Shown: piece by piece, positions 1 to 29,867 of the stretch | Layout: the number at the start of each line of letters is the position of its first letter | How positions within the stretch are numbered: position 1 is the first letter of the stretch | From: a virus | Strand: one strand, 5' to 3' | DNA: 29,867 nt | IMG/VR virus record: IMGVR_UViG_3300025133_000446 | Location: 1-29,867 of that record | The notes under the pieces: generated by a model | Told to the model about the DNA's origin: nothing | What the model saw: the letters and a program-made list of their open reading frames with translations, nothing else | Database searches by the model: none | Program-made: the position numbers and the translations under genes

Positions 1-1
1 G

Positions 2-388
2 GTGGCGTTGCCAGACCCGCCAAAATATATCAAGGGCAATTCTCTTGCCTGTTGGGATGAACTCGCGCCAATGCTTGTTGAACTTAAAGTTTTAACGCTG
101 GCAGATAAACAAGCACTTGCGTTACTTTGTGAAACCTATGCAAATTGGCGCAGGTCGCAAGATTTATTAGATGAGCATGGTGACGTATACGTTATAAAAG
201 ACAGCAACGGCGAAGTGAAATATTTGCAACAAACGCCATACGTTTCAATGGTGAAATCCTTTGGTAAACAATTCAAGGATTTGCTTGCGGAATTTGGGTT
301 AACTCCTTCGGCAAGGTCTAGGATTACAATGGTAGAAGATTCCAGAACCACCGCAGCCGATGACAAAATGAAATACTTGCAAGGGTGA
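2..388 (+). CDS. terS: Phage terminase small subunit, P27-like (5' end across the window join)
   Basis: The small subunit recognises concatemeric phage DNA and presents it to the large subunit for packaging. The visible 128 residues begin L-P-D-P-P-K and carry WDELAP at 18-23 and LTLADKQAL at 31-39. This is the pattern of P27-family small terminases (proline pair, W..LAP, then L.LT..D...L). The GTG at position 2 is only the first start inside the window. The true start is probably the ATG at 29800 or the one spanning the join. It overlaps the large terminase gene by four bases (GTGA at 385), as expected for coupled translation of the two subunits. Confidence 0.82.
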   Translation: MALPDPPKYIKGNSLACWDELAPMLVELKVLTLADKQALALLCETYANWRRSQDLLDEHGDVYVIKDSNGEVKYLQQTPYVSMVKSFGKQFKDLLAEFGLTPSARSRITMVEDSRTTAADDKMKYLQG

Positions 389-2013
389 TTGATAAAGAAG
401 TAAACCTTTTTTTGCCTGATTATAACCCTGAAGCGCAAGCGGGTGATTGCAAATTTGAAGGTGATTGCGCTTCGCGGGTAGTTGATTTTTTCAGCATGTT
501 CTTAAAGCACGATAAAGGGATTTGGGCTGGCAAACCCTTTGAACTTCTGCCGTATCAAGTTTCGATTGTTGCTAATTTGTATGGTTGGATTCGTCCAGAC
601 AAATCGCGGCGGTATCGTTCTGCGTTGGTAGAACTTCCACGCAAAACTGGTAAGAGCCATTTGGCTGCGGGGCTGGCATTGTATCATTTAATTGGCGATT
701 CTGAGCAGGGCGGTGAAGTTGTAGTTGCAGCAAGTACACGCGACCAAGCAAGCATTGTATTTGGAATTGCCAAACGATTTGTTGAACGCGATGAAACCCT
801 ATCGAAACACTGCAAGATTTATCGGAATGCAATCACGGTTGAATCAACTGGTTCAACAATGAAAGCAATAAGTTCGGATTCGGGAACTGCACACGGTTTG
901 AATTGTAGCGCGTGTGTCATGGACGAATTGCATGTGTGGACTAAGCCCGATGCCCGCCAATTATTTGAGGCACTCGTAACTTCGCAGGGCGCAAGAAGGC
1001 AACCGATTAACATTTCAATAACAACGGCGGGAACTGCTGAACCAACGCTGTGGCGGGATATGCACAACTATGCCAAGCAGGTTCAGGATGATATTGTAAG
1101 TGATGGCAGTTTTTTGCCAGCGATTTGGGCTGCGAAAAAAGATGAACCGTGGGATTGTCCAGAGGTTTGGAAGCGCGTAAACCCTGCGCTTGGGGTTACG
1201 GTTCAGCAAGATTTTTACGAGCGAGAATGCGAAAAGGCGAAAGCATTACCGAGTTATGCAAATGCGTTCAGGCGTTTATATTTGAACCAGCCCACTGAGA
1301 GTTTAGACCGTTGGCTATCAATGGAAAAATACGATGAGTGCGAACCGCGTATGTCATTAGAAGAACTTGCTGGCAGGAAATGTTACGCTGGTTTGGATTT
1401 GTCAACAACTTTAGATTTGACTTCATTGGTGCTAGTGTTTCCACGAACAGAGGATGAAGGTGGCGGTTACGATGTGTTGCCATATTTCTTTGTGCCAAGC
1501 GATAACATGCACAAACGGCAACGCGATGACCATGTACCTTATGTTGATTGGGCAAATGATGAAAACAAATACATTATTCAAACGCAGGGCGATGTTGTTG
1601 ATTATCAATATATTCGCCAGAAGATAAACGATTTGGGCGTTATGTACGATATTAAAGAGGTTGCAATTGATAGATGGAATGCAACACAGGTTGCAATATG
1701 GTTGCAAGAAGATGGTTTTGAAGTTGCGTTTTTTGGACAAGGGTATCGTTCGATGTCTGCACCAAGTAAGGAATTAGAAGCGAACATAATGGGCAAACGG
1801 TTTAGACATGGTGGTCATCCTGTAATGCGCTGGAATTTTTCGGTTGTTGCAAATGAAGAAGATGCTGCGGGAAATATCAAACCATCCAAAAAGCGTTCAC
1901 ACGAACGCATTGATTCTGTTGTTGCCAGCATAATGGCAATCGGTCGTGCGATTGCATCCACTGGCGATGATGGCGAAAGCGTTTACGAGAATAAAGGTTT
2001 GGAGTTACTCTAA
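385..2013 (+). CDS. terL: Terminase large subunit (Terminase_1 family ATPase and nuclease)
   Basis: This is the packaging motor: an ATPase that drives DNA into the prohead plus an RNase H-like nuclease that cuts concatemers. Of 542 residues, the ATPase half has Walker A RKTGKS at 86-91 and Walker B CVMDE at 177-181. The nuclease half has the expected acidic residues: D338 in GLDLS, D429 in AIDR and D510 in RIDSVVA. The length is normal for the family. The start is GTG at 385, overlapping the small-subunit stop by four bases. The portal start overlaps its own stop by one base (TAATG). All motifs look intact. Confidence 0.96.
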   Translation: MIDKEVNLFLPDYNPEAQAGDCKFEGDCASRVVDFFSMFLKHDKGIWAGKPFELLPYQVSIVANLYGWIRPDKSRRYRSALVELPRKTGKSHLAAGLALYHLIGDSEQGGEVVVAASTRDQASIVFGIAKRFVERDETLSKHCKIYRNAITVESTGSTMKAISSDSGTAHGLNCSACVMDELHVWTKPDARQLFEALVTSQGARRQPINISITTAGTAEPTLWRDMHNYAKQVQDDIVSDGSFLPAIWAAKKDEPWDCPEVWKRVNPALGVTVQQDFYERECEKAKALPSYANAFRRLYLNQPTESLDRWLSMEKYDECEPRMSLEELAGRKCYAGLDLSTTLDLTSLVLVFPRTEDEGGGYDVLPYFFVPSDNMHKRQRDDHVPYVDWANDENKYIIQTQGDVVDYQYIRQKINDLGVMYDIKEVAIDRWNATQVAIWLQEDGFEVAFFGQGYRSMSAPSKELEANIMGKRFRHGGHPVMRWNFSVVANEEDAAGNIKPSKKRSHERIDSVVASIMAIGRAIASTGDDGESVYENKGLELL

Positions 2014-3560
2014 TGGATTTTATAAAATGGTTTCGCAAAACAGAAACGCGCGGTTCGTTGGCGAACCCGTCAACGTGGATGAAAACCGCATTTGGCGGTA
2101 CAAGTACAAGCAGTGGCGAAAAGGTTTCAACTGATTCAGCATTACACCAGCCAGCCGTTTTTGCTTGCGTTCGCGTGATTAGCGAAGATGTTGCCTCAAT
2201 GCCCCTGCGCATATATGGCAAGGGTAGGAATGGTGGACGATTTCCAATTGATTCACACCCTGTTGCGAAACTTTTTCACACTGCTCCCAATTCTGCAATG
2301 TCACCATTTACCCTATTGGAAACAATGCAATCGCACCAATTATTGTTTGGTAATGCTTACGCGGAAATAGAACGCAATGGCAAGGGTGAACCCGTTGCGT
2401 TGTGGATTTTGCAGCCAGAACAAATGCAAGTTAAGGTTGTTGAAGGCGAAGTTGTTTACGAATATAATGGCAAAGATTTTACAAGCGATAAAATTTTACA
2501 TTTACGGGCAATGGGGCATGAGGGGCTTTTGGGATTCTCGCCCATTCAATACGCAAAAGAAACCATCGGCATTTCTCAGGCAATGGAAAAAAGCGGCGCG
2601 AGTTTCTTTGCAAATTCAAGCAGACCCGCAGGGGTGTTGGAACATCCTGCGAAACTTGCTGAAGATGCAGCGAAGCGATTGCGAAGCAGTTGGCAAGACA
2701 TGTTTTCGGGTAGCCAAAATACAGGACGCACAGCAATTTTAGAAGAGGGCATGAAATGGCGAGGGTTGACAATTCCGCACAGCGATTCACAGTGGCTGGA
2801 ATCACGGCAGTACGCATTGCAAGATATTGCCCGAATTTATCGAGTGCCACCGCACATGATTGGCGATTTGTCGAATGCGACTTTTTCAAATATTGAGAGC
2901 CAGCAACGCAGTTATCTGCAACAAACCTTGATGCCGTGGCTACGCCGTTGGGAGCAAGAGGTAAACCGAAAGTTGTTGGCGGTTGATGACCGAAGCGTTT
3001 ACGCGGAATTTACAACGGCGGAAATACTACGCGGTAACACGCCAGAACGATTTGCGGCGTATAAAACAGCACGCGAAACTGGATGGTTGAGTATTAACGA
3101 AATTCGCCGTATGGAAAACAAGAACCCTATCAAAAACGGTGATTCGTATATTCAACCATTGAATTTTATAGATGCTGAAATTGCGAAGGAAGTGCAAGCA
3201 CCGAAAGCAGAACGAGCCGATGAATGGCTTAATGATTCTATTAACCGCGCTGTTGGAATTATCCGTAATGCTTCAAACCGAAAAGCAAATAAATTAACTG
3301 CTGAAGAATGGCAAGAGTGGTTGATACATGAGGATTTTGCAATGCGCGAAAAAATACAGACGATACTTGAACCAGCATGTATAAATTTAGACGTTGATGC
3401 AAATGAAATTGCTGGCGATTTGTTAAAATCACACCAAGCAACAATGGGGCTGCTTGAATCAATTAACCCCAAGGATAGGCTAGAAGAATGCAAACGGTGG
3501 GCTGATTGTTACAAACCAGATGCGATATTATTACAAAGGAATAATGACAATGAATATTGA
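2013..3560 (+). CDS. Portal protein, HK97 family, with a C-terminal extension
   Basis: The portal forms the dodecameric ring at the head vertex through which DNA enters and to which the tail attaches. Recognisable family stretches are ACVRVISEDVASMPL at 51-65, ASFFANSSRPAGVL near 196-209, and the stem and C-terminal helix around QQTLMPWLRRWEQEVNRKLL at 303-322. At 515 residues it is roughly 100 longer than common HK97-type portals. The extra part (about 395-515) is helical and charged and I do not recognise it. It lies between terL and the prohead protease, the standard order. The last eleven bases overlap the protease gene. Confidence 0.93.
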   Translation: MDFIKWFRKTETRGSLANPSTWMKTAFGGTSTSSGEKVSTDSALHQPAVFACVRVISEDVASMPLRIYGKGRNGGRFPIDSHPVAKLFHTAPNSAMSPFTLLETMQSHQLLFGNAYAEIERNGKGEPVALWILQPEQMQVKVVEGEVVYEYNGKDFTSDKILHLRAMGHEGLLGFSPIQYAKETIGISQAMEKSGASFFANSSRPAGVLEHPAKLAEDAAKRLRSSWQDMFSGSQNTGRTAILEEGMKWRGLTIPHSDSQWLESRQYALQDIARIYRVPPHMIGDLSNATFSNIESQQRSYLQQTLMPWLRRWEQEVNRKLLAVDDRSVYAEFTTAEILRGNTPERFAAYKTARETGWLSINEIRRMENKNPIKNGDSYIQPLNFIDAEIAKEVQAPKAERADEWLNDSINRAVGIIRNASNRKANKLTAEEWQEWLIHEDFAMREKIQTILEPACINLDVDANEIAGDLLKSHQATMGLLESINPKDRLEECKRWADCYKPDAILLQRNNDNEY

Positions 3561-4152
3561 AAATAAAGAAATACGTTCAGTTGCAGAATTGCGAATTGAT
3601 GAACAGCCAGAGAGCGAAGCCCCAAAGATTGTTGGGTATGCTTCGGTATTCAATTCGTTATCAAGTGATTTGGGTGGCTTCCGCGAAAAGATTGAACGCG
3701 GTGCATTTAAGGAATCATTAGAAAATAACGATGAGGTTCACGCGCTATTTAACCACGATAATAATAAACTTCTTGGCAGACGCGGTGCGGGTACGCTGCG
3801 ATTGTGGGAAGATGACCACGGGCTGCGTATTGAAATTGACCCGCCGAACACTTCCGATGGGCGTGATGTAGTTGAATTGTTGCGCCGTGGCGATTTGATA
3901 AGCATGTCATTTGGTTTTTATAACGTAACAGATTCATGGGAAACGGTAGATGGCGAAGATGTGCGAACGGTAAAGAAGGCAAGCATTTTTGATATTTCTG
4001 TTGTGACTACGCCAGCGTATTCGGCAACCGAGGTTGCGGTTAGGTCACTAGAAGTATTTAGGGCAGAGGCAATTGTTGAAGAAACAGATTTTGACGCTGT
4101 TGGCGAAACTCTTGATTTGCGAATGAAACTACGCATAACGGAAAGTGAATAA
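3550..4152 (+). CDS. Prohead maturation protease, HK97 (U35) type
   Basis: This serine protease removes the N-terminal delta region of the capsid protein during head maturation. From the ATG at 3550 it has 201 residues. GYASVFN at 29-35 opens the fold. The catalytic His is expected at H69 in FNHD and the Ser at S120 in SMSFGF, both present. Two in-frame ATGs follow an AAAGGA site at 3535-3540: 3544 is only three bases away and 3550 is nine, so I chose 3550. It sits directly between portal and capsid genes, as in HK97-like phages. Confidence 0.92.
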   Translation: MNIENKEIRSVAELRIDEQPESEAPKIVGYASVFNSLSSDLGGFREKIERGAFKESLENNDEVHALFNHDNNKLLGRRGAGTLRLWEDDHGLRIEIDPPNTSDGRDVVELLRRGDLISMSFGFYNVTDSWETVDGEDVRTVKKASIFDISVVTTPAYSATEVAVRSLEVFRAEAIVEETDFDAVGETLDLRMKLRITESE

Positions 4153-4256
4153 TGTCGTATCGAGCCAAAATAAGAATTGTTGAGGTTGGAGTCTTTGCAG
4201 CAATTAGTTTGTTTTCATCGGGCGCGGTTTTTCTAGTTTGCTGGCTTTCCAAGTAA
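4152..4256 (+). CDS. Tiny single-span membrane protein (34 residues), unknown function
   Basis: The ATG overlaps the protease stop by one base (TAATG), so it is translationally coupled. The product has a short basic N-terminus (SYRAKIR) followed by one hydrophobic segment from about residue 12 to 32. I do not recognise a family. A tiny membrane protein between protease and capsid genes is not part of the core HK97 module. The coupling and the clear membrane segment support a real gene, but its size leaves room for chance. Confidence 0.45.
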   Translation: MSYRAKIRIVEVGVFAAISLFSSGAVFLVCWLSK

Positions 4257-4348
4257 GATGTTATTCTGGTTTCGTATTCGGGTGATTTGTCCAGAAATAA
4301 CCGCCCCTATAGCATACGCTTTTTTGTATTGGGTGCTATAAAGTAAGT

Positions 4349-4382
4349 AAGCCCGTTGGCTTTTTATTGTGCCGTTGCACAA
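4349..4382 (+). terminator. Two adjacent small hairpins with the same CGTT loop
   Basis: AAGCC (4349-4353), loop CGTT and GGCTT (4358-4362) form a 5-bp stem running into TTTTATT, a weak intrinsic-terminator shape. TTGTGC (4367-4372), the same CGTT loop and GCACAA (4377-4382) form a second 6-bp stem straight after it. They lie in the 168-base gap before the capsid gene. They may end or trim the packaging transcript before the capsid gene's own promoter. Confidence 0.4.
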
Positions 4383-4391
4383 ATCGTAATT

Positions 4392-4397
4392 TATAAT
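4392..4397 (+). promoter_or_regulatory. Candidate -10 box (TATAAT) for the capsid gene
   Basis: A perfect TATAAT lies 28 bases before the capsid ATG and just after the two small hairpins. No good -35 sits at 16-18 bases; TTGCAC at 4375-4380 is only eleven bases away. An extra promoter for the most abundant virion protein would make sense, but the missing -35 keeps this tentative. Confidence 0.35.
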
Positions 4398-4424
4398 AAT
4401 GAAAACCTTTTGGAGTATAGACAA

Positions 4425-5624
4425 ATGTCTGACAAAAAAACAATGAGCGAGCAACGCGCAAATCTAATTGCCGAAGCCCGTAAAATAATGGATGCAAGCG
4501 AAACACTTGACGCAGAACAGCGAACAAGTGTAGATGCTATGCTTAACGATGCGGATGAACTTCGCAAAGATATTGAACGAGTTGAAGCGATTGATGCTGA
4601 AGAACGTGCAATGAAGAATGCAAGCGATAGGGTTGTTGAACTTGAAGCACCCAAAGCAGTTGAAGCACGCGAAGAACTAACAACAGGTTCAGGCGAATAC
4701 CGCAAAGCATTTGATAAGTATGTACGCTTTGGGCGCGGTCGATTAAGTAACGAAAATTACCGTGCATTAGAAGTTGGAACAAATAGCGAAGGTGGCTACC
4801 TTGCCCCTGTGGTTGGTTCTGACTCAGCAAGTTTACAAGCAACAGTTATTCAAACAATGGATGACGCAAGCGCAATCATGGGCTTGGCAACTGTTGTAAA
4901 CGTAAGCGGCGAAATTACAATTCCAACACAATCATCGCTGGGTGCTGCGGGCTGGAGCGCAGAAGAAGCAAGCGTAACAGAAAATGACGATGCGTTTGGG
5001 CAGGTTTCTCTTACACCGTACCGCGCAACTCGTCTGGTTAAAGTTTCTGAGGAATTACTTGCCGATAGTGCAATCGACTTAGAAAGTTATTTAGGTAAGG
5101 CGTTTGGTCGTTCGTTTGCAAATTTACTTGAAGATAGTTTTATGACAGGTTCAGGTTCTGGACAGCCAACAGGCGTTGAGAATACAGCCACTAGCGCATT
5201 GACAGCCGCAAGTGCAACAGCGATTACAGCCGATGAGTTGATTCAGTTATTCTACGCTGTTAAAGCGAATTACAGAAATGCAGGAACGTGGGTATTTAAC
5301 TCAACAACTGCAAAAGAAATTCACCAACTCAAAGACTCAAATAACCAGTATTTGTGGCAACCTGCACTTAGCGGCGGGCAGCCAGATATGTTACTTGGTC
5401 GACCAGTTGCAATTTCCGATTCTGCCGATGATACTGCGACAGGCGCAACGCCAATTTTCTTCGGTGATTGGTCTTACTATTGGGTTGCAATGCGTCAAGG
5501 CGTAAACCTGAAAAGACTTGATGAACTTTATGCAGCAAATTCACAGGTTGGTTTGCTTGGTTCAATTCGTGTTGATGGTGAACTTACTCAAGCAGAAGCC
5601 GTCCAAATGATAACAATGGCATAA
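4425..5624 (+). CDS. Major capsid protein, HK97 fold
   Basis: This protein builds the icosahedral head. The 399 residues begin with a charged, helical delta-like domain (about 1-85) that acts as an internal scaffold and is normally cut off by the protease. The HK97 body follows from about 115 (EGGYLAPVV, 122-130). Typical features are the E-loop region, the GQPTG stretch and the C-terminal RVDGEL segment. The start at 4425 has TGGAG at 4411-4415, nine bases upstream. The preceding gap carries hairpins and a TATAAT box, so it may be transcribed separately at a high level. Confidence 0.95.
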   Translation: MSDKKTMSEQRANLIAEARKIMDASETLDAEQRTSVDAMLNDADELRKDIERVEAIDAEERAMKNASDRVVELEAPKAVEAREELTTGSGEYRKAFDKYVRFGRGRLSNENYRALEVGTNSEGGYLAPVVGSDSASLQATVIQTMDDASAIMGLATVVNVSGEITIPTQSSLGAAGWSAEEASVTENDDAFGQVSLTPYRATRLVKVSEELLADSAIDLESYLGKAFGRSFANLLEDSFMTGSGSGQPTGVENTATSALTAASATAITADELIQLFYAVKANYRNAGTWVFNSTTAKEIHQLKDSNNQYLWQPALSGGQPDMLLGRPVAISDSADDTATGATPIFFGDWSYYWVAMRQGVNLKRLDELYAANSQVGLLGSIRVDGELTQAEAVQMITMA

Positions 5625-5654
5625 GCCGTTTTTGATAATTGGATAAACCTTTTT

Positions 5655-5696
5655 GGGGTTGCAAGTTGAAATAATACTTGCAACCCCTTCGGGGGT
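5655..5696 (+). promoter_or_regulatory. Strong hairpin after the capsid gene with an alternative UUCG stem
   Basis: GGGGTTGCAAGT (5655-5666) and ACTTGCAACCCC (5676-5687) form a perfect 12-bp stem with a nine-base loop. The ACCCC of its 3' arm can instead pair with GGGGT (5692-5696) around a TTCG tetraloop. The two folds exclude each other. No T-run follows, so it is not a plain terminator. An RNA-processing, stability or attenuation element that sets capsid output apart from the connector genes is my inference. Confidence 0.6.
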
Positions 5697-5712
5697 AACG
5701 GAGCAAATTACA

Positions 5713-5904
5713 ATGAAATATGAAGTTATAAAAAATGGATGCGGAAAAGATGGCCGTTCATTTGATTGTGGCGTTATTGTTGAACTTGATGCTGAGTATG
5801 CTGAACATTTGATAAAGCGCGGGGTACTTGCGAAGGTAAGCGGGGGGAAAAAGAAAGAACGCGCGGTTGCAACCCCAATTGATTTAGAGGATGCAACCGA
5901 ATGA
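5713..5904 (+). CDS. Small protein between capsid and connector genes
   Basis: The 63-residue product starts MKYEVIKNG and has a compact beta-like pattern ending in a basic patch (GGKKKE) and an acidic tail. Short proteins of this kind (V-I-K-N..., then 'A.HLIKRGVL') are common between capsid and gp6-like connector genes; DUF7302-like is possible but not certain. I chose the ATG at 5713 because GGAG at 5700-5703 lies nine bases upstream. Its stop overlaps the connector start (ATGA). Confidence 0.68.
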   Translation: MKYEVIKNGCGKDGRSFDCGVIVELDAEYAEHLIKRGVLAKVSGGKKKERAVATPIDLEDATE

Positions 5905-6482
5905 GTTACCGAAGTTTCCAAACAACAATCGAACCATCAACTGAACCCATTACAACAGCAGAAGCAAAAAGCCATATTCGGGTTGATGTTTCAACAGAAG
6001 ATACACTGATTGATGATTACATTAAAGTTGCACGGCGTTTGAGTGAGCGATTAACAAGGCGTTCATTCATTACGCAAACCATTACGTTAAAACTTGATGG
6101 CTTTTCTGGTGGTGAAATTGTTTTACCCAGAAGCCCCGCGCAAAGTGTAACCAGTATTCAGTACGTGGATACAGACGGAGCAACTCAAACATGGTCGAGC
6201 AGTTTGTACGATGTTGATACAAGCAGTGAACCAGCGCGGGTTACACCCGCGTATGATGAAGATTTCCCAGATACACGCGCAGTTGCGAATGCCGTTACAG
6301 TTACGTATGTTGCAGGATATGGTTCAGCAAGTGATGTTCCTGAAGAATTGCGCCTATTGATTCGTTTGCTGGTTGGGCATTACTTTGAAAACCGTGAAGC
6401 GGTTGGAACTGTGGCAATGCACGAATTACCATTGGGCTTGCAATTTCTCGCCAAATCATACGAAATGCCAGAGGTATTTTGA
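5901..6482 (+). CDS. Head-tail connector, gp6-like (phiE125 gp8 family)
   Basis: The 193-residue protein belongs to the adaptor ring that docks under the portal. The N-terminus has the family pattern EPITTAEAKSHIRVD (16-30) followed by the helical segment 'LIDDYIKVARRLSERLT'. The middle has the conserved PRSPAQSVTSIQYVD stretch and the C-terminus has a helix with 'LLIRLLVGHYFENREAV'. It overlaps both neighbours by ATGA or TGATG joins. Order capsid - gp6-like - head closure - gp10-like is canonical for siphoviruses. Confidence 0.88.
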   Translation: MSYRSFQTTIEPSTEPITTAEAKSHIRVDVSTEDTLIDDYIKVARRLSERLTRRSFITQTITLKLDGFSGGEIVLPRSPAQSVTSIQYVDTDGATQTWSSSLYDVDTSSEPARVTPAYDEDFPDTRAVANAVTVTYVAGYGSASDVPEELRLLIRLLVGHYFENREAVGTVAMHELPLGLQFLAKSYEMPEVF

Positions 6483-6805
6483 TGCGGGCAGGAAGGTTAA
6501 AACATCGCGTTGCAATTCAAACGCAAAGCACTACGCTCGATGACTATGGCGAATTTACTGGTTCGTGGGCAACGGATAATACAGTGTGGGCAAGCGTTGA
6601 ACCCGTCAACGGTTCAGAGCGCGACATTGGCGAAGGCATGGCGGGTGTGATTTCACACCGCGTTATGATGCGCTATATTTCTGGAGTTACACCGAAAACC
6701 AGATTGCTTTTTGGAAGCAGGGTTTTGAATATAGAAAGCGTTATTAACCACGAAGAACGAAACGAATACTTGAAACTGATGTGCAAAGAAGAGGTGGAAG
6801 AATGA
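6482..6805 (+). CDS. Head closure protein, SPP1 gp16-like
   Basis: The 107-residue protein belongs to the Phage_H_T_join family, which plugs the connector and forms the head-tail interface. MRAGRLKHRVAIQ at 1-13 is the family's opening, followed by 'WASVEPVNGSE' and a C-terminal 'R.L.I.SV.N..ERNEYLKLMC' strand pattern. The start is the ATG at 6482, overlapping the connector stop by one base (TGATG). A TTG three bases earlier is less likely. Confidence 0.9.
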   Translation: MRAGRLKHRVAIQTQSTTLDDYGEFTGSWATDNTVWASVEPVNGSERDIGEGMAGVISHRVMMRYISGVTPKTRLLFGSRVLNIESVINHEERNEYLKLMCKEEVEE

Positions 6806-7266
6806 CGGACGGCGTTAAATTAACAGGCTTGGAAGATGTGAACAGTGCATTAGAGGGCTTTGAAAAGAAGATTCGCAAAAAGGTTCTTAAAAAAGCAATG
6901 GGAAAATCGGCTGCGGATATTCGGAAGGTTGTAAAAACGCATACACCAAAAGGTGCAACTAAAAATTTATTCAAATCAGTTACTTCTAAGGTTTGGATAA
7001 TTGCTCAAAAAAATCTTGTAAAGGGTGCGGTGTTTTACAGTCGTAAAGGTAACAAGAAAGGTTTTCACGCAAATTGGATTGAGTATGGAACAAACGAGCG
7101 ATTCGTTAGCAATTACCGTGGTCATGAGGGCGTATCTGTTTCAGTTGGTTCAATTACTGGGCAGGGTAACGCATTGCGGGTATTCAAAACTTCATCGGGT
7201 AAGCAAATAAGTACATTCAAGAAATTTTTAATTGCAGCAATTGAAGCGCAGAAGGCGAAAAACTAA
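6802..7266 (+). CDS. HK97 gp10-like head-tail/tail completion protein
   Basis: The 154-residue protein matches the HK97 gp10 family in pattern: 'V.LTGLEDVNSALEGF' at the start, a basic helix (KKIRKKVLKKAMGKSAADIRK), the 'HTPKGATKNLFKSV' segment, then 'NWIEYGTNER'. These proteins help join tail to head. The ATG at 6802 overlaps the head-closure stop as ATGA and has GAGGTGG just upstream, so I prefer it to the ATG at 6781. Overlaps its downstream neighbour by one base. Confidence 0.9.
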   Translation: MTDGVKLTGLEDVNSALEGFEKKIRKKVLKKAMGKSAADIRKVVKTHTPKGATKNLFKSVTSKVWIIAQKNLVKGAVFYSRKGNKKGFHANWIEYGTNERFVSNYRGHEGVSVSVGSITGQGNALRVFKTSSGKQISTFKKFLIAAIEAQKAKN

Positions 7267-7673
7267 TGGCACTTGAAATTGCAATTCGTAGTTTGTTGGT
7301 CGCAGATTCGCCAGTGAATACCCTTGTTTCGGGCAGGGTTTACCCCTATATGAAACAACAGGGCGCAGAATTTCCATCTTTAATTTATACGTTGGATTCC
7401 ACGCAACCCCAGCAAGGTATCGGCGGTCATCTTGATTTGACGCGCACGCAATTAACTGTATTTTCGGTTGCAACAAGTTACACAGTAGCGAAGGATTTGG
7501 CAGCGAAAGTGCGCACGGCACTAAACGGCTATTCGGGAACTGAGGAAAGTGTAGTAATAAAATCGCTTGTACACGATAATGATACGGCAAGCATAGAAGA
7601 TTCGCAGGTTGCGGGTGATAGAGGTGTTTCTATCATCGAAAGCGAATTTATAATTTGGTACGAAACAGGATAA
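7266..7673 (+). CDS. Tail completion protein, gp17-like (DUF3168)
   Basis: The 135-residue protein follows the DUF3168 pattern: 'AIRSLLVADSPVNTLVSGRVYPYMKQQGAEFPSL' style N-terminus, a central strand set ending in 'RTQLTVFS', a helix 'YTVAKDLAAKVRTALNGY', and an exposed final strand. The family forms the terminator ring at the head-proximal end of the tail tube. It lies between gp10-like and tail tube genes as expected. The start overlaps the upstream stop (TAATG). Confidence 0.85.
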   Translation: MALEIAIRSLLVADSPVNTLVSGRVYPYMKQQGAEFPSLIYTLDSTQPQQGIGGHLDLTRTQLTVFSVATSYTVAKDLAAKVRTALNGYSGTEESVVIKSLVHDNDTASIEDSQVAGDRGVSIIESEFIIWYETG

Positions 7674-7685
7674 GGAGTTTCCACA

Positions 7686-8072
7686 ATGGGAGCAGTAACA
7701 GCAAATGGCACTACAATTTCAATTGATGGTGGCACAACAACAATCGCAAATGTCATTTCAATTACGCCAATTGGTGTAAGCGTTGCGACAATTGATTCTA
7801 CAGATATGGATTCAACATGGCGAACATTTATCGGCGGGCTGAAGGATGGCGGTGAGTGCAGTGTACAAATTTCTTATGACCCCAGTGCTGCGACACATAC
7901 AGCAATCGAAAGTGCGATTGATGGCGCAAGCAAATCAATTGAAATTACTTGGAGCGATGCATCAACAATGACGTTCTCGGCTATTATCAATTCATTTAGC
8001 CCCAGCGTTGCTATCGACTCCGCTCTTAGCGCGTCAATTGGAATGAAAATTACAGGCGCAGTGACATTCTAA
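7686..8072 (+). CDS. Tail tube protein, lambda gpV-N-like
   Basis: The 128-residue protein is rich in Ser, Thr, Ile and Gly and has the beta pattern of short tail tube proteins, with 'VISITPIGVSVATIDSTDMDSTW' near 20-42 and a C-terminal 'GMKITGAVTF'. It polymerises into hexamer rings around the tape measure. AAGGAG at 7673-7678 lies eight bases before the ATG, one of the best ribosome sites in the window, which fits a high-copy virion protein. Position between DUF3168 and tail chaperone supports the call. Confidence 0.86.
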   Translation: MGAVTANGTTISIDGGTTTIANVISITPIGVSVATIDSTDMDSTWRTFIGGLKDGGECSVQISYDPSAATHTAIESAIDGASKSIEITWSDASTMTFSAIINSFSPSVAIDSALSASIGMKITGAVTF

Positions 8073-8097
8073 AAAAATAAAAAGGCAGGATATTTTT

Positions 8098-8451
8098 ATG
8101 CTTGACAAAAAAGCAATATTAAATTCAAACGATTTACCGCAAGAAGAGTTGACCATCCCGCAATGGGATGGCATTCTTTTTGTTCGCACGTTAAGTGGTT
8201 CTGAGCGCGATGAATTTGAACAATCTTGCATAAGCAAGCGCGGAAGTGACAAGGGTGTAAACCTGAAAAACATTCGCGCACGTTTAGCGGTTCTTTGCAT
8301 TTGCGATGATAAAGGCAAGCGGTTATTTGATGCGCGTGATATAGAAGCACTGGGCAAGAAATCAGCAAAAGCATTAGATTTGGTTTTTGATGTTGCACAA
8401 CGTTTGAACGGATTAGGCGCAAAAGAAATTGATGAACTTTCGGGGGAATAA
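8098..8451 (+). CDS. Tail assembly chaperone, first frame (gpG-like)
   Basis: The 117-residue product sits between tail tube and tape measure, where tail assembly chaperones are encoded. It has a beta-rich start ('ELTIPQWDGILFVRTLSGSERDEFE') then helices, as in gpG/XkdN-like proteins. It would coat the tape measure before tube polymerisation. GCAGGA lies about eight bases upstream of the ATG. Its 3' end carries a G-run and a stem-loop that look like a -1 frameshift signal, so a minor longer product fused to the next frame is likely. Confidence 0.78.
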   Translation: MLDKKAILNSNDLPQEELTIPQWDGILFVRTLSGSERDEFEQSCISKRGSDKGVNLKNIRARLAVLCICDDKGKRLFDARDIEALGKKSAKALDLVFDVAQRLNGLGAKEIDELSGE

Positions 8452-8483
8452 AAAGGCGTGATAACCCACGCCGTTTTTATTTT
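8442..8483 (+). promoter_or_regulatory. Candidate -1 frameshift signal with a terminator-like stem-loop
   Basis: A run of five G (8442-8446) followed by AA forms a slippery site in the chaperone frame, just before its TAA at 8449. Six bases later GGCGTG (8455-8460) pairs with CACGCC (8467-8472) around a six-base loop. Spacing and geometry fit a -1 ribosomal frameshift. The stem is followed by GTTTTTATTTT, so it could also act as a partial transcription terminator that lowers tape-measure expression. Confidence 0.55.
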
Positions 8484-8486
8484 ACT

Positions 8487-8774
8487 TTGAGCCTTGCATT
8501 GGGCATGACCGTTCGGGAGTTATTAGAACGGATTGATTCACGGGAACTTGCAGAGTGGATTGCTTTTAATGCAATCGAACCTGTAGATAATAGATTTCGT
8601 GGTGATTTGCAAGCAGGAATAATTGCCAGTACGCTTGCCAACTGCCATCGTTCACGCGCAACGCATTCATTTACGCCAATTGATTTCATGCCGATGTACG
8701 ATAAAGAAGTGCCAAAGCAGCAAACAAAAGAACAAATGATTCACGCAATGAAACGCGCAACAGGACAAAGTTAA
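8487..8774 (+). CDS. Tail assembly chaperone, second frame (gpT-like, DUF4035 type)
   Basis: The core reads LSLALGMTVRELLERIDSRE then LAEWIAF, the hallmark of T-type tail chaperones. The frame is open upstream to 8436 and adds 'RRFYFT' before this, also typical of the family, so the domain begins before the TTG at 8487. No Shine-Dalgarno precedes 8487. Both facts favour expression as a -1 fusion to the first chaperone frame rather than independent starts. The tape measure gene begins directly after the stop. Confidence 0.8.
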   Translation: MSLALGMTVRELLERIDSRELAEWIAFNAIEPVDNRFRGDLQAGIIASTLANCHRSRATHSFTPIDFMPMYDKEVPKQQTKEQMIHAMKRATGQS

Positions 8775-10676
8775 ATGGGTACAATCGGCAATCTTTACAT
8801 AAACGTCAAAGCCAACACAACAGGGCTAGTCAAGGGCATAAAAAAATCGAAGAAATCGTTGGGTGGTTTCAAGGGTGCGCTGGCAGGTATTGGTGTTGCT
8901 GTTGCTGCTGCCTTTGCACTAAAAGCAATCGAGGCTTTTGCAGGTGCAATTTCCGATGCAATGGGGCGAATTGACGAGGTTGCAAAGTTTTCAAAATCAA
9001 TTGGCGTTGCAACTGAAGCCGTGCAAGTTTTCAGACACGCTGCAACCCTGACGGGGGTGAGCGTTGGCGAGGCAGATAAAGCCTTTGGCAAGATGGTCAA
9101 AAATATTGGTGAAGCCACAATGGGAATTGGTACTGCGACCGATGCATTTAAGGTGTTGGGCTTGGACACACAGAAACTTTCAAACATGAAAGCGGATGAA
9201 ATGTTTGGAGTAATTGCAGATTCAATAATGGAAGTTGATAATCGAGCGCAACAAGCATCGTTGGCATACGATATTTTTGGTCGTGCTGGTATGAAACTTT
9301 TGAACACGATGGAACTTGGTGCAGAGGGCATCGAAAAAATGCGCGATGAAATGGAAGGCATGGGCGTTCTGTTTTCTTCGCTAGATGCCGAAGGTGTTGA
9401 ACGCGCGAATGACGCAATGGCTACACTTGGCATGGTAATGGATTCTATTTTCCAACGCCTTGCAATCGACTTAGCCCCGATGATTGAAGAAACCGCAAAC
9501 AAGTTAACCGAGATGGCAAGCAATCCAGAATTTGTGGATGGTATTAAAGCCTTGGGTGAAGTGTTGGTTTGGTTGGTAGAAATTGCGGGTGGGTTTGCAA
9601 AAATGTGGAAGGGTGCAGTGGATGGCACAACAGAGATATTTGCAGGTTTTCTTTTATTTTTTGAGGGTGATTTTTCATTAGGAATATTAAAGACACTTCA
9701 GGGCATTGGAAATTTCTTTCTCGATGTGTTCCCTGTTGGTTGGGTAATTGATTACTTTTTTGGAGCAGAAGAACAAATTGAAGCAGTTGGAAATGCTGCC
9801 GATGTTGCAGCAGCAAAAACCCGTAACCTTGCAGAAGAAGCAGCAGCAAAAAAAGCAGCGATTGAACTTCAAAAAGAAATGGAAACGCTGAATAAACTTG
9901 TTGATGAATTTGCATCAAAAGACAGAATGTTTGCAATCAATAAAGAACTTGACAGTTTGAGCGAAAAATATTATAAAATTGAAGATGCCCTAAAAGCAGG
10001 AAACATAGAAATCAAAACAGGTCGAACAGCATTAAACGAGATATTGCGATTGTGGGATGAACTAGACGCTGAAAAAAATACAATTCTTAATCCTGAGTCT
10101 GTTGAAATTATTGATGAAGCGCAGAAGAAACTTGAAGAAATGGGCAAGACGTTAACGGAAAACATGCGAACGCCAGCAGAAGTTTTTGCCGATAAGATGA
10201 AAGAAATAAACGAATTGCTTGAAGCGGGTGCAATTTCAATGGAAACATATACACGCGCCGTTGCTGATTTAGAAAGCAATTTACCGCAAGAAGAAATTGA
10301 AATAGCAATTGTTACCAAGGGTATTGTTGAGGGGTTGAGTACGGCACTTGGAACAATAAAAATTGCGGGCGAAGTTTCTAAGCAGGAACAGTTAGCGCAG
10401 CAAAGCGTTAAAACCCAAGAGGAAATGAACAAACAATTAGGCATGATTGATGACGCGATAACAAGCATTGGCGATTCAACAATTACAACAGAAGTTGCGG
10501 GGCTGAAAGACCACGTTGCAAATGCGGTGGCTAATGCAGTAATTAAGGTTCAGGAAATGGATGCACAAAACCAACTTCTTGAAACGGCTAACCAAATCGC
10601 TGGTAAGCAATTTACTGAATTAGAAAACATTAACAAAAACTTGAAAGAGATGAAAACAGGCAGTGCGTTAACATGA
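8775..10676 (+). CDS. Tape measure protein
   Basis: This protein sets tail length and enters the host envelope on infection. The 633 residues show the family's composition: hydrophobic Ala/Gly segment at 34-59, helical repeat-rich middle ('FGKMVKNIG', 'LAYDIFGRAGMKLL' at 163-176, characteristic of tape measures), a second hydrophobic region at about 286-329, then a long coiled-coil-like half (335-630) rich in Glu, Lys and Ala. By the usual 0.15 nm per residue rule the tail would be near 95 nm. The start abuts the chaperone stop; the end overlaps the next gene by ATGA. Confidence 0.92.
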   Translation: MGTIGNLYINVKANTTGLVKGIKKSKKSLGGFKGALAGIGVAVAAAFALKAIEAFAGAISDAMGRIDEVAKFSKSIGVATEAVQVFRHAATLTGVSVGEADKAFGKMVKNIGEATMGIGTATDAFKVLGLDTQKLSNMKADEMFGVIADSIMEVDNRAQQASLAYDIFGRAGMKLLNTMELGAEGIEKMRDEMEGMGVLFSSLDAEGVERANDAMATLGMVMDSIFQRLAIDLAPMIEETANKLTEMASNPEFVDGIKALGEVLVWLVEIAGGFAKMWKGAVDGTTEIFAGFLLFFEGDFSLGILKTLQGIGNFFLDVFPVGWVIDYFFGAEEQIEAVGNAADVAAAKTRNLAEEAAAKKAAIELQKEMETLNKLVDEFASKDRMFAINKELDSLSEKYYKIEDALKAGNIEIKTGRTALNEILRLWDELDAEKNTILNPESVEIIDEAQKKLEEMGKTLTENMRTPAEVFADKMKEINELLEAGAISMETYTRAVADLESNLPQEEIEIAIVTKGIVEGLSTALGTIKIAGEVSKQEQLAQQSVKTQEEMNKQLGMIDDAITSIGDSTITTEVAGLKDHVANAVANAVIKVQEMDAQNQLLETANQIAGKQFTELENINKNLKEMKTGSALT

Positions 10677-11554
10677 GTATTCAGTACGTGGAAAAACTTG
10701 GCAGCCGTAACTTGTCGCGAAGTGGTGAAGATTTTACGGCATCGCGTACGTTTCTAGTATACGATGATGACGAAGACAGAGTATTATCTGTAGCGGATGC
10801 CGTTAACTATTCCAACGGGGTTGAAATTGGCAATTTGCACCCTGACAATTCGGGCATTTATGCAACTGGTTTTTCAATAAACGCTTCGAGCGAACGTGCA
10901 AATACTTGGGAGATTGTATGGGATTATGGGATTGACGAACCAGAAGATGAAGGTGATAACACTGGCGAAGATGACGATATTTTTGATGATGATGTTGAGC
11001 CTGATGAAACAAATGGCGAACAAGGCGATGATGGCATTTCTGGGGGTACGGATTCTGGCGAAATACCAGCAAGATTATTTACTGGCGTATCATTAACAAC
11101 AGGCGTTGCGCTTGTTGATGGTTTTGTTGCGGGTGCAACAATTCCAAGTGGCGGTACAGAAACGGGTTCTGCAATTACAACTGGTACGAACGTTCACCAA
11201 GGCGGTGAACCTGTAACAATTCCCGTGCCAACCACAGAAATAACATTAAGCGAAACGCAATTTGGTGAATACTTCTTTTTGAACAACGTTCAATTAAGAG
11301 CAGGAAAAAGAAATTCAAGTACATTTTATGGATTCAGCACTGGTTCAGTAATTTTTAAGGGGATGAGCGTACAGCGTTCTTCTGTTTCTCAGTGGGATGT
11401 TTCTTACAATTTTACGTGGGATGCGTGGAGTCATATGCGGCAGGTCATTGAGCGAGATACTGATGGCAACGCTGTTGTTGCTGAAGATGGAACCGCCGAT
11501 ATATTTTTCAAACAACCCTTCCCAGATACAACATCATTTAATTTTTCACCATGA
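10673..11554 (+). CDS. Tail protein with an acidic linker, likely distal tail region
   Basis: This 293-residue product follows the tape measure, the slot of distal tail or hub proteins. Residues 1-85 look like one beta domain ('SRTFLVYDDDEDRVLSV'). Residues 88-120 are a very acidic Asp/Glu linker. A third part (130-293) is beta-rich and ends 'KQPFPDTTSFNFSP'. I do not recognise a named domain. The acidic stretch might bind calcium or act as a flexible hinge. Its ATG overlaps the tape measure stop (ATGA), and its stop overlaps the next gene the same way. Confidence 0.7.
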   Translation: MSIQYVEKLGSRNLSRSGEDFTASRTFLVYDDDEDRVLSVADAVNYSNGVEIGNLHPDNSGIYATGFSINASSERANTWEIVWDYGIDEPEDEGDNTGEDDDIFDDDVEPDETNGEQGDDGISGGTDSGEIPARLFTGVSLTTGVALVDGFVAGATIPSGGTETGSAITTGTNVHQGGEPVTIPVPTTEITLSETQFGEYFFLNNVQLRAGKRNSSTFYGFSTGSVIFKGMSVQRSSVSQWDVSYNFTWDAWSHMRQVIERDTDGNAVVAEDGTADIFFKQPFPDTTSFNFSP

Positions 11555-12237
11555 CCGCAGGGCAATATCCAACAATAACAAATGGTATGGGAAACCTTAC
11601 GCCAGATATGTGGCGCAGGTTGATGACTATGTTGGCAGATTTTGAAAGCAAGAACAGGGATGAACAAAAGGTTACAACTGGCAAAGGTGGCATGGTTCCA
11701 TTTTTAGCGAAGATTACAAAAGCGCAATGTGTTAGCGTTAACAAGTACGAATACGCTTGGGTACAAGTTGCGCTAAACGATGATAATACAGCAACGGTAG
11801 TGGATGGCGGTAAAACTTCAACGGGTGAAAATGATGAGTGGGATTTTTCCGCAATCAACTTGTTGGAAATATCAAACACAGCAAGTAGGGGCAGCGTTGG
11901 TGTTGATTTGTCTAGCGATGATTACCCTGCTGGATACACTTTACAAGTGTTGGGCGGTGGCTCAACAACAACGGGAACGGTTACACCGAACGTTGAACCA
12001 ATTGTTTTAATGCACAAAGTAAGTGGTAGAAGCGTTGAATCAACAGCACGGTATGTATTCACGGCAACTAATGAAAACGATGGCGAGTGTAGTTATGATT
12101 TGTTCGCGGTAACTGATGCGATTGCAGCACCATCAACCGTTTCGGGGGTTGCGCAAATATACGTTGATAATTCCGATGGTGATTTGAAAGTTAGATTTGG
12201 TGATGGCACAATAAAAACAATTGTGGTTGATACATGA
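11551..12237 (+). CDS. Tail-tip or fibre-associated structural protein
   Basis: The 228-residue product begins with an amphipathic helix (LTPDMWRRLMTMLADFES, 16-33) followed by beta-rich sequence. It ends with 'GVAQIYVDNSDGDLKVRF' and 'GDGTIKTIVVDT', a strand-turn pattern common at the C-termini of phage tail and receptor-binding proteins. It is coupled to both neighbours by ATGA overlaps. I infer a tail-tip role from position and composition only. Confidence 0.62.
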   Translation: MTAGQYPTITNGMGNLTPDMWRRLMTMLADFESKNRDEQKVTTGKGGMVPFLAKITKAQCVSVNKYEYAWVQVALNDDNTATVVDGGKTSTGENDEWDFSAINLLEISNTASRGSVGVDLSSDDYPAGYTLQVLGGGSTTTGTVTPNVEPIVLMHKVSGRSVESTARYVFTATNENDGECSYDLFAVTDAIAAPSTVSGVAQIYVDNSDGDLKVRFGDGTIKTIVVDT

Positions 12238-13220
12238 CGTTACACCGAAAATCATGTTGCCAAAAATGTGGTACGAACGAAAGCACTTGGACGGTTCACG
12301 AAAAAACAAAACCAGTTGCGTATTCCCCGAACACTTGGGGAACAGGTATTAAATGCGATGGAACATGCGACCACAATGTTGAATCGACTGCTTCGGTAGA
12401 AGTAATGAATAACCCCATTGATTGCGATGTTTTTGAAACTGAAACGATGACTTGCGATTGCGACATGACCGCAAATTGCACGCCGAGCAATTATGCGTTT
12501 ACAACAAGTTGCACGGGTTCATTCTATGCAGGTTTTAACCACGGTTGCAACTCTCAAACATATTCGGGAGCAGCACCCTATTCCAATAAACAAATATCTT
12601 GGAATGATTACAGCGTTGTTTCTGTTGCAGATGCTACAGAAGTTGACGGTTTTTATATTTCGTGGAATAGTGATTTAGCATTTGGCGGTGGTTGCACGGC
12701 AACAACTGGCGGTATTAAAAAAGCAACGTTGAGTTGCAACGGGCTTCAGGTTGTTTTGCGTTTTTATTTCAAAGCCGAATATATTTGGCAATACAGGTTA
12801 GGCGGATATGCAAGCCAAACAACAAGCGAATTATCTGAACACATAAACGCGCAAACTGATGAAAATGAAACTTGGTCGTTAGGCATTCAGGCAACTGCTG
12901 GCGGTATAAACCTCACAAATAATTTGGTTTCTTTTGATGAAACGATTATTAGCAATGGCGAAACAGTTTTATTGCAGCACTATAGACCAAACAAATGCGG
13001 CTTAACAACGAACTTTGGTTTTGAAGTAGACCCAAGTTGGCAATGCGGTGAACAGGCGGGTTACAATTGGGATGCCGAAAGCAGTTACGTGCAACGGACA
13101 ACTTCAGCAACTTGGGGGGTTACTGATAGCGATTCCAAGGTTGTTTGTCCAGATGTCTTTTCGTGGACAACTTCAAATTTAGCGTTATTTGTAAACAGTG
13201 CAACGGTAACCACATCATGA
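12234..13220 (+). CDS. Cysteine-rich tail-region protein (16 Cys in 328 residues)
   Basis: The N-terminus has CCQKC (8-12) and further C..C pairs (KCDGTC, CDCDMTANC); more single Cys are spread to the C-terminus. The rest is rich in Thr, Ser, Asn and aromatic residues, like extracellular beta proteins. Either metal knuckles at the N-terminus or disulfides in the mature virion would fit. I do not recognise the family. Location among tail genes with ATGA overlaps on both sides makes a virion role likely. Confidence 0.6.
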   Translation: MTLHRKSCCQKCGTNESTWTVHEKTKPVAYSPNTWGTGIKCDGTCDHNVESTASVEVMNNPIDCDVFETETMTCDCDMTANCTPSNYAFTTSCTGSFYAGFNHGCNSQTYSGAAPYSNKQISWNDYSVVSVADATEVDGFYISWNSDLAFGGGCTATTGGIKKATLSCNGLQVVLRFYFKAEYIWQYRLGGYASQTTSELSEHINAQTDENETWSLGIQATAGGINLTNNLVSFDETIISNGETVLLQHYRPNKCGLTTNFGFEVDPSWQCGEQAGYNWDAESSYVQRTTSATWGVTDSDSKVVCPDVFSWTTSNLALFVNSATVTTS

Positions 13221-13597
13221 CTTATCGAGTAGCGTGGGATTATGACGGTAAAGAAATGGTGGTTGAATTATCGCTAGAAAAGCAAGCAACAATTGTAAAG
13301 CAAACGGTTGTTGGTAATGCGAACGTTCAAAAAAGCATTCCTAAACCACCAAAAAAACAACCCGTTGATTGCGGTGGATGTGGCGCAAAGGGCTTGAAAC
13401 GTTTAATTGTGGGCGGTGCTAAGTTGTTAAAAGCAGAATTGGGCGTTGATGCGTGCGATACGGATACGATAATTGATAGGAAACATATATGCGAATCATG
13501 CGAACATTTTGATTTTGGCGTATGCAATGAATGTGGTTGTTTTTGCGCAGCCAAGGTGAAACTAAAAACAGAGAAATGTCCAATGGGGCAATGGTGA
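13217..13597 (+). CDS. Small zinc-ribbon-like protein in the tail cluster
   Basis: From the ATG at 13217 (ATGA overlap with the upstream stop) the product has 126 residues. An N-terminal beta hairpin (MTYRVAWDYDGKEMVVEL) is followed by a proline/lysine linker, CGGC, a helix, then a C-terminal cluster C-E-S-C, C-N-E-C-G-C-F-C and C-P-M-G-Q-W. Ten Cys in all. Similar C-terminal 'C..C...C..CGC...K......CP.G.W' modules occur in tailed-phage structural regions. They probably bind zinc. The exact role in the tail is unknown. Confidence 0.62.
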   Translation: MTYRVAWDYDGKEMVVELSLEKQATIVKQTVVGNANVQKSIPKPPKKQPVDCGGCGAKGLKRLIVGGAKLLKAELGVDACDTDTIIDRKHICESCEHFDFGVCNECGCFCAAKVKLKTEKCPMGQW

Positions 13598-13602
13598 AAT
13601 AA

Positions 13603-14460
13603 ATGGCAACTAAAACATGGGTTGGAACAGACGAAACAACGCCAAACGATTGGAGCGTTTCAGGAAATTGGACACCATCGGGCGTACCAGTTGCAACGGA
13701 TGATGTCTACTTTGTGAGTGGCGCAGCAGATGTAACCGCAGGGCTTGACCAAAGTGCCATAACACTTAACACGTTAACGGTTGGAACAAAATACACGGGT
13801 AATATTGGTTCTTCCGCCGCACCCCTTGAAGTTGATGTTTCTAGCACGTTCGATTATGCGCAACAAATTGGCACAACATATATTGAAGGCAGTTTTCCAA
13901 CGGTAATAATTCAATCAACTTCTAGTGATAGCCCAGCGTTAACCCTGACATCTTCAACAATAACAAACATTCGTGCGCTAAGTGGACGCGGTACGGTTTT
14001 TGTGGATAACGGCAGCACGGTGACAGGTGCAATTGATATGATTGGTTGTACGGGTTTAACAATTGAAATTGAAGCAAATGCAACCGTTTCGGCTGCCGAT
14101 GTAACAATTGATTCTGGTTCACTTTTGTGTTCAGAGCAATTAGACACAGTAACGCAATTCGGGGGGCTTGTTGAAATGCGTAACAGTGACGGCACAACCA
14201 ACACCATAACAATTTACGATGGCAAAACAAAGTACAAGGTTTCAGATGATGCCATACTCACAACGTTAACAATGTACGGTGGATTTTTTGATATGCGTGG
14301 TAGTGCATCGCCAAGCCACACAATTACAAATGCAACGTTATATTCTGGTGCGCTTGTTGACGAGCGCAACGGTTTGCAAAATACTACGTGGACAAACGCA
14401 ATTTCGTTACAGGGCGGAATTATAAAAGCAGACGCAGGGCGAACGCTGGCAATTTCATAA
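13603..14460 (+). CDS. Beta-structured fibre-like protein, NW..G.P module
   Basis: The 285-residue product opens with W6-V-G, then NDWSVSGNWTPSGVPVATDD at 15-34, followed by regular short strands rich in Thr, Val, Ile and Gly up to the end, as in beta-helix or beta-solenoid fibres. The last residues (DAGRTLAIS) resemble the end of the next protein. It is likely a tail fibre or decoration protein contacting the cell surface. It starts six bases after the upstream stop and overlaps the next gene (TAATG). Confidence 0.68.
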   Translation: MATKTWVGTDETTPNDWSVSGNWTPSGVPVATDDVYFVSGAADVTAGLDQSAITLNTLTVGTKYTGNIGSSAAPLEVDVSSTFDYAQQIGTTYIEGSFPTVIIQSTSSDSPALTLTSSTITNIRALSGRGTVFVDNGSTVTGAIDMIGCTGLTIEIEANATVSAADVTIDSGSLLCSEQLDTVTQFGGLVEMRNSDGTTNTITIYDGKTKYKVSDDAILTTLTMYGGFFDMRGSASPSHTITNATLYSGALVDERNGLQNTTWTNAISLQGGIIKADAGRTLAIS

Positions 14461-15827
14461 TGGCAACATCTTCGACAATTTACCCTGAAGCAGATTCATT
14501 TATTCGTTCAGATTCGACAACTGGCAATTGGGGCAGCCAAACCGTTTTGCGCGTAGGTGAATATTCTGGTGGTAACCGCAGACACGCGGTAATGCGTTTT
14601 GATGTTTCAAGTTTCACAAATCCTACTGATATAGTTTCTGCGAATTTTACGTTAACTGAACAAACCAGTTATGGTTCAGTTACTAGACCGATGATTCTTG
14701 CAAGGCTAGACCAAGATTTTGTTGAATCAACAGTTACATGGGATGAATCAGCCACGGGTGTTTCGTGGACGGGTGGCGCAGGTGGCGCAAGCAATGGGCA
14801 ATACACCGAACCAACGTACACGGTAAACGTTGGGAACAACGAAGGTGACCAAACTGTTGATATAAAAGATTTGGTTGTTGATGCAATTACAAGGCGAAGT
14901 GGTACGTTGCTGCTAATACTTTGCTTTGCACCCACCGATTCATCTTCAGGTATTGGAAATACATTATTCAAATCACGCGAGGCAGCAACTGGATTACCGC
15001 AGATTGTTATTACAGTTGCTGACCGCGTAGAATGGACGGGCGCAATAGATGGCGATTTGGATACCAGTGGCAATTGGTCAAGTGGGCTGCCACAAAGCAC
15101 GGACATTGCTATCTTTTCTTCTGGCAATGCGGTTATTGATGGCACATTGACTTGCGAACGTGTATACATTACAGAAGGTTTTGTTGAAAATATTGGTACG
15201 CCGTCTGCAACTGGCATTCGTTTTGTAATTTCCAATTCCATTTACATAAACAAATCGCGGGGAATGTTTCATTTGAGCCTTACGGGTGGCACAACAGTAA
15301 TAATTTCAAACACTTCAGAAGCAGAAGATTCTTCAAAACTATCTGGCACGTATGAACCAATTTTGATAAACACGCGCAGCGAAGTATATTTGGCGGATAA
15401 TGCTGGCGATACGATTATTGTTGCGGGCGATAAGCGCACAGATGTAAAAGCACGATGCGCGGCCGATTGCGATGTTATTCAAGTTGGTGGGCGTTATACT
15501 ATGGAAGATGGCTGTCGTGATTTTTTGGTTGTCGATGGGCGTGCAATTTGCAACGCAGGACAAATAGGCGATATAAATTTATGGGGTGGTTCAACATTCA
15601 ATAATGTTGGTGGAATAATTAGTGGTGATGTTTTTATTTATAACGGTCAATTAAATTTCAAAAATAATGATGATGCAGAAATTGAAACGGAAGATGTGAT
15701 TTTGTATGCGAACGGTATACTTGATGCACGGACAAGCGCGGGTACATACTCGCCAAATTCCGAAATAGAAACAAGGGGTGGCGGTAACTTCGCACTTGAC
15801 GCGGGGTATTCGCTAGAAATTACCTGA
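14460..15827 (+). CDS. Fibre-like protein: DNRLRE-type domain plus NW..G.P beta module
   Basis: Two parts are visible in 455 residues. Residues 1-186 fit the DNRLRE/CBM96-like fold: 'DSFIRSDSTTGNWGSQTVLRV' pattern, 'RHAVMRFDVSSF' at 41-52, 'TVTWDE', and 'TGLPQIVITV' at the end. Residues 192-455 begin with an EWTG...SGNWSSGLPQSTDIA motif and continue as short beta repeats ending 'LDAGYSLEIT'. The second part is paralogous in layout to the previous gene. Such proteins bind surface glycans in bacteria, so a receptor-binding role is plausible. I chose ATG 14460 because it overlaps the upstream stop. Confidence 0.72.
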   Translation: MATSSTIYPEADSFIRSDSTTGNWGSQTVLRVGEYSGGNRRHAVMRFDVSSFTNPTDIVSANFTLTEQTSYGSVTRPMILARLDQDFVESTVTWDESATGVSWTGGAGGASNGQYTEPTYTVNVGNNEGDQTVDIKDLVVDAITRRSGTLLLILCFAPTDSSSGIGNTLFKSREAATGLPQIVITVADRVEWTGAIDGDLDTSGNWSSGLPQSTDIAIFSSGNAVIDGTLTCERVYITEGFVENIGTPSATGIRFVISNSIYINKSRGMFHLSLTGGTTVIISNTSEAEDSSKLSGTYEPILINTRSEVYLADNAGDTIIVAGDKRTDVKARCAADCDVIQVGGRYTMEDGCRDFLVVDGRAICNAGQIGDINLWGGSTFNNVGGIISGDVFIYNGQLNFKNNDDAEIETEDVILYANGILDARTSAGTYSPNSEIETRGGGNFALDAGYSLEIT

Positions 15828-16600
15828 TGGCGAAATACGCTGAATTTGCTGCGATTAGTTGTACGCATTGTCCACACCAAAGCGAACGTGCGCTTTCAAG
15901 ATTGTTTGAAGAATTGAAGGGGCGCAAGTTAACGCATTTTATTCATTTGGGCGATGTGGTCGATGCAGATGCAGCAAGTGTTCATTTAGACGATTCTGGT
16001 GATGGTCATTCGTTGCATGATGAGTTTTTAATTGCTACCGATATGTTGCGCAGAATACGTGAGCATTTGCCAAATGATTGCGAATTGATTTTATTGGATG
16101 GCAACCATGATGATAATATCCAACGTGCAGACCCGCGAAGAATTAAAAAAGGGTTGCGCGGATTATGCAACCCCAGAAAAATGCACGGCGTTGCAGATGA
16201 GTATTTGAAGTGGAAGCACGTACCCTACCGATTTGAAAATTGTTGCTATCAATTAGGCGCGGTAATTTTTGCACACGGTTTTGCAACTGGCGGCAACTCG
16301 GACGAACTTGAAGCGATTGCGCTTGCAAATTTGTGTGGTGGTCATGCGCACCGATTGATTGTGCGCGGGCATACACATCGCCCAATTCCGCCAACGCAAT
16401 GCAAAAGAACCGCGCGGGTGAAATTGCCTTGGCATTTTGCGAACGTTGGTTATATGGCATTCGAGAAAACGCCGCACTATGCCCACCGCTTTAATACGCA
16501 GGAGTGGGGGCGCAGCGTTCTTTTTGGTCGCACCAAAATCGGGCGGGCTGATAGGCTTGGCAAAAATGCGTGGACGGCAAATTTAATTTCGCTGGATTGA
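15827..16600 (+). CDS. Calcineurin-like metallophosphoesterase
   Basis: Of the family's metal motifs, GDVVD (42-46), GNHD (92-95), a His in AHGF (150) and GHTH (181-184) are intact. The first motif, normally D-x-H, reads S-C-T-H at 11-14, so the expected Asp is replaced by Cys12. The enzyme may still bind one metal well or use an altered site. The 257-residue size is normal. The gene ends the tail cluster (start overlaps upstream stop). Substrate unknown; nucleic acid or cell-surface phosphodiesters are possible. Confidence 0.85.
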   Translation: MAKYAEFAAISCTHCPHQSERALSRLFEELKGRKLTHFIHLGDVVDADAASVHLDDSGDGHSLHDEFLIATDMLRRIREHLPNDCELILLDGNHDDNIQRADPRRIKKGLRGLCNPRKMHGVADEYLKWKHVPYRFENCCYQLGAVIFAHGFATGGNSDELEAIALANLCGGHAHRLIVRGHTHRPIPPTQCKRTARVKLPWHFANVGYMAFEKTPHYAHRFNTQEWGRSVLFGRTKIGRADRLGKNAWTANLISLD

Positions 16601-16991
16601 TTGCATTTTGTCAATATTGGCGAAAATTGCACGGTAAATGATACAAGCGTTTAGAGCGTGGTTATTGCGCGTATGCGGGGCTTTTGAACTTTTGAGGGTG
16701 GTTACCCTGCTAAACCCCACAAAGCCCGTGCGCGGCATTTACGGGGGGGCTACGCGCCTGTTAAACATGCGCAACGGGCTGTTAGCGTGACGGTGTATTT
16801 ATGCTGATTTGTTCCAAAAATAGCGTGCAATTCGGGTTTTTGTCAAAATCTGTTGTTTTTATCAGTTTTTTTACAAAATTAGCCGATATGAACTATGCAC
16901 AGGGATTAAAACCGTGTACCATTACAGACATGCCAAGCAATGGTGCGAGGCAAAAAACGAAACGCAGAAATGCAAAACGAAAGGCAAGAAA
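16601..16991 (+). other. 391-base non-coding region with nested inverted repeats
   Basis: No convincing gene lies here. From 16634 to 16742 four stems nest inside one another: GTAAATG/CATTTAC (16634, 16736), GCGC/GCGC (16667, 16730), GGGCTTT/AAAGCCC (16678, 16721) and AGGGT-GGTT-ACCCT (16695-16708). A second hairpin follows, GCCTGTT/AACGGGC (16756-16779, one wobble). The middle is clearly more GC-rich than its flanks. It separates the last late gene from the first early gene. Transcription end, regulatory RNA, or a DNA site for packaging or replication are all possible. Confidence 0.6.
16870..16899 (+). promoter_or_regulatory. Candidate early promoter
   Basis: TTTACA (16870-16875) and TATGCA (16894-16899) are spaced by 18 bases in an AT-rich stretch at the end of the non-coding region. 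The spacer contains AGCCGATA (16881-16888), which recurs before the TATAAT at 26192. The first early gene starts at 16992. Confidence 0.42.
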
Positions 16992-17258
16992 ATGAACAAC
17001 ACAGCAAACAACACAGCAACAAGCATGGCAGACAAGTTACACGAAGCCAGAAAATTGGCATTCAATTTCAATTCTACTTTGGGATGGGGTTGTCGTTACG
17101 AATACAACGACCTAAAGTATTATGTGGAAGTTTCTGGTGTGAAAATGTTAGCAAGTGAAAATAAAGTAAAAATGCTTATTCGCAAAGGTGTTGTCAAAGA
17201 TATTAATACCTGTACGAGTGCAAGAACAGAAGTTACTTTTATAAAAGTATCAATCTAA
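16992..17258 (+). CDS. Small early protein of unknown function (88 residues)
   Basis: The product starts MNNTANNT and contains a helix (MADKLHEARKLAFNF) and a beta-rich centre ('YNDLKYYVEVSG'). I do not recognise a family. ACGAAAGG at 16977-16984 lies seven bases upstream of the ATG at 16992. The sequence from about 16956 into the first codons is nearly the same as before the gene at 17354, so the leader and the start of the coding region were duplicated together. Confidence 0.6.
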   Translation: MNNTANNTATSMADKLHEARKLAFNFNSTLGWGCRYEYNDLKYYVEVSGVKMLASENKVKMLIRKGVVKDINTCTSARTEVTFIKVSI

Positions 17259-17259
17259 A

Positions 17260-17346
17260 GTTGCGAGGTGGGTTGCATTCTTCGGAGTGCAACTTTCCGC
17301 ATAACTTTGTGCGAATAAACGAAACGCGGAAACGCAAAACGAAAGG
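17260..17346 (+). repeat. Structured leader repeat, copy A (87 nt)
   Basis: Identical to copy B (17663-17749) except for one base. It holds a 9-bp stem GTTGCATTC/GAGTGCAAC (17272-17293) closed by a TTCG tetraloop (one G-T pair), then a possible TTTCCGC/GCGGAAA long-range stem, and ends in ACGAAAGG, the ribosome site of the next gene. It fills the whole gap after the stop at 17258. Confidence 0.85.
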
Positions 17347-17353
17347 CAAGAAA

Positions 17354-17656
17354 ATGAACAACACAGAAACAAACAATGAAACAAACAAAAGAGAAAAATT
17401 GGTTTGGTCAATCGATGGCTTCGTAGATGGACATCAAAATCAAACAGACGAAGAATACCAAAAAGAATTAGACAGCATCACAAAGCAATATAAACTCGAT
17501 GGTAAGCCAGATGAAAATGGTATCGTACTCACCCCATTCATGTTCTGGGAAGCAGAAAGACAAATGACCCTCATGGAAGGATGGCGTGCTGGACAAGCAA
17601 GAAAAGATATGATTGCTGAAATACAAAAAAGGAAAGCACAACACGAAACAAACTAA
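17354..17656 (+). CDS. Small early protein of unknown function (100 residues)
   Basis: The product starts MNNTETNNETNKREK, much like the upstream gene's MNNT start, then has a mixed alpha/beta pattern with 'FMFWEAERQMTLMEGWRAGQARKDMIAEIQKRK' helices at the C-terminus. No family recognised. It is bracketed by the two near-identical 87-nt leader repeats, which makes it a potential deletable or exchangeable cassette. ACGAAAGG lies seven bases before the ATG at 17354. Confidence 0.62.
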   Translation: MNNTETNNETNKREKLVWSIDGFVDGHQNQTDEEYQKELDSITKQYKLDGKPDENGIVLTPFMFWEAERQMTLMEGWRAGQARKDMIAEIQKRKAQHETN

Positions 17657-17662
17657 AACTCG

Positions 17663-17749
17663 GTTGCGAGGTGGGTTGCATTCTTCGGAGTGCAACCTTC
17701 CGCATAACTTTGTGCGAATAAACGAAACGCGGAAACGCAAAACGAAAGG
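17663..17749 (+). repeat. Structured leader repeat, copy B (87 nt)
   Basis: Same element as copy A with one substitution, which here adds a G-C pair to the UUCG-capped stem (G17674-C17697, ten pairs). It ends in ACGAAAGG (17742-17749) and is followed by GATAAATGAA, where a three-codon ATG-AAA-TGA at 17754-17762 overlaps the real start at 17759. Confidence 0.85.
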
Positions 17750-17758
17750 ATAAATGAA

Positions 17759-18037
17759 ATGAATGCAAAATTAGTACAAGATAAAAAATCGGGATGTTGG
17801 GTTGCCAATAGCCATGAGGCATGGTTTAACCATAAGTGGGTTTGCAATATATGTAAATGCAATGTAAGTGGTGCGATGCCGAAAATTATTGGCATCAATG
17901 GTGAAACAACTATCAACTGTCCAGAATGTTTTTCTGAAGATACAGGCACATCACCAGATTGGATTTGTTGTAATAGCGATACCGATAAAATCCCCATTGA
18001 AAATTATTGTGAATGTGCTGAATGTCGGGGAATATAA
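17759..18037 (+). CDS. Cysteine-rich small early protein (11 Cys in 92 residues)
   Basis: Cys occur as C-N-I-C-K-C (29-34), C-P-E-C (54-57), a CC pair (70-71) and C-E-C-A-E-C (84-89), so one or two zinc-binding knuckles are likely. The N-terminus (MNAKLVQDKKSGCWVANSHEAW) looks globular. No named family recognised. AAAGGA lies eight bases before the ATG at 17759. It follows leader copy B. DNA, RNA or protein binding are all open. Confidence 0.62.
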   Translation: MNAKLVQDKKSGCWVANSHEAWFNHKWVCNICKCNVSGAMPKIIGINGETTINCPECFSEDTGTSPDWICCNSDTDKIPIENYCECAECRGI

Positions 18038-18057
18038 AACAGGCGAGGTGCATCTCA

Positions 18058-18081
18058 CCGCATAACTTTGTGCGAATAAAC
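18058..18081 (+). repeat. Partial third copy of the leader core (24 nt)
   Basis: The 24 bases from CCGCATAACTTTG to GAATAAAC are identical to 17297-17320 and 17700-17723. The flanks differ: upstream is a different small hairpin (GGTG/CACC), downstream is GGC-GAAA-GCC, a GNRA-type hairpin, then CCGAAAGG. So the core is kept while the hairpins around it are replaced by other ones. Confidence 0.8.
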
Positions 18082-18114
18082 TAAAACAGGCGAAAGCCGA
18101 AAGGATAAATGAAA

Positions 18115-18360
18115 ATGCGAATAATTAAAGAAAAAGACGCAATCACTATTGCTACTGAAGGCGTGGTTTTAGCACTCTCAGAAAAATTATATCGCCAGCA
18201 ACGTGCAGAAAATATTGCACAGAATAAATGCAATGGTGGTGAGCCGTTGCTGTGTGAGTATTTTGAACAGAGTAAAACGGGCAGGAATGTCAAACGATAT
18301 TTGCCGCTATCAATTCACCGATGGCAAAAGGTACAAAAACATGAACAAGCAAACAAATAA
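18115..18360 (+). CDS. Small early protein of unknown function (81 residues)
   Basis: The product (MRIIKEKDAITIATEG...) has an N-terminal beta hairpin, a helix (LALSEKLYRQQRAENIAQ) and a basic C-terminus. Not recognised. Two in-frame ATGs follow AAAGGA: 18109 is three bases away and 18115 is nine, so I chose the second. Its end overlaps the next gene by 20 bases. Confidence 0.55.
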   Translation: MRIIKEKDAITIATEGVVLALSEKLYRQQRAENIAQNKCNGGEPLLCEYFEQSKTGRNVKRYLPLSIHRWQKVQKHEQANK

Positions 18361-18562
18361 GTTTCATTGTGATTTGAAACACCCAACCAGAAAAGAAATA
18401 ATTGCCCGCCAAAATGTTCTCGCAATGTTAAAAATGTACCAAATGGCGAACGCATCATTAAGCCGAAAAGAATGTTTTGAATTGATGCTAAAAAAAGAAC
18501 GAAAGTTTTTGGGGTTGGATATAAAACTAAAACCAAACAAGAATAGGAAAAAACGAAAATGA
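18341..18562 (+). CDS. Small basic early protein (73 residues), unknown
   Basis: The product is Lys/Arg-rich (ending KPNKNRKKRK) with two predicted helices (RKEIIARQNVLAMLKMYQM and RKECFELMLKKERKFL), suggesting a nucleic-acid contact. AAAGG at 18327-18331 lies about nine bases before the ATG at 18341, inside the upstream gene. Stop overlaps the next start as ATGA. Confidence 0.55.
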   Translation: MNKQTNKFHCDLKHPTRKEIIARQNVLAMLKMYQMANASLSRKECFELMLKKERKFLGLDIKLKPNKNRKKRK

Positions 18563-18744
18563 AAAACGGAAAAAAAATAACTTGCCCACATTGCAAAAAA
18601 CAAGCAACAATTTATCATGGCAAATTTACCGCGCTAATGTGCGGGCGAATGCAGGATGGTGCAGTTGTTGAGGGTTGCGGTAAAATGGTCGATAAAGCAG
18701 ATTGGCTGGAAGGCACAAAAGCAAGTAAGCCCGAAACCTGTTAA
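18559..18744 (+). CDS. Zinc-ribbon-like small protein (61 residues)
   Basis: C-P-H-C at 9-12 and later Cys at 28 and 40 form a plausible four-Cys zinc site: 'ITCPHCKKQATIYHGKFTALMC....GCG'. Such ribbons are frequent in small phage proteins that act with replication or transcription proteins. The ATG overlaps the upstream stop (ATGA). The exact role is not visible. Confidence 0.62.
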   Translation: MKNGKKITCPHCKKQATIYHGKFTALMCGRMQDGAVVEGCGKMVDKADWLEGTKASKPETC

Positions 18745-18824
18745 GATAAAACAACAATTTGACCGTTGTTCAAAAAAGCGCACAACGCGCACCAACGGCG
18801 AATGTAAAACGAAAGGAGTGCAAT

Positions 18825-19667
18825 ATGGCACTACGCGCAACGAAACCGTCGGCGCGAACAAGACGGTTAAAATTATTGATGTACGGTGATGCAGGAGTTG
18901 GTAAAACAACCGCTTGCTGCCAAATGCCCGCGCCGTACTTGATTGATTCCGAACGCGGTACGGATAATTACCACGAACTTGTCAACGCGGTTGGTGGTGC
19001 AGTTTTCCAAACAACTTCAATTGAAGATGTGATTGATGAAGTGCGCAATTTATCAATCGAACCGCATGATTTTAAGACGTTGGTAATTGATTCTATTTCA
19101 CCCTTGTTTTTTGATTTGGTCGAAAAGTGTGAAAAAGAGGTTGGCAATGAGTGGGGCAAACATTACCAAGAAGCCAGCAAGCACATGAAACGCTTGGTGA
19201 ATTTGTTGCTGCGCTTGGATATGAACGTTGTTATCACTGCGCACGCAAAGCCAGAATACGGTGACGAAATGAAAGTGATTGGTACAACCTTTGAAGGTTG
19301 GAAACGATTGCCTTACATTTTCGATTTGGTATTGCACTTGGAAAAGCCAACACCAACGAAGCGATTTGCGCGAGTTTGCAAAACTCGAATTGAGGGTTTT
19401 CCTGATGGCGAAACATTTGAATGGACATTTGAAGAATTGGCCAAACGCTATTCGATGCAAGAACTTGAACGAACTGCGAAGGTCGTTACGCCAGCAACTT
19501 CAAAACAGGTTGCAGAAATTGAAGCGTATGTAATTAACTACGTAAGCGGTGGCGAATTTGTAAGCAATTGTTTGACAAAACTCGGCATTGATGAATTGAA
19601 GGATTTAACAAAAGAACAGGCAACTAAAATGGTTGCCGCAATTAAAAAGAAAGTGAGTGTAAAGTAA
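18825..19667 (+). CDS. Sak4-like RecA-family ATPase (single-strand annealing/recombination)
   Basis: The 280-residue protein has Walker A GDAGVGKTT at 21-29, Walker B TLVIDS (85-90, D89) and 'VVITAHAK' at 135-142, the layout of Sak4-like phage ATPases (AAA_24). Sak4 proteins support phage recombination and pair with an SSB, which is exactly the next gene here. I chose ATG 18825 because AAAGGAG at 18812-18818 lies upstream and the family starts just before the ATPase core; the frame is open further upstream to 18759. Last base overlaps the next start (TAATG). Confidence 0.9.
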   Translation: MALRATKPSARTRRLKLLMYGDAGVGKTTACCQMPAPYLIDSERGTDNYHELVNAVGGAVFQTTSIEDVIDEVRNLSIEPHDFKTLVIDSISPLFFDLVEKCEKEVGNEWGKHYQEASKHMKRLVNLLLRLDMNVVITAHAKPEYGDEMKVIGTTFEGWKRLPYIFDLVLHLEKPTPTKRFARVCKTRIEGFPDGETFEWTFEELAKRYSMQELERTAKVVTPATSKQVAEIEAYVINYVSGGEFVSNCLTKLGIDELKDLTKEQATKMVAAIKKKVSVK

Positions 19668-20095
19668 TGACATTTAATTTTGATGCAACTGGAGTAGAGG
19701 AAAAAACCTTTATCTGTTTTCCTGCGGGTGAATATGAAGCCGAAATTGTTGAGATAAAACAACAGGTTTCAAAGAAGGGTAACGATATGCTAAAACTTGA
19801 TATTGATTGCTATTCAAACGATGGCAAGAAGGTGCGGGTTTTTGATTATATTGTTGCGCCTTCATCACTGTACAAATTAAAAGCAATCTGCAAATTTACT
19901 GGGATTGCTTTTGATGGTAAAATCGAGGAACAATTGCTGAAAGGCAAGCGCGTATTTGTGAAGTTAAAGATTGACCCAGAAGGCGAATACCCTGCGCGTA
20001 ATTCAATCGCAGCATATATTGGGGCTTGTAGTCAAAAACAGCAACCCCAACCTGAAACAACGAAGCCAATAATAGATGATGATATTCCATTTTGA
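19667..20095 (+). CDS. Single-stranded DNA-binding protein, DUF669 family
   Basis: The 142-residue protein has the OB-like DUF669 pattern ('FPAGEYEAEIVEIKQQVSKKGNDMLKLDIDCY') and a Pro/Gln-rich linker. It ends in DDDIPF, the same last six residues as E. coli SSB. That tip is the docking site for many host repair and replication proteins in bacteria, so this phage SSB probably recruits them too. Pairing with Sak4 directly upstream supports a recombination role. DUF669 as SSB is known for several phages; the tip interaction is my inference. Confidence 0.88.
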   Translation: MTFNFDATGVEEKTFICFPAGEYEAEIVEIKQQVSKKGNDMLKLDIDCYSNDGKKVRVFDYIVAPSSLYKLKAICKFTGIAFDGKIEEQLLKGKRVFVKLKIDPEGEYPARNSIAAYIGACSQKQQPQPETTKPIIDDDIPF

Positions 20096-20101
20096 TATTT
20101 A

Positions 20102-20172
20102 ACCTTTCGTGCCGTGGGCGGTGTAAAAACCGTCTGCGGTGAAAGGTAACGAAAAGACAACAAACGAAAGGT
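20102..20172 (+). promoter_or_regulatory. Structured leader with an anti-ribosome-site arm before the IbrB-like gene
   Basis: ACCTTTC (20102-20108) pairs with GAAAGGT (20141-20147), enclosing an 11-pair hairpin (20112-20122 with 20129-20139, including three G-T pairs). The same 5' arm, ACCTTTCGT (20102-20110), is also the perfect complement of ACGAAAGGT (20164-20172), the ribosome site of the next gene. The two pairings exclude each other. No T-run follows, so it is not a simple terminator. Confidence 0.6.
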
Positions 20173-20182
20173 AAAGTAAGTA

Positions 20183-20863
20183 ATGAAAAAAAAACACGAT
20201 GAATGTATTAGTGGGATTAAAATTATTGCCAAGATTTTATTCAAAATGAAAATCGAGGAACGCATTAATTGCTTAAATGAAATACGGATGGAGTTGCACA
20301 GAGTTTCGCCATTTAAGAATGAACCTGTTGATTGTGTGCAGTGGATTAAATGCGAAGATGTTTTTGCGAACGATTACAACCCCAACAGCGTTGCCCCACC
20401 AGAAATGAAACTTTTAGAACATAGTATTGACGAGGATGGTTATACGCAACCAATTGTTGCGTGGGAACGCGAAGAGCATTTTGAGGTTATAGATGGTTTC
20501 CATCGAAATCGAGTTGGACGGGAGTGTCCGAGCGTTACAGATAGGATACACAATCATTTACCGTTAGCAGTAATAAATACAAACCGCGAAGATAGAAACG
20601 ATAGAATCGCATCGACAATTCGACACAATCGCGCAAGGGGCAAGCACAAAATTGATGCAATGGCTGAAATTGTGATTGAATTAAAACGGCGCAATTGGTC
20701 GGACAAGCGCATATCTAAAGAACTTGGCATGGATGCAGATGAAGTTTTGCGTTTATCACAAATTACTGGTCTTGCAGAAATGTTTGCAAATCATGAATTT
20801 AGTGAAGCGTGGGAAGCAGAATCTATTGACGAAAGCGATACATTAGATGAAGCAAATATTTAG
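20183..20863 (+). CDS. IbrB/ParB-like nuclease-fold protein
   Basis: The 226-residue protein carries the ParB/Srx fold as in IbrB: 'ANDYNPNSVAPPEMKLLEHS' near 62-81, DGYTQPIV at 85-92, GFHR at 105-108 and STIRHNRARGKH at 144-155. A helix-turn-helix-like end (NWSDKRISKELGMDADEVLRL, 171-191) follows. IbrB is known beside IbrA (PAPS-reductase family) in enterobacterial prophages; here the IbrA-like gene comes two genes later. A plasmid-partition role is unlikely since there is no ParA. The cluster's biochemical function is unsettled; DNA binding with sulfur or nucleotide chemistry is a guess. Confidence 0.85.
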   Translation: MKKKHDECISGIKIIAKILFKMKIEERINCLNEIRMELHRVSPFKNEPVDCVQWIKCEDVFANDYNPNSVAPPEMKLLEHSIDEDGYTQPIVAWEREEHFEVIDGFHRNRVGRECPSVTDRIHNHLPLAVINTNREDRNDRIASTIRHNRARGKHKIDAMAEIVIELKRRNWSDKRISKELGMDADEVLRLSQITGLAEMFANHEFSEAWEAESIDESDTLDEANI

Positions 20864-21236
20864 AAACTATCTTGAATGGGAAGATTGGCAACGAGGGATG
20901 TATGCGCCAATGAAACCCGAATTAGAAGAACGCATGATTGAGGATGCTATACAATTGTTGTCTAATTCGGACAAATGTTTAGCGTTCATGGAGCGTGTAA
21001 CAATAACAATGCCTATTGCAACACTTGTAAATTTAACTAATTTAGGTTGTAATCGTAAGGCGTGGATTGGTCAAGCATCATGTTTTGAATATGCTGGCTG
21101 TGTTGATTTAGCGACACGAATAGCATGGTGGAAACTAGAACCACAACAACAAAACGAAGCAAATGAAATCGCAAAATTAGTAATAAATGAATGGGAGCAA
21201 CAATGCCTAAACAAGCAATTGGTATTAATGTTTTAG
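20847..21236 (+). CDS. Unnamed phage protein between the IbrB- and IbrA-like genes
   Basis: The 129-residue protein starts 'YLEWEDWQRGMYAPM' and has the stretch NLTNLGCNRKAWIGQASCFE, then 'TRIAWWKLEPQQQNEANEIAKLVINEWE'. I recall similar N-R-R-A-W-L-G-Q-A-A-C proteins in other phages with the same two neighbours, but know no assigned function. The sequence looks helical and soluble. It overlaps the upstream gene by 17 bases and the downstream gene by 34, so the three are almost certainly one translational unit. Confidence 0.7.
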   Translation: MKQIFRNYLEWEDWQRGMYAPMKPELEERMIEDAIQLLSNSDKCLAFMERVTITMPIATLVNLTNLGCNRKAWIGQASCFEYAGCVDLATRIAWWKLEPQQQNEANEIAKLVINEWEQQCLNKQLVLMF

Positions 21237-22444
21237 AAGCAGCAAAACAGCGCATAGGTTGGACTTTTGATAATTATGAAAACATATACATTAGTTTTAG
21301 TGGGGGCAAGGATTCAACGGTAATGCTTCATCTTGTAATGGACGAGGCGATAAAAAGAAAGCGCAAGGTCGGGGTTATGTTTATTGATTTAGAAGGTCAA
21401 TATAAAATGACTATTTCGCATACTCAGGCGTGCTACGATTTATATGAAAAGCATATCGAACCGCATTGGATTTGTTTACCAATTCATTTGCGAAATGCAG
21501 TAAGTGTATACGACCCATTTTGGGTATGTTGGGAAGAATCAGAAAAAGAAAATTGGATTCGTTCCAAACCGAAAACATGTATTGACGATGAAAATTTTTA
21601 CCCTTTCTTTTGTGAAGGTATGGAGTTTGAAGAGTTTGTACCAGAATTTGGTGATTGGTTTGCAGGTGATAAAACGGCTGCGTGTTTTGTTGGTATACGA
21701 ACCGATGAAAGTTTGAATAGGTATAGAACTATTACACATAAAAACAAAAAGCGTGTAGATGATTTGGGTTGGACAACACGTGTAACTGAGCGGTGTACAA
21801 ATATTTATCCGATTTATGATTGGAGAACAGAAGATGTTTGGGCATATCATGGAAAGAATCCCGATAGACCATATAACAAATTATACGATTTAATGTACAA
21901 AGCAGGTTTGACAATACACCAAAGTAGGATTTGCCAGCCCTATGGCGATGACCAAAGAAGGGGGTTATGGTTATTTCATTTAATCGAGCCAGAAACATGG
22001 TCAAGGGTTGTTGCAAGAGTAAATGGGGCAAACTCTGGTGCGTTATATGTAAATGAATCTGGAAATATGACGGGTTATAGAAAGATAAGCAAGCCAGAGG
22101 GGCATACGTGGGAAAGTTTTGCAAACCTGCTTGTAAATTCAATGCCACCAAAAACTTGCGAACACTATAAAAACAAAATTGCGAAGTTTTGTCAATGGTG
22201 GCAAGAACGAGGGTACAGTGAGGGTATTCCTGATGAAGGGGATTTGCGGCTGGAACAAGATAGAAAAATTCCATCTTGGCGCAGGGTGTGTAAATCATTG
22301 TTGCGTAATGATTTTTGGTGTAAGGGATTAAGTTTTACGCAAACAAAATCAACGGCATATCAAAAATATTTGGATTTTATGAAGCAAAAAAGAGAAACAA
22401 TGGAATTGAGTGGCATGCTATTTGAAAAACGAAAGGTAAAGTAA
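21203..22444 (+). CDS. IbrA-like phosphoadenosine-phosphosulfate reductase family protein (DUF3440)
   Basis: The 413-residue protein has the ATP-pyrophosphatase PP-loop SGGKDS at 33-38 and the DUF3440-type C-terminal half with 'IYDWRTEDVWAYHG', 'QSRICQPYGDDQRRGLW' and 'CEHYKNKIAKFCQWW'. PP-loop enzymes activate a substrate by adenylation; relatives include PAPS reductases and DndC of DNA phosphorothioation. IbrA itself has been tied to gene regulation in E. coli prophages. The start is ATG 21203, with GGGAG at 21193-21197, rather than the ATG at 21191 that overlaps the site. Complete and apparently functional. Confidence 0.87.
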   Translation: MPKQAIGINVLEAAKQRIGWTFDNYENIYISFSGGKDSTVMLHLVMDEAIKRKRKVGVMFIDLEGQYKMTISHTQACYDLYEKHIEPHWICLPIHLRNAVSVYDPFWVCWEESEKENWIRSKPKTCIDDENFYPFFCEGMEFEEFVPEFGDWFAGDKTAACFVGIRTDESLNRYRTITHKNKKRVDDLGWTTRVTERCTNIYPIYDWRTEDVWAYHGKNPDRPYNKLYDLMYKAGLTIHQSRICQPYGDDQRRGLWLFHLIEPETWSRVVARVNGANSGALYVNESGNMTGYRKISKPEGHTWESFANLLVNSMPPKTCEHYKNKIAKFCQWWQERGYSEGIPDEGDLRLEQDRKIPSWRRVCKSLLRNDFWCKGLSFTQTKSTAYQKYLDFMKQKRETMELSGMLFEKRKVK

Positions 22445-23328
22445 TGGTTGAAGAAAATAAAATTATTTCGATAGTTGATTGGAATGAGCATTTTGAAAAA
22501 TCTCAAACGCGAAAAATAGCCAAGCATTCTTGGGTTGCAGTGCCAAATAAACACGATGGTTTGGGATTGAAAAAGATGCTACGCGAAGAAAATGGGCTTG
22601 AAATCTTTGCCATTTGGATTTTCTTAATTCAGATTGCAAGCAAATGCGAAACGCGCGGTATTCTTGCAGACGAAAAGGGGCGGGGTTACTCAATTGACGA
22701 TATTGCCTTGAAGGTTGGCTGCAAAACGCAAACAGTTGAATGCGCAATTCCGTTTCTAGTGTCAATAAACTGGGTTTCTATAGTCACTGGTAGCACGCTA
22801 CCAGCAGACTACCAGCACGCTACCACCGCGCTACCACCAGACTACCACGGCACTGGTAGCACACTGGTAACTACATTACATAACAATACAGAACATAACA
22901 CTACAGAACAGCATATAACAAAACAGGATAAAACAGAACCATATTTTCCAGAAGGCAATTCTGTTGAAGATGAGGCTGTTAGGGCGTTCGCTACTGGATA
23001 CCTGCGAAATCCCATAATTCAAACCGTAATTTCGGCGATTCCTAAACATAGGCTGGTTAGCCCAGTGCCAACCGCGCGTGCAATCATCGCTGCAATCAAT
23101 CGCACCAACGCTAAAACGCACGAAGAACGTAAAATTGCAGCAGTCGCGCTTGCTGAACGTTTTGAGTTATATTACGCTTCGTCCGAAGGGCAACAGGAAT
23201 ATTTCAAAGACCCAGATAAATGGTTGAATGAAGATAGGCATTTGGTTGACCCAAGCGTTTGGGATTCACGAAAAAAACAAACAGAGGCTACACCGTGGGA
23301 ACGAATACACGAATTAAACGAGGAATAA
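22444..23328 (+). CDS. Replication initiator with internal origin (lambda O-like)
   Basis: The 294-residue protein has an N-terminal winged-helix-like domain (about 28-112: 'HSWVAVPNKHDGLGLKKML', 'IFAIWIFLIQIASKC', 'SIDDIALKVGCKTQTVECAIPFL'), a low-complexity Thr/His/Asn linker (115-168) and a helical C-terminal domain. This is the plan of phage initiators such as lambda O. The linker DNA is an iteron array followed by AT-rich sequence, exactly as the lambda origin lies in O. Start overlaps the upstream stop (TAATG); ACGAAAGG sits seven bases before the ATG. Sequence similarity to O itself is not evident, so the call rests on layout. Confidence 0.72.
   Translation: MVEENKIISIVDWNEHFEKSQTRKIAKHSWVAVPNKHDGLGLKKMLREENGLEIFAIWIFLIQIASKCETRGILADEKGRGYSIDDIALKVGCKTQTVECAIPFLVSINWVSIVTGSTLPADYQHATTALPPDYHGTGSTLVTTLHNNTEHNTTEQHITKQDKTEPYFPEGNSVEDEAVRAFATGYLRNPIIQTVISAIPKHRLVSPVPTARAIIAAINRTNAKTHEERKIAAVALAERFELYYASSEGQQEYFKDPDKWLNEDRHLVDPSVWDSRKKQTEATPWERIHELNEE
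22787..22874 (+). repeat. Iteron array: eight 11-bp units inside the initiator gene
   Basis: Eight contiguous 11-base units start at 22787, 22798, 22809, 22820, 22831, 22842, 22853 and 22864. Units 2-6 begin CTACCA; units 1, 7 and 8 begin CTGGTA, the inverted form. Units 1 and 2 make a perfect palindrome, CTGGTAG/CTACCAG (22787-22804). Period 11 is not a multiple of three, so the repetition is imposed at DNA level and not by the protein. It is close to one helix turn, placing all sites on one face. Confidence 0.85.
22875..22950 (+). other. AT-rich segment next to the iterons, candidate origin unwinding element
   Basis: Directly after the iterons lies a stretch with few G residues on the + strand and high A+T, including TACAGAACA twice (near 22887 and 22902) and AAAACAG twice. 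Iterons followed by an AT-rich, easily melted region within the initiator gene is the layout of the lambda origin. Strand asymmetry (A/C rich) may help single-strand exposure. Confidence 0.65.
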
Positions 23329-23329
23329 A

Positions 23330-23671
23330 ATGCTATTAACAAATAAACAAATGAACGCTATGATTGAAAAAGTGGAAACGCTAGAAACCACAATTAGACC
23401 AGATGAAATAACAGATATTAGATATGCAGTTAAAACAATCAAATTACTAATTGAACTAAACAAAAATTCGGTTGATGGAATTTTGCAACACCACAAAGCA
23501 CTTGACACATTGCTAACAATACGAAGTATTGAAAAGGCAATAGACACTGCTGAGATATGCACAAAGTGTGATGGAACTGGTGGTGTTGCCAGTAATAAAG
23601 TTTTTGGTTCAATGCTCGGTGCAATTGACGAATGCCCTGAATGTAATGGAACTGGCGAGAAAGTAGGATGA
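23330..23671 (+). CDS. Small protein with two DnaJ-type zinc knuckles
   Basis: The 113-residue protein has a helical N-terminal two-thirds (coiled-coil-like, 5-75) and then CTKCDGTGG at 77-85 and CPECNGTGE at 102-110, two CxxCxGxG knuckles that together bind one zinc as in DnaJ. No J domain is present. It might bridge replication proteins or bind DNA. Its stop overlaps the exonuclease start (ATGA), so the two are likely made together. Confidence 0.72.
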   Translation: MLLTNKQMNAMIEKVETLETTIRPDEITDIRYAVKTIKLLIELNKNSVDGILQHHKALDTLLTIRSIEKAIDTAEICTKCDGTGGVASNKVFGSMLGAIDECPECNGTGEKVG

Positions 23672-24465
23672 AAATGGAAAACACAAATTTGAAGTTTGAC
23701 TATTTTTCTCGCGTTGGCATTTCTGCAACATTATTAAAATCAATCATAAAACAATCGCCAGTACACGCAGCAACCCGAATGCGAACCTTCAAGCCATCGC
23801 CAACGATGAACCTTGGCACGGCTGCACATTGCGCAATCCTTGAACCCCATCGCTACAATGAGTTGATTGCCATTTGCCCAGATTGCGACAGGCGAACAAA
23901 AACGGGCAAAGCAGAATACGCTTCGTTTGTTGAAAGTGCTGGCAAAAAGACGGTTATCAAATACGACCAGCATGAAGCAGTAATAGCAATGGCAAATGCG
24001 GTTGATGAACATGAACACGCTACTGAATTGATGCAGGATACAAAGCGCGAAGTTGAAATTGATTTTGCATTTGATGGCGAAACGTGCAAGGCAAAAATTG
24101 ATGCAGTCAAGGGTGATAATACAATTATTGATATTAAAACAACCATTGATGCAAGCCCAGATGCCTTTGCAAGACAATCTGCAAGTTTGTTTTATCAAAT
24201 GCAAATGGCGTGGTACGCGAAGGCAATTGGTAGCAGTTGGAAAACGTGCAACTGTTATGTAATTGCGGTTGAAAATACAGAGCCTTATGGCGTTGCTGTT
24301 TATCGCTATGATGTTGATGTACTCGATAACGGCTGGAAGTTATGCTGTAGGGCATTACGACAATGGCGCGATTACAACGCAACAATTTCAAAAAATGAAA
24401 CGCCAAAAGCGTATGGCGATTGTGTTTACGATATTGAATTGCCCGCGTGGGCAGAAAGGGTTTGA
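23668..24465 (+). CDS. RecE-like PD-(D/E)XK exonuclease
   Basis: The 265-residue protein matches the PDDEXK_1/RecE C-terminal nuclease: 'NLGTAAHCAILEPHRY' at 48-63, KIDAV at 143-147 (D145) and IIDIKTT at 153-159 (D155, K157), then 'FARQSASLFYQMQMAWY'. Such enzymes chew double-stranded ends to produce 3' overhangs for annealing proteins. Together with Sak4 and the DUF669 SSB it completes a phage recombination set. A second in-frame ATG at 23674 is possible as start. Confidence 0.86.
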   Translation: MKMENTNLKFDYFSRVGISATLLKSIIKQSPVHAATRMRTFKPSPTMNLGTAAHCAILEPHRYNELIAICPDCDRRTKTGKAEYASFVESAGKKTVIKYDQHEAVIAMANAVDEHEHATELMQDTKREVEIDFAFDGETCKAKIDAVKGDNTIIDIKTTIDASPDAFARQSASLFYQMQMAWYAKAIGSSWKTCNCYVIAVENTEPYGVAVYRYDVDVLDNGWKLCCRALRQWRDYNATISKNETPKAYGDCVYDIELPAWAERV

Positions 24466-24466
24466 A

Positions 24467-24877
24467 ATGAATAAAGAAAAACTAAACGAACAACGGGTTA
24501 AGCAGGAAGGGCTTATTCAGTCACTTGCAAATCAACAAACGGTTTTGCACAAATCGCGCGTTGATGTGTATTCGCTATTGAGCGAAGGATGCCTGTATGA
24601 AGTACACGTTGAAACAGAAAACTACAGTAAAACGCGCGAAGAATTGAACTGTTCGCCAAATGTTGTTGGGGTTTGGCACGTTCCCAGTATCTTGGGCAGA
24701 TTAGAGCGTTTGACAAATCCTCAAGAAGTTACATTGATTGCAAATGAATTGATGTATGAACTGTATGAAATTACACCGTACGTGGCTACAGATTTTGGTT
24801 TACAACTTGATGAACCTGAATCGGGTGACCAAGATGCTGCGGATGATATGAAAGAAAGGGAGTTTTTGAATGATTGA
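24467..24877 (+). CDS. Unknown acidic protein (136 residues)
   Basis: The product is soluble, with an N-terminal helix (MNKEKLNEQRVKQEGLIQSLANQQTVL) and an acidic tail rich in Asp/Glu ('DEPESGDQDAADDMKERE'). The pattern 'VPSILGRLERLTNPQEVTLIANELMYEL' looks helical. No family recognised. It starts one base after the exonuclease stop, with GAAAGGG upstream, so it is part of the same operon. The frame is open further upstream, but that part only shadows the exonuclease gene. Confidence 0.65.
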   Translation: MNKEKLNEQRVKQEGLIQSLANQQTVLHKSRVDVYSLLSEGCLYEVHVETENYSKTREELNCSPNVVGVWHVPSILGRLERLTNPQEVTLIANELMYELYEITPYVATDFGLQLDEPESGDQDAADDMKEREFLND

Positions 24878-25013
24878 CAAAACAACAGAAAAACTAGGTT
24901 GCGTGGGGTTGTTTTTTGTAGTGTTTGCAACACTTTTAATGCTTGCAGTACGGGGCTTTGCATTTGGTGTTGGTGTGTATTTTGCGTTTCGCGTTTTGGG
25001 AGTTGAAATATGA
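24870..25013 (+). CDS. Small membrane protein (47 residues)
   Basis: After a short polar start (MIDKTTEKLG) the product is one long hydrophobic segment (GLFFVVFATLLMLAV) and a second semi-hydrophobic part. GGGAG lies about eight bases before the ATG. It overlaps the upstream stop by eight bases and the next start by ATGA, which supports a real gene. A membrane-directed early function such as exclusion is possible, but nothing shows it. Confidence 0.55.
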   Translation: MIDKTTEKLGCVGLFFVVFATLLMLAVRGFAFGVGVYFAFRVLGVEI

Positions 25014-25204
25014 AGAACAGTATATTTTTCTCAAAAACGTACGAAGAAATGCAGGTTGCAATCGCAATAAAAAAAGCAAACGATTATGAAAACGGAACAA
25101 CAAAATGGCAATTTGATAAACTGCGCAAGCGAATTATTGAACTTGAAAGTGAACTTGAAAAAATGAAAGGCGTAACGAATGAACGAAATAGAAACAACAA
25201 TTGA
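25010..25204 (+). CDS. Short coiled-coil protein (64 residues)
   Basis: The product is mostly charged helix; the second half (QFDKLRKRIIELESELEKMK) has a clear heptad pattern, so it probably dimerises or binds a partner helix. The ATG overlaps the upstream stop (ATGA) and the 3' end overlaps the next gene by 26 bases. Confidence 0.58.
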   Translation: MKNSIFFSKTYEEMQVAIAIKKANDYENGTTKWQFDKLRKRIIELESELEKMKGVTNERNRNNN

Positions 25205-25706
25205 CAGGAGTGCAGAATGGAAAAAAACGCTTGAACTTATGGCGGGGCTTTTTCCAAAGTGGGCGGTTACGCCACAACAATTTAATTCGTGGAAGGAACA
25301 ATTCGGGATGCTAAACCCAGAGTGGTTTCGTGAAGCATTGAAAGTTGTATACCATCGCTATAATTCTGAAACGCCAAAACCCAAATGGGTGGCGGATGCG
25401 TTCAAAGAGGTACGTGCTGGGCATCGCGGCGTACCTTTAACCGAAAGCGATAGCGCAGAATCGCAACGGCAAAAAGCAATACAAGAACGAAAAGAAGAAG
25501 AATATCAAGTGAATTTGGAACGCGAAAACGCTTGGCTGGTTGTTGCAAGTTGGGATAACGAAGAACGAATAAACTGGGCTACACAATTCAAAGAACGATT
25601 TGAGGGGATTGCAGAACTTAACGATACGGCGAATATGAATACATGGTCTAAAACATTTGCACAATTTGTAAAAGCATTTCGGGTAGTTGAGGAACGAAAC
25701 GCATGA
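25179..25706 (+). CDS. Possible helicase-loader-like replication accessory protein
   Basis: The 175-residue protein has an N-terminal helical region ('LELMAGLFPKWAVTPQQFNSWKEQFG', 'FREALKVVYHRY', 'PKPKWVADAFKEV', about 18-82) that resembles the N-terminal domain of phage helicase loaders/inhibitors of the G39P type. A charged helix (95-115) and a C-terminal helical domain follow. This assignment is by pattern only. Its place in the replication block and the absence of a phage helicase make a loader for the host helicase attractive. ATGA overlap joins it to the next gene. Confidence 0.45.
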   Translation: MNEIETTIDRSAEWKKTLELMAGLFPKWAVTPQQFNSWKEQFGMLNPEWFREALKVVYHRYNSETPKPKWVADAFKEVRAGHRGVPLTESDSAESQRQKAIQERKEEEYQVNLERENAWLVVASWDNEERINWATQFKERFEGIAELNDTANMNTWSKTFAQFVKAFRVVEERNA

Positions 25707-26107
25707 ACGGAATAAAATCAAGCAAGGCAACAACACCATTTTCAAAGTTGTCGCAACGTTGCCAAAATATTTTGATTGAAATGAAAAAAAAAGAATGGAC
25801 AAGCAGAATTGAAATATCAAAAACCTTAGATATAACAGTTGCGCAAATAACTTCATCAATGGAGTTATTGAAATACCACGGCTATAAATTTGATTCGCGC
25901 ATAATTGAAAATAAAAATTATTATGAATACAGGTTTACGGATGGTGAACAACGTGAGCAGGTTCAAAGGCTTGCCACACGAAGCGTAAACGCCAGCCTAG
26001 AGCGTTTGATAATCGAAATGAACCGTATCCGCAATACGTCAAACGAGCGCGGTATACGCAAAATAGCGAGTAATGCGCTTGAAGCGTGCGGTTTATTGAC
26101 GGATTAG
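25703..26107 (+). CDS. Winged-helix DNA-binding protein (134 residues)
   Basis: Residues 13-80 ('LSQRCQNILIEMKKKEWTSR', 'IEISKTLDITVAQITSSMELLKYHGY', then strands 'YYEYRFTDG') form a good winged helix-turn-helix pattern. The C-terminal part is a helical tail. It may regulate the phage's early genes. It is the last gene before an intergenic region with TATAAT and an inverted repeat, so it could act there. ATGA overlap with the upstream gene. Confidence 0.62.
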   Translation: MNGIKSSKATTPFSKLSQRCQNILIEMKKKEWTSRIEISKTLDITVAQITSSMELLKYHGYKFDSRIIENKNYYEYRFTDGEQREQVQRLATRSVNASLERLIIEMNRIRNTSNERGIRKIASNALEACGLLTD

Positions 26108-26164
26108 GGCGGGTTTTGTACCTTTTCGCTGAATAATGACAAAAAAATGGTAAAATTGCCACAT

Positions 26165-26197
26165 ATTGGCTACATTGAGCCGATAAGTTTGTATAAT
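26165..26197 (+). promoter_or_regulatory. Candidate promoter with an operator-like inverted repeat
   Basis: ATTGGCT (26165-26171) and AGCCGAT (26178-26184) form a seven-pair inverted repeat (one G-T pair), followed after seven bases by a perfect TATAAT (26192-26197). No clear -35 is present at normal distance; the dyad covers where an activator or repressor would bind. It drives the small genes from 26241. Confidence 0.5.
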
Positions 26198-26240
26198 GGA
26201 AAGCATGTCAAACGAACAAACAACAAAAGGAAACGAAACA

Positions 26241-26402
26241 ATGAACAAACTAAACATCATCATCAAAAAGAACAGAAGCAACAAAGAAGTGGCATTCAAG
26301 ATTGTGCGAAGTTGTGGTCAACTTCTCAAAAGAAGAATGAAATTAAACGATGCGTACTTCATGCTCGCAAACGGTTCAGCAAGAATCGCAAAAGATTTTT
26401 GA
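26241..26402 (+). CDS. Small basic protein (53 residues), unknown
   Basis: The product (MNKLNIIIKKNRSNKEVAFK...) is basic, with a helix near 'EVAFKIVRSCGQLLKRRMKLNDAYFML'. Not recognised. In-frame ATGs also occur at 26196 and 26205; I chose 26241 because AAGGA at 26227-26231 lies nine bases upstream and because 26196 falls within the promoter box. Confidence 0.48.
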   Translation: MNKLNIIIKKNRSNKEVAFKIVRSCGQLLKRRMKLNDAYFMLANGSARIAKDF

Positions 26403-26437
26403 ACAAACACAAACCCCAAAACGAAAGGCAAAACAAA

Positions 26438-26746
26438 ATGACAAACGAAACAACAAACAAAGAAACAATCGACACAATCAGTCTTTCGCAGTTGGTTGAT
26501 ATTGTTGAACAGGCAGAGGATGAAATCCTTGAAGAAACAGATGAAACAATGGCTTTTCTTCGTATGAAGAATTATCAACAATTGAGTATGCTTCTCGACT
26601 ATTTGCGAATGGCAAAAAGAGCAACAGGTGAACGACAGCAAATGATTTTGGAATATGCCAAGAAGCACTACAAAAGTTTGTACACTCGGCAACAGCAAAA
26701 AGTCGAGTTCATACAGCCTCTTTTACGCAGCGTATCTTTTACTTAA
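26438..26746 (+). CDS. Small helical protein (102 residues), unknown
   Basis: The product starts MTNETTNKETID, similar in style to the Asn/Thr-rich starts of the genes at 16992 and 17354, then is helical ('LSQLVDIVEQAEDEILEETDE' and further). ACGAAAGG lies nine bases before the ATG at 26438. No family recognised. The open frame extends upstream but that part is not plausible coding sequence. Confidence 0.58.
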   Translation: MTNETTNKETIDTISLSQLVDIVEQAEDEILEETDETMAFLRMKNYQQLSMLLDYLRMAKRATGERQQMILEYAKKHYKSLYTRQQQKVEFIQPLLRSVSFT

Positions 26747-26779
26747 TAAACCGCCGAAAAACAGAAAGGGAAAATGAAA

Positions 26780-27034
26780 ATGGAACAAAGAAAATATGAC
26801 ATCAAAGGCATGACCGTCAATGGAAGGGAATTGCTTGCACTGATGGGTAATTCATTTGGAATCAGCGGTGGGGCTTGGCTAGATGAGAAGAATGTTCATA
26901 ATCTCACAGACAAAGCAATTGAAGGAATTGTTTTTATGTTGTGGACTATGAAGAATCTTCCACCAGACAAAGAAAAAGACAAGCAACTGGTGTTGAAAGA
27001 ACTTGGCAATGGGTTGTGGGAAGATAATGAATAA
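26780..27034 (+). CDS. Small protein (84 residues), unknown
   Basis: The product has 'YDIKGMTVNGRELLALMGN', a helix-containing centre and 'KQLVLKELGNGLWEDNE' at the end. No family recognised. AAAGGG is three bases from the ATG at 26774 and nine from 26780, so I chose the second. The leader (AATAAACCGCCG) recurs after this gene's own stop. Confidence 0.55.
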   Translation: MEQRKYDIKGMTVNGRELLALMGNSFGISGGAWLDEKNVHNLTDKAIEGIVFMLWTMKNLPPDKEKDKQLVLKELGNGLWEDNE

Positions 27035-27066
27035 ACCGCCGCAAGGCACAACGAAAGGATAGCACA

Positions 27067-27156
27067 ATGAAATATTTGAAATTATTACTTGAAGCCACAA
27101 TAGAATTTTTAACGGTGGGGTTGAGCAGCAGACCACATAACGGCGGTGAAAAATGA
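27067..27156 (+). CDS. Very short coupled reading frame (29 residues)
   Basis: ACGAAAGG (27051-27058) stands eight bases before the ATG, and the TGA overlaps the next gene's ATG (ATGA). The product starts MKYLKLLLEATIEFLTVGL. The perfect early-gene ribosome site argues that it is translated; it may be a real small amphipathic peptide or only a coupling leader for the gene at 27153. Confidence 0.42.
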   Translation: MKYLKLLLEATIEFLTVGLSSRPHNGGEK

Positions 27157-27470
27157 AAACAGCAATTTATTCAATTCAATACAGCAATTGCAAAGAACAA
27201 CCAAAATGCTTTATTCAACACAGACCAGCATTAGCCTGTTTTAATCGTGAGGCTAGCCGTCTAAGAAAGGGCGATGTATCTTGGGGTTCTGTTAGGCTGG
27301 TTAAATGGGAAGCAACAGGAACGCCGCGCAGCGTTGCAAGTGCAATGGTTGAAATTGGTTCAGCGATTTCGGGTGGTATTCCAATTCGACAAATAAACAA
27401 TCAGGCGATTGTGCAAATGGCAAAAATAGAATCGTGGATTCTCCAAGAACAGGTAAGTATTTTGGCGTAA
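27153..27470 (+). CDS. Unknown protein (105 residues), last gene of the early block
   Basis: The product (MKTAIYSIQYSNCKEQPKCF...) has a beta-like N-terminus and an amphipathic helix in the C-terminal half ('PRSVASAMVEIGSAISGG'). No family recognised. It lacks its own clear ribosome site and is coupled to the short frame before it (ATGA). A TATAAT, a dyad and a terminator follow its stop. Confidence 0.58.
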   Translation: MKTAIYSIQYSNCKEQPKCFIQHRPALACFNREASRLRKGDVSWGSVRLVKWEATGTPRSVASAMVEIGSAISGGIPIRQINNQAIVQMAKIESWILQEQVSILA

Positions 27471-27480
27471 TCTGTTAGAA

Positions 27481-27507
27481 TATAATTGGTATCGGTATAC
27501 GCGATAC
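27481..27507 (+). promoter_or_regulatory. TATAAT box followed by an operator-like dyad
   Basis: A perfect TATAAT (27481-27486) is followed by GTATCG (27489-27494), GTATAC (27495-27500, itself a palindrome) and CGATAC (27502-27507), an inverted repeat over the expected transcription start. TGTTA/TAACA at 27473 and 27510 flank it. A -35 is not evident. This looks like a repressible start site upstream of the terminator and the sigma-like gene. Confidence 0.45.
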
Positions 27508-27517
27508 TTTAACATAT

Positions 27518-27574
27518 CCCCCTTGACCCCTGCCGAGTTTTTTCGTTTACTTGGTAGGGGTTCTTTTTTGGGGG
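27518..27574 (+). terminator. Intrinsic terminator before the sigma-like gene
   Basis: ACCCCTGCC (27526-27534) pairs with GGTAGGGGT (27553-27561), nine pairs with one G-T, followed by TTCTTTTTT. An outer CCCCC (27518-27522)/GGGGG (27570-27574) can extend it, with a second T-run after it (27582-27589). It would end early transcription, or attenuate the promoter just upstream. Confidence 0.68.
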
Positions 27575-27638
27575 CATTATATTTTTTTTAATGTGCAATA
27601 ATAAAATAGCCGAAACGTATATTATTGGAGTAATTAAA

Positions 27639-28151
27639 ATGGCAGAAATTAGGGGAATTGATGTAAACGAAATTTCAAACGCTGCGTTGCGCTGGGCAAA
27701 ACACGCGCAACATCGCCACGGTTACGGAAAATGGGAACTGGACGAATTGCACAATGAGGCGTTTATTATTACTGCGCACTTGGTTGAATCTGGACGTTAC
27801 GACCCCACCAAGGCGAAGTTGATTACGTTTCTATCTTACGCATTACCTTTTGAAGTTAGGCGAAAATATAGGCGTATGAATGGCGAAAGATTGCTTACAA
27901 ATAAAGAAGGCAAAAAAGAATACCAGCGCAAAGAATATGTTAGCAGTGATATAATTGAATCGGCGGAAACCAATTATGATGGTACACTACAAACAATTGA
28001 ACCCAAGCCAAATAGCGAATGGGCAAGGGCTAGGATTGCAGGGTTTACGGCTAGGGAATTGACAAAACGCGGGCTGAGTTACAAACAACAAAAACAACAG
28101 GCGGAGCAATTCAGAAATGACCAACGGAAATCAAAAGGGCAAACGCGGTGA
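27639..28151 (+). CDS. Sigma-70-like phage transcription factor
   Basis: The 170-residue protein resembles sigma region 2 at about 33-79 ('ELDELHNEAFIITAHLVESG', 'YDPTKAKLITFLSYALPFEVRRKYRR'). A weak region-4-like helical pair follows near 'ARARIAGFTARELTKRGLSYKQQKQQAEQF'. It could redirect host RNA polymerase to late promoters. It is the first gene after a terminator and precedes lysis, packaging and structural genes, the right place for a late regulator. I chose ATG 27639 with TTGGAG eight bases upstream; an ATG at 27591 has no site. Confidence 0.68.
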   Translation: MAEIRGIDVNEISNAALRWAKHAQHRHGYGKWELDELHNEAFIITAHLVESGRYDPTKAKLITFLSYALPFEVRRKYRRMNGERLLTNKEGKKEYQRKEYVSSDIIESAETNYDGTLQTIEPKPNSEWARARIAGFTARELTKRGLSYKQQKQQAEQFRNDQRKSKGQTR

Positions 28152-28458
28152 ACGGTTTGTTGCGCAATGGCTTAGGGATTCTTTTGGATGTAAAGCGCGG
28201 CGGGGGAAACAATACTGTGGGCTAGAAGGAAATGCCGATGTGGTTGGCGGGTTTCCAAACACGCACTGCGAAGTTAAATTTGTGGAATCCCTGAATTTGT
28301 ACAAGGCAATGCATCAAGCAATAAACGAATGTGGGCAGTCAATACCGTATGTTGCACATAAAAAAAATCGGCAAGAACTCTTGATAACAGTACGCGCAAA
28401 AGATTTATTAGCATTTTCTTTGGCAGTGGTCGAGCAAGATGCGATAAACAAACGATGA
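28117..28458 (+). CDS. Hjc-like PD-(D/E)XK resolvase or endonuclease
   Basis: The 113-residue protein has the nuclease residues E12 (GKRGERF), D41 (GNADVVG) and E52-V-K54 (HCEVK), the pattern of archaeal Hjc-like Holliday-junction resolvases and related small phage nucleases. It would resolve branched concatemers before packaging. The start overlaps the sigma-like gene by 35 bases, with GGAG at 28102-28105. The stop overlaps the next gene (ATGA). Confidence 0.78.
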   Translation: MTNGNQKGKRGERFVAQWLRDSFGCKARRGKQYCGLEGNADVVGGFPNTHCEVKFVESLNLYKAMHQAINECGQSIPYVAHKKNRQELLITVRAKDLLAFSLAVVEQDAINKR

Positions 28459-28676
28459 CAAAAGATAATCAAAATGGTTGGGGCGAACATAAGCGCCTCG
28501 TTTTACATAGGCTTGGAGCAATAGAAAATGATTTACACACAATTGAAAAGCGCTTGGCACGAATGGAAAAACAAATGGCAGTGCAAGCAAGCCAAGCGCG
28601 TTTGGTTGCTGGTGCAATCGGCGCAGTTGCGGGTTTGTTACCTGCTGTTATTACCATTATTGTTAGCAGGTTGTAG
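28455..28676 (+). CDS. XhlA-like membrane protein, candidate lysis accessory
   Basis: The 73-residue protein has a coiled-coil-like segment (about 12-45, 'LHTIEKRLARMEKQMAVQ') and one C-terminal membrane span (50-71, 'VAGAIGAVAGLLPAVITIIVS'), the build of XhlA-type proteins that work with holins. The last half of the gene is also read in a second frame by the next gene (28528 on), so these bases code twice. ATGA overlap with the resolvase gene. Confidence 0.65.
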   Translation: MTKDNQNGWGEHKRLVLHRLGAIENDLHTIEKRLARMEKQMAVQASQARLVAGAIGAVAGLLPAVITIIVSRL

Positions 28677-29034
28677 CATGTTTGATTTTATGACAACAAA
28701 CAAGCCCACGTTTGCGGATGATATGCAAGAACTTGTTGTGGATACTGCGCAGCACGCAACGCAGGAACTGGCTGTTCTTTCTTGGGTTGGTGGATTGGCA
28801 ACAATGGCGGGCGTTGTCGCGCTAGTTATTACGCGCGGTGCAATGGGAATGCGTGCAATCATCATTGGGTGTTTGCTTATTGTGTTAAACTTTGCCATAG
28901 CGAATTATCTTTCTTGGATTTTGGTGCCTGTTCTTGTAGCAACTGGCGCAATTAGTTTATCTTGGTCGTATGTTACGATTAAAGAAATGTTACTTAAAAA
29001 AAAGGAATGCGAACATGATGTTAGCAACGATTAG
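28528..29034 (+). CDS. Lipobox-bearing, multi-span membrane protein, candidate holin/lysis protein
   Basis: In the 168-residue frame, a basic hydrophobic segment (35-48) runs into LLAGC (45-49), a lipoprotein signal peptidase II motif with C49. Three membrane spans follow (about 83-101, 107-126, 128-148), then a Lys-rich end. The start is uncertain: ATG 28528, TTG 28606, or ATG 28678, which would drop the lipobox. If the lipobox is used, its signal lies in another frame within the XhlA-like gene, like the nested Rz/Rz1 spanin genes. Three spans suggest a holin. Confidence 0.6.
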   Translation: MIYTQLKSAWHEWKNKWQCKQAKRVWLLVQSAQLRVCYLLLLPLLLAGCSMFDFMTTNKPTFADDMQELVVDTAQHATQELAVLSWVGGLATMAGVVALVITRGAMGMRAIIIGCLLIVLNFAIANYLSWILVPVLVATGAISLSWSYVTIKEMLLKKKECEHDVSND

Positions 29035-29137
29035 TGATATGTTGGGGAATATGTGGTGGACGGCTCTGGTGGGTGTGGTTTGTTTTGTTGGCGGTGTGTA
29101 TTTTTCATCAACAATAAAAAGTAAGATGGGCAGATAA
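29015..29137 (+). CDS. Small membrane protein (40 residues)
   Basis: MMLATISDMLGNMWWTALVG... has one clear membrane span (14-30, 'WWTALVGVVCFVGGVYF') and a short basic end. AAAGG lies about ten bases upstream of the ATG, and it overlaps the previous gene's end by 20 bases. In a lysis cassette a short second membrane protein may be an antiholin or small holin, but this is a guess from position. Confidence 0.55.
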   Translation: MMLATISDMLGNMWWTALVGVVCFVGGVYFSSTIKSKMGR

Positions 29138-29142
29138 ACCAA

Positions 29143-29430
29143 ATGCCAAATGGCGAACCAGAAAAATACGCTGTTAAGGTTGACCATTTAGGCGCAATAA
29201 TTCCTGCACCAACAAAAGAACTATTGGAAGAGGTAGCGCGTGGGGTTCATTTAGCGGTTGCTGGTTCTGCGATGGTTGATATGCAAGACAAAGACAACCC
29301 CCTACCAAATTGGGATACGCTGCCCGATAACGTTAAGAACTATTGGAGAGAGGGCGCACGATGTTCGTACGCGATTATCGCATTACACGGCGGTGGTTCG
29401 GTTGAACAACTGAAGCCAGATGCCAAGTAG
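29143..29430 (+). CDS. Unknown protein with a W..LP..VK..W motif (95 residues)
   Basis: The protein has an amphipathic helix (KELLEEVARGVHLAVAGSAM, 25-44) and NWDTLPDNVKNYWRE at 56-70. The last resembles a segment of RyR-type domains and of small phage proteins with 'W..LP..VK..W', but the match is short. It sits between the membrane proteins and the HNH gene and overlaps the latter by eleven bases. Confidence 0.6.
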   Translation: MPNGEPEKYAVKVDHLGAIIPAPTKELLEEVARGVHLAVAGSAMVDMQDKDNPLPNWDTLPDNVKNYWREGARCSYAIIALHGGGSVEQLKPDAK

Positions 29431-29803
29431 ACCGCGAACATTCTGCATCAACGGTTGCAAAGCACAATCAATATCAGACTCCCGATTGTGTGCAACCTGC
29501 GATGCAGTGCGGCAGAAAAAGATAGATGCAAGGCGGGCGGTAATTGCGAAGAAACGTACAGCAAGGTTTGGTACATCGCGCGAACAAGGTTACGATTGGC
29601 AGTGGGAAAAAGTGTCTAAGCACGTAAGGCGAAACGAACCAATTTGCCGAATGTGCAAGAATGCACTAGCCAGTTGCGTTGACCATATCGTGCCGATTAA
29701 ACAGGGTGGTGAACGTTTAGCAATTGATAACTTGCAGCCATTATGCCACAAATGCCACGCCGTCAAGACCGCACAGGACGTTAGCCGATACAAAGTGGTA
29801 TGA
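29420..29803 (+). CDS. HNH endonuclease (packaging-associated)
   Basis: The 127-residue protein has an N-terminal four-Cys cluster (C9, C13, C24, C27), then the HNH core: CRMC at 76-79, DHI at 88-90 (H89), N104 and CHKCH at 109-113. Such HNH proteins next to terminase genes are needed for terminase cutting in HK97-like phages. The next gene downstream across the window join is the small terminase, which fits this role. Its TGA overlaps the ATG of that gene. Confidence 0.88.
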   Translation: MPSRPRTFCINGCKAQSISDSRLCATCDAVRQKKIDARRAVIAKKRTARFGTSREQGYDWQWEKVSKHVRRNEPICRMCKNALASCVDHIVPIKQGGERLAIDNLQPLCHKCHAVKTAQDVSRYKVV

Positions 29804-29867
29804 TACGGATAACGCGCACGAATGCAGGGGGGGCGGTTCTAATCGCTACAGGGCTGCGCTACCGTAT
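29800..29867 (+). CDS. terS: 5' end of the terminase small subunit gene, running off the window end
   Basis: An ATG at 29800 overlaps the TGA of the HNH gene (ATGA), and its frame stays open for 22 codons to the last base. Joined to base 1 it continues, through a second ATG that spans the join, into the small-terminase frame at position 2. The full product would then have 151 residues, a normal size for P27-like small terminases. The ATGA coupling matches the overlap style of the other late genes. I infer circularity from this; a chance open frame of 68 bases is possible. Confidence 0.5.
   Translation, partial: MIRITRTNAGGAVLIATGLRYR

Follow-up and report, generated by a model that had tools for sequence, protein, structure and literature searches.

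The 87-nt leader that separates the SSB-like gene from the IbrB-like gene (stop-to-start gap) is predicted from modeled folds to act as a cis-acting translation switch, a reading to which we give a probability of roughly 0.55–0.6. A fixed hairpin would present a pyrimidine arm with two possible partners, a decoy copy of the Shine-Dalgarno (SD) sequence, leaving the SD free, or the true SD of the IbrB-like gene, which is then hidden (Table 1). The leader lies in the second half of the window, i.e., the whole 29,867-nt stretch of viral DNA that was analyzed. Its upstream neighbors are a Sak4-like AAA gene (weak tblastn matches only) and then the DUF669/SSB-like gene, and on the other side follow genes for the IbrB-like protein, an IbrA-like protein (PAPS reductase/DUF3440), a DnaD-like helicase loader and an exonuclease; judged by these protein families, the neighborhood is an early recombination/replication module. 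DNA matches to phages and plasmids lay chiefly in the IbrB/IbrA region, and the best matches of the portal and terminase proteins were to phages of Firmicutes-type hosts, at about 40–44% identity. The helicase-loader gene contains 11-nt tandem repeats (window positions 22792–22846).

Table 1. Features of the leader and its flanking genes (window coordinates).
Feature	Position	Strand	Basis or role
Upstream gene, DUF669/SSB-like protein	19667–20095	+	Pfam DUF669, 5e-06; PHROG 378 (single strand DNA binding protein), 2.8e-10
Anti-SD arm, ACCTTTCGT	20102–20110	+	Direct reading, folding, shuffles
Constant GC-rich 12-bp stem with 6-nt loop	20111–20140	+	20111–20122 with 20129–20140, folding
Decoy, GAAAGGT	20141–20147	+	Arm partner in the SD-free fold A
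SD site of the IbrB-like gene, ACGAAAGGT	20164–20172	+	Arm partner in the SD-hidden fold B
IbrB-like (ParB/sulfiredoxin-type) gene, 226 aa	20183–20863	+	PHROG 2159, 6.6e-70; phage homologues annotated IbrB

A first-pass annotation of the sequence had described the arm as the exact reverse complement of the SD, and direct reading confirmed this, as it did the second partner, the first seven bases of the arm forming 7 bp with the decoy. The 'bulky hairpin' noted at the same time also exists, and its core is a perfect 12-bp stem (GCCGTGGGCGGT/ACCGTCTGCGGT, with no mismatch if G-U pairs are counted) that is common to both folds. The stop codon of the SSB-like gene (20093–20095) lies 6 nt upstream of the arm, and the ATG of the IbrB-like gene (20183) lies 11 nt past ACGAAAGG. 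On the + strand of the entire window the hexamer CCTTTC occurs only twice. The full arm sequence arose in 9 of 20,000 dinucleotide shuffles of positions 20096–20163, and in none of these was it followed by GAAAGGT. The leader fold has an energy of −32.7 kcal/mol (z = −5.74), which none of 200 shuffles equaled, and its ensemble energy was matched by none of 1000. The rarity of the arm in shuffles together with the z-score of the fold argues that the arm is not a product of chance.

Folding energies, proposed in the first-pass annotation as a check, bear out two mutually exclusive folds built on one common stem. At 37 °C, fold A (arm with decoy, SD free) was computed at −29.5 kcal/mol and fold B (arm with SD, SD hidden) at −30.6 kcal/mol, or −32.7 kcal/mol when five flanking pairs are included, so that the SD-hidden fold is favored by 1–3 kcal/mol. 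It stayed ahead at 20, 30, 37 and 42 °C, and from the lowest to the highest of these temperatures the gap narrowed from 5.5 to 2.5 kcal/mol with the flanking pairs and from 2.0 to 0.8 kcal/mol without them, the two folds never crossing. A temperature response of the leader is nonetheless possible.

The energies thus agree with the claim that one fold hides the SD and the other frees it, but the hiding is partial. Opening the SD costs 3.57 kcal/mol, compared with 0.39–1.85 kcal/mol at the seven other ACGAAAGG sites in a context of the same size, and this cost drops to about 1.8 kcal/mol once more upstream sequence is included. When the context spans 90 nt on the upstream side and 45 nt on the downstream side, the value of 1.8 kcal/mol ranks second of the eight sites, behind 2.2 kcal/mol at 22429. 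Among 1000 shuffled leaders, 110 had a cost at least as high as the figure of 3.57 kcal/mol. When the decoy was forced to remain unpaired, the opening cost rose from 3.57 to 8.21 kcal/mol, and the decoy therefore appears to turn a very tight lid into one that is easily lifted.

Taken together, the leader is a probable, as yet unproven, cis-acting switch of a known type, either lambda cIII-like or a coupling hairpin. A cis switch as such is the best overall explanation, at slightly better than even odds. Translational coupling as its trigger, with the SD freed by ribosomes that finish the upstream gene, is the leading mechanism on the computed energies and is given distinctly less than even odds. 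In an idle mRNA the hidden fold would dominate; ribosomes terminating on the SSB-like gene would occupy the arm and thereby set the SD free, and the IbrB-like protein would be made while its upstream neighbor is being translated. Blocking positions 20096–20105 to mimic a terminating ribosome lowered the predicted opening cost of the SD to 0.75 kcal/mol, and extending the cover to 20108 lowered it further to 0.51 kcal/mol, the blocked positions following the general ribosome footprint. As transcription reaches the decoy ahead of the SD, fresh transcripts would begin in the SD-free state and may then drift to the SD-hidden state.

An RNA-unfolding model of coupling, with the hairpins of f1 genes VII/IX, MS2 coat/lysis and rpmI-rplT among its examples, is covered in a 2025 review (PMC12548453). 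Like those hairpins, the leader hides an SD between co-directional genes, and an upstream ribosome is predicted, from energies only, to free it (3.57 to 0.5–0.75 kcal/mol). It differs in that the arm begins just past the stop codon, the gap is 87 nt long and a decoy is present. The same review describes a negative correlation between coupling and structure directly behind an upstream stop codon, and reports that coupling in phage f1 was abolished at a spacing of +89 nt, where the stop codon is well upstream of the hairpin (PMC12548453). The stop-to-start gap of the present leader speaks against coupling, although its stop codon is only 6 nt from the arm.

Twenty-one loci with relatives of the IbrB-like gene were collected, and one of them (L019) belongs to a near-identical phage module that differs from the window by 8 mismatches in 12,125 bp and by none in the leader. 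On reading, the layout was absent from the other 20 loci (60–68% identical), and the layout pattern returned none of them. Relatives that keep the gene and lose the complementary arm had been named in the first-pass annotation as evidence against a switch; 20 of the 21 loci are of this kind, the near-identical phage being the exception. Since these 20 are at most 68% identical in IbrB and have different upstream sequences, they indicate that the switch is not a trait of the IbrB family, and do not show that the present leader lacks a function. The covariation that had been suggested as a further check is absent at this locus, the sole close copy being identical. Scoring the IbrB relatives by the length of complement did not discriminate, as their AT-rich leaders gave at most 8 nt and the control also at most 8, including 8 in the window. 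A DNA search for distant copies of the leader in phages found none, the leader repeat GCATAACTTTGTGCGAATAA occurs among the viral contigs only in the near-identical phage, and a search of the viral contigs with the DUF669 protein gave a match in 1 of 12 candidate stretches, which was this phage again. A pattern of arm, SD and ATG was found in 0 of 369 genomes of one class, as was its reversed-arm control (0 of 369), which makes this comparison uninformative.

The two near-identical phages share a 12.1 kb early module (IMGVR_UViG_3300008050_000064, 37522–49646; window, 17743–29867) at 99.93% identity. To the left of it, blastn detected no colinear DNA between the two records; in the window this part encodes an HK97-type portal and a terminase, while IMGVR_UViG_3300008050_000064 has a short, 37-nt match to the terminase gene of Vibrio phage phi-A318. 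The position of the junction at a ACGAAAGG leader suggests either that the module was exchanged recently or that it was joined on in assembly. Near-repeated intergenic leaders occur at 17243–17355 and 17655–17759 (and partly at 18037–18109), with CCGCATAACTTTGTGCGAATAAACGAAACGCGGAAACGCAAAACGAAAGG in common and a hairpin-like stretch in front. They precede small early genes, and among the viral contigs their 20-nt core is found elsewhere only in the near-identical phage.

A search with an arm, decoy and SD pattern found the same order of elements in an unrelated phage (L025), which has TTTAACCTTTCGTGCC (16 nt identical to the window), the decoy ACGAAAGGT, the SD AACGAAAGG and a TTG start. At an E-value of 1, blastn aligned it with the window over only three stretches of 16–21 nt, one of them the arm region. 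In its predicted fold the arm is open or paired with the decoy, depending on context, and not with the SD. One L025 protein had no match in phages. Directly upstream of its arm (12320–12380) there is a sequence resembling a promoter, together with a hairpin that carries a T run, and ACCCTAC in the leader loop has its complement, GTAGGGT, upstream. Patterns containing GTGCC, run against the viral contigs, also returned L025 and the near-identical phage (L026), and their remaining hits (L031–L033 and L036–L041) lacked an arm, decoy and SD layout before a start codon. A locus from the first pattern scan (L027) and the two loci from a pattern search of genome contigs were unrelated by eye.

The layout was then expressed as CCTTTC, GAAAGG and AACGAAAGG with variable gaps, the control being a reversed arm that keeps the dinucleotides. 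There were 17 matches in 16 viral stretches for the real pattern and 13 for the control, six of which were common to both (CCTTTCC) and were removed from the comparison of start codons. A start codon and ORF followed the SD in 9 of 11 real-only matches and in 0 of 7 control-only matches, where the count for the real pattern includes L045 by way of a GTG, and the starts given to L042, L046 and L052 fall inside long open frames and may be mis-assigned. After near copies had been merged and the window's own relative taken out, the figures were 7 of 9 and 0 of 4 (hand-computed Fisher p of about 0.02).

The match of each arm to its own SD, counted past the letters that were searched for, was evaluated for 11 of the 17 matches, leaving out L043, L044, L045 and both L054 matches as coding or repetitive, and also L049, which nearly duplicates L042; reduced sets held 10, 8 and 7 matches. 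In the set of 11, the extension amounted to 20 bases, where permutation gave 11.0 on average (p 0.001), and without the window's element to 17 compared with 9.4 (p 0.004). The corresponding decoy match was weak across phages, with p 0.04, and 0.17 in the set of 7 that omits the window, L025, L050 and L053.

In L052, L055 and the pair L042/L049, the CCTTTC lies in the loop of a GC-rich hairpin of 10–13 bp, and the loop of L052, TTTGTCCTTTC, has an 11-bp match to the SD. These loci (L052, about 1920–1971, − strand; L055, 4583–4653; L042, 3143–3188; L049, 8962–9006, − strand) have tandem GAAAGG copies downstream of the hairpin, and then a start codon. By their sequence the loop arms could form H-type pseudoknots on the SD, a type of structure that the folding program cannot score. 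The L055 and L052 leaders had no match in the phage collection. It is conceivable, though doubtful, that 'anti-SD arm, decoy SD, true SD' is a recurring phage design that arose or spread before unrelated genes, with a pseudoknot variant and with the decoy tuning the opening of the SD. A limited search of the literature found no paper describing this layout. Devices of this general type are already known, and the recurrence in unrelated phages, on small numbers, is the most interesting part of the result.

The most serious competitor of the cis switch, though still an unlikely one, is that the leader has no regulatory role and is a strong hairpin next to an SD rich in purines, found because it was sought. 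The modest SD cost in the longer context is in keeping with this, as are the 11% of shuffles that reach the higher cost, the identical leader in the sole close relative, and the 23 of 2978 90-nt genome windows that fold at least as well as the leader. Set against it are the scarcity of the arm and the unmatched ensemble energy in shuffles, and the arm-SD matching that recurs across unrelated phages.

It is less probable still that the leader works as in lambda cIII, with temperature, Mg2+ or RNase III rather than an upstream ribosome shifting the balance between the folds. The cIII mRNA, which reportedly alternates between structures A and B (PMC8346122), is the closest phage precedent for alternative mRNA folds. 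Both systems are leaders of phage early genes with two exclusive folds of near-equal energy, one of which hides the SD, and the likeness is one of analogy, not homology. In the present leader, however, a single arm picks the decoy copy or the true SD, the stem is constant and non-coding, and the lead of fold B throughout 20–42 °C, with a gap that narrows without crossing, argues against a shift by temperature. A fourU RNA thermometer was rejected. The blyA fourU element of SP-beta (PMC10586365) is likewise a phage leader in which the SD is paired by a pyrimidine arm; the arm here, ACCUUUCGU, has no run of four uridines, and instead of melting near host temperature the hidden fold is favored even at 42 °C.

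Similarly improbable is a hairpin for intercistronic RNase III processing or mRNA stability, in which the match between its foot and the SD would be incidental. Such hairpins are known from phages such as T7, and the long stem, which has an internal loop and is flanked by two early genes, would suit this role, but the exact SD match (9 of 20,000 shuffles) and the return of the arm, decoy and SD order in L025 speak against it. As for other kinds of element, an intrinsic terminator was rejected, as the stem is followed by GAAAGGTAACG with no T run and the leader is unlisted in a scan for T-tail terminators; a known Rfam RNA family was likewise rejected, with 0 matches above the gathering threshold in the window.

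The first-pass annotation had also stated that ACGAAAGG heads at least eight early genes, of which seven are clear and one is doubtful. The string occurs eight times on the + strand of the window and once on the − strand (the arm), against 1.18 expected on both strands, and nine or more copies were reached in 0 of 100 shuffles. An ATG lies 4–11 nt downstream of all eight + strand copies, and seven head ORFs of at least 88 aa, where the copy at 17742 is counted by the 92-aa ORF from the next ATG (17759); the copy at 27051 heads a frame of only 29 codons. In many bacteria the 3′ tail of the 16S rRNA fits GAAAGG, and SD pairing with that tail is a simple account of the shared string. The trans action that had been suggested, taken as joint repression of these genes by an antisense RNA from the leader, is very improbable: the arm is complementary to 8 nt common to the eight sites, but freeing it costs 11.8 kcal/mol while the duplexes with the SD strings tried return 11.0–12.3 kcal/mol, the window has no match to a known RNA in Rfam, a separate RNA is not indicated because the T-tail scan gave no + strand terminator near the leader, and the common SD is already explained by the 16S rRNA tail.

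If the cis switch is real, the leader would represent a compact, bistable control of translation within an early phage operon, in which a decoy SD allows a very stable hairpin to be opened and the output of the IbrB-like protein is tied to translation of the SSB-like protein upstream. Should the layout truly recur in unrelated leaders, it would provide a motif that is easy to look for and to test.

Follow-up and report, generated by a model that had tools for sequence, protein, structure and literature searches.

Replication origins inside the initiator gene are known from lambda O, SPP1 gene 38, and pSK41 rep. Lambda O binds repeats within its own gene as well as the single-stranded DNA of the AT-rich region (PMC7466680), and in SPP1, direct repeats and an AT-rich unwinding element lie inside gene 38 (gp38/oriL; theta replication) (PMC6316719). 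The pSK41 Rep protein uses its N-domain to bind Rep boxes located partway along its gene and its C-domain to contact DnaG, and it can do without the linker that the origin encodes (PMC5703833). RepA_N initiators (pSK41 and pTZ2162 Rep, PLE RepA) have a winged-helix N-domain and an exchangeable C-domain (PMC5703833, PMC7145576, PMC8263062), the layout also seen here. We place a phage replication origin, with a probability of about 0.88, at positions 22787 to 22939 of virus record IMGVR_UViG_3300025133_000446 (29,867 nucleotides [nt], analyzed in full and referred to as the window), within the phage's own initiator gene (Table 1). Its architecture may best be read as a variant of the three intragenic origins.

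Table 1. Positions of the proposed origin and of the initiator domains in the window
Feature	Position	Strand	Basis
Initiator gene for phage replication; product of 294 aa with a winged-helix N-domain, a linker, and a helical C-domain	22444..23328	+	ORF, sub-threshold profile matches, AF2
Winged-helix N-domain, residues 1-118, proposed to bind the array	22444..22797	+	AF2 pLDDT, PDB fold matches
Array, eight contiguous 11-bp iterons with TACCA core	22787..22874	.	Direct reading, periodicity, shuffles
Disordered linker, residues 135-184, over array end and tract	22846..22995	+	pLDDT <50
Tract, 14 ANNA(C) pentanucleotides, proposed to serve as an unwinding element or ssDNA-binding track	22870..22939	+	A-rich coding strand
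Core of the helical C-domain, residues 190-263, proposed to recruit replication proteins of the host	23011..23232	+	AF2 helices, moderate confidence

The locus resembles ori-lambda and the origins of Stx phages in having iterons, bordered by an AT-rich region, midway along the initiator gene, but the lambda iterons number 4, are longer, and are inverted repeats individually, whereas the window has single-turn 11-bp units in two orientations. Downstream of the initiator gene, where a counterpart of the lambda P-type helicase loader was sought, are a gene for a 113-aa protein with weak, mixed matches and then an exonuclease VIII-like gene. SPP1 gene 38 likewise encloses repeats and an unwinding-type region, but SPP1 encodes a helicase loader and a helicase, neither of which was recognized in the window. 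As in the window, the pSK41 repeats lie in the middle of rep; however, these are four Rep boxes, reportedly with repeats converging on poly-A, in contrast to eight contiguous units with no poly-A center. The descriptions of RepA_N initiators consulted also mention no 5-nt tract such as that of the window.

The eight units of the array, with their starts, are CTGGTAGCACG (22787), CTACCAGCAGA (22798), CTACCAGCACG (22809), CTACCACCGCG (22820), CTACCACCAGA (22831), CTACCACGGCA (22842), CTGGTAGCACA (22853), and CTGGTAACTAC (22864). Units 2 to 6 are direct, reading CTACCA and carrying TACCA, and units 1, 7, and 8 are inverted, reading CTGGTA and carrying the core as its reverse complement, TGGTA, with the offset unchanged; both orientations share a single 11-bp register. 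Direct reading agrees with the initial annotation, which had reported eight contiguous units with the first and the last two inverted relative to the middle five. Among lags of 5 to 39 across the window, the strongest periodicity is lag 11 at about 22784. Over 77 nt of the ORF, lag-11 identity is 0.688, above all 5,000 codon shuffles (mean, 0.372; maximum, 0.519), which form an imperfect null for both the array and the tract. Because 3 divides neither 11 nor 5, a protein repeat explains neither element, and the earlier assertion that the protein does not account for the 11-bp period holds, with an array identity beyond that of the codon shuffles.

The tract contains the strongest period-5 signal of the window. 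Its first seven pentamers are ACTAC, ATTAC, ATAAC, AATAC, AGAAC, ATAAC, and ACTAC, and its last seven are AGAAC, AGCAT, ATAAC, AAAAC, AGGAT, AAAAC, and AGAAC, such that A is first in all 14 and AC is last in 12. Five consecutive ANNAC units are matched 4 times in the tract, compared with 0.00 expected from shuffles. The initial annotation had described this region as an AT-rich stretch beside the array with TACAGAACA present twice. Both copies are there, and positions 22875 to 22940 are 70% AT, but this AT content is unremarkable, since about 5% of 66-bp windows are equally AT rich; the marked feature is the 5-nt repeat. In the open-access literature searched, no description of a 5-nt repeat in phage origins was apparent.

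The AlphaFold2 (AF2) model of the initiator was built from an alignment of 51 homologous sequences (prediction from the single sequence gave a mean pLDDT of only 35) and is confident over residues 1 to 120 (pLDDT of 80 to 98 in 10-residue blocks). It reproduces the layout noted earlier from the sequence, a winged-helix N-domain, a low-complexity linker at the repeats, and a C-domain, and the linker is predicted to be disordered. The only Pfam match of the initiator, PF09681 (Phage_rep_org_N; E = 5.4e-4), falls below the curated cutoff (20.4 versus 23.3 bits), and the same model matches 7 of 51 homologues at E ≤ 0.01. A search of PHROGs returned a weak match to a DnaD-like helicase loader (E = 1.3e-4), a scan with NCBIfam returned nothing, and neither RepA_N (PF06970) nor the lambda O family was matched in Pfam at E ≤ 0.1; no O-like PHROG was matched either. 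With VIA-align, the top four matches of the N-domain are the RepA_N initiators 4pql, 4pt7, 5kbj, and 4pta (Z = 6.8 to 6.1; root mean square deviation [rmsd] of 2.3 to 2.6, but 4.9 for 5kbj); these Z scores, below 8, are middling, and the highest is little above those of generic winged helices (Z ≤ 5.9). Foldseek found no match of the N-domain in the PDB at E ≤ 0.001, and the window protein alone, used as a query against genome contigs and the PDB, found nothing. The RepA_N initiators are the best PDB fold matches although their sequence model is unmatched, and the N-domain is likely to have a RepA_N/DnaD-like fold, read as a fold and not as membership in either family. The label "lambda-style" applied by the initial annotation is appropriate for the architecture only, because the fold of the N-domain is nearest to the RepA_N/DnaD type and no lambda O model was matched.

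Homologues were gathered from one relative, found through the motif WVAVPNKHD, and then by profile scans, which yielded 65 viral loci and 8 loci in metagenome-assembled genomes (MAGs; labeled Planctomycetota, Verrucomicrobia, and Hydrogenedentes). Removal of near duplicates left 52, of which the 46 of at least 180 aa were used for repeat counts; kinship remains among these, and the loci are partly dependent. All members are metagenomic or MAG-borne, and the family includes no cultured phage. Neither the window protein nor three relatives had a match by tblastn in 50,697 phage records, and a fourth relative was matched by its C-terminal half only. Of the 46 loci, 31 have identical 6-mers spaced by 11 bp in the linker zone (nt 300 to 560; 2.4 loci expected from codon shuffles), 27 have them at 22 bp (2.1 expected), and 17 have them at 33 bp (3.4 expected); in a subgroup, they recur at 21 bp (17 loci) and 42 bp (11 loci), and the 21-bp unit of some members contains the inverted pair TGCGGGA/TCCCGCA. 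The arrays begin directly after the N-domain, but the units differ among loci (CTGTCA/CTGACA, CTCACC, CTGCCG, and GCTCAGAGCAC), with CTACCA recurring in two planctomycete-labeled loci (L235 and L239). Inverted matches fall into a single class modulo 11, with a concentration of 2.58 versus a null of 0.97, and at moduli 8 to 10 and 12 to 14 the concentration is 0.73 to 0.90. The 11-bp phase is therefore kept while units and linker have changed, the outcome for which the initial annotation had proposed to look in related phages. C-domains also differ among homologues. In four relatives (L358, L362, L361, and L331), the array has a different sequence and is about 33 bp shorter (33 to 34 alignment gaps), corresponding to 3 units, or 11 codons. 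Covariation of the units with the putative recognition helix (residues 95 to 107), suggested by inspection, disappeared once overall identity was controlled (partial r = 0.03 to 0.06), and the best covarying segment, residues 16 to 29 (partial r = 0.36), is exploratory only. Five short proteins of 117 to 137 aa consist of the N-domain alone, two on viral contigs with the gene lacking an array (L228:3001-3345 and L229:2998-3351) and three in MAGs (L237, L240, and L241); these may act as regulators or decoys or represent split initiators.

In 27 of the 46 loci, the period-5 signal past the array lies above that of codon shuffles (z > 3), compared with 2 of 46 for each of the periods 4, 6, and 7. 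The pentamers are (R)GAAN in most members and ANNAC in the window and others. Against the same four relatives, the tract is the best-kept DNA segment (65 to 80% identity, versus 47 to 67% for the N-domain and 35 to 57% for the C-domain). A scan of viral contigs for seven consecutive ANNAC units, applied with no protein criterion, found at least 119 loci. Among the matches listed, 45 distinct ORFs of at least 150 aa lie over the tract, and of the 29 scanned singly, 18 have a PHROG replication annotation and five more match a hidden Markov model (HMM) of the window N-domain. The remaining ORFs include repeat-rich, methyltransferase, and unannotated ones; the tract thus shows enrichment in initiators without being confined to them. 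In the initiators found this way, the tract typically lies at residues 105 to 170, and the N-domains vary (Lin1244_N, DUF1376, DnaD-like, and others).

Blind scans with TACCA, CATCA, or ANNAC repeats reached phage initiator genes repeatedly. CATCA had been chosen as a background control for TACCA and was rejected: 88 of its 120 matches lay in ORFs of at least 200 aa, many of them near-identical and with an N-domain of winged-helix type by eye. The control failed because it also hit initiators, and it shows that the architecture is common. Arrays of 11-bp units with a CATCA core after the N-domain and no 5-nt tract occur in L105 and about 40 similar loci, in L108, L148, and L174, and in others; since this group and several TACCA initiators lack it, the tract is not universal. 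In one initiator of another family, a strong 5-nt tract (TAGNN, z = 11.5) comes after four 11-bp units with a TACCA core (L012:4459-4600). Outside recognized initiator genes, L017, L023, L031, and L099 contain long TACCA arrays of 11-bp units, perfect or nearly so.

These distributions bear on what else the array could be. Autoregulation is common among initiators, and phased winged-helix sites would suit a repressor equally, such that the array might be an operator through which the initiator or another phage regulator controls the gene while replication starts elsewhere. We consider this improbable: the array lies about 340 bp into the gene and not at a promoter; most homologues have after it a conserved 5-nt tract for which an operator has no need; and the PHROG annotations of the genes that host such repeats are of the replication type. 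As to a start elsewhere, reading and TRF of the intergenic stretch at 16.6 to 16.9 kb found no comparable array, only a two-copy repeat of 12 to 13 bp, and GC skew is uninformative, showing no switch at the array and only a dip to about 0 at 22.5 to 24 kb. Less probable still is that the array serves the ParB-like protein, whose gene lies 1.6 kb upstream (20183 to 20863; PHROG E = 6.6e-70), as a centromere-like partition site or a modification-related site, because array position and phase track the initiator N-domain in dozens of phages, an observation that tests this alternative only in part. A functionless, low-complexity stretch of DNA and linker left by replication slippage is comparably improbable, for although some members (L245 and L281) have identical units, as after fresh slippage, neither the 11-bp period (protein repeats would prefer periods divisible by 3) nor inverted units in register, divergent units with the phase kept, or a conserved tract would be expected.

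For the origin reading, the repeat geometry, the conservation, and the domain layout are what is seen, and from them we infer binding, opening, and loading. The winged-helix N-domains would occupy the eight 11-bp units along one face of the DNA, at a spacing of about one helical turn, with both orientations bound and fixed in the same register. The assembled complex would strain and then open the adjoining tract, and one strand of the 5-nt repeat could be kept single-stranded by regularly spaced contacts of the initiator or of a host factor. The C-domain would recruit a host helicase or primase, and the linker, with a sequence imposed by the repeats in the DNA, would act as a flexible tether.

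Because the tract is present in initiators that differ in their N- and C-domains, it may be read by a common factor. A broader proposal, which we regard as tentative and on balance doubtful, is that many phages use the tract as a general and exchangeable element of their origins: a strand-specific single-stranded "loading code" with a 5-nt step, read in common by a replication protein of the host or through a shared mode of ssDNA binding, regardless of the N- and C-domains. Such a code would be unlike both DnaA-trios, which have 3-nt steps, and plasmid elements, which are 13-mers. Repeats read as a single strand are described for winged-helix plasmid Reps, which bind one strand of the repeats in the opened element (TrfA 13-mers) (PMC4081077), and regularly spaced 5'-ATCA repeats are used by Vibrio RctB (PMC11711613). 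The tract may work in an analogous manner, although in those accounts the repeat lengths differ from that of the window tract and the origins lie outside the initiator gene. The combination of 11-bp phased units and then a 5-nt tract after the N-domain could locate origins in many uncultured phages from sequence. It also raises the question of a tract that is better conserved than the iterons and common to initiators with unrelated binding domains; if read as a single strand, the tract would constitute a new opening code beside the DnaA-trios and the plasmid 13-mers.

Positions 17743 to 29867 of the window match the terminal part of the 49.6-kb record IMGVR_UViG_3300008050_000064 at 99.8 to 99.98% identity, and the window to the left of about 17.2 kb has no match in the examined parts of that record. 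Either phages have exchanged modules here, or the assembly is chimeric, with its joint in a repetitive stretch near 17.7 kb. A PAPS reductase-like/DUF3440 gene (21191 to 22444) lies immediately upstream of the initiator gene and is preceded by Sak4-like, single-stranded DNA-binding protein (SSB), and ParB-like genes. The terminase is about 44% identical to those of phages of Firmicutes and others. Repeats of 12 bp, rich in A, C, and G, occur at 26388 to 26477, within an unannotated ORF (26147 to 26746).
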